Positions 1 through 64,000 of a stretch of 64,000 nt of DNA are shown piece after piece. Both the position numbers and the translations under genes were made by a program. The DNA lies in contig JAILWY010000004.1 in NCBI GenBank assembly GCA_022113835.1, forward strand, positions 4,839,501 to 4,903,500, given 5' to 3'. Source of the stretch: Atopsyche davidsoni. Its lineage: Eukaryota > Arthropoda > Insecta > Trichoptera > Hydrobiosidae. Within the stretch, counting starts at the first letter, position 1. Every line of letters begins with the position of its first letter. The notes beneath the pieces were generated by a model. The model had not been told where the DNA came from. It saw only the letters and a list, made by a program, of their open reading frames with translations, and searched no databases.

Positions 1-66
1 TATCACCTGTTGCTTCTGCTCACAGATTAACGGAAGTTCCATTGATACAATATTTTCTGCTTTCAG

Positions 67-3000
67 AGTTTGGGTATCCTGGGCTCGGTCCCTGCGGCTT
101 GGCTCATCCTGACGCTGCTGGTCCTCCTCATCTACCTTCTAACGAGATGCTGCGATCGGAAACCTCGACCTGCCAAGAGCATATCTGCTCTCAAGGTAAT
201 GAGCAACTAAACTGGTTCTCTGAGATATTTAGCTAATGGTCAGCGGTGCTATTAAATATTCAATTTCAAAAACCTACCATAAATCAGTCATGACTTTTGA
301 CCTTAGACGAACGATTAACTTCTAATATTTCACACAAAACACCATATATGGTAGTGGAATTTTAAATATTAGATTATCATAGTAGGTACCATAATATTTG
401 TAAACTCTCAGAAAAACCATTACCTTTGTGTGTATATATATATATATATATAGATATAAATACAAAATTTTTATTCATAATACTAAAAAAAATATTTTAA
501 TTTTAGGTGACGCTTTGCATCGTAGCAGTCCTCTGCTGCTGTGCTATAGGCGTCGGACTCTACGGCAATGATGACCTTCACAATGCCCTTCTGCAGGCCT
601 TGGAGTCAGCCACCTCCATCAATAATATCGTTGGTTCTATCAGGAATCAGGTAACAATTAAAAATATCTTAATTTATTTATTTGAAATAAGACACTCAAA
701 AATTTAGGATTCACTCAGGCAATGAAGAATGTGTTTAATAGAATGTTTTGTTTTCTTGCAGACGAACTCCATTGAGCTGGCGCTCCTGCAGAAGGTGAAG
801 CCACAGCTGACGGAGCTGGAGGACATCTTTGAACAGCCGGTGCTCAACCAGACGGCGCTCGGCATGATCCTCAATACTCTCAGCAATGTGCGCAACAACA
901 CCAAGACCGCTCTCACCGCCGCTGCCGACATCAAGCGACCCCTTGCCGGCATCAACATGGGACCCTCTCTGGAGGTAAAGGAAAATAGTTTAATTAATTT
1001 ACTCCAATCAGCATTTTTGCATATACCTTAGTTATTCGTATTTCCATCCTTTTATTAAAATGTATTTTTGATTTGTACTAATTTAAATGTTTTAATTGCA
1101 GCGTTTCCGTCGCTGGGAGTGGTATCGTTGGGTGGGCGCCATGGGGGCATGGATCGCACTAGTGGTGGCTTGCGCTGTGCTGCTGGTTGGCGTGGCGCGA
1201 CACTCCCGCCGCGCTCTCATCGCCTTCAGCGTCTGTGCACTGGCTGCACTAGTGGCGTGCTGGCTGGCTGCAGGTGCCACTCTGGCCGTGGCAGTAGCTC
1301 TTGCTGATGCTTGCCAAGATCCTACTGCTGCTGTTGCCATGCGGACGCCTCCAGATCTACCTAAAGAGGTGACATTCAAATAAACCAGCTTATACCAAAG
1401 CAGATGTAAAAAGTATGATTTTTCACCTAACAAGCCCTCATTCTTGGATTTAATTCGAAATTAAAATCTTTGTAGGTTGTGCGCTACTACCTTGTCTGTG
1501 AAGTCTCTCGAGGCAATCCCTTCACGCAGCGCCTACGAGAGTCCCAGCGAGCCGTGACTGCCGTGCGCCAAGGCCTGTCTTCTCTGGGCCGCATCGCCAC
1601 CAATGTATTCGCAACTACCCCTAGTGAGTACTTTACATTAAAACATTACTGAATAAGGTATTTTTTTAAATTGTTGAATTGATAGATAAAAAGAACAAAT
1701 AACAAAAGTAATATTGCAGGATCAATTCCATCTTATTTTCTAAATCGCTTAAGACTTTTTTTAAATATAATACTTAACTACTACCTTAAACTTAATATGA
1801 TTAACTATTTTCTGTATAATGAGGAGAAAATTTAGTTTAACGTATCATGTGTCCTTAGGCTTGCAACCGACCCTGGGCTCACTGACAGCGGAGACCAATG
1901 CCGCAGAGCGCGTGCTAAACAGCCTGACTGCGCTGGTGGACTGCCGCTCTGTGCGTGCGCACTACATGGCCGCCACGCGCTCTCTGTGCGATGCAGGCCT
2001 GTTGGGCTTGGCTCTATTGCTACTGGCTGCCGCTCTTGCTGGCCTGCTCTTCACCATCCTCGTCTGGGTTGACAGCCACACCTGGATCTACATCAGGAAG
2101 AAGTATGTTGACTAGCAGTGAAAAATCCTATGAATATTTGTTTTGAAATATAAAAATATGATAGTATTACTGTTTTTGTGCTTATTGCATTGACCGTGAT
2201 TGCAGACGAGACTACGCCGGCGATGAGCATGCACCGTTCCTGCCAGGCAGCCAGGGCAGCGCGGCGGCCTCGGCGCCGCCGGCGCAGCGGCCGCGCGGCC
2301 AAGGGTCGTACTGCGCCCCCGCCCCCTCCCGCCCCCCGCCCCCCTCCTACGGCAGCGCGCTGGCCCTCCGCCACCTGCCCACCTCTCCGCATGAGCCGTC
2401 CAACGGCTACGCACACAGCGCTTCTCTGTCGTATGTCTTAGCTGCTACTTTAATGCTCTCTTGATATTTTGACAGTTGAATATTGATGCTTCCTTCTCCA
2501 TGCGACCACCTCAAAACTCACCGTGGATATAATGAAGACATACTCGCTTCGAATACGACTTATAAATCTAAAAGAATGTAATCAAATTTATGCAGTTTTA
2601 TATTGACTGTCTTTTACTTATCTAAATGGTAGGTTTATTAATTATGGCACTCAAACTTATGAACTTGTTTTCTTAGGTATTGAGCCGCATCATGTGTTGA
2701 TTAAACAATAATTAATCTTTATTAATTAATCAAAACATGATTCTGATTAATATCCACCATCCAATGGCCACCAAAACCTGCAAATCACTTATACTTGCAA
2801 GGCTCTTGATGCTGTTTAATTTTTCTGATTTAGATTTCATATACAGCTTCTCTAAATTCATCTCAAATCTTGTTCCTGTCAAAATCTCATTGGATAAAAG
2901 CTGAATATTCAAGGTCTTTTAATCATTCATCAAAGCGATTACTTCAGAATCAAATCAACACAGGCTCTCTAAACAAAGCATAATTTTTATGTTCTCAATA

Positions 3001-5248
3001 TCATCTGAATGGTGATGAGCTTTTCAACAATAACAGGAAACCACAATATCTATATTATATTGGCTTTTGAATACCCAAAAAACAGCGGCAGAATTTAAAA
3101 TTAATTTTTACAAGACAGGCTTTTCAAGTAGGAATAACTTACGAGTTAATGGTTTAATGTGCCCTGCAATGTATGTTGTTTATTGACCCTGCCTGAAAAG
3201 CCATTTATTTTCTACTTCCTTGGTCTATCTATACTCCAATTGAAGACATCAGAAATCAGTTTAATTTTCTTCAATAATCAAAACCAAAAATACAAGAAAA
3301 TTATAATAAAATAATTTCAATGAACTTCTTAGGAATGATATTGTGGCTCTCCGTCGTATTGGAATTCTTTCACATCTGTAAGATATATTAATAAAATTAC
3401 GATTATAATTAAAATTACCTAATAAAGGAAACCTAACTTTTTTTATGAGTAAAGTTTTAATGTCTGAATATTGACCTTGGATAATCATATTTTATAATTT
3501 TATATACATTATAAGCTAGTAAACTATATTATTTGACAATCATCTACTAGAAGTAAGTTGTATTGTTGTATTTTATCTGTAGGCAGAATTCTGTTTATTG
3601 CCATTCATACTCCGTTGATTGCCAAACTTCTCGAACAATGCTACAATAATTGACGCTGCTCAAGAATCCTGGTTTTATTGAATTGACTAAACCCTTCAAG
3701 TTTTTAAATAGACTTTTTTTAAAATTAAAGTCATCTCATAGTTTTTACCTCGTCAATGAAACCTTTTATATTATTAATGGTAATCAATCAACAATTCAAG
3801 CTATTTAAAAATCAAATCTAAGTAATCTATGATTGAATGACAATTATTTTACAGCTTTTAAATACAAAGAGTTGGAATCATAATAGGCTAGCTATGATAT
3901 TTATGAATCGTAGTCTACTAAGACTTGCCTGAAATTCGTGCTCGTCAAATAGTCGTCAAATACGTTACACGGTATACACAAAGCGTTTGTTCTCTGATTT
4001 TCTATCTGTATTTACAGTTTTACTAAATTTCAGATTGCTTATCAGTAAATGCTTTTACTACCTGTATTAACTGTTGATATCCTTGAACAGCCGTTCAGAA
4101 ATTGTTAGGTTTGAGCATAAGATTACTATAAAATATTATTTGGATGATAAATAGGTCAGAATATTCATTTACTATATTTTTGTATGAAGATTCTTCTGTG
4201 GAAGTGTCCAAACATCCGCCTGCCCACGGTATGTGATTTTCCCTCAATATATTTAATTGACTCTCTCGATGTGACCTCAGAAGGCTTAGATGGATGTCTC
4301 TGTAACATGTTTTAGCATTTGTTGTGCATGAGCCATACTATGTTACTTATTTCCTATCTTTTCTTAGCATTTTGGTTCCTCTGAATCACTATTTGTTCCG
4401 ATATATACTCTGTATGTTGCTATTTTCTAATTTCTCTAGAGATAGTGTTCATTGTTATGATTTCTTTTTACTTCATTGTGGTTTATGTTGCATACAAAAA
4501 GCTTGCAAGAATCATACCGCAATCCAAAATGTCCTCTGAATATCCCCAAAATTTAAACATAGATATTAATTAGCCTATTTAAATATATTCATACCAAAAA
4601 ATAATTCCCACATATTAAATTGACCCGTAAAGTAAAGGACATAATAGATCGATTATCAGCTTAACTAGTGGAATCCGTGATCGAGATTTTATACTGTTAC
4701 AAGTATGGGTCCCACACACTACTGCTTAATAGACGGCAGATTTTGCTCGAATTTGTCCCCTGTCATTTTTGGCAAGGTTTTGGAGTAAAAATGAAGTAAC
4801 CATATGCTCCGTTGAAATATTATTAGTAAACAAATTGACATACTTCAAAACTTATCACTGGAAAATCTTCAAGTGACTTTTTCTTCACGGAGACTGCAGT
4901 TTTCATTACAAAATAAAGTAAATAATATACTAATCTTTGTGGCAAAAATATTTAGTCAGATTTTATAAATCGGAGACGACACAGATCGGGAGGGTATTTG
5001 CAACTCGTGGCTTCTACGTTTACAGAAATGAGGTCAACGCCCCCGTGTACGGCACGGCCCGAGGACCTCCGGGAGGCGGACACGGGCACGGCGGGCGTGG
5101 CGGTCATCTCTCTTCAGCCCCTCCCGGCGCCTGCCACACCCTCGGCCGACTGCCCTCCCACGCGCCCGCCATGCTCGGACCCAACAATGGCAAGTACGCG
5201 ACTCTGAGCAAGCAGTGCAAGACGCTCGAGTCCTCCGACTTCTACTGA
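67..5248 (+). CDS. tty: Protein tweety (TTYH-family anion channel), 5'-truncated by the window edge
   Basis: Tweety proteins are multi-pass plasma-membrane proteins linked to large-conductance or volume-regulated anion currents. Eight exons read in consistent phase: 67-195, 507-650, 762-974, 1102-1368, 1476-1623, 1859-2102, 2206-2430 and 5026-5248, each bounded by AG and GT. They encode 530 residues up to a TGA at 5246-5248; the N-terminus lies left of the window. Membrane segments are visible in exon 1 (AAWLILTLLVLLIYLL), exon 2 (ahead of GVGLYGNDD, a recognisable TTYH stretch), exon 4 (two) and exon 6 (one). Exon 5 holds CEVSRGNPF, in the loop where some TTYHs carry RGD. The cytoplasmic tail is Gly/Pro/His-rich and ends KTLESSDFY. 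The frame stays open after the TGA (see next entry). Coding exons are GC-rich against AT-rich introns. Family identity is confident from remembered TTYH sequence; the exact channel activity is not shown. Confidence 0.93.
432..453. repeat. Short (TA)n microsatellite in tweety intron
   Basis: A run of about ten TA units lies in the intron between the first two visible tweety exons. It has no coding role. Confidence 0.85.
2431..5025 (+). other. Tweety intron 7 (2.6 kb, no gene seen)
   Basis: This is the longest visible tweety intron, between a GTATGT donor at 2431 and a TTTACAG acceptor at 5019-5025. It is AT-rich. The open frames inside it are short and resemble nothing I know, and I see no transposon ends. 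Confidence 0.75.
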
Positions 5249-6217
5249 GGGCGCGCGGGCGGCGCCGGCCCGCAGCCGCTCGACCCCCGCGGCCTGGCGC
5301 CCGTCCCCGGCTCCGGCTCCGGCTCCGGCCCCGGCCCCGGCCCCGGCTCCGGCCCCGCGCCCCTCTCTCTCGGGCCTCAAGACCCCCGCGACGTCACGCC
5401 TTCCCTGCCCGCCCACATCAACCGCTTCGATCCCAAGTACGCTTCCTTCGGTCCCAAACACCTCAAGGCCGCCTCGCAGATTGTGCGCCCCCTCGGCAGC
5501 ATCGGCGAGGGTCCTCCGCGCCTCGACTCTGCGCCTCCGCCTCTGTCCACCTTCGCGCGTCCGCCGCCTGACAAATACGCCACCATCCGCACCGGCGGCA
5601 AGTATGACAAGAGCCACAAGTACGCGCAGCAGGTGGAGCGCGAGCAGGAGAGTGCCGCCGCCGCCGGCCCGCCCCCCATGGCGCCCACCAGCATGGGCGC
5701 CAACATGGGCTCCAACATGGGCGCCGGCACGCTCGACCGCCGCCACGCCCAGCAGCGACGGGCGCCACCGCCCCGCGACAAGACCGCCAACGGCATCTCC
5801 ATCGTGCACCAGCCGCTGCCCGAGCCGCCCTCCTTGGCGCCGCAACCGCTCAGTGCCGCTCACTTTGCGCAGTACCGCTCTCCTGCGCCGCCCGCCCTGC
5901 CGTGCTGTCCGCAGGGGCAGCAGCAGCACCGCTCTCAGAGTCGCCCCGGCCGCACACCCGAGAAGTTCTTCTCCACCAGCAGCCAGAGCCAGCAGCAGCG
6001 CCCCAGCGTGGAGCAGCGGGGGGCGTCGCGCGCCTCTCACTCGCACACGCTGGACCGGCGCCACGCCAGCCAGCACCAGCAATCGGCGCAGGCGGGCCAG
6101 GGCCGAATCGGCAGTCAGACGCTGGACAGGCGCGGGCGCTCCGCTTCGCGTGCCCAGCCCGTCGCCATGGAGTCCGCCGAAGGGAACAAGGACCTGTATG
6201 CCGTCACCGAGTTGTAA
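5249..6217 (+). CDS. tty: In-frame C-terminal extension of tweety beyond the TGA (candidate stop readthrough)
   Basis: Immediately after the TGA at 5246-5248 the same frame runs 322 sense codons to TAA (6215-6217), which is followed at once by TGA. The extension begins with Gly/Ser/Pro-rich low complexity (about 5280-5360). It then becomes more ordinary: HINRFDPKYASFGPKHLKAA, a stretch with PDKYATIRTGGKYDKSHKYA, and three spaced TLDRR motifs (AGTLDRRHA, SHTLDRRHA, SQTLDRRGR). It ends DLYAVTEL, whose last four residues (VTEL) fit a class I PDZ ligand (S/T-x-hydrophobic). I found no in-frame splice that would skip the TGA. The TGA is followed by G, which is not the leakiest context. Because the region is GC-rich, other frames are also open, so length alone is weak evidence; the protein-like motifs and the double stop just before AT-rich DNA are stronger. 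It could also be a former coding tail now cut off by a nonsense mutation. Confidence 0.6.
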   Translation, partial: GRAGGAGPQPLDPRGLAPVPGSGSGSGPGPGPGSGPAPLSLGPQDPRDVTPSLPAHINRFDPKYASFGPKHLKAASQIVRPLGSIGEGPPRLDSAPPPLSTFARPPPDKYATIRTGGKYDKSHKYAQQVEREQESAAAAGPPPMAPTSMGANMGSNMGAGTLDRRHAQQRRAPPPRDKTANGISIVHQPLPEPPSLAPQPLSAAHFAQYRSPAPPALPCCPQGQQQHRSQSRPGRTPEKFFSTSSQSQQQRPSVEQRGASRASHSHTLDRRHASQHQQSAQAGQGRIGSQTLDRRGRSASRAQPVAMESAEGNKDLYAVTEL

Positions 6218-9200
6218 TGATAACTTCCAAGTGAGGCACATGTCGATGGTAGCCATTGCATTGTTTCACTTATTACAAAAAAGAACGATAAGAGCAATAA
6301 GTTTTTTTTTATTCAGTACGAATGCAATTTGGGAAAGGGCAAGAAGAGCCCCCGAAAGGGGGGAAGAAGATCGCATTGACCCGAACGGGCGAGGGGTGTG
6401 CGGCATGATGTCCTCGCTGCGACTTACGCTGACATTCCTCTAGGACTGAGGATGCGGCGATTAAAAAGAGAAGTGTTCATCAATCGACTAATTCCCCGAA
6501 GCTAATTGACTTTTTCAATGGGACGGTGCAACCCCGATAGTATTGAATATCGATTATGTATTTGTAAAATTTCTCAATAACCCCTCATTAGTGTAAGTTA
6601 AAAATTAAACTTAAACTCCGACAGTGAATCCGCGGATTGTGAACGACACCCCCGAGTGAGTGATCGTAACTCTGTATTTATGAAGACCCCATCTCGAACG
6701 TTCATCATGTATCCGATAATAATTATGTTAGATCAAAATTTGTAATGTAATCGAAATGACCAATGGGAACAATTGTTTTTGAATCCGCTCACTAGAGGTC
6801 ACGATGTCCCCTCCTTACCGCATTTACACTTTTTATACCGAAGCGCTTAAAGGATAAAACGGTAACTTTTAAACTTTAGCACGAAACAAAATGTACATAC
6901 ACCATTACTACTCTAGAGTCCCTTTGGTTTGTTGTACAGAGTGTCATTTGACTCGCTGGTAGATCGGCTTCCGTGTGACTGTTGGACATTCTGAGCAGCC
7001 TTTGTACATTCTTTCTACAAAACTCCAATTTGGCATTTCAAAGCTTACCGTAAGAATATTGTATTCGAGATATCTGTCGTAAAGTCTACTATAAGCTTAG
7101 ATAAAAAAAACAACGAAAAACATTTTGAAAAAAATATCTAGAGATGTCAGCTCACAATTTGAAATCTATAGTGTAATTTGAAGGTAAATACCACAAAAAT
7201 TAATGTAATTAAAGTACTGAAACCATAGCTATGAAAATATAAACAAATTAACACATAGAGGTAAATAAATAAATATACACGTCGAAGGTGCAACTTTGCC
7301 ATTTCAAAATATTTAAAGTGAACAGTTGAATGTTCATCTATTGGTAACGTCACATTCTCTAGTTAAGATACTATGTTTAAGATAAGTATGTGATGTGTGA
7401 TAAATCCACATTGAGGTGTAATTATTTATATAAATTTAGATATTCTCGGTGTAAGTTTTGGATGTAATTTATTCTACACTTTGTAAACAGTTTTACTAAT
7501 TGAGGCTGTCTCCAAACGCCATACTTGTAAAGTACAAACCGTCTCATTCCGCTCATCTTCAGTGTCGGCGTCTTGTCTTCGCAGTCAGCACAATACTAGG
7601 TCTAAGAGAAGGGTTCGTACGGACCAGCGAGAGCGCAACAGCCAGTTACTGTCTTGTATATAATATTATGAGTTAGCTGCCATTCTTGGACTGATTTTTA
7701 CTTTTAGAGCGGTAAAGCTCAAATATATTTTGTAAAATAATTCTCAGCAAAGGTTTTTGCCATTCGTGGCGACGATTGAATACTACGTAGAAAAATTTGC
7801 CCCCGAGCACAGTTCTCTTCACTCCGCGGTGAGTGGAAACGGTTGTTGCCAACCGGAGAAATAATATGAAGCATTGTCTTGCAATTCTCAAGTGATGTAG
7901 ATAGCTCCATACCTATTCGTAATTATATCAAAATTATTGTGTAGATTATTGTATACTGTAAACATTTTAAATAACAGATATTTGTAATGAAATTTTATAG
8001 GCAAATGCTCAAAAACATCACCCGTGTAAGTAGTTTAGATGAATTGGTCCGACCGACTGCCAGCGTATTTCGGTCGAGCGGAAGTATCAATTGATATTGA
8101 ATAAAAGTTTAACTTAATGTTGATATAAGGTGTTTGTTTCACATTTAAGAATTTATAATGCCATCTTATGTATTAGGTTTTTCATTAGGTAGGTAGTGCA
8201 GCAGGTTATTCTGCATTAAATAATTCAAAGTGTGAAGTTGTAGAGATATTTACATTTTTGTGTATTATTGTTTTTTATGAAATATTTTATTTGTGGATAC
8301 AATGCAGGGGAACTTCTTTGATTGCAGTCTGACGAGGTCTTCTACTGCCGACGTTTTAGTGATATATTCAAAACTGAAATAAAAACAACATTTTACTAAA
8401 CAAAATTGTAAATAAAGATCCATGTCGAATGTATATTTTAAAATTGACTTGAGTGAATTTCAGAAAAATCGATCAACCCTGACATAACTTTAAAAACTCA
8501 ATTTCTTAAATTGTACATCATGGATTAATTTTTTGCACAACTAAGTTTTGAAGACTGTCCCGTGTCTATCGTTCAGTTTTCTATGAACGACGAAATCAAT
8601 GGAGTTCTTCTGTTCAGATTGTACGAACTAGTCAATCATTTTGCTCTTTTGCAGTTGAATATCTAAGTATGGAGATGTAAGGTTAACTGTATATTGGAGT
8701 AATCAGTAAGAGGTGCATATTTTATCAGTTTGAGCAAATATCCGTAACACGTTATCGCATACACTTGTTGATTTAAAGTAATGATAAATTAGTAGCAGGA
8801 TTCGGATACTAATGGATATATTTTATAAGAGCTATTATATTTATTGTCGCTCCGGCGTACACTCCGGGGTCTAATCAACATGTGTCAAATAAATTTTTCT
8901 GTCGAAATCTCGAATCTATTTCAGATTTACAATTTTTAATGTACGTATTTCTACTATATCAAATTATTTCATCGTCTCGAACAAAATTTGATCAATAAAT
9001 AATATTACTATGGTTAGGCGTATTTAGGAGATAATTTTTTAATAAAAATACACTTAAATTACAAGACTTAACGTTTAGTAGCTTGAGAGGTCCGTAGGGC
9101 GAGATTCGAGATTTGCGATTTCTAAAGTAAACGGAGCGATGCACAACATTTCTGTGAATCGTCTTAAATATAGTTTTCGTTTTTGGAAAGTTTATTTTTT

Positions 9201-9640
9201 AAGACTTGTCTAATCGGCTCAATTTTTTTAGAATAAAATCTCTAATACCATTGAGATCGATTGCGTTAGTCCTTTTGTATTCTCATAATGAATCGTCAAG
9301 AAAATATTAGATAGATGTGTTCTGAATTTACCCTAAGTACTATTCAGCCAATATTTGCCAAAGATAATATAATCACACGTGTCCTGAACAGCGGCCGAGT
9401 CCCGTGATGTCTCATCCTGTGGTTCCGTTTATTACAGATATTTTAACGCTGTTGTGTCATTTTATGCCGTATTTCAAATTATTACTTTATATATCTTGTT
9501 TTTCCAATGTTTGATTTGAAAATCTGTTGAGTTTATTCGAGAGAATTTTCTTGATGTAAAAGTAGTTAATTCATGCTAAATACATTAATTAATCAATGGT
9601 ACTGTGTACAATATACACTGAATAAAAATAATAGAATTCT
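6218..9640 (+). other. tty: Probable long 3' UTR of tweety
   Basis: About 3.4 kb of AT-rich sequence without a credible coding frame follows the extension stop. AATAAA hexamers occur at several places, for example 8100-8105, 8411-8416 and 9621-9626. The last is followed by a T/GT-rich stretch and is the best candidate distal cleavage site before the convergent ATR gene. The UTR length is inferred, not shown. Confidence 0.5.
9621..9626 (+). terminator. Candidate distal poly(A) signal of tweety
   Basis: AATAAA followed within about 50 bases by T-rich and GT-rich sequence. It is the last such hexamer before the convergent ATR 3' end. Earlier hexamers could also be used. Confidence 0.4.
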
Positions 9641-10209
9641 ATACTGAAGTTTTTATTTACTCCCCTCGTTTTCGCTGTATAATTTGTGTGTTTATAAAAT
9701 TACATTTCATAATATAAAATTAAACTATACATCATGCAACAATAACTATATTTTATTTTAATAAGCAATAATATCCACTGGTATGATACAATATGGTGAA
9801 AAAATTACACTAGTCTTGATGTTGCTGAGGAATGTCAAGTGATGACTTTTCACATAAACATCACCAAAATACAGGATAATTAAAACAAAAATGGAGTGTA
9901 CTAAAATCATTATTGTTTCTCGGTTACCAACACTTAACTACCCCAACATATTATCAATAGATAAAATTGGCCCTTCGGTCAATAATAGTCACTGCCTTTA
10001 GCCAGTGCATCATTAATCAGATAAAACAATCACCGCTACAAGTACGACCCAGACGTATTAGAAATGCAAAAAAATCCTATTTGATCAATAACTTGCAAAA
10101 TTTTAAGAAGCACTTTTTTGCATCAAAAAATATCACTTCAATTATTCTAGATTGATCTTAATTATTCTATATTGAAAATAAATTCCCTGAGTTTGAATAG
10201 ACCAACAAT
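9641..10209. other. Convergent tweety/ATR intergenic spacer
   Basis: AT-rich sequence between the two convergent 3' ends. One 62-codon frame on the plus strand (9967-10155) has no recognisable feature. I see nothing else. Confidence 0.6.
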
Positions 10210-10215
10210 TTTATT
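10210..10215 (-). terminator. Poly(A) signal of ATR
   Basis: AATAAA on the minus strand (TTTATT on plus), about 63 nt downstream of the ATR stop codon. This implies a very short 3' UTR. Confidence 0.65.
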
Positions 10216-10277
10216 TAACCTATAACATTATTGTAATGAGATCTTCCGCTATAAAAGATTCCAGTAACGGTGTGACT

Positions 10278-13200
10278 TCATAAGAACGGCCCCCAGCCGA
10301 TGTACATCTGACAGAGATTTGTGATGCTCGTGGCTTCAAGAATCAGGTTGTTGACTTGACCTTCGGGCGAGAGTGGCAGAGAAAACTGCTTACCGTCTAT
10401 TCTAACCTAAAAAAAACATATTACAATAAATGATGATTTCAAACATTGACACTTCCGCCTTTGATTTAACGTGTCTGACTAACAAGGTGTTATAAATGTG
10501 AAAAAAAGTATAAAGTTACACTGCCTCAAGTCTTAGCGGTAAGCGCGCTTGCCTGCTTAATCTTTTGGTCCAAGTACTGAAGATGTACCAAATGATTTTC
10601 TCCGATGCTTGCTTACCCACATTCTTTCTAGCAGCCTCCAACTCTTACCGAGTACTATGATTATACACTCTTCCTTGAGCTCTTGTTAAACATAAAACCT
10701 TACCACTCCTTGCAGCCGCTGCTCTATCTGCAAGAGGTGCTCCTTGGCTGACTGGTTAGTTCTTTCTGCAGACGTCTTGTCCTGTCCCTGCTTGCGCTGC
10801 CATACCACCAGCGGATCGTACACAAAAGGACGGATTACCGACATCAGTGTCGGTGTTTGCGATCGCAGCACGCGGATCGTCACCTCACAGCATTTTCTGG
10901 AATACATTCGCAAATATATATAAATTTCAACAGAAAAGTACCACAATTTATATGATACGTTATGTAAGCACTACCATTGCGTTATTTATGCTGTATATAT
11001 ATTTTAAGTAAGCTTTGGAGCAGCTTTATGTATGTTACAATAACTTTGTAAGTATATAAAAGCCATAACAGTAATATTTATGCACCTGTACATCCCTTCG
11101 TGCTTGAGAGGCCCCATGGCGTTGTCCATGTTGTGCGTGAGTCGGAAGGGAACTCTCTCCGGCCAGTCCAGGCACTCGCCCTTGTTGAAGAGGCAGTTGA
11201 AGTCGACGTGCACCGTGTCTCCATTGGTGCAGTCAAACAGGATGTTCTCTCCGTGCCGATCCCCTAGGCCTGGTAAAAAGATGAAACTTCTAGATGAATT
11301 CAAAAAAGCGGGGAGCAGTCTTTTAAAAAAAAATGGCATTTGTAAATAAATATCAATAAATATTGTATGACACGTGTTTAGCAGTACAGTACATAAAAGC
11401 AATAAAGCGTTGCATGTCCTAAAATATATTCTAAGCAGCATAAAAATACATAAATTCACGCCAGAATGGTACAATAATTTAGAATAAAATATAATTAATG
11501 ACTTGTAATTTTAACAGTTTGAAATACAAGAAGAAAAATAAGCCACCTATTAAATTATGATAACAATAAAACAGCAGAAAAATATATTTCAGCAATCATC
11601 TCACATAAATAAAGTTTGATCGCTGTGAGACGGTGCTGATGCCATATCAAAGGCAATTCTTCTGGGATTTATATACATAATAATTATAAAGCAGGCAACT
11701 CTAGATTAGAAAGAAAGACAGTTTAGCCAGACATGATGAACACATAAGAGTTTAAAAGTTCACAATAATCATACCCAAAATGTACCCGACCATGGACATG
11801 ACAGCAGTGGTGCGGATGTAGGCAGACCTAGCCTGGTACCTAAACATAAAATTTTCTAAATAAATGATGTTTCATAACATTTGTATCTTAAGTCAGACTT
11901 TTCGAGCAAATTTCAAGGAAAAAAGATGTTTGAAGACGTTATGTTAATCCCTTATTCCAAAAGGAAGCATCAAAAGCAACACTTGCAGCCGTTTCCATCA
12001 TAAGGAGCAGACGAGTTAATATGCAAACATTACAAGTTTTTAACTAGAGACTTCCATGGTAACTGAGCTTGTCTCTCTTTCTCTCAAAGAAAATTTTTAA
12101 TTTAATTTAACTTCACGATATTCGTGAGGTTTCATAATTTTAGATGAATTTGCAAATTATCTTACCAAGCATGGGGATCAGGAAAGGTGTATCGGAACCA
12201 GTGCCCGAATATGGGTGGATGCTTTGGCAATAAATGTTCCATGAAAATCTTTTTTTTCTTTGCCAAACTATCTTCATTTGAACACATCAGCGCTTTTAGT
12301 TCTCTTGGAGAAGTATACAAATCTGGAATTACAGAATTTAACATTTTAAAGGAAATGTAGTTTTTCAGTCATTAGTCAGTGTATGTTAATAATTCATTTT
12401 AATTCACTGTAAATATTTCGTATACATTTGAGTCGTTTTTGCTCTGGGTCTGTCTAACAACAATAATAAGTTGAATTCATCTTGAATTAAATTTTTTTGT
12501 TTGAAACTGTTGCTTCAAAACTAGGGTAGTTATGAAATACTTAAAAACTATAATTAACTAGCAGCCTGTGTTCTTATGTTGTTTTTATAAATACACTCAC
12601 TCTTTTCCTTGTAAAGCTGCATCAATATAGGCCTGAAGCCCAACAGGTGCGGCACCCACTCGATGAGACCACACTCCTCATTGAGAGGCAGGACGCTGTA
12701 GGTGCGGATGTGCAGCCGGCGAGCACGAGCCTCCGGGTTGCAGCGCAGGTAGCGGTTGACGACACCGTTAAACTCCATCAAGCGGAAGTCTTTACGAAGA
12801 TCGTCCTTCGGTTTCAACATTATGATGTACTTTTTACCATCAGACCCTAGAAAATACACAATATTAGTCAACATCGGTCTAGCAATATAAACAGTAATAG
12901 TAAATAGCAATATTAAAAATAGCGAGAGCATTAATAATGCTTTCAGCAGCTAAGTGTGCTCGAGTTCAAACCATATGCAGGCAATTCAAAGTGATTACTA
13001 ACAGGGTTGGCGTGACCACCAAGCACCCAATTAAACATAAAATTGTTTTGCTCAACCTTGTTTGCTTTTTAACTTTTGTGCTGTACTTCTTGATTGGTGT
13101 ATTGTAAATTTCCTTATATGATTTTTTTAGATCTGGCATTTTTCATAATAAAATTCTATGTGCATTGCCCAGGCAAACTTAATTTTTTAAGTTACCTGTT

Positions 13201-16200
13201 ATATATCCAAATATAAAAATACAATTACATATCCAGTTGAGAGTTACCTTTGAGAGTTACTTTTCTTGGTTTTTGCAATGAAGGAAAAATAGTAACTTCC
13301 TCCTCGATTCCTGTAATGTACACCAGAGACGGGAAAGGACTATAATGTGGATCTCTTTCCTAAAAACAAAATAATAAAAAACACTTGTTTCACACTATGT
13401 GTGATCACGTCCCAAGTTTGAATAAATATCGTAAGTGTAAAATGAAGTACAAAGTGCTTACGTACCTTTTGAATGGAGTCTGTTGGCAGCATTATCTTTA
13501 CAAAGTGTTCGTGAGGGATCATGATTTGGCTAAATTTCTCTCCAGCAAGGAGGAGCGGCAGGCTTTTCACCAGAGTCGAAACGCGAGTAGTCTGAAATAT
13601 CAACAGAATATATCATAAAACTTATACTCATGTGCACATGGATTTATAGACTAACAAAATTTTTCTAAAGCCATTCGGTTTTTGTATGTTCTTTAATTAA
13701 AGTATTTACAACTAATAAAAAAAAATTATACCTGCACTTTATCAGGTACAGGCTTGTTGCAGAGTTCAATAAGTTTATCCGCTAGTTTATTGAAATCTAG
13801 GGTGAATTTGAGAAGGCCGGGTTCCTTCAGCCTCGGATCGCTGAAGATTTCTTGGCATCTTTTGATCCTCTGCGGGTAACTTGACTTGATCACGCATATC
13901 ATCATCCATAGCGAGTGCTGTGGGTATGCAATAATAAGCTTCACAATTATGGATTTCAACTGTGCGTAAACCTGAAATCAGAAAAATAACATACAGTAAA
14001 ACTATTTATATATATACATATTGTGGTGATTCCACCCCCTGCCTAAGCTAAAAATTCTAATTATAATAACCTTAATTAAATTAGACGCGAACGTTATAAA
14101 ATTCCTAGTAATAATTTTCCTGAAAAATTTTTAAAACAAAAATTAACTTAAAACTAGTGGTTCAGAATTGTTTGATTGAGGTAAATCTTTTTTCGCGATA
14201 TTGGCCACCTTTGAGAACTCCAGCTCTCATTTCCATCCCCAAGTACAGGTATCTTAAGTGCTTCGTATTGTGTACAACACGTACAAGCATCCAAGACAGT
14301 GACTGCCAACCCAACGCTCCCTAATTTCTTCGACAATCTAATTCCGCGTACTCTTTATGACAAAAGGCGAGTCCTATGAGTCCAACATTAACAGGATAAC
14401 GAAAACGAATCTACTCTGAATTCAACCAATCAAATCTGAACGAGAGCCAAAGAAACGAAATCCGTCAATACAAAAACATTTTCTGCTGCAATTTTGTTAG
14501 GACTTGCAATCCGTCTCGAACTGAAGAGAACTCCTTGTGTTTAATTTTAAAGTTGCGGGCCGCCAAAGGCAGGACACCGGATGATCTGGAACGTTGGACG
14601 ACGGTGTCGCCGAGTAATTTATATGTTCTGGAACAAGGGAAATTTGCCCTTTCTGCGTAGTTAGAGATATGACGAGATTGTTTCTGTATTGTAGACTCAC
14701 TTCCTCAACTCTCAATGCAACTAATTTACTCTCTACGGTTAGTACAAAATTTTGGTACGGTCGACTCGGACGCTCACGTTTTCTCCGAAGATCAATTATT
14801 GTTCCACAACGGCCGTTAGAACCTTATACACCCTAATCCGAACTGGAGGCTTTCACTCCGATTGTCGCCTGATATCAGGTTCACTCAGTGATTGTGAGTT
14901 TCAGATCAACGTTACAAGATGACGGTCGTTCCAGTAGAACGCGATCAAGCGGCTTAATTCGAATTCGGCGGAACCCGCGAATGTCCAAATTGTGATAATG
15001 TTATGTGTCAGGAGATTATTTGAGCGGCTACGCTCTAATACATACAGGGTACTAAATTTAATACTAAACACAACATAATAATAGAGGTAATGAAATTCTT
15101 ATAGCTAGTTCAAATTACTAAACACGGTAGAAAATTCCCCTTCGGCAATCCTAGAATCGAAGACTTATTAACTAGTTTCTTAAAATTATTAAATATAAAA
15201 ATACCATTGATAATACACGCTCCCTAACTTGGCCAATTTAAAATAATCCGAACGCTCTCTTTTGTTCAACGCGCGAACAGACGCTAGCGTTAATGTCGCT
15301 AAGTACCGCCTCAATACTCAAAATAAAATACGCTTAAATATCTAACATATAAAATATTCCTTAATACCAATAGACGCCCGATAATAATCCGAAACCCAAG
15401 TCCGCCGCAACCGTATAGCGTGAGTATAAAATCCTTTAAACGCTTCCGTACGCAGGTCCCCTCCCCCCGGCTAGAAGAAACGTAAGCCACTCGGTTACAC
15501 GATCGCGTATTTCTCCAGGTAAAATACAGAGCATATAAAATAATATAAGGGTAATTGAATGATCTCAGGTGGTCCGTGAATAGCGATCGAAAGCCCTAAT
15601 GAGATTTGCTGTAAGAAAAGTACACCCAAACATTTAAAATTAACATAAACCCAAATTAAATATACCATAAAAATACACCATACGATCTAATTTAGACGCC
15701 TATCATATGACCGTAGAGTTAAATAATAATAACGTAAATTATAAATCTACCCTGGATTAAGACGCCGCGGACGAACTCAATACAATTAAAATTAACCTAT
15801 AACCTTACTTAACAATACTACATTAATTGAATATCGAAGCTGGAAGAAATAACACATAAAATCACGCACGTCGGCCCCTTCGCGTTCATAAAAATCAGCG
15901 TATAAAATAAATTGAAACTCATCCGTCTGCTTCGATGTTCCAGCTCCCCGATCGGCAGCATCCCTTGACCACTGAATCTACATTTAATTAAAGATTCGAA
16001 ATAATATCTAATTATTTGGTATTTAAAAGAGACGCGTTCATCCGGGACGTGACTGCTCGCCTTTGTCCTCTGCACCAGAAGGACCCGTCTGCTCCGGCGA
16101 TGACGATTGAATGCCTCATTTTTGCGTGTCCTTGCGCCCTCGAGCCGCTCTCACTACCTGCGGCCCCTACATTCCAGAAATAATGTCAACCATGTGTTGC

Positions 16201-19200
16201 ACACTTGAGATGCCCTCCGTCCTACGAAAGCGACCCAAGCCGTATCTTCAGCCCGCGAAGTTTGAAATAGCGTCCCGCAAGATAAATTTGAATAATTACA
16301 TAGTTCATTATTTGCGACGCTTCGAATTCACGAATCGTCACAATATGTAGACACTCAGGAAGAACTTACCTCTTTGACAGGGTGACAGATTCTGGAGACG
16401 ATCTGTGAGAAGGCCGTCAGGAACAGGTAGAGAGGCAATCTCTCACTGAAGGTTTCGATTATGGTGCACATCTGCTGTAGACAACCCATGGCGGGGGCTT
16501 TGGACTCTGGAAACTGAGCATCAAAATCTAACCTGCAATATAAAAATTTGATTTCGAATTTACAAATGTAATTAATTAGTACAATAGTCGATAAAATATC
16601 CACAATATCTAGTGTGCCGGATGAGTCTATTCTGAGAGCTGTCAATACTCCAATTATTTAGTCTCTATGTCATGGCACTGTAACGAAGGTCAGATAAAGT
16701 CAGAAAATTTACCAGATAGACAGCATCCGAGGCATGCTCTGGTAGATGTGCTTGTGTCCGTGTTGCAGCGCTCGGCCGTAGCAGTCGAGAGCTCGCACCT
16801 GTGCCATGCCGCCCGGGGCCCCAAACTTCTCTTTGGCCGCCATCGCCAAGTACACGCGCTCATAGTAACTAGCCAAGCAAACCTAAACAGATCAATCATA
16901 ATTTCATATTAACTATCTGAATATTGTGAATATTAAAAATACTAAAATAATAATTACCAAACTCTTCTCCCAACCTCTGTACACCTCCACGGCTTCTTTG
17001 TAATGTCCTATATTTACGTCCATGTCTACATTAGTTGTTTCATCGTTATAAATAGCCTTTAAAAGTTTCCCCTTAGCACACAGTTTTCTGAAAAAAGCAA
17101 GATATTTTATGAATATTGCAAATATATTTTATCAAGAATGAAGAATACCCTTATTTGATATAGATGAAAATGTATACAATAAAACAAGAATATATTATAT
17201 AGCTTAACGGCTTTTATTTGACAAATCAAGCTTTTATCCTAAAAGCTCCCGTTCCTCTTTATGGACAGCAACTATTTATTCCACAAAATGAGCTTTTATC
17301 TTAAAAGCTCTTGTTTTTCTATATTGACTGCAGCTATTCAATCAACAAATAAACCTGTATTTGCTGCAACTATTTCTCCTCGTCGGATAACAAATCAAAT
17401 CTATTAATGATTATTTTTAAATATATCAGCATTCAACAATCTGGATTTGATAAATATAAGTTACAAAATTTAAAGTTACAAATTTAAATAAACTAAATGG
17501 TTAATTTGTCTTGTAAAAGTCTACATACTTATCAGCATCAGACAGTTCAGTGACTTTGGGAAAGTGCTTAAGAAGACCCCGCTGCAGGGTCTGGAATGCG
17601 GAGTCCTGGTCTCCCTTCATCCAGTACACCTTGGCCTTCTCCAAAAACGCTTCTTTCGGGCAGTGCTTTTCTCCATTGAGGATATAAATCAAAGCCTGCA
17701 GAAAACAGTTTGTTAACTTGGTAAAGAAATATTTAAATGCGATAATATTAAATGTATAATATGAATTGGTATAATATTAAATGAATAATCTATTATACAA
17801 CCTATCACTATTTAAACTTCCCATGCAGTTCAAAATTATAACAATTTCAATAAATCAATAAAAGATGAACCTGATGATAAATAGACGCTTTGCGAGCAAA
17901 CTTGGCACTCTGAAGCCAAATTTTTCCAATATGGGCATCGAGTAAGGAAACTGTACTGGGATGACTGTTGTGAACAAGTTCCTGTAAGGTAAAATGTAAC
18001 TTGAAATAATAAGTCAGCCATCGTAAAACTAAAGATTAATGTAGTTAGTGATAAAAACAAAATATTTTTATCCCAGCAAAAGCAAAAAAAAGTATTGTTA
18101 ATATTAAATGAATAAAAAAATTAGTTCACCTTAAACTGCTGTAATAATATTCTCCGCACTCGCAACACCGGTTCTACTGTTCTTGCTGATGACTGCAGTA
18201 AGCGCAGTCTCAAGTCCCAATGCTCCATCAAGCTGTCCAATGTCTCCGAGCACTCTTCACTACTGTCTGTCAGCCCTTGAATTCTGAAATTGGCCATCAG
18301 ATGAAATTAAGTAAATATGCCGGTACTTTCAACACCATCATAAATAGTAATACATACTTCTTGACAGCATTCTCAACATGCTGTAGCTCAGTCAGCATAT
18401 GGAGGCCGATGACATGCTCGTAAGAATGCTGATAAGCCCGACGACCTTCGGCTGTACCCCCAGCGCCACCCACTAGATGACGCAGTAGGGAGCTACGAGC
18501 ATCTTCCATTACCTCCTCAAGAGGGGGGCCTCCGCCTCCGCGCAACTGCACCAGGCAACGCCCCATGCTCACCCCCCAACTGTCATCATCACTCAACTGG
18601 TATGAAGATATAGAATATTTGTAATTCATTAAATACAAATAAATTAAACATAAGCATAGCTAATATATTGCAGTGGCATGCAACAAGCTGTGGAATTTAG
18701 GAACTGGTGCATGGAGAGAGGTGGATATGGAAAGCTGCTGAAAATATATAACAAATTATAAACAATTTTTATAATAGCCTGACATTGCTTGCTCATAATT
18801 ACATTTTCCAATTGCAGTAGTTTCTCAAGTTGTGGAAACAGAGCGAGTCTCCAGAAGGGCTCGGCGGCCAGGCCGCACACCTCATCTGACCCCTGCAGCA
18901 GGTTCAAGGCCATATACGGCTGGTCCAACTCTAAGTACACCTTTATCATACCCTGTTGAAAGAAAATGCTATTGTAAGCTAGATCAGGGTATTTAGACAC
19001 CAAATGGTACAGTCATGATAGAAACAGATCAAAATCAGATCCACCAAGAGAACAAGACACGAGTGGAATATGAAATCTCTTTGTTTGTTAAAACACATGT
19101 GAGTCAGAAACTAATTTTGTATTAAAAATAAATTTGCAGGTTATATATAGCAATAATTATTAACAGATTTTGATTCATTTTCCAATGTTTTGGCTCCGAT

Positions 19201-22200
19201 ACTGAAATAACATGAATTCAATTCAACTAGATATGATTTTGCAGTAAGATGAAGCATCATTTGTATCTGAAATTTTTAAGATGTATAAAAAATTGTATTT
19301 TTCATGATAGAGCTAAACTTGTAACCCAGAAAACAGATATTGTATAGAAAACAAAAAAAAACTCAAAAACCTGTTTTTACATAGTAATTTACAAAACCTA
19401 CTACATTTGTTTGAGCCAAGTTATGTATAAACCTTGAGGCGTTCGCCATCGATATTTCCATCCTGCGCACACTTCTCATAGCAGATGGCTGCGTCCTGCA
19501 GCTGGCCCGTCACTTCGTGAGCGAGAAGCAACTCCGATATGTCAGGCTCAGCTTGCTTCACTTTCATGATTCCTGCAAACAAAATAATCAAAGATAATTT
19601 CGGCAATACTTCCAATATATCAACAACTACTGCAAACTGATTGGCACATGAGACTCGTTAATAATACTAGACAGAGCAACCTTGAAAAGCTGATGTCAAC
19701 TAAAAAAAAGATGTGGACAGCAACTTAAGTTGAGAGCTAGATACAAAAGGAGTAAACGATTCACGCATACCTGTGAAACTCGAGGAGTCTTTGTATAATC
19801 TTAGAAGAATGAACACAAAATTAAACATAGTGAAGCTTTAAAACACATATTCGTCAGCTGTGTCAGTCAAAAATGAAAATAAAATATATCCAAACCTGCC
19901 ACAGCGTCTGGTTCATCGAGGTCAGCGTAGATTCTGGCCAAGAAGCCGAGCTGCTCTTGCAAGTGGTGAGGCTGCTGCAGCATGAACCCTTCCAGGTACT
20001 GTAGTGCACGCTCATACTCACCGCACAGAAAGTTTCCCCGTGAGATGGTAAGCTTGCAAAACCCGTTTAAGAATGAACTTAATTTTCTAAAATGAAAAAC
20101 GTACATAATTTTAAAATAATCAAAATAATTTTAGGTACGACAGAATCTGTCTAATTTTAATTAATTCCTATTTTTTTTTAATTTAGTTTCATAATTTTTT
20201 AATGTACTTACAGATAGTTACTGCATTGAGAATCCTTCAGGGAGTGAGACCATTCCAGTAGCCAACGATTGAGGAAATCCAACAAGATATAAATCATCTT
20301 GGAACATTTTACCTGAACAAAGAATTGCAACAATAATTCAGTCCTGTTTATAAATTAATAGATCTTATGAATCGAGATTAACAATTTAGTGGAATCATAA
20401 AGGAGTCCACGAAGGTACCTTCATGTCTTCTTCCGGTAGTTCTTCGGCTGATGCTTCACGGATTCCTTGAGCTTCTTTGGCTTCAAAAGCTTTGAATTCA
20501 GCGGCAAGCTGTGCTGTTGTTTCAGGATCTGCCTGCAGTTCATTTTCCTGGTCTGCTTCAACTTCTTTGAGTAGATTAGATACATTCCAAACTGTTTTCA
20601 AATAAAAAAATCACTTTATATCGACAAAAGTTACGCTTTAGGTCCAATATTTCTAAATATTTTAGCTTTAGATATAGGTGATTTTGAACTTGCTCACTCT
20701 TTGATATAGCTTCGCTGATACGAGTAAGTCTCGAAGATGGAGTGTCACCACTGCAGGAAGGAATGCTGTCCATAGGTTCGGGTGGAGGATGGGTGATCTT
20801 GATGTTCTGGACTGAAGACTTTCCATTTATCTTCTGAATCGATTCATCATCAATACCTGAAATATGATAATAAACCATGAGAACTATTGTTGTTATTACA
20901 AGGCAATTATTCTTTGTTTATTTAATTTATACGGAAGACTTTTTTCAATTAAAATCATTATATTTTAATGAGAAAGAACTTATATAAACATGTTTCAAAT
21001 ATAAACAGTAAATAATGAATTAATTAGGTCTTTTATCATTTGTGCAAGTTAAAAATAAAATATAAGCAGATAAAAATAATTATATCTAACCAACAACAGC
21101 CATGATCTCCTTTGTAATGACTTCTACGTCAGCATCAGGAGATGTGACAGCATGCAGGACTATGTACGGGAGGAAGAGCACCAGGGTTCGAACGTCTCCC
21201 TTCAGGCAGGGCAGTGCGGTCTTCAAGACATCCAGAATGGGGCCCGATGTTAGAGAAATGAGCTTGCTTGACCAACTTCAATCAAAGACATACATAAACT
21301 TCTAATAGTCTCAATGATATTTTATCATGTTTCTTTATTACATTCATTCTCTGAGGAGAGGTACTCGCGAAATTTTAAGATATCAAAGGTATTGCAAGTG
21401 TTTCGTATTTCAGCATTTTCTTTGCAAGGAATTCATCACATAGTTTATTTTTCTCTCTTTAAACCTAGAGATAACTCTTTCCTGATTCTAGCCCAGGACT
21501 CTACAGTTGGCTAAGAAGAATGCTTATCACTGGACCACGATAAGATCTAACGGAAGCTAATTTCGAAATACCTTTTTCAATCTTTCACCGATGTCAATCT
21601 GAGATCAATCTAATTTCTTGTAATACTTCATCTCAAAAAAAATGTAAAACATTTTTTATACCTGTAAGCCCATTCTCCAAACGTCAAAACCTGGTTTGAA
21701 CCATAAATTGGATACGACACTTCTTGAGGGACTGCAGAAACCAGAGTGTATCTGAAATCAAAGAAAGTACGAGGCTTATTTATTTACCAATTATATTTCT
21801 CAGAAGTTTATTCATTGGGCATTATTTATGTAATCTAGCGAGTTTCCAGTTTTTTTCTTGTCTGAAAAATATTTCTATCTGCAAAATATACTGTCGTATT
21901 GAAATAAGTCTTCACTTATCAAATAACCTCTTTTCAGATTATACTTAGTTATGGCTTTTCAAAAATAGTAAATATAACATAAAAATTATAAGTATATGTT
22001 TAGAAAAGATATATTAGAATATTTTATATCATGATAATGCAAATGAATGCTTATTGCATAAATATGATGCACGTTGTGTATTTTACCTTGAAGATAATAA
22101 TGGCTGCATTATTTGATGCATATTTTCAGGAAAGCTTTCCCATAAACCACTATTTTCACCATCTGGGGAGATGTTAAAAGTCCTCAAAATTTCTTGAATC

Positions 22201-25200
22201 GCCAGGGCATAACAGTTCATGCTCTAAAAATAAAAATCTCGCCAATAAATAATTAATAAAGCATAATATAAGTAAATAACGAAATAAACATACTTTGGTG
22301 TTTTTTTCAAATTGGAGAGCTCTCGTGAGTTCTTTTAGGGCCTCCTTGGCAAACCCCAGGTCGGATATGCTGAATGTGAACTTGTCATTGTGACTCTGCT
22401 TGATGCTACGCGGAAGAATCGATGGCTGGAGTGCTCCCATTTCACCCAAGCAGCGCCCACTCCAGGAGCTGAGAATGACATCCTTATCTCGGGATCCTAA
22501 AAGAAATTATCGAATAATCTATAAAGCATTTAGAAGAAGCATGAAGCTGCTCTTTCTTATCTATTCATCCTTCAAATGGGTACAAAAAAAATATATTATC
22601 TCTGCTCATATATAATAGATATTCTATATTAAATTGAGTATTGCATAAAGTCCAAATCAATAAATAAATACCTGCTATTAAATAATCTGTCAGTATTACA
22701 ATGTAAGGATTTATGTCCCGGCTTCCAAAAATCGCTTCGTGAACATCCGCCTGGTGATGATGTACCAATTCGGTCAAAAATCTTAATGTATACACTCTAA
22801 TTTCTAGCATATCTTGATTCAAATATTTTAAATACCATTTCACTTGGTCAATGAAACCTTTAGGCTTTGCTCTCCTCACATGTTTCAGTACAACACTTTT
22901 GACTTTTGGATTTATATCAATGTCTTCTAAGAAAAACAGATCAGGAATGAAATCACAGAGCAAGTTTTCATTACTAAGTACTAAAAACTTGAACATTTCG
23001 TTGATCTGCGGCGTGTTGTGAGGCAGAATGGGCATCAATGCCACAAAGATTGCGGGTAAAAGAGGCCCAAGAGCCACGACATCTACGTTGTGTATGAATG
23101 CACTCCATGCTAGAGTATTCAAACCGTGATACTCTTTCATTAATGATAATGACGTGTTAAGTGTTGCCAGCAATTTGTACCGCAAGGGGGTTATATGTTT
23201 TGGGCCCATCAGGTTCAAAATATCAGGCAGACTTCGCAGAGCCATTTTTTTGACTGCCAACGCTACTTTTACGTTTGCAAGTTTACTATTTATGTACACA
23301 AGAACACCCAGGAATCTAGGTTGAAGGAATTCGGCGAGTTGAGGTATGGATAGACTCGTTTCAAAATTAATTAGGGGATATTCTGGATCGTAACTGGCAA
23401 GCATTCTACACGCAGCTAACACTTTATCAGCATGAATGCAGTACTGAAGTAGAATTTCCGTTAAAATAATTCGGAAATGTTTCTTGATAAGATTAATCAA
23501 GGATGTCTTTGTTACTGTTTCTATGTAAGCAAAGCATTTGTCGGATATTTCGGGTGTTTCGTATAAAAGGATATGCGTGTATATATATGGAAATCTTTTC
23601 TCGATGAGCTCTTCTGGTTCACACGGGAATTCTGCAGCTATCTCCACCATGATAGCGTGTAAGTTGCTATTAGTCACAATGGTGGGTATAAGGTACGGTA
23701 GAATATAATGTTTCTCATAACATAAGAAGTCTCTGCAGCTTTCAAACTCAAAGGCACTGATGACCTGTTAAAAAAATACAATTGTGATATTCAATTCAAG
23801 TATGTTGAATGTTTCATGGTTAGTTCTCTTGACAAGACTGTGTATTGAAAGATATTAAATATTTTTTCTCCAAAATTCAGTTTTCATGTACTTATGTAAA
23901 GCTATGGTTTTATATAATTTTAACACATTACATTTTTAGAACTATCAATACACAGTCCTTTTAAGTGTTATACTATAGATATTTGTACCTGAGCTGTGGA
24001 GGTTACAAAGTCAAACTCAATTAAATAATTGAAAGCCACAAGCTCCATCATGATTCGGCAGAAGATGTTCTTGTACTCGTGATATATCACAGTGGGAGTG
24101 CTGCCGTGGGCCACGCAGATGCTGCTCACAATGTCAGAAGCCATGGGTCCGAAGGGACAGTTTGGATACATCATGAAGTAGATCAGCATCTTGATACTCG
24201 GCAATAAAACAATCTCTGAATTTGTGACACCGAATATCTCAATGGAATCCAAGCACATTTGCTGTTTATTAAAATCATCCGTTTCTAAGCTTTGCTTTGT
24301 AGTGGTGAATAAAAATTGAATAATAGCATTCATAATATCAGCTTTTTCTGATTCTTTTAAGTCACTGTTGGCCTGAAATCAAACAAGTATATTTTTGCGT
24401 TACTTAAAATGTTATTATAAATCAAAATTTCTTATAGCTAGTTGCAACGATATCAACTGCATGCCCCATACGCAGCGGTATTTCAAACGACTTATAAATT
24501 CAAAATTAAACTAATATGCATCAATTGAAGAATTTTAACACTTTGAATTTTTATTTATAACAAAAAGAATTGTATATTAATACAAAAACTATTTTGTACA
24601 AACTACTGATGACACCTGCGAAGGTAACAGACCGGTCATCTTAAACAGTCGGTGTTTCGTCTAAAATTATTAGAAACTTATTACTGGATCACTATGTGAT
24701 CACCTCTTTGCCTGAAATGTTTCACCTGCCAGTTAAAATTGTTTTTTTAGTATAGTCTATATATTATAGAAAGTATTATTAAATCAAGTGAGTTCAGTAT
24801 AAAAAATGCTAGTTGTGTTTAAAACTTATACAAAGCGATAGCAAAGAGATGAATATTTCACGGCTTACAGTTAATTATAGAATAAAAATATATAAGTTAA
24901 TGTCCTAAAACAATACACACCTGCATACTTATAATAAATTCTCTTAATATTTTATTGAAGTATTCTAAGGAGTCTCCATCGAATAAATAGTTGATAGTCG
25001 GCAATACAATAATATTATGTTGAGAAAATGTCACAATTAATTTAGAGACGTAGAGATACTCTATATTTTCATAGCGACTGATATCCAAGAACTTTTCCAA
25101 AACTGGCCTCAGTCTCTCAGATGAAGTAGTCTTTGTAAGTCGACTTCTGTTAGGGATAACCACAGTCTCCGGATCGACCAGCTCTTCTTCTATTTCCCAC

Positions 25201-27731
25201 TTTTCCTTTTCTGACAATCGTACTTTAGTACAGTGGAAGCAAAAAAATTTAAGAAATATCACATCTTCGAGATAAAACCTCTGAATAAATGGGATGTTTT
25301 TGGTGCGGGTTGTCGTTTCAAGTAAAACATAATGTCCATCAAGAATGCACAATATTGTCGGCAGCACTTTCACCAGTATTTTAAGGACTTCAGATTGACC
25401 AGAGCAGAGAGCCGGGTGAAGAAAGTTGGATATGAGCTCATTGGAAGATATAGTTTTGTTTATTAGTAACAAAGGAGAAAGCAACAATATCTGAAATTAA
25501 AAATATTATTATGGATTCATACAATGATACCAACTTTTTAATTTATCGTCAGTTATCTTCAAGGTATAAATTTCTGATCAATCAAAAGGTACGATCAAAG
25601 TGGTGTTTATAGTAACATATTTTACTCACCTTAACTTGAATCGTCACATCTTCCAAATTAAAATTCTTCATCACATCTGCTATGGCACTGTCCCATTTAT
25701 TTTTAATATCAATATTATCCACAAATATATTTTGTAAAATCAAAATCTCCATGCACTTATGCTTATTTAAATGTGATGAAGTATCAACCGTTGTAGATGA
25801 GGAGCCTGGACTGGTTTCTAAGAGTACTCCCAAGATATTGATAACTTCTTGTATTACTGTAGCATCCATCTCTCTGGTTATACTAAAAATTCTTATCAAA
25901 ATATTTCCGATGACATCTGTTTGCTCTTTAATTATTTTCGGATTTTGGAATATTACTTTCGCAAAGGATTTCATAAAAACATTCAAGGAATCAGCCATAA
26001 AAAAATTTCGACTCATTATATCTAAGACATACGAATCAGTCACAGAGTCTTTAGAAGTCAATTCGAGCAAATGTCCATTTCCCTGCTCCGCATTTCCATA
26101 TTTCACTTTGAAATTTTGAAGCACAACCAAAACATTAAGGCACTTTTTTAAATTTTCAGTAATGATTATGGTATCAAGATTTCGTTCAGAAGCAGTCTCC
26201 ATTGAAATACACGCATTTTTTATAAGTTTACTACACGTCAAACTCATTTCAGAAATACAGACAGTTTTATCTGCACCACTATGTCGGCTGAGATATTCTT
26301 TGACTTCTAATTTTAAGTTTACACAAAAATACGAAGGTAATAAACTAATATATTGCTCAGAAGTCAACAATTCAATGGAATTACTTCCTACATGATGGAT
26401 AAACTCGTCAAAAAGAACAGCACATATTGGTTTCAGTTCTCTGATAACATTGTCCGTAGTTTTATTTTCTTGACAATTAGGATCATCCGGGGTGTTGAGT
26501 ACAAACTTGCAAATATTAATAATAACAACTTTGTGGTGTTTGATAGCTTTGGGAACCCAGTGACAAAGTTTCGATAGTAAATTATGCATTTGCAAAATTA
26601 AATTCTTTGAATGGACAGTTTGTCCCAAATTCATTTTATTTAAAGAATGGATATTGTGTAGCAAAAAATTTAATAACTCGAAGAAATAAAAAAATTGACG
26701 AACGTAGCCTGTGAAGCCTAATCGGGACAAAATATCTGTAAAAAATTTTATAGCTGCTATTTTTAGATCAATGTCAAAATCTTTGAAAATATGCAGGACA
26801 TCTTGAACCGAGTTTTTTACAAGCGTAAGATGGATTTCAGGTGAAAATACCAAGAGATGGTTGATTATTTCCATGGTATACTTTATCAGGTCTCTACAGC
26901 TTTCCCTGTTGGGCACTTTTATGAGAACTTTGCAAAGATCTAACTCTTTGATTGGAATGTCTATTTTGTCTGGAACAAAACGTTCCATCACCAGAGAACA
27001 GTAATCCTCATCTTTTTGATATTTATCAAAATGAGCAACCAGTTCTTTAAGGCTATAAGCATATTCATTAATAATCTCAACGTAAAATTCAGCTGCAAAA
27101 GCGTTTAAAATATCAAGTATTTTAATTTGTGCTGATACACTGTCTTTATGTATTCTGAAAAAGTTACAAAATTATTATATTATTGGGTAAGAATACATAA
27201 ATATGTCATGGTTTGTGTACACTTAATATAAATGGACAAAAAGGTACGCACCCAGAGAGATTTTTGACAGTTAGAATACAGTAAAACCGACCGAGCATCC
27301 ATTTATTAAATGCTGTAAACTGTAAAACAAGTTTTTTTTCTGAATACGGTTTTGGTACAACTACTTCCGCAAAATCTCTAAAAGACAAAGTGAAAGATCT
27401 TAAGTCACATAATACATGATCAAGTAAATGTCAAAATTTGAAATAAGTAAGGTCATGGTTGATAATATTTTACTCTTCAATAGCTTAAATAATCTATAAC
27501 ACTTCTTGAAACAAATCTAAATTAAAGTTACAAACAGGAGAGTCAAAGAATTTGAATATCTTATTAAATAAAAACATACTCGCTTGAATTCAAAATAGAC
27601 GACAGTAAACTTTGTAAGCCATCGAGTGCTTGGTCAAGATTTTGGAAAAGTAAATTAGTAGAACTATTAAACATCAGCCATACTGCCAGGTATGAATCCT
27701 CGCCTTCACTTTCGTCATTGTCAATATCCAT
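10278..27731 (-). CDS. ATR: Serine/threonine-protein kinase ATR (mei-41 orthologue), complete, 32 exons
   Basis: ATR is the nuclear PI3K-like kinase that, with ATRIP, senses RPA-coated single-stranded DNA and activates Chk1. Exons in transcript order: 27580-27731, 27252-27377, 25630-27154, 24921-25490, 23989-24372, 22672-23764, 22294-22496, 22087-22223, 21662-21751, 21091-21275, 20698-20856, 20419-20591, 20212-20312, 19896-20086, 19433-19572, 18803-18952, 18358-18596, 18130-18283, 17871-17981, 17529-17695, 16958-17087, 16713-16882, 16370-16532, 13732-13971, 13466-13591, 13248-13359, 12601-12846, 12166-12322, 11775-11839, 11086-11269, 10704-10896, 10278-10406. Phases agree at every junction and give 2,654 aa, close to human ATR. 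The N-terminal half is helical-repeat-like. Exons 14-23 match the FAT region (DAVAGI, YQSMPRMLS). The kinase is near 2320-2560 with KPKDDLRKD, catalytic GLGDRHGEN and HVDFNCLF. The FATC ends EGQVNNLILEAT...CQMYIGWGPFL. No frame-breaking change was seen. Confidence 0.95.
14022..16342. mobile_element. 2.3-kb non-coding insertion with TG...CA ends in ATR intron 23 (solo LTR-like)
   Basis: Intron 23 of ATR is 2.4 kb although most neighbouring introns are a few hundred bases. Nearly all of the excess lies between TGTGGTGATTC (starts 14022) and GAATCGTCACA (ends 16342), an imperfect 11-bp terminal inverted repeat (9/11) with canonical TG/CA ends. ATAT flanks it on both sides (14018-14021 and 16343-16346), a plausible 4-bp target duplication, though the left flank is TA-rich. 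Its base composition is more even than the intron around it and it has no long reading frame. This fits a long solo LTR of a Ty3/gypsy-like element or another non-autonomous element. The family is unknown. Confidence 0.6.
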
Positions 27732-28008
27732 TATTAATGAAACATTGAATAAAATAATAATTCTGTTACTATCATTTTTGACAGATGGGTGAATACGGTA
27801 AATAGCCCGATCCCGCCATACCTCTTTGGTGTTGCCAGGACATAGTTTTTTAATATGTATTTAACAAAGCCGGCTACACACGTACTCCACTGTACTCCTT
27901 GAGTCTTTCTACACTGCAGTTTTATATTTGATGGAAAGATCTGCGTATTGCTGCTGCCCATTAGCATCATTAGAAGTTTTTTTTTTATTAAGTAACGAAA
28001 AGCACATT
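27732..28008 (-). promoter_or_regulatory. ATR 5'-flanking region, now limited by a retrotransposon
   Basis: Only 277 bp of host sequence separate the ATR start codon (27731) from the target duplication of the LTR element. On the ATR strand it contains a 78-codon open frame (27734-27970) whose TAA ends two bases before the ATR ATG. This would be an upstream ORF if transcription starts far enough upstream. I recognise no core promoter motif with confidence. Confidence 0.45.
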
Positions 28009-28013
28009 ATTTT

Positions 28014-28185
28014 TGTTGTGGAGATTGGTGTGGCAAATGCGGATCTCCGTCCGCCTTCGTCTTCTGTAGCTGAGACTGTTGTCGGCGAGGCATGTTGATG
28101 TTCCGGAGGGCTTGATCCTACTGCTCGCTCCTCTTCCCGGCCTTCCCCCGCGATGTTGCCATCGCGACGCTTCCCATAGACAACA
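28014..28185 (-). repeat. 3' LTR of the retrotransposon (172 bp)
   Basis: It starts TG and ends CA on the element strand and is base-for-base identical to the other LTR. It is the copy nearest to ATR and lies in ATR's sense orientation, 282 nt upstream of the ATR start codon. It also carries the Gag start codon and 27 codons, which here run into host DNA and stop almost at once. Confidence 0.93.
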
Positions 28186-28187
28186 TG

Positions 28188-28194
28188 CCCCCCT
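28188..28194 (-). other. Polypurine tract
   Basis: AGGGGGG on the element strand, two bases upstream of the 3' LTR. It would prime plus-strand DNA synthesis. Confidence 0.7.
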
Positions 28195-28204
28195 GATGTT
28201 CACA

Positions 28205-31195
28205 TCACATATTATAGTCCTTGCTCCACGCAGAAGGCCTCCGCGTGCGTTTGGGCCTACCAGATGATTCCGCACTAGCGTCATCTGCAGCTGGATGAGG
28301 CCCTCTCCCCAAGGTCTCTTGGGGCGAACATGTCCGGTCTTGGCCGCTCGGTGGCGGGTGATGCCGAAGGTCCAACACGTGACGCGGGACTCCGTTCACC
28401 GACACAGTGTTCGGTGAGATCACCTTGTCAACTTTTGCTGGCCTCCACTCTGAGGTGCATTTTGCCTGGGGTGGTTTTACGAAAACGGAGTCTCCCTCCT
28501 TGAAGGCCGATTCCACCACTTCCTTGCTATGTACGCGTTCAGCCAGTGGGTGTCGCCACTTGTAGGCGTGGACCGAAGATGCCGGAGGATCAGACTCTAG
28601 ATCCGCCGCTGCCAGGTTGTACCAGAAGACGGCCATAAGGGGGGATATGCCTGCCCTCGCAGCGGTCCTCTTCACAGTGCGGTGATTTCGTTCCACAATG
28701 CCGTTCCCAGACGGCCGATAGGCCGCTCGGAATCGTCTGGATACTCCCCAAGATTTGCAGATCTCTTCCACCTGCCGTGAGTGGAACGCTGTGCCGTTAT
28801 CCATTAGCAACTCGAGGGGTGGTCCTCGCTCCCTGAACAGTTCCTCAAGGCACCTGCTCACCTCGGCTCCGCTTTCCATCGTGATTCTCTTCCAGATCGC
28901 GAAACGCCCAGGACCGCAATCTACCAGGGTGAGGAAGGCTTCTCCGCTGTAGTGTGTCACGTCCATGGCTATTCTGACCCAAGGATCGTTCACACTCAGG
29001 TTTCCTCCCTCGTGAGTGACTGGTGCTGGATCGATGACCCTGCATCGCACACAAGAGCTGACGAGACGCTCTACTTCTTTCCTGCTCACCGACGGGTCCA
29101 CCAGTCTGGCGAGACTCAGTGTTCGGTCCACTCCGAAGTGGTGAGCGTTATGCAGCTGGTCTGCCAATGCTGCGCAGGCGTGCCTCTCTTTGGATTCTGC
29201 TTGCAGCCAGGAGCTCTTCACCCTCGTGAGTGCGTCAGCCTTGTTTTCAGCCGAGCTCACTCGCACCACTGAGACCGACACGTTATAGGTGTCAATGATT
29301 TCCCTGAAGAGGGCCAATCTTCTTTTGACCAGCATCTCAGCGGCGCCAGACGTTCGCACTCTTGCATCTCTCGTCAGGGTCAAAGTCAGCCAGCTGGCAA
29401 CAGTCACCGAGTCTGTCATGACTTCAATTTCCTTGAGGTTCCATTTCAGGGCCAGATTCACTCCTTTTAGTGCGGCGTCTAGCTCTGCGACGTTTATGTG
29501 GCCCACATCGTCTTTCTTGCGCAGCCATGTAGCATCTTCAATAACTTCGCCGTCAATCTCTAGGGCAATTCCGAGAGCAATCGAGCTCGCATCGCACCAT
29601 ATGCGGCCGCGACAGCCGGACTTCACTGTCCATACCCCACGCACCGGGTCGTTTGCTTGGATTGCCTCGATCATCTCTTCCAGACGGCGCCGCACCCACG
29701 CTCCCACGTCATCGTCCCAGGACTTGCCCTCGCTTCGCCTCTTTATGTAGCTGCATGCAACTCTCAGCCAGTTGCAGACCGGGAAATGACCGGTCAGACG
29801 GCCACAGATCGAGAATAACTCCCTGCGTGTCAGCTTGTCTTTTGGTGTGTCCGGAATCTGATTTCCCCTGCAGAAAAGGAGTCGACCGCCTTTGTCTCGT
29901 TCAATCTGCAACCCAAGCACACGGTTACCTTCCAGCTTTGTTGCGGGCTTGGGCAGAAGCCCAAACTTCTTCAAGTGACTCTCCACCTGGTCGACTGACA
30001 CGATTGCCTCGTTCACCAGGATATCGTCCATGTAGTAGTCTGTGCCTGCCTTTATTGTGTCATCCTGGTCCAAAACATAGCCTAGAATCTTAGACATGAT
30101 TTTAGGGGCACTGCTCAGTCCAAAGCCCAGCCTCGTCAGGCAATACCGCTTGCCCTCGAACTCGACTTGCTGATGCTGCCACATGGCCTCATCCACGTGT
30201 ATTTGTAGGTAGGCCGATCTGAGGTCAACTATCTTGGCGGGCTCTTGGGCCCTCCTCCAACGCCGTATCGTCTCGTCGCACACTGCTATGTCCGCTCCCG
30301 GGTGACATTCCACAAATTTGTTTAGCTCTCTGTAGTCCAGCACCGGTCGCACTTTGTCTTTATTCTTCTGGACAACCACCATCAGTGGCAACACTCCACC
30401 TCGCGGGCCTGCCCATGGACGCAGCCAACCCTTCTTTACCCAATCCCTCACTTCGGCCTTGAAAGCCTCTTCGGCCTCCGCCCCTGCGCTGTTTTTATAC
30501 CTGCCCACGTTACACTGAAGCTCTGGCTCGGACTCTCTCCACCTCCAGCTTACTGACCACTTGCCCCGCCTGAATGCTGCTTCGAAGTCCTTGTCAGCAA
30601 TCCGGTGTTCGGTGTCAACTGCGACAGCGCCCGCTGCCGCCCGCGCGCACACGCGCGCTTTCTGCACGCACGCGCGCGCTCCTTGCGCGCCCGCTCGCGC
30701 TCCCTGCGTGCCCTCGCGCTCTTTCTGCGTGTCCGCACGCGCTCCCTGCGCATACACACGCGCTCCCTGCGCATACACACGCGCCCCCTGCGCGTCGATC
30801 AGGATGCCACCCAACTTAACGAGGGCGTCCATGCCGACTATCACGTCGACTCCTGCAAGCACGCGGTCCATGACGATGGTGTCGACTTCCACCACCCTGT
30901 CCAGCAGCTCCATCCTCGCCCGAGCTGTCCCTCGGCACGCCACGCGGCTCCCGTTGACCGCCACGATATCGACTTTTCCTGGCGACAGCACAGGGCACAG
31001 GCCCGCGCGAATCACCGTCCGCGAGCAGCCAGTGTCGAGAAGCGCTCGAAAACTCCTCCCACCGATCTTCACCCGCACGACGGGCAGAGCCTTTAGTCCT
31101 GCTCGCGGGAGGCTGCCGGCACACAAGCCTCCCGCCGATCTTTTCCCGGCCAACACTGCATGGCCGTGTGGCCTTTCTTCCCGCACTTCCAGCAC
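28205..31195 (-). CDS. pol: Retrotransposon Pol (protease, RT, RNase H, integrase)
   Basis: A frame of about 996 residues read as a -1 extension of Gag. In order: aspartic protease with LLDTGCSRTV near residue 54; a seven-unit heptapeptide repeat near 140-190; reverse transcriptase with YMDD near 388; RNase H with WCDAS near 527 and TDS further on; integrase with a zinc-binding H...H...CVRC region, then Asp in AMDVTHYSG, Asp in LMDNG and Glu in GIVERNH. The C-terminal tail is Pro/Arg-rich and ends just before the polypurine tract. All catalytic motifs I can identify are present, consistent with a functional polyprotein. The listed start is the upstream limit of the open frame, not an initiation codon; translation should enter by frameshifting at 31141-31147. 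Confidence 0.92.
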   Translation of the reverse strand: MLEVREERPHGHAVLAGKRSAGGLCAGSLPRAGLKALPVVRVKIGGRSFRALLDTGCSRTVIRAGLCPVLSPGKVDIVAVNGSRVACRGTARARMELLDRVVEVDTIVMDRVLAGVDVIVGMDALVKLGGILIDAQGARVYAQGARVYAQGARADTQKEREGTQGARAGAQGARACVQKARVCARAAAGAVAVDTEHRIADKDFEAAFRRGKWSVSWRWRESEPELQCNVGRYKNSAGAEAEEAFKAEVRDWVKKGWLRPWAGPRGGVLPLMVVVQKNKDKVRPVLDYRELNKFVECHPGADIAVCDETIRRWRRAQEPAKIVDLRSAYLQIHVDEAMWQHQQVEFEGKRYCLTRLGFGLSSAPKIMSKILGYVLDQDDTIKAGTDYYMDDILVNEAIVSVDQVESHLKKFGLLPKPATKLEGNRVLGLQIERDKGGRLLFCRGNQIPDTPKDKLTRRELFSICGRLTGHFPVCNWLRVACSYIKRRSEGKSWDDDVGAWVRRRLEEMIEAIQANDPVRGVWTVKSGCRGRIWCDASSIALGIALEIDGEVIEDATWLRKKDDVGHINVAELDAALKGVNLALKWNLKEIEVMTDSVTVASWLTLTLTRDARVRTSGAAEMLVKRRLALFREIIDTYNVSVSVVRVSSAENKADALTRVKSSWLQAESKERHACAALADQLHNAHHFGVDRTLSLARLVDPSVSRKEVERLVSSCVRCRVIDPAPVTHEGGNLSVNDPWVRIAMDVTHYSGEAFLTLVDCGPGRFAIWKRITMESGAEVSRCLEELFRERGPPLELLMDNGTAFHSRQVEEICKSWGVSRRFRAAYRPSGNGIVERNHRTVKRTAARAGISPLMAVFWYNLAAADLESDPPASSVHAYKWRHPLAERVHSKEVVESAFKEGDSVFVKPPQAKCTSEWRPAKVDKVISPNTVSVNGVPRHVLDLRHHPPPSGQDRTCSPQETLGRGPHPAADDASAESSGRPKRTRRPSAWSKDYNM
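30647..30795 (-). repeat. 21-bp tandem repeat inside pol (heptapeptide array)
   Basis: About seven 21-bp units encode variants of GARVYAQ (GARVYAQ, GARVYAQ, GARADTQ, KEREGTQ, GARAGAQ, GARACVQ, KARVCAR) between protease and reverse transcriptase. The first two units encode the same heptapeptide, so copy number has probably changed recently. Confidence 0.8.
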
Positions 31196-31953
31196 TCAAT
31201 GTCCTTGTAATTCCGCGTGGGACGCGACCCCCCATGGTATCTCCCTCGATTTCCCTGACAGCTGTCACGATGTTTCCGCGTCGGAGGAGCGACTTCGGGT
31301 GGTGGAGCGACTGCAGGTGAAGCCGTGTCCTCACGCATCTTCGCGTCTCCTCGCATTGCTCGCGCACTCACAAGCACGCGGGTCTGCCTTATTAATTCTT
31401 CCTCATCAGGCACGTTGTCGCCCAACCACGACTGCGCGTCCTTTGATACGCCGCTGGGCAGGCCCTGAATGAATTTGTATAGAACCGGACGGCCTGTCAT
31501 CCCGGTCGCGGAGGCGAAACGCTTCAACTCCGCCATGTTTGCTTCCACCGTTTCCTGCTCTTGAAACTGCCACGTGGAAAACGCGGCGATCGACGCTATC
31601 GGGCGAGGATTGAACGCGCTCCGGAGTGCCGCGACGAGTCTTTCTTCGTCCGTGGCCACCTCGTCCGAAAGTGCCAAGAAGGTCCGGAACGCATCGCCCT
31701 CCAGCAGGATCGGGATCCACAGCGTGACGTCTTTTTCCCCGCACACGTGCATCATCTTCTTGAGACGATTGAGCCATGTCTCCCAATCGCCGCTCCGATC
31801 GTATGGCTTAACGAAGTCTTGCAGCTTCCTCGGACGGCGCTTTTCTGTGTTCTCGGCATCTGCCGAAATAGCTTGTTGTGGAGATTGGTGTGGCAAATGC
31901 GGATCTCCGTCCGCCTTCGTCTTCTGTAGCTGAGACTGTTGTCGGCGAGGCAT
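31093..31953 (-). CDS. gag: Retrotransposon Gag
   Basis: 286-residue nucleocapsid/capsid protein that packages element RNA in cytoplasmic particles. The start ATG (31953) lies inside the 5' LTR, so the first 27 residues are LTR-encoded and the frame runs through the primer-binding region. The centre resembles retrotransposon capsid (WETWLNRLKKM, LPSGVSKDAQSWLGD). Near the C-terminus is a CCHC zinc knuckle, CWKCGKKGHTAMQC (C-x2-C-x4-H-x4-C). The stop is at 31093-31095. The last 34 codons overlap pol in a different frame and contain a frameshift signal. No inactivating change is visible. Confidence 0.9.
   Translation of the reverse strand: MPRRQQSQLQKTKADGDPHLPHQSPQQAISADAENTEKRRPRKLQDFVKPYDRSGDWETWLNRLKKMMHVCGEKDVTLWIPILLEGDAFRTFLALSDEVATDEERLVAALRSAFNPRPIASIAAFSTWQFQEQETVEANMAELKRFASATGMTGRPVLYKFIQGLPSGVSKDAQSWLGDNVPDEEELIRQTRVLVSARAMRGDAKMREDTASPAVAPPPEVAPPTRKHRDSCQGNRGRYHGGSRPTRNYKDIECWKCGKKGHTAMQCWPGKDRREACVPAASREQD
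31105..31147 (-). other. -1 programmed ribosomal frameshift signal between gag and pol
   Basis: On the element strand the heptamer G-GGA-AAA (plus-strand 31141-31147) lies in the gag frame in X-XXY-YYZ register. After a 5-base spacer comes a perfect 10-bp stem, GCGGGAGGCT pairing with AGCCTCCCGC (arms at 31126-31135 and 31105-31114 on plus), around an 11-base loop. Pol is in the -1 frame and already open here. Slippery site, spacer and GC-rich stem all match classical retroelement -1 frameshifting. Confidence 0.85.
31862..31873 (-). other. Putative primer-binding site, complementary to the 5' end of tRNA-Phe
   Basis: The 12 bases abutting the 5' LTR read GCCGAAATAGCT on the plus strand. This is what I remember as nucleotides 1-12 of animal tRNA-Phe(GAA). 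The element RNA would therefore pair with the tRNA 5' end rather than the usual 3' CCA end; no TGG-starting site is present at the LTR edge. Priming would require a tRNA fragment with a 3'-OH at position 12. The match is exact, but it depends on recalled tRNA sequence. Confidence 0.45.
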
Positions 31954-32045
31954 GTTGATGTTCCGGAGGGCTTGATCCTACTGCTCGCTCCTCTTCCCGG
32001 CCTTCCCCCGCGATGTTGCCATCGCGACGCTTCCCATAGACAACA
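31874..32045 (-). repeat. 5' LTR of the retrotransposon (172 bp)
   Basis: Upstream LTR on the element strand, identical to the 28014-28185 copy. It should contain the element promoter, and it contains the first 27 codons of gag. Confidence 0.93.
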
Positions 32046-32050
32046 ATTTT

Positions 32051-32735
32051 TTTAATCATAGTATTGTTTCACCTTGAAAATGCGTACGAGACAACATTCA
32101 GATATCAAACTTCTTAACGAAAAGAAATCCTACATTCAATCATTTTTCAAACATGGACGTTGTTAGTACAAGAAATCTGAAAAGATTTTGTTTATTTCCA
32201 AGAATTATTTCAGATGCATGGCATCAAATCAAGTAAATGCTTTATATCACTCTTATTTTTTCATTAGAATTTATCAGGTAACACAAATTTTAGACAAAAA
32301 ATGTGTCCAATAACCACAAAGAAATGAAATTTCATATATATATCTAGAGAGAGAGATAGCTAGAACAATATAAAATAAGACAACAAATTGTATAATTTTT
32401 AAAATAATAAAACAAAATTTCATATAAAATTACTTTTATTCAATATCAAAACATAAAAAATACTATTGAACAACACCAAATAATCATACAGATATAATAC
32501 ATAATATTAATAATCAGATATTTCAATTTATAATTTTTCATCCAACAATAATTATTTTAAGAAATGGTATGAATTTAAAAACTTGTATTGTTATAAATAT
32601 TTTAGGAACTGCTTGTTGAATTCAATTTAGGTAAAACAATATCTTATACCAAACCATCAATAATATAATAGATTATTTAAAACAGTCTTATTACATGCAT
32701 ACAAGTCCTTTGATGAATATTACTCAAAAATTTTA
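32051..32735. other. AT-rich spacer between retrotransposon and zinc-finger gene
   Basis: No reading frame of note. It includes a short TA/GA microsatellite near 32335-32358 and the likely 3' UTR of the zinc-finger gene. Confidence 0.6.
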
Positions 32736-35321
32736 TCAACCTTGTCTAGTAATTATATTTTTTAGAAAAATCTTCACCATAATATAGGTAAAGAGACAGT
32801 AATTCCTTCTGACCATTGCCGATTGTAAATCAATTGACCAGTCATTTTTGCAGATCTTGCTTAATTTGATTGATTTTTTTTTTAAATTTGCACTTTCGTA
32901 GGTGCGCAATATGATAGGTCGAGAAGCTGTTAGCTGATAAGTAGTAAATTGAGGAATATTCGTATGTAGCAATTTGTGCCTCATAAAATCATCTCTCTGA
33001 TTACACTTATATGGACATTTGTCACAAGCAAAGGGATTTTTAACACTATGTATAAGTTTGTGCACATTTAAAGAACCTTTTGTGTTACATGCATAAGAAC
33101 ATTTATTACAAGCGAAGGGCTTCTCACCAGTATGTATAAGTTTGTGAGTCATTAAATTGTTTTTCTGATTACAAGTATATGAACACTGATCACAAGCAAA
33201 AGGTTTCTCACCAGAATGTTTAAGACTGTGCATTTTCAAAGCGCTCTTTGTAATACATCTGTATGAGCATTTATCACAAGCAATAAGTTTCTCACCAGCA
33301 TGAATAAGCTTGTGTATTTTTAAAGAGCCCTTGGTTTTAGATGCGTATAAGCATTCGTCACAAGCGTAAGGGTTTTCTCCAGTATGTTTAAGTTTGTGAG
33401 CTTTAAAAGAACACATTGTATTACATGTATACGAACATTGATCACAAGCAAATAATTTCTCTTCAATATGTTTAAGTTGATGAGATTTTAATGAACATTT
33501 TGTAGTACATGTGTAGGTACATTGATCACAAGCAAAATACTTTTCGCCAGAATGAACAAATTTATGAATCACTAGATTTTTTTTTTTGATTACACTTGAA
33601 TAAACATTGTTCACATGCAAAAGGTTTATGGCTATTATGATTAAGTTTGTGTATCCTTAAATAACTTTTTGTTATACAAGTATATGAACATTGATCGCAA
33701 GAAAAGGGTCTCTCACCAGTGTGTATAAGTCTGTGAGTCTTCAAATAACTTTTTGTATTGCAAATGTATGAACATTGATCACAAGCAAAAGGCTTCTCTC
33801 CAGTATGAATTCGTTTATGAATCAATAAATTAGTTTTCTGGTTACATGTGTATGAGCATTGGTCACAAGCAAAGGGTTTTCCAACTGTATGTTTAAGTTT
33901 GTGTTTCTTTAAATAACTTTTCATACAACATTTGTAGGAGCATTGGTCACAAGCAAACGGTTTATCACCAGAATGTTTCAGTTGATGTGAATTTAAAGAG
34001 CCTTTCGTACAACATGTATAGGAACATTGATCGCAGGCAAAGGACTTCATACGAATATGTGTAAGTTTGTGAATTCTTAAAGAGCTTTTTGTTTTGTATG
34101 TGCACAAACATTGATCACAGCAAAAATGTTTTTCAGCACTGTGTTTAAGTTTATGTGCCTTTAAATAACCTTTAGTGATACACATGTATGAGCATTGATC
34201 ACAAGAAAAGTGCTTTTCACCAGTATGTATGAGTGTGTGTATCTTTAAATAAGATTTTGTAAGACATTTGTATGAACATTGATTACAAACAAAATGTTTC
34301 TCACCGGTATGTTTAAGTTTATGCATCTTTAAATAACCTTTTTTATTACATATATATGAACATTTGTTACAGGCAAAAGGCTTTTCACCAGTATGTATAA
34401 GATTGTGAGACTTTAAATTATTTTTTTGATTACATTTAAATGAACATTGATTACAAGCAAAAGGTTTTTCACCGGTATGTATGAGTTTGTGAGTTATTAA
34501 ATTACTTTTCTGATTACATTTGAATGAACATTGACTGCAAGCAAATAACTTCTTACCAGTATGTATATATGAGTGTGTTTTTAACAAACCTTTTGTTATA
34601 CTAGTATATGAGCATTGGTCACAAGTATAGGGCTTTTTGCTAGAATGTTTAAGTATATGCGTTCTTAAAAAACCTTTATGATTGCATGTAAATAAACATA
34701 GATCACAGGCAAAGAGTTTCTTGCTAGTAAGTACACATTTTTGTGAAAAGGACTTCAAACCAGTGTATGTGGACAAAACTGCTTCTTGTTTTATGGATGC
34801 ATTTGACATTAAGACACTCTGGGAATCTCCACTTTTATAAAAACCGCCGAGTTCAGCACCGAGAGTTCGTGGTTGTATCTGAAACAAGCAGATAGAAGTT
34901 TTGTAACAGAATAAATTTTTGATCCTATTTAAAAATCCTATTCAAAACAGATTTCCACTAGAAAAAACAAATAGTTTGACTTTTCTTATGTTTTAAATTA
35001 GTGGAATGATATATTCGTATGGTGATATGTGTGTGTATATATAGTAAGAACACACAATAATGTATTTCGAGCATTGTTTGACCAATAACGGCGATATGAT
35101 AAATGATAATCTACAAAATGAAATATTACCTGTTCTTCGCCAACAGTCTCAGAAAAGAGTATTTTTTCACGCTCTGACAACGCTTTTTCAACATTGAATT
35201 CTTCTATTTTAATATCATACATTCTGAGAGATTCGCAGGTAGATATTTTATCGTTTGCAACGTTTTGGACATTCTCCGATGGCTCTTCCTTGGATTTAGA
35301 GAAAAACACATCATGCTTCAT
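32736..35321 (-). CDS. C2H2 zinc-finger protein with 21 tandem fingers, broken by a one-base frameshift
   Basis: Probable nuclear DNA-binding protein. Exon 1 is 35130-35321 (64 codons, acidic, DIKIEEFNVEKAL). Exon 2 starts at 34878 and holds an 84-bp-period array of C2H2 fingers of the type FACDQCSYTCNxKxxLxxHKLIHTGEKP. Fingers 1-13 are in one frame; finger 14 is split at 33577-33587, where the coding strand has eleven A's. Ten A's would restore exact finger spacing and join the second frame (to 32736), giving about 777 aa. As written, translation stops at 33562 after about 502 aa and 13 intact fingers. A few fingers carry degenerate zinc ligands, for example finger 2 (YTCDQCSYTS) and finger 8. 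The break may be an allele, a true truncation or a homopolymer sequencing error. The target genes are unknown. Confidence 0.85.
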
Positions 35322-35876
35322 AGGTTCACTGCTTTCTTCTGTCTTGGATTTCCACCTCGACGTGAGTATCCATTATTAAATACAAACAAAGTGTCAGGTT
35401 TGGGCGATTTTATTATTAGCAAAATTCCAGGACAAATAAGTTGGAAAATTTCAGACTTCTGAATGCATAACAATGTACAACAAATAGCAATTCATGACAT
35501 ATCAAACACATCCATACGTATTTTACGAGTATAGAGTATGTCTCTGCCAGTATCAAAAATAAAGAAACATCAAAAATATTGTAATTATACAAATAAAAAA
35601 CTTATTTTAAAATATATTTTTTTAAAATTTAAAACTTTATAATAAAGATTTTTATAGAATTGAAACAAGCTGAAAAAAGGATTTCTTCAAGCCGATCGTT
35701 TTGTTTTAATATAGTTTTATTGTCAAATTGAACTTGGCAACATTTTTCGTATGTAACATTTTCAAAGAAATGTCGGTATACATGTTTTTGTTTAGTTTTC
35801 GATGGTATTTTCTGACGTCGTTTAGGTAAAAACGTTTTTTGTGTTTTACTCTAATGTGAAAGAAAATCATTGATAA

Positions 35877-36074
35877 ATGTTCACGTCACGCAGGAAATTC
35901 ATGACTCCGGTGACAGTGAAAATAACGCTTGTGGTGTGTTTTTCTTTAAACCAAGGATGTGCCGAAAATGATGGAAATGACGAACTCCTTGAGATCAAAA
36001 TAGAAGAATTAGATAATACGAAAGAATTGTTGGGGCGTGAAACCACACTATCTTTGAATCTAGGCGATAAGCAG
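35877..36074 (+). CDS. Orphan leader exon paralogous to exon 1 of the neighbouring zinc-finger gene
   Basis: A 66-codon open stretch ends at a GT donor in phase 0. Its end, EIKIEELDNTKELLGRET and then GDKQ|gtaata, mirrors the first exon of the minus-strand finger gene (DIKIEEFNVEKALSEREK, then GEEQ|gtaata), including the splice position. The two exons lie head to head about 555 bp apart. No finger-coding exon follows on the plus strand in the rest of the window, so this looks like the left-over 5' end of an inverted duplicate. The start codon is uncertain; a splice acceptor near 35955 is also possible. Confidence 0.5.
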
Positions 36075-36572
36075 GTAATAAAGATTCATTCCGAGTTGCC
36101 TTCATAATGAATTTTATTTTGATTGTAAATTAATTACTTTATTTATGTCAGTAAAAAAAAGTAAATTGTAACAATTGTTTTTGATTTTCTTGATATGGTT
36201 GTATGAAATGTGGTCATTCGAACTTTACTTTAATACCCCATTCCCTACACCTCTCAATCAGTCATACTAACGTAGCTTAGTTATTTTCGACGTTTTCAAT
36301 GTATCTAATCTGTTGGATATTTGTGCCCGTAAATTTCTGATCTATCAAACCAATCGAACAAATTTATCGATTTAATCTGAAAAGGTATTTCTACTAAAAT
36401 ATATCATATAAAAACCTAATTAAAACGATATAACCCATCAAATTTAACCTGCACTTCAAGAATATGAAAACAACTTCCGTTACTGTTTTGTGGATATCAA
36501 ATTCCTATTTTTGTCTGTAAAAAAACTAGAAAATTAAACAACAATGTATAAAAAGAATTAAATTCATAAATC
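36075..36572. other. Spacer between orphan exon and first receptor gene
   Basis: AT-rich, with no convincing reading frame or element end. The probable poly(A) signal of the first receptor gene is the minus-strand AATAAA at 36573-36578. Confidence 0.5.
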
Positions 36573-36614
36573 TTTATTTTAATCAAAACATATTCGCTTA
36601 TAAGAAATTGTACA

Positions 36615-38429
36615 TCAAAAAATAAATTGAACATTATTATCTTTATTTTTCATTCTCCGCATATTTCTTCGTATTAATGCAGCATACAGGATTTCTATAA
36701 TTAGTAATACCATGCCAAGAGAACATCCCATAGCGAGTATTATGAAACTCCCTGCAAGGTGCTCCAGACTCAGAACAACTCCAGCTTCATTCAACTCAGA
36801 CTTTTTAGAAACAATACTGTTGAGTTTACTCTCAGATACCCACTTGTGCATCAAACCCGAATTAGCGATTCTGCGCAACTGAACTGTAAACCTCTCAAGG
36901 TATGGAGAATTCCTCAAATACAAAAAACATATAGGAAGAAAAGTGACAACATGATCCATAACATATACACTTTCAAGAGATTCGTTCAATGAATTTAAAT
37001 GATCTCTCAAAAATATATGTGGATACATTACAGAAAATTTTTCACCATGTGCAATACTTTTAAGTTTCAATTTTCTCTCAGACATATCCATAGAGACATA
37101 ATTTTTAAACGCTGTGCTGCTATTGTCGAAATACCATCTCTGGTTAGGTATTCCACCAAATGGATAATTTTGTTCTATTAATTCATTGAACGAATTTATA
37201 TATGGCTCGTACACATCACTGACAATAAATTTAAACAAAGAGCCTAAATAAATATTTCTTATTAAAAATGTAAAACATAAAAAAGATAAAAAATAACATT
37301 TGAAAGTGTTTTTCTTTAAAATAACTGAGACAGCAACTCCCATCAACACTCCAAATACATCCAAATTTGTTATCATAAAAATATTTTCCTTATTTTTGCT
37401 ACTTTTCAATATTAATGCAACTACAATGCATAGAAGTGATGTAATAATATATATTGACAGTAAAGAATACCAGACGCTTAGTTGATACGGCATGAAAATC
37501 TTCTTGATATTACTCACACGTTTTGCTTTCGGAAAAACAAGCTTTGTATGTGAAAATGTATAATATGTAAAAGAAAGAGGATTAAACAGATGGTTATCTG
37601 GATAAAAAGGAGAAGTAAATACAATATTTCTGCCTTCATTCAGTACTTTCATTACAATATTCCAATCAATGGGCACAATATTATAGTTCAATGTAAAATT
37701 AAATGTTTTTGAAAATGTTGTCATAATATTATATTCTATACCTGACAATATCCGCTGACCATTTTTATTAACATTATCATACATAAATGGAGGTTTGAGA
37801 TTTGCAAGAATATTCAAGGGACATGTATTCATATTTTTAATATTATCAATAATTGGTATTGACTCTAAATGATTTGATATATCAATCAGTTTCACTTCGT
37901 CACACTCTTGTGGACTGTTATTAACAGAATAAGTATGAACTTGCACATTGTAAGTTTGATTATATTGGATGGTTATTATGAAACAATTAAAAAGCTTTAG
38001 TTTCCAACAACTCTTCGCCATTTCTAAAATACAATCTTCATTGCAATAATTTATCAAGGCACTCAAAACCACTATTTTTGGAGAATTGTAAATACTAACA
38101 CAAGCTGTTTTGACCAGTTGGTTAAGCTCTATCGTATTACTGAAGATTATAACGAGACTTCTATAGTGACCCTTGAATATATCCTTTTCACACTTCTGCA
38201 GGTTCATGACACTCATTTGGACATTTTTCATAATATCAGTAGCCACATGTGAGGCATCTTCATTTGAAGAATCAAACAATATTTTGGCAACATCGTGCTC
38301 TTTGTCATTCAGTACATGTGCAGAGGTTAACGCAATTTTTGTGTTGGAAAATGTCAACGCACCAGAATCTTCCGCAAAACAAATCTTAAAATTTAGGATC
38401 AATTGCAATAATATTTTAAAAAACTCCAT
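36615..38429 (-). CDS. Divergent ionotropic receptor (IR-like chemoreceptor), intronless, copy 1
   Basis: About 604 aa from the preferred start at 38429, which opens a signal-peptide-like stretch (MEFFKILLQLILNFKICFA); an ATG seven codons earlier is possible. After a ~190-residue extracellular domain come an S1-like lobe (KPPFMYDNVN...LSGIEYNIM), membrane segment M1 (after MPYQLSVWYS), a pore-side segment (FGVLMGVAVSVIL), M3 (FLSFLCFTFLIRNIYLGSLF then KFIVSDVYEP), an S2 lobe and final M4 (EHLAGSFIILAMGCSLG). This is the insect IR/iGluR architecture. Such receptors are sensory-neuron ligand-gated channels, usually for taste or smell. I did not verify the glutamate-binding residues; most divergent IRs lack them. 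Its 5' block is almost identical to copy 2. The ligand is unknown. Confidence 0.85.
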   Translation of the reverse strand: MEFFKILLQLILNFKICFAEDSGALTFSNTKIALTSAHVLNDKEHDVAKILFDSSNEDASHVATDIMKNVQMSVMNLQKCEKDIFKGHYRSLVIIFSNTIELNQLVKTACVSIYNSPKIVVLSALINYCNEDCILEMAKSCWKLKLFNCFIITIQYNQTYNVQVHTYSVNNSPQECDEVKLIDISNHLESIPIIDNIKNMNTCPLNILANLKPPFMYDNVNKNGQRILSGIEYNIMTTFSKTFNFTLNYNIVPIDWNIVMKVLNEGRNIVFTSPFYPDNHLFNPLSFTYYTFSHTKLVFPKAKRVSNIKKIFMPYQLSVWYSLLSIYIITSLLCIVVALILKSSKNKENIFMITNLDVFGVLMGVAVSVILKKNTFKCYFLSFLCFTFLIRNIYLGSLFKFIVSDVYEPYINSFNELIEQNYPFGGIPNQRWYFDNSSTAFKNYVSMDMSERKLKLKSIAHGEKFSVMYPHIFLRDHLNSLNESLESVYVMDHVVTFLPICFLYLRNSPYLERFTVQLRRIANSGLMHKWVSESKLNSIVSKKSELNEAGVVLSLEHLAGSFIILAMGCSLGMVLLIIEILYAALIRRNMRRMKNKDNNVQFIF

Positions 38430-38980
38430 CGTATTAAAAAAAAAAATCAAGTGATAATTTGTTTCACCGCATTGAATGACAACTTGAAATAAACTAAATA
38501 TTTTTTAAAAAAATACTGATTTATAATTATTACCGTCATTTGAGTATATCTCATTTTAAATCTATTTTTCTTTATAAAATAAGCTCGCAAGTCATGTTAA
38601 CATCATTAATAATCTATAAATTTTCTTCATGGGTAAAAACAGATGCTTATCAGTATTGATGGTTAAATTTATTTTTTATTTTTTAAATTATTTTATTTTA
38701 TTTACATATTTTAATTTTAAAACTTTTCTCTGCTAACTTTTTTAATGATTTTTTTTAATTTGAAGCAAATTAATTTTTAGACCCATATTTTTGTCCCCAA
38801 AATTTCTATATTGTAGTTACTCCGGCAAAAGTAAGATTGCATAATGTGTAATGACTTTTGGTAAGAAGTGTATTTGAAAACATTCAATTTTCCAAAAAAT
38901 CCAACTTATTGGTTTTTAATTTAATTTCTAATTTGTTAAATTTGGAAAAGTACACTATTTTTCAAAATTAAATATCTTAA

Positions 38981-39448
38981 CACACTTAAGCGGATAACCA
39001 AATTGACTAAACTGATGTGCGTAGCGGGAAAAATTCGAGTAAAATTGCGCGTGTGAAATCTAGTCTATACACTCTTTGATTTGCATGTAGTCAAATAAAT
39101 CGTTTCGTTCTAAAAAGTTCGTTATAAAAAGTTGAACCACTTCATACACACTTTGCGGATTACTCACAACAACACCATTTTGTCCTAAAAATTGTTCAAT
39201 AATTGGAGGATTATCATTCTCTGACCACTCCACTTCTTCATTGTCACTTTGTTCAGAATCACTGGACAGTATTGGTAGAAGTAACGTTGAACGAGTCCTA
39301 AACAAACATTACGAGCTGTAAACCTAAAGAGTAAAATGACCTTCTGCCGCTTTTAGAGTAAACACATTAAAAAACGTATTAATACGCGCCCCGCCATTAG
39401 ACAGCAGTCCGCGAAACGGGTACTAGTACCTGCCCCGCCTTTAGTGTG
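38981..39448. mobile_element. Internally deleted piggyBac element (468 bp)
   Basis: Bounded by TTAA on both sides (38977-38980 and 39449-39452), the piggyBac target duplication. Its ends are near-matching inverted repeats: CACACTTAAGCGG inward from the left and CACACTAAAGGCGG from the right. It contains a remnant of the transposase N-terminus on the minus strand, so it is a deletion derivative of an autonomous element. Confidence 0.8.
39060..39305 (-). pseudogene. N-terminal remnant of piggyBac transposase
   Basis: 81 codons starting at ATG 39305. The acidic DSEQSDNEEVEWSENDNPP followed by IIEQFLGQNGVV and a QLFITNFLE stretch matches the usual N-terminus of piggyBac-derived transposases (acidic region, then E-F-x-G-x-x-G and FFTDELL-like). 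The DDD catalytic core is absent. It could still be translated as a short protein; there is no evidence either way. Confidence 0.65.
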
Positions 39449-39452
39449 TTAA

Positions 39453-40003
39453 GTTGAAACAATATATAAAGATTTTATTTTCCATATAATTGAAAACTAC
39501 TGAAGGAAAAATTATTTTACTCTTTGAAATATGTTTACATACTGTCTTTCCACTCATCGCAACTTTCAAAATAGCATCCTCATTTGGTTCTATTTTTTTT
39601 TTCCTACTATATTAGGAATTTGATAATACATCACTATGAACATTCATATGCGCTTGCGTATGTATGCGCAAGGGCATCTTACAAATAGCTTGTAGTATTT
39701 GTATACTGTGGGTAGATGTTGTCTTTTAGCGCTCGACCGAAAAGGGAAAGAGGTCCTCGCCGATGCTCCCGGATCTATATAGGGTCCGCTATAGATGACA
39801 ATGTCATGACTTTTCTTGTAGATTAAAATATTTAGAAAAATTGTTTATCACAAACATTAGCTTTATTCCAAAAATGTTTTCCTGTCAGTAGATTGATTAC
39901 TTATCAGTACACTGGCAGTGATATATTAACAATTTATTTTTTTGTTATGGCTCAATTATATTGATAGTAAAATATTTTTGATTGAAGTGTTTGATTATTT
40001 TTC
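39453..40003. other. Receptor-cluster spacer
   Basis: No gene seen. A GC-richer patch at about 39640-39790 contains an imperfect palindrome (ATGCGCTTGCGTATG against its complement), with no coding potential. Confidence 0.5.
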
Positions 40004-40011
40004 AACTAGAT

Positions 40012-40272
40012 CATAGGTTCCCAACGGGGGCGGTACCGCCCCCCAGTGGGCACTGGAACTTTCCAAGGGGGCGGTGACGGGTCCAAGGGAAAATGAATGA
40101 ACTTTTTGCATTTTTTTTTACTTGGGCAGTAATAAATAATATACAGAAAAAAATTATAACTGTTATTTTGCGCTAAGGGGGGCGTTAGAATTTTTTTTCC
40201 TTGTCTAGGGGGGCGTTGGAATTTTTTTTCTTGTCAAGGGGGCAGTGGTCAATAAAAGGTTGGGAACCTATG
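40012..40272. mobile_element. hAT-type MITE (261 bp)
   Basis: Perfect 14-bp terminal inverted repeats, CATAGGTTCCCAAC and GTTGGGAACCTATG, flanked by a perfect 8-bp duplication AACTAGAT (40004-40011 and 40273-40280). The 8-bp duplication and GGTTCCCAAC ends are characteristic of the hAT superfamily. The interior is G-rich (repeated GGGGGCGxT) with no reading frame, so it is non-autonomous. Confidence 0.9.
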
Positions 40273-40280
40273 AACTAGAT

Positions 40281-41114
40281 GATGATGTCTATTTGGAAAA
40301 TTATTCTACCAGAGATTTTTTCTCTTGTATGCAATATAGTGGACATGAAATGCAATTATTGATTTTAAAAATATATTTTTAACTTCTTATTTAAATTATA
40401 TAAAAATATATATATTTTAATCCTTTAATTATTTTACATAATGTTGTATACTTTCAACTGAGCTTATGAAATCCAATCTAGTTAAATATTTCTTTCTTTT
40501 TCATGACTTATTTTGTTGGTTTGTCTTTTCTTTAAATCTAGAGGTAGTTAGTATTTTGAGATTAAATAAAACTTGCTTCTAAAGAATTGAGCTATATACA
40601 TCATGCTCAATATGTGTGTTTGCAATAAGGAAGGAAAAATCTCATTCTTTTTATTATAATTTTCCTTCATGGTTAGATTGTTTCATCAAATTTTGTCCAA
40701 AAATTTCCCTGAATAAATAAAATTATGACCTCGGAAATAGGACTTGAAAAAATTTATTGGTTCAGATAAATTATTATAAACTGTAAATTGTATTTTAAAA
40801 TAATGGGGAAGGGTGGAATAAAAAGATCACTTTACTGTCCTGAATAATTTATTAAAATTAAATTGATTTACATTGTTAAAATATAATTTAATCTATGTGA
40901 AGAATGCGTTTGCTATATTCTTGCTGTTGAATTTTTCAGTATCCACTGTCAAATGTTATTTTAAAAGATTTATTTAATCACATCTATTGTATAATTCAAA
41001 ATTGTTCAAAGTAGTAAAAATAAACATTGCTCATACAGTTGTGAACAAATTTAATATTATGAGCCACCTAAAACTTTGTAAATTTCTACATTTAAGCTTA
41101 TTATTTCAATGAAA
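40281..41114. other. AT-rich spacer downstream of receptor copy 2
   Basis: No credible coding frame or element ends. It probably contains the 3' UTR of the receptor gene at its right edge. Confidence 0.55.
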
Positions 41115-42917
41115 TTATGTAAAACAACAATCTCTAATCAATTTATATTTATTGCTTCTATCGATTATTATAGCATAAACAATTTCTATAATCACTAATA
41201 AAATTCCAAGTGTAAAACCAATACCCAATATAATGAAACTACCTGCAAGATGCTCCATTTTCATAACGACTCCCGCCTCACTTAACTCGGACTTTTTAGA
41301 AACATAACTAACAACTTTACTCTCAGACACCCACTTTTGCATCAATCCAGCATTTGCGATTCTCCGTAGCTGGACTGTGAACCTCTCAAGATACGGAGAG
41401 TTCCTCAAATACAGGAAACATGCAGGAGTAACCGCAACAACATGATTACATACATATATATTGTCAAAAGTTTCATTAATCAAATCCAGGTCATTTTTTA
41501 AAAATATATGTGGATATAAAATAGAAATCTTTTCACCATAAGCAATACGCTTTAAATGTGAAATTTTGTCAATAAAATTTATAGTTTTATAATTTTCAAA
41601 TGGCACGCTGCGGTTAGCAAAAAAAAATCTTTCCATGTGTGTTCCACTAAATGAATAGTTTTTTTCTATCAATTCATCAAGCGATTTGATTGTCGGCTCA
41701 TACACATCACTTACAATAAACTTAAACAGGGAACCCAAGTAAATATTTCTTATTAAAAATGTGAACCACAAAAAAAATAAAAATAGACATTTTAAACACT
41801 TTACATTTAATAAAACTGAGACAGTGACACCCAATAAAGCTCCAAATATATCCAAAATAGAAATCATGAATAACTTTCCATTGTTTTTATTGTTCTTCAA
41901 AATGGGGGTAATTATTGTACATATAAATGATATTACAAGAATTATCCCTAATAATGAATACCAGACGCTTAGTTCATATGGCATGAAAAATTTCTGTATA
42001 CTACTCACAGGCAGAGCTTTAGGAAAAATAAGCCTTGACTCTGTTAGCATGTAATATGTGAATGAAATATTGTGGAAAAGATTATGACTTAAATAGTATG
42101 GAGAAGTGTGGACAGCAGCTTCCCCTGCACTTAGCATTCTTGTAAAATTGAAATAATCAGTGCCATTGATGAAGTTTAAAGTAAAATTGAATGTTTTTGA
42201 AAAACTTCTTAAAATATTATATTCTAGACCCGACAATTTGATACCGCCTTTATCGTCTGTATTAATGTACATAAATGGTGGTTTAAAATTTGTTGAAATA
42301 TTAAGTGAACATGTATTCATATTTTTAATATTATCAATAACTGTTATTGACTCTAAATGATTTGATATATCAATCAGTTTTACTTCGTCACACTCTTGTG
42401 GACTGTTATTAACAGAATAAGTATGAACTTGCACATTGTAAGTTTCATTATATTGGATGGTTATTATGAAACAATTAAAGAACCGTAATTTCCAACAACT
42501 TTTTGCCATTTCTAAAATACAATCTTCATCGCAATAATTTATCAAGGCACTCAAAACCACTATTTTTGGAGAATTGTAAATACTAACACAAGCTGTTTTG
42601 ACCAGTTGGTTAAGCTCTATCGTATTACTGAAGATTATAACGAGACTTCTATAGTGACCCTTGAATATATCCTTTTCACATTTCTGCAGGTTCATGACAC
42701 TCATTTGGACATTTTTCATAATATCAGTAGCCACATGTGAGGCATCTTCATTTGAAGAATCAAACAATATTTTGGTAACATCGTGCTCTTTGTCATTCAG
42801 TACATGTGCAGAGGCGAATGAAATTTTCTCGTAAACATATGTTAATGCACCAGAATCTTCAGTGACGCACAAATTGAGATGTATGGTTATAAGAAGTAAT
42901 TTATTGACAGTAAGCAT
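41115..42917 (-). CDS. Divergent ionotropic receptor, intronless, copy 2
   Basis: 600 aa with signal peptide (MLTVNKLLLITIHLNLCVTE), the same domain order as copy 1 and the same M3 and M4 signatures (FLIRNIYLGSLFKFIVSDVY; MEHLAGSFIILGIGFTLG). Residues about 30-205 are almost identical to copy 1 (about 97% at DNA level over ~505 bp, 42308-42813 against 37820-38326). The S1, S2 and channel parts are much more diverged. That pattern suggests gene conversion or recent partial duplication of the N-terminal domain. It is transcribed away from copy 3. The ligand is unknown. Confidence 0.85.
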   Translation of the reverse strand: MLTVNKLLLITIHLNLCVTEDSGALTYVYEKISFASAHVLNDKEHDVTKILFDSSNEDASHVATDIMKNVQMSVMNLQKCEKDIFKGHYRSLVIIFSNTIELNQLVKTACVSIYNSPKIVVLSALINYCDEDCILEMAKSCWKLRFFNCFIITIQYNETYNVQVHTYSVNNSPQECDEVKLIDISNHLESITVIDNIKNMNTCSLNISTNFKPPFMYINTDDKGGIKLSGLEYNILRSFSKTFNFTLNFINGTDYFNFTRMLSAGEAAVHTSPYYLSHNLFHNISFTYYMLTESRLIFPKALPVSSIQKFFMPYELSVWYSLLGIILVISFICTIITPILKNNKNNGKLFMISILDIFGALLGVTVSVLLNVKCLKCLFLFFLWFTFLIRNIYLGSLFKFIVSDVYEPTIKSLDELIEKNYSFSGTHMERFFFANRSVPFENYKTINFIDKISHLKRIAYGEKISILYPHIFLKNDLDLINETFDNIYVCNHVVAVTPACFLYLRNSPYLERFTVQLRRIANAGLMQKWVSESKVVSYVSKKSELSEAGVVMKMEHLAGSFIILGIGFTLGILLVIIEIVYAIIIDRSNKYKLIRDCCFT

Positions 42918-44228
42918 TGTGTTTTTAATATTAAGTTTGGTTTGTAAGAGTCGTTTGAATGACAGTAATGGTGGACTAAAGCTTTTTATAGGGAAGTTGT
43001 ATCAGTTACTTTATTTATAATGATCAATTTGTCTAACATCGGATAGTATCTTACTGGATACTTTTTTAAAAATATTTTTCCTGATCCATAAATCATGATA
43101 TCATTAATAATACAACAAAAAAATTACAACTTGTCATTATCAGTTTGAAAGGTAAACTGTACACCTGATTTATATACTTAATTTGCTACTTATGTTTTAA
43201 CAAATTATTTATGTACCAACCAACCAAAGTTGCTTTAGAAAGTCAGAACCATTTGCAATATTCCTTGTTGATAGATTGTTCAACAGTCCAAAAAATCAGC
43301 AATAGAAATTCTTCAAAATTGTATATTCAAAGCTTTCTCAATCTATATTCACAGTAAAATGAGGCATTATAATATTTTTTACAATTCTAAATCAATATGG
43401 GACAATTAATAGACTTGGAATATTCTTATACTATTAGATGCTATCAGTATATTGACAGTGAAATATATGTTCATAATTTTGTTGTTTTTTGTTACTTGTA
43501 GAAAATGTCGACAGATTGATAAATGACATCAATATTTTTTAATCTACTTTTAGGTCATTTGTTTATTGTTTATTATTCTTTTGTGGTCTTTTAAAGATTG
43601 TAACCAACTGATTAAATAACAAAAAAATATATACAGTGTGTCATGGGCGGCATGGTAACTAAAATAAAGGAGAAAACATAAGGTATTTATTCTAATTTTT
43701 ATGAAGAACTTGTGTACTAATTTTAGGAAACCTACAGATGGTCAAAGTAGTCAATAAAAAGCCATTAATTCACAGATAACTGCTAGGATTTTACACTTGG
43801 CTACTGATTGATTGTCATCAGTATTATATAAAAAAATTCTTGTAATAAATATAATCTTACATGTGTCTAGTTGTGTAGTGAAAAGATCTCTAAATCTTTT
43901 GACGATTCTAGCTAGCTCATAATCTCACTAGGAGAAATCACTGAAAACCTTTATTGAAGAAAATTGATTTTATAGTTCGTTTATTTAATATTAAATACAA
44001 CCTCTTTTTTTCATGTATTTATATCTTGTGTTTCTTTTAAATATGAAATCACTAATACAACGATAAGCATCACAGTAAATCAATGATATTTAAATATTTA
44101 TGATTTTATTGTCAAAATTTAAAACCAATCAAAAAGCAGTTTACTGTAGATTTTATTGAATATAAATTGAGAAAATTAAATAGTTTCATATTAAATCTAT
44201 CGGTAGACACTATTGCCAGTATAACAAA
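42918..44228. other. Head-to-head promoter region of receptor copies 2 and 3
   Basis: 1.3 kb between the divergent starts, AT-rich, with no coding frame. Any shared sensory-neuron enhancer would be expected here, but I recognise no motif. Confidence 0.5.
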
Positions 44229-46001
44229 ATGTTTTTAACATTTATTTTGATTCCACTAGTCGTGGACGAACAGTTATTTGTGACAGAAGATTCTGATGCT
44301 CTGGTGCAGGTTCATACAAATATTGCCCAAACCACTGCTAATATGTGGAATCAACAAGAAAGAGATGTTGTCAAAATATTATATGATATTACCAATGAGA
44401 AATCTTCTGATGCTGCAGCCAAAGTTATAAAGAATATTCATTTGAATGTCATGAATATACAAAAGTGTGAAATTAATACATTCAAAGGCCATTATAGATA
44501 TCTCAACATCATCATAACTAATATGTCGGAGCTTAATCAATTGATTAAAAAAGCATGTGTCCACGTTTACAATTCCCCAAAAATGGTTATTTTAAGTGTG
44601 TTAATTGATGATTGTAATGAAAAATGCATTATAAAAATAGCTGACGGCTGCTGGAAGCAACAGTTTTTTAATTGTTTTATCGTAAGTTTTCAAGGTGTCG
44701 AGAATCATAGTAATTACAGTGTGCAAGTTCACACTTACTCTGCCAATAATAGTTCAGAAGAGTGCAATGAAGTAAAACTGATTGATATATCTAACAATAT
44801 TAGTCCTGTACCAATTATTGATAATATTAAAAATATGAACACATGCCCGTTAATGTTTCTTTCAGCTGATGGAAAACCATTTATGTACAACAAAACAGAT
44901 GATAATGGAAAAAAAATGTTATCTGGCATAGAATATAATATATTAAATAGTATTTCTAAGACATACAACTTTACATTAAACTTTGTTTTTGATCAAATTT
45001 TTTCAACGTTACTCCGAAAACTTACAGAAGGACAAGGTATTGCTCTCACCACTCCAACTTATTTAGCCTATGAAACTTTTAAAAACTTATCATTTTCTTA
45101 CTATTTAATATCTAATTCAAAAATCATTGTTTCTAAATCAGCACGTGTAGGTAACATAAGAAAAATACTTCTACCGTTTGGAACGATGGTCTGGTATTCG
45201 TTGCTGATAACCATTATGGTATTATCTATTTTATGTTGCTTAGTAAAACTAATACTAAAACATAAAAAATATAAAGAAACTATTTTCATTGTTACAAACT
45301 TGGATATATTTGCAATGTTGATAGGTGTCACCGTTTCAGTTGTATTAAAAAGACGCTATTTTCTTTGCATGTTTGCTTTCTTCTTATGTTTCACGTTTCT
45401 AATTAGAAATGTTTACTTGGGTGCCATGTTTAAATTTATTGTGAGCGATGTGTACGAAAAAAACTTGAAATCTTTGGATGAAGTTATTGAAAAAAAGTAT
45501 CCAATCGGTGGTTACGATTTGGAACGAACGACTTTCGACAATCGCAGTAATGAATTTCAAAACTATGTGACCTTGGAATCGAATGAAACCTTAGATAAAA
45601 TTAAAAGCATCGCTGGTGGTGAAAAATTTGCATTATTTTTCCCACAAGTGTTTTTGAGAAGCACTTTAGAATCAATTAATGTTTCTTTTGATAGTTTATA
45701 TGTGATTGACAAAGATGTATCTATCGTGCCAATAAGCTTTCTGTATTCGAGGAACTCTCCATACCTTGGTAAGTTCACAATTCAATTACGCCGACTTGCC
45801 GACAGCGGTCTGATACACAAATGGGTTTCCGATAGTAGAGCTACCAATTTGAAATCGAACAATTTAAAATTGAACGAAGTTGGAGTCGTTTTGACGATGG
45901 AGCATCTTGCAGGAAGCTTCATTATCCTGGCAGCGGGCTGTTTGTTAGGTATTATATCATTACTTATAGAAATTGGATACAATACAAAACAAAAAAAATA
46001 A
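44229..46001 (+). CDS. Divergent ionotropic receptor, intronless, copy 3
   Basis: 590 aa with a signal-peptide-like start (MFLTFILIPLVV). N-terminal features are shared with copies 1 and 2 (MNIQKCE, FKGHYRYL, YNSPKMVILSVLI, VQVHTYS.NNS) but clearly diverged, so it was not part of the recent homogenisation. S1 is around MYNKTDDNGKKMLSGIEYNI, M1 follows VWYSLLITIMVL, then FAMLIGVTVSVVLKR, M3 FLCFTFLIRNVYLGAMFKF, and M4 EHLAGSFIILAAGCLLG. It is inverted relative to the other two copies. A ligand-gated channel role in chemosensation is inferred from the family. Confidence 0.85.
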   Translation: MFLTFILIPLVVDEQLFVTEDSDALVQVHTNIAQTTANMWNQQERDVVKILYDITNEKSSDAAAKVIKNIHLNVMNIQKCEINTFKGHYRYLNIIITNMSELNQLIKKACVHVYNSPKMVILSVLIDDCNEKCIIKIADGCWKQQFFNCFIVSFQGVENHSNYSVQVHTYSANNSSEECNEVKLIDISNNISPVPIIDNIKNMNTCPLMFLSADGKPFMYNKTDDNGKKMLSGIEYNILNSISKTYNFTLNFVFDQIFSTLLRKLTEGQGIALTTPTYLAYETFKNLSFSYYLISNSKIIVSKSARVGNIRKILLPFGTMVWYSLLITIMVLSILCCLVKLILKHKKYKETIFIVTNLDIFAMLIGVTVSVVLKRRYFLCMFAFFLCFTFLIRNVYLGAMFKFIVSDVYEKNLKSLDEVIEKKYPIGGYDLERTTFDNRSNEFQNYVTLESNETLDKIKSIAGGEKFALFFPQVFLRSTLESINVSFDSLYVIDKDVSIVPISFLYSRNSPYLGKFTIQLRRLADSGLIHKWVSDSRATNLKSNNLKLNEVGVVLTMEHLAGSFIILAAGCLLGIISLLIEIGYNTKQKK

Positions 46002-47092
46002 ATTATTCAACAAGCAACACATACAAAATCAGTAACTTTTTGTGTTTAAATTTGTCTAGAATAAATATTAACTATGTATATACTTAATGGCAATATCTAT
46101 CAATAATATATTTAAGGTGCATGGTAATTTCATGGTAACAATAAAAAAAATACAGGGCAAAGGTGGAATTTAAACCCATGCTTTTTTAACTGTTATCTTA
46201 CACTTGTAAATCCGATGTAACTATAGGCAAATAAAAAAAATCATGACTCGTGAATAGTTTTGAATTAATAAAGTTCAAATCACACTTTTTTCAAGTTATT
46301 TTATTTCAAGGGTCTTCTCTTTTTGTGTGTTCCTTATGCCTCAAATATAATATTTACACAACAAGCCTGTTTTACAATTCAAGTATTATTAGACAAAGTA
46401 TAATTATATGAAATTAAAAAAATACTGGTTTTAAAAAATCAATTAAATTTATTTTTATAGGAAAAGTTTTTACTGTAATTAGTTAAACAAATCATCAGAC
46501 TTGTTGATCTTTAGATGAATAACCATATACGGTAGTATTTAGAAAACATGTAATTAAAAAAAAAAGGTTAGTACTTTGAGCAGTTTATTTTTTCAAATAA
46601 ATATGGTGAAGATTCAATTTAAATAATGTAATTAATAAGAAGACACAATCAACTCTACATAAAGTGATAAAAAGAAAATCACTCAATGAGGGAAAAGGTA
46701 AGTTTTCTTTCCCGTCTAAACTATTCATGCACGGAAAAATTTCAGCTATTCTCAAACAATACAATTCGAGGTAAGTACTTATATTACATAAGCAACAACA
46801 ATAAACATATGCAACATTTAAAATTTTACAAAATATAATCATAATTTACATTTTAAAAATCAAAAAAAAAAAACATAATAAACATATAATACTTTTTATA
46901 ATTTCAGATGTGTAAGCTTCACTCATGACCATTCCATAGGGGTCAAAAGAAATTTTTTATATCAAAAAAATACATTTATGTTAAACTTAATCTAACTTGG
47001 ATTAATTAGGTATGGTGTTTTAACAAATCATATATGAATAGATTTACTAGGTCATATCATTTAAAAATAGATTTCAGTTTTTATTTATTATT
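46002..47092. other. Spacer downstream of receptor copy 3
   Basis: AT-rich, with candidate AATAAA hexamers near the receptor stop. Short frames such as 46585-46842 (-) show no family resemblance. Confidence 0.5.
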
Positions 47093-47096
47093 TTAA

Positions 47097-47300
47097 CCAC
47101 TTTACAGTTTTCCCCGAGTGTATATCGGGTATGGATTTTGTTCATATACTGAAAAGCTTGAGTACTTGTTGACCCCGAGTGTTGTTGGATTGGATCTTGT
47201 TTTCTTCAAAATTATATAAAAAAAGAATCCAGTCATTCACAGTTCGTTGTCATGTTACATCATACTTTTTTTTTTTTACTAAAATCCGACTGTTAAGTGG
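47097..47300. mobile_element. piggyBac-like MITE (204 bp)
   Basis: Flanked by TTAA on both sides (47093-47096 and 47301-47304). Its ends are CCACTTTACAG and, inverted, CCACTTAACAG (10 of 11 matching). There is no reading frame. The TTAA duplication and terminal repeats place it with piggyBac-like elements, but its ends differ from those of the 38981-39448 element, so it is another family. Confidence 0.65.
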
Positions 47301-47304
47301 TTAA

Positions 47305-47801
47305 ATATTTTAACCAGTTTTTGATGTGAATGATAAAAATAATTAAAAAATTCGAGGAACGGAAAATGAAATAAGTACATTTTATGGCAACAATAATTAC
47401 TCTCACATGTATGATTATATATATTTAGAGAGAGAAGGGTCATACTACAAAAAGCAAGCTATTAACAACAAAGTCCTAAAGTAATGTTATAGATTCTAGG
47501 GACGTTCTGATAATTATATTGTTCCTGTTATTATATTGAAAACATTATAGCATTTCTTCAGAATTTGTGCATTGTCATATGAATTTGTGAGCTGTGCAAA
47601 TTTTTACAGTACTGTAAATATTTGTGCGATTAGCAACTTATTCATAGGTCACAATAAATAATTAAATGGCACCATGTTACAGACATAATTTTTGTAATTT
47701 TTAACTCGAGTTCGTCAGTCGTTACTCTAAAAAATTACATATCTCAGGAGTATTTGTGCATATTAATATCTCAAAACAGTTCTAATGATTAATAAGAATA
47801 A
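47305..47801 (-). other. Probable 3' UTR region of the fucosyltransferase gene
   Basis: AT-rich sequence downstream of the fucosyltransferase stop (minus strand). No canonical AATAAA was identified with confidence. Confidence 0.4.
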
Positions 47802-50800
47802 TTATAAACCATCTTCGTTAATAACTATATGTTTCATGCAGTTCTTTTCAACACTTAACATAGACGACAGATCTTCGTAAACCTTTGGAGCTTCATCGTT
47901 ATAATTAAGGGCCTCACACAACCTACAGTAGTGAAAACTGCGAGATGCAAAGTAAGCGTGTTCATTGAGTACCTCAAAGTCTCTTCTCCACTGGTGAAGT
48001 TTGAAGAATCCTTCATCCCAGGTTTCGTTAAGCATCAGCACATGCCTGGCGAGATCCTGTGGCCGAGCATAATCCCTGACGTGGAGAAAGGAGTTCGGAG
48101 GCAATGTTATATTACATATGTGGGGAGTGGATCCCATTACGATAGGGACGGATCCTTTATTGTAGCTGCTCCAAAAGAGTTTTTCAGTTGAGTATTCATT
48201 GCAATCTGAGTTTTCAAAAGCCAGGTAGAAAAGATATCTATTAAGTTTGGGACAATCGTTAGAGAAATGTCCTGGACATCTGAAATTTGAAATAAAAATA
48301 AAGTTTGAGTAACAATTTAGTTTAAAACCATTAAAAGTTTTCCTATGTGAGTACCAATAGAAGATCTTTTCTGGGTGCTCTGCTGTGTTGTGATTTGTGT
48401 TTTTTAATATTTCGGTCCCTTTACCAAGACCAAAACATTGGAAGACACTAATCACAACTCCCATCTATTGCTTTTATGGATTTCTATTGACCTTTTCTAA
48501 ATAAAATATTGTTTTTATTTGTATGCATACAAAGATTTTTACTAAATAATTCAGTTTAGTTTAAAGTCCATATGTCCTATGTTCATCACGCATTTTTGGG
48601 CATCTTCGGTGGGTTATACATAAATTGGCAGATTCTTAATCTAATTATTAGGAAGTTTGTATGTTGCTTTATCACATTTTAATATGAAAATGACTTTCTA
48701 TGGTTTGAACTACCTTACTACTTTGTAAGCCAACTTACTAATATGATTAAACACTTACGCTTTCTTCAACTTAGTACCACATCCTCCGTAGATGTCCACC
48801 TCTATGTACTTCTGCAGCTCCTTTATATATTGCATCCTATGATTACAGTTTGATGTCATGATAGCCACTAGCACATCTCTCTGCTTTTGCTGAGCATTGG
48901 GTACCAAAGCCATGATATTTGAAGGCACATGCGGCAATGTTTCTCCTACAAATGCTGGGATGCTGGTATCCAACGATGATGTTCTTCCATATGGAACAGG
49001 AACATCAGACTCCATTCTGAAATAAAATCTCTTTTAATGTTGCCTCCAATAGCAGAAGATGCTCGTGAAGCACACTCTAAAACAAGTAAGCAACCGGTTT
49101 AATTTCCATCCATCGGATCCATTTCATTTTCTGCATTTATTTGCTTAATCTATAGAAAAATTATATTCTTTTCAAACCACTGTGCCAAGAGATATTCAAT
49201 TATAGCAAAGATGGCCCAGGATCTGTAAAATTATATATTAGTTAATATGACAACTATTGATTGTGTGATTATTCAATAGATTCGCATTACACTCACATAT
49301 ACGTTTATTGTATTTATGATATGTTTTAGACACACAAAATACACATGACATGAAAAAACCAAAAAAAAATTAACGAGGCTTAAGTAAAATAAACCGATAC
49401 CCCGTGGCCATCACAGATTGGTTACTTAAAATTTTGCTTTAGTAGAGATACAGTTGTCTATTTATTAAGATATATTTAATTCATTTCAGAACAATTAAAT
49501 AAATAAGTACCATATTTTCATATTGTTCTGAAAAAGCTAATATAAATTGCTTAGCAAGTAAATGTGACTTTTTATAAACAGCCTTATTGTATTCTCTTCT
49601 AAAAAGAAAGGTTCAACTATCATCTACCCTCATATATAAATTTTAGAAATGTGTTACGTTAATAATAGGCATTGTTAGGTTTTTTATTCTCACCTGTATG
49701 TCATGGACCAATTGAATATTCCTTGATAGTTAGTCCAACTATTATTGTTCTTTTCCCAGAATGTATTGTGTGGACTTTCATCTGTGAGAAATACCCATCT
49801 CTGGTTCTTGGGTCTCGGCTTCTTGAAATCTGGTAATTGATCAACAGATTTGATCCATAGCATAAGAAAGACTACGGCATCAGCATCTTCCAAGGCGTTA
49901 TCCTCATATGTAATGTTACAGTTCTTAACTGAACAACTTTCAAAAGGGTCGTGACTGTAAACATATTTATATAATATACCATAGCTAGAATTATTATTCA
50001 GTGCAGCAGTAATTTTTATTTACTCATGAAACGACGAGAGAATCCACAAATTGTTTTTATTTCCAAACATAATTGGAAATAAAGAGATAATGTGGATAAG
50101 AAATAGAAATAGGGCCAGGAAAAGTCAGAAGTCTCTTATTTTTGTCAAATCGTTTTTTGGTCATAGTCCGATTGGATGAAAGATTTTATGATTTCATTAT
50201 TGTTAGCTTTTTATTCGAGTCCAAGTTATAGTTTATTATAGTTTTTATGTAATAGGCTAAATAAGTTTTTATAGAGGATTTTTGGATAATGGATTTTGAG
50301 TCATTCATAGATTGTTGTAGATTGTAAAAAATTAATTATAACCCAAAACCAAAAGTACTCTTTGATATGAAGAGAGTTGAAGAATCAACTGGCAAGGTAC
50401 ATTATGTATTTGCTCCAATGTATGAATATTTGTTTAAATACACATTTTTTTATTTATTAATAAAATAAATCATGAATTCAGATATTTTTTTCGAAGATAT
50501 GTAGGCCTTCACAAATGATGTTACTGTTCCACTTTAATAATAAAAAAAATACAAAAGGCAAACATATTTTGTAAATCAAGTAAAAAGATGATTAAGTATT
50601 ATAAAAATTTAAGCAAAATTAATTTTAATAACAAAAGAAAATAATATAACAAATTACATATTAGGAAATGTTGAGTATTACGTAATGTTCTTTAAAACTA
50701 CCTTTCATTTGTGAAGAATCGAATATGGCGTCTCTCCAGGAAGTGCCCATATTTCCAGATGAGAATTTTGAATGTCTTGTTCAATCTTGGAGAAGGAGAC

Positions 50801-53241
50801 GTTTTGAGAAACAAATATTTTCCTAGTTCACTTAGGCTGACATTCTGGAATCAAAAGGATTTCATTAAAAAATTACTATCATATTGATAATAAAAAGCGG
50901 GTTGTTTAGTTCTTCTGTTTGTTTGATTTACGTAGTCCATATTGTATGTGCAAATATTTGGTTCATATTAGTTGAATATGCCAATAATAACCAAGTCACA
51001 TTTTGCATTTATTAATGCAAGTGGTTTTTAGTAAAAAATCAAACCTTTCTTTCTAAAACACTCAAATATCAATTATGATTCTTGGCTCAAAAAATAATGC
51101 GCAGCTTCGTTATTTAAGTTCACCAAATTTTAACACTGTATATATTTTTTACATTTTAGCATGGTACTGTACTTGTTAGAAGCAACACTTTTGCTACTAA
51201 TTATAACGTATTTCAGGTGTATCGTATGACCTTTCAGTTCCAGCTGATAAAACAAACTTACTGATATATTCAATAAATATTTAAACACCTTGCCCCTATT
51301 CAAATTGTTGTGAGTTTAATCCTCACCATATGGCGGTTTCTCAATTTAATACAAACTCATTACTATTACTAGGTTACTTATGTAGTCGATCACTTTTCTT
51401 AGTGGCCCCATTCTTAAAAACCATCCAACTCACTCTTATAAATGTAGATAAGTTCATAGAAAATGCCATGCTTTGTAAAAAGAAATAACAAGACCCTGAG
51501 CAAGTACAAAGAGGGGGTGTTAAGTACCGAAAACTTATTAAAAACAAATATATAAGTAAATCCAAGCAACTAAAATTTTATTTAAAATAAAATATATGTT
51601 TGTGTCGAATTTTATAAAAAGTAATCATTTTTAATATATTACTATAGCTCGCAATTGGACTATTACGATAAAAAGTAACCATTTTTTCCTATGGAATATC
51701 ATATTTACTATCTGAATCCTTTTCAACATTTCAGCTTTTCCTTAATGTTTCCTTTTCCTGTTGATCTTTGGTCTGGAGATAGACAGTTTTGCAACTTTTT
51801 TTCGGCGAAAAATACTTTCATTCTAGTAAATTTCATTAAAATATATATTAAATTTATGCATGAGTGCCCCTGAGTTGAAAATATTCAAAACCATTTTGTA
51901 AGTAGCTGTATCGTAAAGCGAACTACACATGTATCAACACAACCAACAACCAATTTAAAATATTTAAGTATTCAATGTTTTTACACAGAGAGTATTTGCT
52001 GGAATTTCATTTTCATATTTTAAATAAAATCCTTTAGTGATTTTTCTACGTGTTTAATTTTATTGGTGGCCAGTTTCACCAACCTTTCATTTTGGCATCA
52101 TTACGTTTAGATGTTGCCTCAGTTTCATGCCAATTTGAAAGGTTGGCGAAACCGGTCACCGATAGAATTATACATGTGAAAAAATCACAAAACTATTTTA
52201 TTTAAAATATTAAGGGGGCTCTTTCCATGATCGATGTTTTTTGAAATTTTTTAAAATTAAATGCATATAGTTAGATATATTCCTTCGTCTACTCAAGAGA
52301 TTATTTTATTATATAAAGAATATGTGTTTTCCCGTTCCAAGAACTTTAAGCATTTAGGAGTCCATTTTTTAATTGGAATTATAAGTTTACATATAAACCT
52401 ATCGCATAGGATGAGTTTGTAAATATAAAAAAAACAAAAATTTTAATAATACTTTGGTTTTGAAATGTCGTCATTTTATCAAATTTTTCAACATCTTCAA
52501 GACTTTATTTTCACCTTGAAAAAGACGTTGTCATATAATTTATATATTTTTTTAATATTCTGTAAAAAAACCGACTTTCAATATAAAAAAACTGAGTGAC
52601 TATTAAATAAATGAAATGACACGATTTTCAAAAAACATCGATTATAAATATTCAAACAAAATAGAGCGAAAGTCGGAAAGTTCCGATTAATGGTAAATCT
52701 AATATAATACCTCTTTTAACTTCATGAAATGTTCAACAACAGAGACGTGCCTCATATCTTCTCCTGTTATATTGACAACTAAGTTATCATATTCATTGAA
52801 ATTCCCACTTGAGTTTTTATTGGCCTCATTGCCTTGATCGCCATTCACACCTGCGGCCACGTCCCGGATTTGGTTCCCATCATTCGGTTCACCCCCAATC
52901 GCACTCGACGCCTGGCTAACTTCATCGCTTTGGGTCTGGTCATCGGTCAGACTGGTGACCTGGTCCATGGCCTGAAGAAGCGCAGCGTTTGACTCCGAAA
53001 CGCTCTGGGCCAGCTCCTCGTCCGTCGCGTGTGAATCGGCATTATTCGCGGTTTTGTCACCGGAAACACTCTCTATCTGTTTCGAGGCATCCAGGCGTGA
53101 CGATTTTTTTGGTGTATTGATTTTATTTACGGAAAGAAACATTGAACTCAACATCAGAACGACAGCAATCACAAGTAAAAGCTTAAAAATGTATTTAAAA
53201 TTGACTGGGCTGCTTTTGGGGATCGTACGGTTATACTTCAT
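47802..53241 (-). CDS. Alpha-1,3-fucosyltransferase-like enzyme (GT10), five exons with first exon 1a
   Basis: GT10 enzymes transfer fucose from GDP-fucose to N-glycans or other glycans in the Golgi lumen. Exons: 52711-53241 (1a), 50702-50844, 49694-49954, 48759-49016, 47802-48279. Phases agree and give 556 aa. Exon 1a encodes a type II anchor (short basic tail, then LLLVIAVVLMLSSMFL) and a long polar stem rich in Asp, Asn and Gln. The catalytic region shows FKILIWKYG, KNQRWVFLTDESPHNT, FNWSMTYRMESDVPVPYGR, YLFYLAFENSDCNEYSTEKLFW, GSVPIVMG and NSFLHVRDYARPQDLA, matching the GT10 donor-site signature. The C-terminal Cys pairs are present. The acceptor specificity (core or Lewis-type) cannot be told. 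An alternative first exon lies upstream (57823-58047). Confidence 0.88.
52015..52210. mobile_element. Foldback MITE (about 196 bp) with long inverted repeats
   Basis: Two imperfect arms run from ATATTTTAAATAAAAT (52015-52030) to its complement (52195-52210). They include matching blocks around GGTGGCCAGTTTCACCAACC and its partner GGTTGGCGAAACCGGTCACC. The arms cover most of the element, with only a short loop. A right-half copy occurs at 60179-60240. The superfamily is not clear. Confidence 0.65.
52230..52642. repeat. 17-bp perfect inverted repeat pair, 380 bp apart
   Basis: ATCGATGTTTTTTGAAA (52230-52246) and TTTCAAAAAACATCGAT (52626-52642) in the fucosyltransferase intron. They could be near the ends of a small DNA transposon, but no target duplication was identified. 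Confidence 0.4.
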
Positions 53242-55370
53242 CGTTTTGTCGCAATTTTGTCTTTCAATATACTGACAAAATATTGTATAATAAATATTGT
53301 AGTCGGCTTCGCTGCGACCGCTTTGGCGATTAAGTATTATCTCCGCACGAACGTGGTTTAAAACATTTAACTACAAAGGTAGTAAAGACCTGCAATTAAA
53401 ATTAATATATATTACAGGACTAAATACAATGTTGTTTTGCAAGTTCTTTCATAAGTCAGGAAAATCGAAAACGAGAAAGTAGGAATATTTATATTTATTT
53501 TTTAACCGCCCAAAAATATTATTATTCGTACTCACAAATTCAAAAAAAACTCTTCAACAATATTTAACCTCGTGAAAAACTCATAACCTATGAAACACAG
53601 ATTAAAAATTAATATTTTTAATAACATTCAAAACTTAAAAACACGAAATATTGTGATAACTTACAAAACAAACCATTTGTCTTATTCTGCCACATAACAA
53701 TTCACGATATTCGATTATTATTATTTTATAATGCTTAATTTTTTTTATTTAGATTTTGTGTTGTCTCAATGGTTGGATTTCTCCGAATATGTTACTTTGT
53801 TTTAATTTAAAATTGTTTTTAGGCGCATTTAAATCTATTAAGCATCAGTGTTCGAGACTGCTGCTAATCCAACTAAAAAATATCAAAGATAAATACAATC
53901 GCATCAATGGGCCGTACTTACAGCTCATACCGTCATAGCCGCATGTGTAGGATCAAATTTTTAACAAATAATAATTAAATTAAATTAATATTTAATATAT
54001 ATTTTAATATTGTAAACGCTCTCAAAAGCATTAGCCAAGCAGCCACTGTAAACGGTTTTATTTGTAAACGCAATTTTCTAGTCTATCAAACCTGGTAAAT
54101 CGAATATATCGAGCGATTAACTGATACCACAAAAATGACTTCAAAATATAGATAGTCTAAAGAAGCAGTCTATCAAGTTTCAAGCAATCAAAAGCAATTG
54201 CGGCTGTGTCGGATCTGTTACGTTTTCGATATATGCCTCGTTGCATAAAACAGGGGGTAAATTATCGAGGGTGTTTTCTTTTTTTTGAGCCTAGCTTCAA
54301 TTTAATTTAATCCATAAAATTAATTGCTTCTCGCGTTCAACGATAAAATATTTAAAATATTAAAAGGATGAAAAAATCACTACCTCAGAGTGAAAAGCCT
54401 TTAAAAATTGAGCTCGACTATCTAAAACATAAAAAAAAAAAAAACATAACGATGCTTGCATTTTTATCAGCATAAGATAAAAAAAGAGGACATCGCTTTT
54501 GTTTGTATTGCAGCAAGTTTTTATTTTAAATATATACTTATGCGTAAACATTTTACTACATATCTTCGCGTGCTAATTTGTATTTACCTGTTTTATCTTT
54601 CCCACAGATTAAATTCATATAAATTATTTAAAAAAATGCCTGCACTTCTTCGTGCGCCAGTTTATACCTCAACACAGAAAAGCACTTTAACTATATTATA
54701 TTTTATTGAAAATCCTTATGCGTATTGTGTATTCAATATTCGTGATCAGATATTTACGTATAAATATATCACAGCAAGGAAAGCCTGGCTTTTCTTACCT
54801 TCATTAAAAAATCTGACTTTACTTGCTGATTATATTATCATTTCCATTTGTGTTCATTATTAAACTACCTGTAATTATCCCACTATATTATATTAATTAT
54901 ATAGCTCGGCCTTGCTTTGAGTCAACACATGATGCAAAGGGTTTTTTAAGGGTTCCCAATTCGACTCGGCATAAGTCACCATATATACAGAATTGGTTAT
55001 TTCATAAGTTTTTTGTTGTTGAAATTTTATTGATAATAAATATATTAATAAAAGACATTGTCATATTTTTTACAATAAACATGGCATTGTAGAAACACAT
55101 TGTATTGTGGTTTGCTAACTCAAAAAAAAAAAATACTGACGTATTTTCCTGTTAGAAGCATGGCGCGTTGTCACATTTACAATACGGACCAGGTGTTTCG
55201 GATTTAGCGAGTCTACTAATCTTATCTACCTGGTGGCTTTGTTGTTATTATAGCTGTTTGATAAAATAATACGTGGTAGAGTCAGTCAACTAGTCAATTC
55301 CAGTCAAAAATGTTGGTTGAACCTTCAACTGCTTCATGGTCAATGTGTAATTTTTATTCATGTTTACAAG
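53242..55370. other. Region upstream of exon 1a (promoter of 1a or intron of the 1b form)
   Basis: 2.1 kb of AT-rich DNA. Overlapping short frames near 54456-55092 (+) are AT-rich and show no domain. I see no element ends or further exon. Confidence 0.5.
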
Positions 55371-55372
55371 TA

Positions 55373-56293
55373 TAGGGTGGTTTTTATAGAGGTATAGAAC
55401 TTTAAAATGGAATAAAACAAAGATAATTTTTTTAAATTGACATGAAATTAACTTTATTCGAATGATAATTTTTTGGCATTATAATTTAAATATGATTTCT
55501 GGCATATGACCGCCACGGCTGGCTCGGACGTAGTCTAGTCTGGAGGTCCAATTCTCGATGACTTTTTCCAACATTTGTGGCCGTATATCGGCAATAACGC
55601 GGCGAATGTTGTCCTCCAAGTGGTCAATCGTTTCGGGCTTATCGGCGTAGACTAGCGACTTCACATATCCTCACAGAAAATAGTCTAGCGGCGTTAAATC
55701 GCACGATCTTGGAGGCCAATTAACGGGTCCGAAACGTGAAACTATGCGGTTACCAAACGTTTCCTTCAATAAAGCAATTGTGGCACGAGCTGTGTGACAT
55801 GTTGTGCCGTCTTGTTGAAACCACAGCTCCTGCACATCATGGTTGTCCAATTGATGAACGAACAAGTCAGTAATCATGGCTCTATAGCGGTCACCATTGA
55901 CTGTAACGGCCTGACCAGCATCGTCTTTAAAGAAGTACGGACCAATGATTCCACCAGCCCATAAAGCACACCAAACAGTCAGTTTTTCTGGATGTAACGG
56001 TGTCTCAACATATACTTGAGGATTATCATCACTCCAAATACGGCAGTTTTGTTTATTGACGTATCCATTCAACCAAAAGTGAGCTTCATCGCTAAACAAA
56101 ATTCGCTTATGAAAATCGGGATCAACGGCAATCTTGTTTTGGACCCATTCACCAAATCAATTCAGGCGTCAGTCTATTTATGTTAAAATGCCAAACCAAA
56201 CTAAACATAAATCCCTTAACAGCTGACAAAATGGCCGCCAGTTAAAACAGTGTTGTTAACTTAAAGTTCTATACCTCTATAAAAAACACCCTG
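55373..56293 (-). mobile_element. Internally deleted mariner of the rosa (DD41D) type
   Basis: About 921 bp with inverted ends AGGGTGGTTTTTATAGAGG and AGGGTGTTTTTTATAGAGG, each followed inside by TATAGAACTTTAA, and flanked by TA. It carries the C-terminal two thirds of a transposase on the minus strand. Related elements are longer, so the part encoding the DNA-binding N-terminus has been lost. Confidence 0.85.
55479..56150 (-). pseudogene. rosa-type mariner transposase remnant
   Basis: It contains RILFSDEAHFWLNGYVNKQN, then WFQQDGTTCHTA and PPRSCDLTPLDYFL. The spacing between the Asp of QQDG and the Asp of PLDYF is 41 residues (DD41D), the rosa signature. It is then interrupted by TGA where this family has Trp, after which GYVKSLVYADKP runs to the natural end at 55479. 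The N-terminus is deleted, so it is non-functional. Confidence 0.85.
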
Positions 56294-57429
56294 TATAACA
56301 ATTTTTTTTTCAGTCGCATACATTGAATATTCAAGTAACAAGTATATTTCTTATTTGCCGTCGAGCATAATTTCTTATCAGTACAATGACATCACGTAAG
56401 AATTTTCTCCCTTCACACTTCAGAAACGTAATAAATCATATCGTTTATAAATTTTCAAAAATGTTTTTCTCCGTTTATTATAGAAAGAAAAAAATAGTTT
56501 CACATGCTAGGTTTTTTTTTTAGTTTAGACCCATAAAAATGGTTACTGCAGATAATATTTTTTATGTGTAAAAAAAGTTGCTCTCGTCTCAGTGAAATAA
56601 TTTATTACAATTATAATATTATGTAAAATCAGTATTATTACTTATTGCAATATATTTATCAAGTTTTATATTAAATAGTTTATAAGCGAATAATACAATA
56701 AATCATCAATTTCATTGTTTATTGAAATTTGTAGGATTCGGATAAGCAATTGATTATCAAAACACTTTGCCGTTTAAATTCGCTTTTAAAAAATCCCTTT
56801 ACAAATAAATAGTCCTTACATTCGGTGTTCAATCATTGACAATATTTTTGTTTAAAATATCCAACAGTAAGTGAATATATTTAAAGATCTTTTGCAACTT
56901 TTTCACGAATTTCCCACTACTTAAGAGTCCAATATCGTGTTTCTTATAAATTGACGAACGAAAATAATGATTGTTAATTAAATAGGTTATTTCTTTGATT
57001 ATATGATTTTAACGATAAAAAATAGATGTCCACGTTTAAATATTTTTTGTTTTGTAGTTTAGTTGTTCAGAAAATGAGCAAAAACGTTATATTTAACAGA
57101 AATTACAAACTTCAAGTCATATAACAAACATATGGTACAGATAGAAGAGCAGTTAGGTATTCGTAGTATTATATTATATTTTATTCCCAATGAGTTTATC
57201 ATGCTGGCATGCTCTTGTATGCATCGTTTAGTCAATATTTGATTTAATGCATTGCATGCCTATAACTATGTGTCTTCATTATCCAGCATTTATGAGATTG
57301 TTCAGACAAACCGTACGTGTTAGAAAACTGCAAAATCTTCACTATATATTTTTTCATGAATTACGATCATTAGATTTGTTTAATTGGAAATTAGTGACAT
57401 TTCCAAAAGATTTCCATAATAAAAGATAA

Positions 57430-57610
57430 ATAGATTAAATCTTCAATTCTTCTTCTTGTGCCACTCTTCATAGGAAGTTGGTGACCGTTTTATCGAACAT
57501 ATTTCTATCCTGGGCCAGTCTCACTGATCCGGCCGTACTTCAACTGTCGCAAATTCCGCATCCACGTAAACTTCCTCCTTCCAATGCCCCTTTTTCTTTA
57601 GATTTTTCCT
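57430..57610 (-). pseudogene. Degenerate C-terminal fragment of a non-LTR retrotransposon reverse transcriptase
   Basis: On the minus strand, GRRKFTWMRNLRQ and, in another frame, VRLAQDRNMFDKTVTNFL followed by a stop and RVAQEEE. These resemble the conserved C-terminal tail of insect LINE polyproteins (RRxxxWxRNLR; DRxxxxxLVANL). At least one frameshift and one stop are present. It is recognised by pattern only. Confidence 0.4.
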
Positions 57611-57822
57611 TGCACAATCAACGGGAGAATTCTATATTTTACCGTTGCGAAAAATTTGGCCAAAATAGGAAACCTTCGCATTTTGTGCAAGACTCTCTCA
57701 TTTGTGACGCGCTCAACCCATCTTCAATTACCAGTGTGTTAAATGATATTTTTATCAATCACACAATATTTTTTTATAATTTAAGCCCAAAAAAAAATTA
57801 GTAGAGAGCACTGAAATCTTAC

Positions 57823-58047
57823 CTGAAATTTTCGATAGAATTGATTCACTTTTGACCAGTGAAGAAAGTCATTACTATAAACACTTTCTGGAAAATTATC
57901 ACCGCTGTCTCTATTGATCGTTGGTTCATTGAAGTCTCGCATTGGTTTTATTAACATGGAATTTCTAAGCTCTAAATTCCATATAATAAACACAATCACC
58001 ATTGACACAATACACGCACAAAATCCCACAATCCTAAACTGTTTCAT
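57823..58047 (-). CDS. Candidate alternative first exon (1b) of the fucosyltransferase
   Basis: 75 codons from ATG 58047 to a GTAAGA donor in phase 0, the same phase as exon 1a, so either exon joins exon 2 (50844) in frame. It encodes a type II anchor (MKQFR, then IVGFCACIVSMVIVFIIWNL) and a short stem. The 1b form would be 454 aa with a much shorter stem than the 1a form. It could instead belong to a separate or decayed gene; transcript evidence is needed. Confidence 0.6.
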
Positions 58048-58555
58048 TTTATATCCTTCAACTTTCCGCCGATGCGCTAATGCAGATACTTTTAATTATG
58101 CACGCCCGCTGTGCCTGTGAGCATTATATAAATAAGGTGTTAAATAAACAGTATTCACATCTATGTACTCAAGCTTCACGTAAAAATAGCACATTTAGTA
58201 TTGTATAAAACAATGAGAATAATGATGACATGCGTAAGGCAAGGTCCATTTTCTGACCGATATTTTGTTATTAGATTAAAATGACAAAATTTTAAGCTAA
58301 CGCAATAAATGCCAGAGAAACTCGAGTCAGCAAAATATAGTGAAATTAAAATAAAAATTAGAAAATGCGAACACATGCGTATCGGCTAATTAAAATGTAA
58401 TCAATCAAAAGCAAGATGTGTTAAAAGATATTATTTATAACAATATGATCAACTATTGATAAGATAATTATTATCATTTTCCAAGAACCCAGAGTTGGTT
58501 ACTATTTCATTGAACATTTATCTGTTCGTGGTTTTCTTAGGTACATATAATATAA

Positions 58556-58557
<2 letters not shown>

Positions 58558-58595
<38 letters not shown>
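58558..58595. repeat. (TA)n microsatellite
   Basis: About nineteen uninterrupted TA units abutting a mariner end; mariner inserts at TA. Confidence 0.9.
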
Positions 58596-58596
<1 letters not shown>

Positions 58597-59200
58597 GAGG
58601 GCGGTCCGATAAGTACTTAGCCTACAAAAAATAAACGAAATTTTTGGAAAAGTCGCGATTTATTTCTCAAAATAGTCTCCTTTCAGCTCGATACACTTGA
58701 CCCAGCGATGCTCCAACTACTTTAACCCATCTGAAAAATACGCTTTCTCGAGGTCTGCAAAGTAGACCTCCGTGGCGGCGATGACCTCCTCATTCGACTT
58801 GAATTTCTGCCCGGCGAGTGACTTTTTCAAGTTTGGAAACCAAAAAAAATCGCACGGGGCCAAATCTGGAGAATACGGTGGATGGGGGAGCAGTTCGTAG
58901 TGCAATTCGACGAATTTGGCCGTGGCGATGGCGGAGGTGTGAGCCGGTGCGTTGTCATGGTGGAAGAGCACTTTTTTCTTCGCCAAATGGGGCCGTTTTT
59001 CCCAATAATTCGGCATAGTAGAGCCCTGTGACAGGGTCACAGCCCATCTCCAGGTAGTCAATGTAGATCACACCTTGTGAATCCCAGAAAACGGTGGGCA
59101 TCACCTTTCCGGCCGATAGGACAGACAGTCTTCGCCTTCTTCGGAGCACGTTCGCTGAGAATTCTATCAGAGCTTTTTTTTGAAGCCCCCCACAATGCAA
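58596..59200 (-). mobile_element. 5'-truncated mariner (DD34D) copy
   Basis: The 3' terminal repeat CGAGGGCGGTCCGATAAGT begins right after a TA in the microsatellite. The minus strand encodes the C-terminal half of a mariner transposase (SAGKVMPTVFWDSQGVIYID; VLFHHDNAPAHTS; PPYSPDLAPCDFFWFPNLKK) with 34 residues between the last two catalytic Asp. It has frameshifts after YYAELL and before SAGKVM, and a stop replacing a residue after YFSDGLK. No second inverted repeat was found. It is a dead copy. Confidence 0.88.
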
Positions 59201-60403
59201 ATATATGAAATGGTAAATGTTTTCAACTATTTAAAAAATATATTTTATTTTAAACTGTGTGTAAATTTTTATTTAACAAATTATTTCGTAATTACTTCAA
59301 CATAATATTACAATTTTTTTCTGCAATAAAATCAAACTCGCAAGTTGAATGACTTAGATAACTTTATAATCTCTGGGATTATTGAGGTATTATATGGTCT
59401 ACAATCTTTTGTTGGTCCCCTTTTTTTATTTACTTCATATCAGATTCTTGTCAGTTTATCTCTCAAAGAAAGAAAACACACACTGAAAGGCTCCACTGAC
59501 ATAAAATCTCTTTCTCTTTTATTTTAAAGAACATATTAATTAAATTTGAAATTATCCAACATAAAACATATCCAGTCACTGTTTGATGAATTTAGAAGTT
59601 TCTGGTGGTGAGATAATATTGAATCCTTATATAATACATCTTGTTACTCGAATTCCATCCTCCCAGTATGCCAGTTTTCAGACTCCATGCTTCCATATCT
59701 TTTTGGTAAATGCAATTCATATCAATTTTTATAATTTTATGATGCTTCTATCAGTTCATTTTCTCATAAGGATATATTCAAAAGATATTAAATAGATAAC
59801 AATATCCAGGCTCAGCACTGAATTAACTTCGGTGAAATGATATTTATTTACTCTGATACCAATAAAAGATAATTCTGTAACCACTCATTCATTTTTATAT
59901 AGGTGCCTAAATATATCATATCAAACCATTTAAAGGAAATTTAAATTAAAATCTAGTTAGTAATAAAAACTAGTTTTTTATCCAACACTTTGTAATATGC
60001 TTACAACAACATTGTCAAAATAAAATTTTGTTGCAATTAAATATTAACAATATTAAATACTTTTTTGGATAATCTTCATACTTACATACACTTCTACTAG
60101 ATATGAAAGTTCAAGTATATTTAGAAAATTTGTACTCAGGTACTAGTTAGTAACCATGAAGTTGACTCCAGTATTGATGTTGGCGAAACCAATAAAATAA
60201 AATATTTTTAATAATCACAACAGTATTTTATTTAAAATATTTTTTATTTTATTATTAAAATTTATTTTATTATTATCATTGAATGTTATCTTCATTGCAT
60301 AGACAACAATAATTTTATTTGCTTTCAGTAGTTTATGGTACTGCTTTCATCTGTCAAGATTGTCGTGTTTACATTGAAATGTTAGTATGGTAAAATTATC
60401 GAA
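59201..60403. other. Spacer upstream of the first insomniac copy
   Basis: AT-rich with no gene. It contains a truncated foldback MITE at 60179-60240 and presumably the promoter of the downstream gene. Confidence 0.5.
60179..60240. repeat. Right-half copy of the 52015-52210 foldback MITE
   Basis: It matches the right arm from GTTGGCGAAACC through an AATCACAA block to the same terminus ATTTTATTTAAAATAT. The left arm is missing. Confidence 0.55.
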
Positions 60404-61257
60404 ATGGCGGAGAATAAATGTTTATTGAATGAAATAAGGCAAAATAGCTTAGAGAGACGAAATAGCAAACAATGGGTAAAGCTAAATGTTGGAGGGACAC
60501 ATTTTTTAACAACAAAAACCACTTTATCCAAGGGCCAGAACTCTTTCCTGTCACGCCTAGTTCAAGAAGACAGCGATCTGATATCCGACAGGGTTAGTAT
60601 TTATAATGTAGTATCTACTGTGAATAATAAAAAATTCAAACTACCTTTTAATAATACATGCCTTAAAAGTATTTGTTAAAATTAGATATCAATTATTTTT
60701 TATATATTCATTTTAAAATATTTATACACTTTTATGTATATTTGCATTCTCTTGATATTTTTGTAAAATCTGAGACATTTCTTTAAAGTATTTGTTTGCT
60801 CCAGGATGAATCAGGAGCGTATTTGATTGACAGAGATCCCACATATTTTTCTCCAATCCTGAACTATTTACGTCACGGAAAACTTGTTATCAATAGCAAG
60901 ATATCTGAAGAGGGTGTATTGGAAGAAGCAGAGTTCTACAACATCACGGAGCTTATAAATTTAGTCAAAGAGAGAATAACTGCTAGAGATGAGAGACCTC
61001 TTCGCGATTCAAACAAACACGTTTACAGAGTTCTGCAGTGCCATGAAGATGAACTGACCCAAATGATGTCCACTATGTCTGATGGATGGAAATTTGAAAA
61101 ACTCATTAAAGTTGGCTCAAAGTACAACTATGGAAATGATGAGCATGCAGAGTTTCTATGTGTTGTTAGTCGTGAGTATGGAGCTTCTCTAAACTGCAAT
61201 GAAACAGAACCCACGGACAAAGCAAAAGTATTACAACAGAGAGGATCAAGAATGTGA
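60404..61257 (+). CDS. inc: Insomniac/KCTD5-like Cullin-3 adaptor, copy 1
   Basis: 213 aa from two exons, 60404-60592 and 60805-61257, joined in phase 0 (SDR|DES). Residues ~24-115 form the BTB/T1 domain ([46 protein letters not shown]), which in this family binds Cullin-3 and pentamerises. The C-terminal domain ([43 protein letters not shown]) recruits substrates. In Drosophila, insomniac controls sleep and synaptic homeostasis. The usual LSRD of the BTB is LSKG here, while copy 2 keeps LSRD, so this copy is the more derived one. The intron is retained, so this is a DNA duplication and not a retrocopy. A poly(A) signal AATAAA lies at 61383-61388. Confidence 0.92.
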
Positions 61258-61382
61258 AAATTACCATCACCCAGTCCTGAAAGACTGATTATATTAAGCA
61301 GTGTTTACCAAGCTGTTGAATACATCACGTAAATTACCTAAAACATCATTTTGTGAATGATTCGATTATAAAATTGTTATGA

Positions 61383-61388
61383 AATAAA
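61383..61388 (+). terminator. Poly(A) signal of insomniac copy 1
   Basis: AATAAA 126 nt after the stop codon, followed within about 50 bases by a GT-rich stretch. Confidence 0.5.
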
Positions 61389-63573
61389 TTTTAGATTGTT
61401 TCTCAGACAAATAGCATGTGTGGCATATTCAACTGCTTTGTAATAACCAATTAATTTCATCTAGCTTTCAAAACATGGGCATGTAACTTGTGGCAGTTCA
61501 TATATCGCATTTTCAGCAGAACAGTGTCATTCTTGTGTACTTCTATAGTGTACTGTCAGCTTAGTTAATGAGCCATGTACCAAATACTTACTAATAATTG
61601 ACTGAGACGTGTAACCTACCTTTTTTAAAATAGTGGTCAATAGACTATCATAATTTCAGCTTTACTCTTCATTTTGTGAGATTTCATTGCTTATAGAATA
61701 AATATTGTACTGATTGATAGAGGTTGTGATATTTCTTTTTAGAGAAATGTTATTTCTGTTTGGTATAGCAACAAACTTTGACTTTGATGTTGAAAATCAA
61801 CTGAACTAAACCACAGAATAGCCAAAAAATAAAATCAAAAAACCAACAAATCGAAAATCGCTGTTTGTATCAAAATATTTTGAAATAATTAAGATGCATG
61901 GTAATAAAAAAACTATGTTGAAATTTTTCAAATTCATTTTTCTGTTTTTGGCAGTATTTTAAAATATTGAAATTACCTGCCAATTAGTCAGGTGATCAAT
62001 TTGTTGGCAGTAAACAAGTATAAATATCAGTTTGGCTCCTCCTTAAATCTCACAAAAATAGGAATCAGATGCCATTTACTAAAACGATCAAAGAAACCAT
62101 GAACACAAACATTTAACTTTAAAAGTATTCGTTAAAAAAATTATAAACATTTTCTTAGCTCTAATCAAGGTTATTTATTACACAATCCCTCACTTGGGCT
62201 ATTTGGATCTAAAAAAATATGGTCAGCCTATTTATTTACATATTGCTTAATTTTAAGGCTTGCCTGATATGTGATACAAACAAAACAGACCTGATTCATA
62301 TATTTCCTGTTATCAATTTTTGTTAATGTAATTTAATTATAAGAAAATTGAACATGCTTAATTACCAATTAGCAAGTTGGTTGTTTAAATTGGACTAACT
62401 TCATTTTATTTATGGAGTTTCATTAAAATAAAGAGTGTACTAATTTTGTGTTGTGAATGTAAATTTGACTATCTCATAATGAAAGATCCTTCTTTAAGTG
62501 AATGAAAGATAAGCTATTTTACTATGAATATTGAACAATTTTTTTTTTTTTTTATATGTATTTATTGATACAATCTAACTTATGTTCACGTATAAAAATA
62601 AATATTGATAATGGAGATTAACTCATTTTTATATTTTTCATAATTTTAATTACAAATCAATGTGTTTAAATGCTAGACTTGTGTTTTGAAATGAAAAGCA
62701 GGGGAAAAGTATTTGACTTTAAAAAAACATGGTAAGTTTATATGATAAGGAACCAATGAAATTGAAACAAAGTTTTAGACTTGATGTTATAATGATTCGA
62801 TTTGTTATAATCTTAATGGTGAGTTTTTTTTTAATAATTTATTTTGACGGGAATTTTTAGCTATTGCCAAGTCACAGTTACTAAATAAAAACACAATTAA
62901 TAATTTGAAAAAGATAAAATGTAATTGTGAGATTCTTAAAAATGTTATCGAATATATTAGCAGACTTATTAATAAAATTTTAAATAACCAATAAATTAAA
63001 TTCTTTAGGTTTGTTTGAATGGCCAGTTACATTAATAATGATATATTTATTAATGATGAGGTAAAACATTATGTTATATTATTTTTTAAATATGTTTGTA
63101 TCTTCTGTCTTACCTTAAAACATTAATTGCAAATATTGTCCTTAGTATTTTTATGAATCTGATTACCAAGTAAATCTAAAATTTTGCTATTTTTTTTTTT
63201 GTGATGAATCTGATATATGAGACCAGAGCAAATCAACTTTATCTATTTTTCTCATAAATATTTGACTTTGGTAGCAGTTATGCAGTTATGGTTACTGCAT
63301 TAGCCTGTAGCTTGTATTATTTAATAATACAGTTCATAGTATACAATAAATACTATGAAATACCGTCGTACCTTTTGCAGGACATTATATGGGTTTTAAA
63401 TATTTATCATGGAAAAAGAAAATGGCAAAATTATTTTATTTTATTAAGTTTTACTTATTAGCTATTATTAGCTGAAAATATATTCTTTATGGTCAGATTA
63501 TGATCATAAACAATAACTTGACTGACAACGGCGTCCTGCGTGTGAACTTTTGACATATGGTCACACTGGCATC
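61389..63573. other. Spacer between the insomniac duplicates
   Basis: 2.2 kb of AT-rich DNA with no credible frame or element ends. The promoter of the second copy must lie here. Confidence 0.55.
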
Positions 63574-64000
63574 ATGGCGGAGAAAGGAGACTCCTTAAAT
63601 GACATTAGACAAAATAGTTTAGAAAGACGGAGTAGTAAACAATGGGTAAAATTAAATGTTGGGGGAACACATTTCTTAACCACAAAAACAACTTTATCCA
63701 GAGACCAAAACTCCTTCCTGTCACGCCTAGTTCAAGAGGACAGCGATTTGATCTCTGACAGGGTTAGTGTTTTTTGTTTTCGTTTTGCGACTAGAGTCTT
63801 TTTATCGGCAATATATCGATGAAAGGCATATAAATTATTTAAAAAATACATTTACCATCAAAATTATATGGTGCTCTCTTATTACAGGACGAAACTGGGG
63901 CTTATCTAATAGACAGAGACCCAACGTATTTTTCACCAGTGCTCAATTACTTAAGGCATGGGAAACTGGTTATAAATAACGAAATTGCTGAGGAAGGTGT
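63574..64000 (+). CDS. inc: Insomniac/KCTD5-like Cullin-3 adaptor, copy 2, truncated by the window end
   Basis: Exon 1 is 63574-63762 and exon 2 begins at 63888 and runs off the window, with the same phase-0 junction as copy 1 ([15 protein letters not shown]). The start is the ATG at 63574 (MAEKGD), aligned with copy 1 MAENKC. The BTB region reads [21 protein letters not shown], which is canonical, suggesting this is the conserved parent gene. The role is as for copy 1. Confidence 0.9.

What the first reader, a model, noticed from the sequence alone, without database searches (positions are those of the whole stretch)
5246..6217. Tweety stop codon followed by a 322-codon in-frame extension ending in a PDZ-type C-terminus
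Seen: the tweety frame continues without interruption after TGA to a TAA-TGA double stop, encoding three spaced TLDRR motifs and a VTEL C-terminus that fits a class I PDZ ligand. No in-frame splice avoids the TGA. Known: insects use TGA readthrough unusually often. Inference: readthrough would switch a channel between a form without and a form with a scaffold-binding tail. Caution: the region is GC-rich and several frames are open.
Basis: partly seen in the sequence, partly recalled or inferred. Interest (0 to 1): 0.75.

Follow-up and report, generated by a model that had tools for sequence, protein, structure and literature searches.

The report
Conserved Tweety tail behind stop codon
In this probably caddisfly genome the membrane-protein gene tweety has, directly behind its normal stop codon, a hidden in-frame tail whose last six residues are identical in tailed Tweety proteins of flies, mosquitoes, wasps, bees, ants and a beetle, so the tail is very likely real; whether the cell reaches it by reading through the stop or by cutting the stop out of the message is not settled.

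Summary
In detail: tweety's TGA (5246-5248) is followed in frame by 322 codons with three TLDRR motifs, ending LYAVTEL and a triple stop. The frame-0 codon signature is reached by 0 of 2000 dinucleotide shuffles. Of 149 tweety proteins retrieved (top-120 lists of two searches), 120 end DFY/DYY like the window's short form and 26 carry a tail; all 26 (11 Diptera, 12 Hymenoptera, 3 records of one beetle) end YAVTEL, a class I PDZ-ligand pattern. A 2021 review says the extension seems to occur only in D. melanogaster and its function is unknown. The proposed mechanism is only partly supported: 25 of the 26 tails are gene models lacking the stop-bearing segment, and in all four brachyceran flies among them the tail follows GPNN, as if spliced out at a donor inside the G-K-Y codons. 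The window's TGA lacks the favoured following C and shows no excess RNA structure. I favour readthrough here (0.5) over splicing (0.38). Caddisfly RNA-seq or ribosome profiling would decide.

The parts
67..195 (+). tweety coding exon (partial gene; an N-terminal exon lies upstream of the window)
   Evidence: splice sites and frame; PF04906 exon hits, incl. one upstream of the window at G000:C4:4839185-4839289 (below the family cut-off)
507..650 (+). tweety coding exon
762..974 (+). tweety coding exon
1102..1368 (+). tweety coding exon (Pfam PF04906)
   Evidence: Pfam E 8.3e-22
1476..1623 (+). tweety coding exon
1859..2102 (+). tweety coding exon (Pfam PF04906)
   Evidence: Pfam E 7.6e-22
2206..2430 (+). 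tweety coding exon; its donor scores lowest of the gene's seven and is in phase with several AG sites inside the tail
5026..5248 (+). last tweety exon up to the TGA (5246-5248); encodes the conserved short C-terminus GKYATLSKQCKTLESSDFY
   Evidence: 120 of 149 retrieved proteins end DFY or DYY
5189..5196 (+). candidate GC splice donor ATG|GCAAGTAC (intron would begin at 5190), at the codon where fly long forms leave the short form
5249..6214 (+). 322-codon in-frame tail ending DLYAVTEL (class I PDZ-ligand pattern)
   Evidence: identical last six residues in 26 of 26 tail-bearing relatives
5250..5250 (+). first base after an in-phase AG formed by the stop itself (TACTGAG|G; 60-nt intron 5190-5249; GAG acceptor)
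5382..5382 (+). first base after the best-scoring in-phase AG for donor 5189 (192-nt intron 5190-5381); no adenosine 10-98 nt upstream
5729..5743 (+). TLDRR motif 1
   Evidence: tail residue 161
5795..5830 (+). ISIVHQPLPEPP, matching the best conserved block of dipteran tails (PSILNCPLPEIP)
   Evidence: 5 of 3000 shuffles score as high, one of 12 blocks tested
6047..6061 (+). TLDRR motif 2
   Evidence: tail residue 267
6119..6133 (+). TLDRR motif 3
   Evidence: tail residue 291
6215..6223 (+). second stop: TAA TGA TAA in frame

Best explanation
The stretch 5249-6214 is a genuine alternative C-terminal tail of Tweety, kept at least since the common ancestor of flies, wasps, beetles and (probably) caddisflies, whose point is its last residues YAVTEL, a class I PDZ ligand. 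The gene makes a short form ending DFY and a tailed form that can dock on a PDZ scaffold. In this genome the tail lies in the same exon and frame as the TGA, and I think the commonest route to it is ribosomal readthrough of that TGA. Shown: the frame, its coding signature, the conserved terminus in relatives and the conserved short terminus. Inferred: that readthrough is the route, that YAVTEL binds a PDZ domain, and that the choice is regulated.
For: Tail real: 26 of 26 tail-bearing relatives end YAVTEL; frame-0 codon excess reached by 0 of 2000 shuffles; GC at codon position 3 of 0.88 against 0.44 and 0.38 in the two stretches measured behind the tail. Readthrough: the tail follows the TGA in frame without break; the frame-0 signature is already present in the first 44 codons (4 of 2000 shuffles; a GGCTCC/GGCCCC repeat there may inflate it), which the 192-nt splice would remove; TGA is the favoured stop of insect readthrough genes, and the 8-mer CAGCAGCA, enriched in or just before their second ORFs (PMC5100048, section 7 part 1 read), has three matches in the tail (5918, 5921, 5990, the first two overlapping); the AG sites in phase with the homologous donor are poor.
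Against: The base after the stop is G, not the C favoured in fly and mosquito readthrough genes. RNA around or behind the stop is no more stable than shuffles (three stretches, z +2.0, +1.7, +1.0). In four of 11 dipteran and three of 12 hymenopteran tails the protein departs from the short form right at the G of G-K/Q-Y, a splice-donor position, and the window keeps G|GCAAGT there. The 60-nt splice (5190-5249) would also leave the codon signature intact. No DNA of any relative, no RNA and no peptide data were at hand. The tail body is poorly conserved: whole-profile searches with fly, wasp or beetle tails do not stand out from shuffles (112, 3982 and 776 of 5000 shuffles reach the whole tail's score for wasp, fly and beetle).
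Confidence: 0.5

Rival explanations
1. The tail is reached by alternative splicing that removes the stop-bearing segment, as modelled in flies. Either the GC donor 5189 is used with an acceptor at 5250 or 5382, or a weaker GT donor (5193, or exon 7 at 2430) with an acceptor inside the tail. The TGA form is then the intron-retained short form.
For: Long forms of Eupeodes, Drosophila willistoni, Eurosta and Bactrocera continue directly after GPNN, and braconid long forms (P0124, P0126, P0131) after DQPG, the same codon. In the 121 of 149 proteins where the motif could be read, the residues are only GKY (59) or GQY (62), as expected if GGT-NAG-TAY must stay a donor, though protein function could explain it too. 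The window's donor scores 6.86 outside the GT/GC pair, above the gene's seven known donors (-0.97 to 3.92).
Against: GC donors are rare (recalled). Acceptor 5382 has no adenosine 10-98 nt upstream, while the gene's 8 known acceptors have 9-22 in the 10-50 nt upstream. Acceptor 5250 is a GAG site scoring -2.17, below all 8 known ones. The frame-0 codon signature covers most of the supposed 192-nt intron behind the TGA (with the repeat caveat).
Confidence: 0.38
2. In this species the tail is no longer made: it is a recently orphaned 3' UTR that still looks coding because it was coding in an ancestor that spliced it in.
For: No expression data; the donor reads GC; poor in-phase acceptors.
Against: 322 codons without a stop, strong codon signature and an intact YAVTEL with triple stop.
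Confidence: 0.07
3. The TGA is recoded in another way: A-to-I editing to TGG, selenocysteine, or an assembly error.
For: One unnamed ant-like protein (P0111, source lgn, apparently from a transcript contig) reads tryptophan at the stop position, which could be editing or merely a gene caller reading TGA as W.
Against: The stop position is shared with 120 of 149 proteins ending DFY/DYY, so an assembly error is unlikely. No SECIS or other Rfam match in 4900-9100 at E up to 1. The A of TGA follows G, a poor editing context (recalled).
Confidence: 0.05

Closest known systems
Long isoform of Drosophila and other dipteran Tweety (tty)
   Same: Tweety core plus a long hydrophilic tail; D. willistoni, Bactrocera, Eurosta and Eupeodes tails end NYAVTEL like the window's LYAVTEL; the review PMC8273234 (section 5 read) gives D. 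melanogaster Tty 520 extra C-terminal residues
   Different: In those four records the tail is joined at GPNN, without the stop-bearing segment; in the window it is contiguous with the TGA in one open frame. Tail bodies share little that can be shown beyond the end and a PLPxxP block. The D. melanogaster sequence itself was not seen here
Conserved stop-codon readthrough genes of flies and mosquitoes (PMC5100048)
   Same: TGA; in-frame extension more variable than the first ORF; CAGCAGCA 8-mer (section 7 part 1); P-, S-, R- and Q-rich composition like fly readthrough extensions (PMC4999894, passages)
   Different: Following base G not C, no excess RNA structure, and a rival splice donor; tty/tweety is not named in the held main texts of PMC5100048, PMC3840789, PMC13170385 or PMC4999894; supplements not seen
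Vertebrate TTYH1-3
   Same: Tweety family (recalled; the window's exons hit PF04906)
   Different: No YAVTEL tail known to me (recalled; not tested here)

Membership tests
Tweety (PF04906) | Tweety domain | tested here: met
   exons 1102-1368 and 1861-2100 hit PF04906 at E 8.3e-22 and 7.6e-22; best protein relative Arctopsyche grandis tweety, 76%
Insect stop-codon readthrough genes | in-frame second ORF with coding signature | tested here: met
   0 of 2000 shuffles; single genome only
Insect stop-codon readthrough genes | frame-specific conservation across relatives' DNA (PhyloCSF) | not testable with these tools
   no insect DNA but this genome; one viral-contig scan gave no relative
Insect stop-codon readthrough genes | no alternative splice explains the downstream signature | tested here: inconclusive
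   in-frame donor/acceptor pairs exist but are weak
Insect stop-codon readthrough genes | leaky context TGA-C or a 3' RNA structure (frequent, not obligatory, hence not defining) | tested here: not met
   TGA present, but next base G; fold z +2.0, +1.7, +1.0, i.e. no excess
Insect stop-codon readthrough genes | ribosome footprints or peptides past the stop | not testable with these tools
   no such data held
Tweety long form by alternative splicing | donor in the G-K/Q-Y codons with in-phase acceptor | tested here: inconclusive
   GC donor 5189 present; acceptors 5250, 5382, 6183 poor
Class I PDZ ligand | S/T at -2 and hydrophobic residue at the C-terminus (motif recalled) | tested here: met
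   VTEL-COOH; same in 26 of 26 tails
Class I PDZ ligand | binding to a PDZ domain | not testable with these tools
   none
Selenoprotein | SECIS element downstream | tested here: not met
   no Rfam match at E up to 1 in 4900-9100

The most novel reading that the evidence does not exclude
One and the same protein switch, Tweety with or without an ancient YAVTEL scaffold-binding tail, is thrown by splicing in flies and by stop-codon readthrough in caddisflies (and perhaps in bees and ants, where gene models bridge the stop with what would be 36-nt introns): a case in which translational recoding took over from, or backs up, an alternative intron at the same place.
Probability: 0.33. Interest if true: 0.75.

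Novelty: new variant of a known kind. Interest (0 to 1): 0.55.

Why it matters
Tweety is a conserved membrane protein whose role as a channel is in dispute. An invariant PDZ-ligand terminus shared by flies, mosquitoes, wasps, bees, ants, a beetle and this probable caddisfly, hidden behind the usual stop and missing from most of the entries retrieved here (120 of 149 end at the stop), names a testable partner class (PDZ scaffolds) for a tail whose function a 2021 review calls unknown. If the route differs between orders, the gene is a natural experiment on how splicing and readthrough replace each other.

Tried and rejected
Searching residues 512-853 of the joined protein (short C-terminus plus tail) against 5.8 billion proteins gave nothing at E <= 0.001 among 7981 scored candidates: the body is too variable and of low complexity. 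Whole-profile HMMs of wasp, fly and beetle tails did not single out the window tail from 5000 shuffles (112, 3982 and 776 shuffles reach it; without the C-terminal 12 residues 945, 1459 and 2860). Of 12 conserved blocks tested singly only PSILNCPLPEIP stood out (5 of 3000; about 0.02 after counting 12 tests); HNSHGPAHLATF was next (102 of 3000) and the other ten had 400 or more of 3000. Stop-proximal RNA structure: no excess. Selenocysteine: no SECIS. Viral contigs as a stray source of insect DNA: 27 pattern matches, none a relative. Hymenopteran long models as proof of splicing: rejected, because 11 near-identical tails have five different junctions, one of which (TLESS^REPP, five records) would be a 36-nt intron when measured on P0111. 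P0111 as proof of readthrough: rejected, because an intron-retained short-form mRNA would look the same. A likeness between the sequence after 5382 and the start of fly tails (DPRDVTPSL, DPARSQPSL) and a shared ACxD at the start of fly and beetle tails were seen by eye and not tested.
Full report
What is there. The window lies in an unnamed 370.7 Mb genome, G000:C4:4839501-4903500. Its first 6.2 kb hold most of a tweety gene; the nearest protein is tweety of the caddisfly Arctopsyche grandis (76% identity), so the host is probably a caddisfly (inference). Exons at 67-195, 507-650, 762-974, 1102-1368, 1476-1623, 1859-2102, 2206-2430 and 5026 onward join in frame; two exons tested match Pfam Tweety, and a further, N-terminal exon lies upstream of the window. 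A family search of the genome gave 6 matches, all at this locus. The short form ends NNGKYATLSKQCKTLESSDFY at TGA 5246-5248. The tail itself is found once in the genome and matches no Pfam family.

The tail. The frame stays open for 322 codons (5249-6214) and ends DLYAVTEL followed by TAA TGA TAA. The region is GC-rich and other frames are open too, so openness alone says little. Composition and codon choice say more: GC at codon positions 1-3 is .717/.609/.879 in the tail and .49/.44/.44 in the 300 nt behind it. Codon preference learnt from the gene's exons up to the TGA is 0.385 in frame 0 against -0.04 and -0.02 in the other forward frames and at most 0.11 on the other strand; the last coding stretch has 0.402 (it is part of the training set) and 600 nt of UTR -0.58. 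The frame-0 excess is reached by 0 of 2000 dinucleotide shuffles for the tail, 4 of 2000 for its first 44 codons (a GGCTCC/GGCCCC repeat there may inflate this) and 505 of 2000 for 300 nt of UTR. In sliding stretches of 102 nt frame 0 leads in all but the two that start at 5810 (behind) and 5861 (level).

Conservation. Two protein searches with tweety queries (256 and 274 hits at E <= 0.001, only the best 120 listed each time) gave 149 different proteins. Of these, 120 end D[FY]Y, 26 end YAVTEL and 3 do neither (P0103, P0116, P0128). The 26 comprise 11 Diptera (five Anopheles, Diamesa, Sitodiplosis, Eupeodes, Drosophila willistoni, Eurosta, Bactrocera), 12 Hymenoptera (ants, bees, wasps; P0111 is unnamed and placed by sequence) and 3 records of one beetle, Dendroctonus ponderosae. 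They are not independent within orders, but six identical residues at the very end in three orders and in the window are not chance. Between the stop and that end the tails diverge: profiles do not stand out from shuffles, and only the fly block PSILNCPLPEIP finds a counterpart (ISIVHQPLPEPP, 5 of 3000 shuffles, one of 12 blocks tested). This is what a disordered linker with a functional tip looks like (inference). VTEL fits the class I PDZ pattern (recalled motif); binding is untested. No lepidopteran or hemimetabolan tail was among the 26; nothing can be said of those groups because the lists were capped.

How the tail is reached elsewhere. In 25 of the 26 tailed proteins the stop-bearing segment is missing. 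In Eupeodes, D. willistoni, Eurosta and Bactrocera the protein runs GPNN straight into the tail, so the segment that reads GKYATLSKQCKTLEANDFY-stop in other flies is gone. A phase-1 donor inside the glycine codon (G|GTAAGTAY, reading G-K-Y) would do this; that is inferred from protein, since their DNA is not held. In Chelonus (two isoforms) and Cotesia the junction is DQPG^REPP, the same codon. In the 121 of 149 proteins where the motif can be read, the residues are only GKY (59) or GQY (62), as expected if NAG-TAY must remain a donor. The seven other dipteran tails leave at or near this point or further upstream, variously. Of the other Hymenoptera, eight have four other junctions in near-identical sequence (TLESS^ in five records, TLES^, YATL^, EHR^ in one each), and TLESS^REPP would be a 36-nt intron measured on P0111. 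Such scatter looks like gene predictors bridging a stop (inference), so splicing is better supported in flies than in ants and bees. P0111, from a 5.25-kb contig, reads DFY-W-GHAPAGPGREPP: TGA read as W, or TGG, in line with the tail; an intron-retained short-form mRNA would give the same.

How it is reached here. Scoring donors before and AG sites after the TGA: the donor homologous to the fly one is present as ATG|GCAAGTAC, a GC donor whose flanks score 6.86 against -0.97 to 3.92 for the gene's seven known donors. Three AG sites are in phase with it. Site 5250 (TACTGAG|G, 60-nt intron) is a GAG site scoring -2.17, below all 8 known acceptors (-0.49 to 7.44). Site 5382 (CTCTCTCTCGGGCCTCAAG|A, 192-nt intron) scores 0.10, within that range, but has no adenosine 10-98 nt upstream, against 9-22 in the 10-50 nt upstream of the known acceptors. 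Site 6183 scores -5.68. A weak GT donor at 5193 and the exon-7 donor 2430 are in phase with sites 5500, 5692, 5980 and 5983, of which 5983 (2.26), 5500 (-0.05) and 5980 (-0.43) score within the known range; two weak GC donors (5085, 5094) are in phase with these too, and four more weak GC donors (5051, 5090, 5207, 5216) with 5382. The scoring matrices were typed from general knowledge, not trained on this genome.

Readthrough features. In fly and mosquito readthrough genes TGA and a following C are favoured, conserved RNA structures are enriched (9% against under 1%), and CAGCAGCA is enriched (23% against 8%) in the second ORF or the 250 nt before the stop (PMC5100048, section 7 part 1 read). 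The window has TGA and three CAGCAGCA matches, two overlapping, but G follows and folds are no stronger than shuffles. Those authors excluded candidates that splicing was likely to explain (passage), which may be why tty is not named in their main text. It is not named in the held main texts of PMC3840789, PMC13170385 or PMC4999894 either (of these I saw passages of PMC3840789 and PMC4999894, and the abstract and section 22 of PMC13170385); supplementary lists could not be read.

Literature. No held paper has tweety with readthrough and stop codon, and none has caddisfly with stop codon readthrough. Papers with tweety and PDZ number 35; the 15 listed concern other subjects, judged by title and start of abstract only, and 20 were not seen. 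Searches with tty/CG3638 and readthrough and with tweety, isoform and splicing terms (12 of 1,059 listed) showed nothing on this tail in their listings beyond the review. PMC8273234 section 5 (read) says the extended C-terminus seems to occur only in D. melanogaster Tty, comparing it with amphioxus and tunicate, and that its function is not known. The present result extends it to Diptera at large, Hymenoptera, Coleoptera and, through the window, probably Trichoptera.

Verdict. The mechanism is open between readthrough (0.50) and splicing at a changed ancestral donor (0.38), with small shares for an orphaned tail and other recoding. These odds are judgement, not computed.

Noticed in passing
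G000 whole genome: Only one Tweety gene is detected by PF04906 (six exon matches, all at this locus), although D. melanogaster has a second one (CG3638, named in PMC8273234). A loss, or a limit of the exon-wise search.
   Followed up: no
11004-27171 (-): ORFs that look by eye like an ATR-type kinase gene; UME domain at 22568-23767 (Pfam E 5e-16), no Pfam hit at 25585-27171.
   Followed up: partly
28205-31977 (-): LTR-retrotransposon-like ORFs (protease, reverse transcriptase, integrase and CCHC gag by eye); only looked at.
   Followed up: no
32736-34941 (-): Two C2H2 zinc-finger ORFs; Pfam run on the second only.
   Followed up: partly
36615-38504 (-), 41115-43001 (-), 44184-46001 (+): Three long, mutually similar ORFs resembling insect ionotropic receptors; Lig_chan on the first (E 9.5e-9), only a below-cut-off SBP_bac_3 hit on the third, the second not scanned.
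   Followed up: partly
47802-48464 (-): Glycosyltransferase family 10 (fucosyltransferase) C-terminus, E 3.3e-31.
   Followed up: partly
55671-56156 (-): Fragment resembling a mariner-type transposase by eye.
   Followed up: no
60787-61257 (+): BTB_2 domain exon, E 5.8e-13.
   Followed up: partly
P0077, P0094, P0096, P0100, P0140 (Hymenoptera): Public gene models bridge the tweety stop with what would be a 36-nt intron measured on P0111, likely an annotation artefact that hides a stop codon; other genes may be treated the same way.
   Followed up: no
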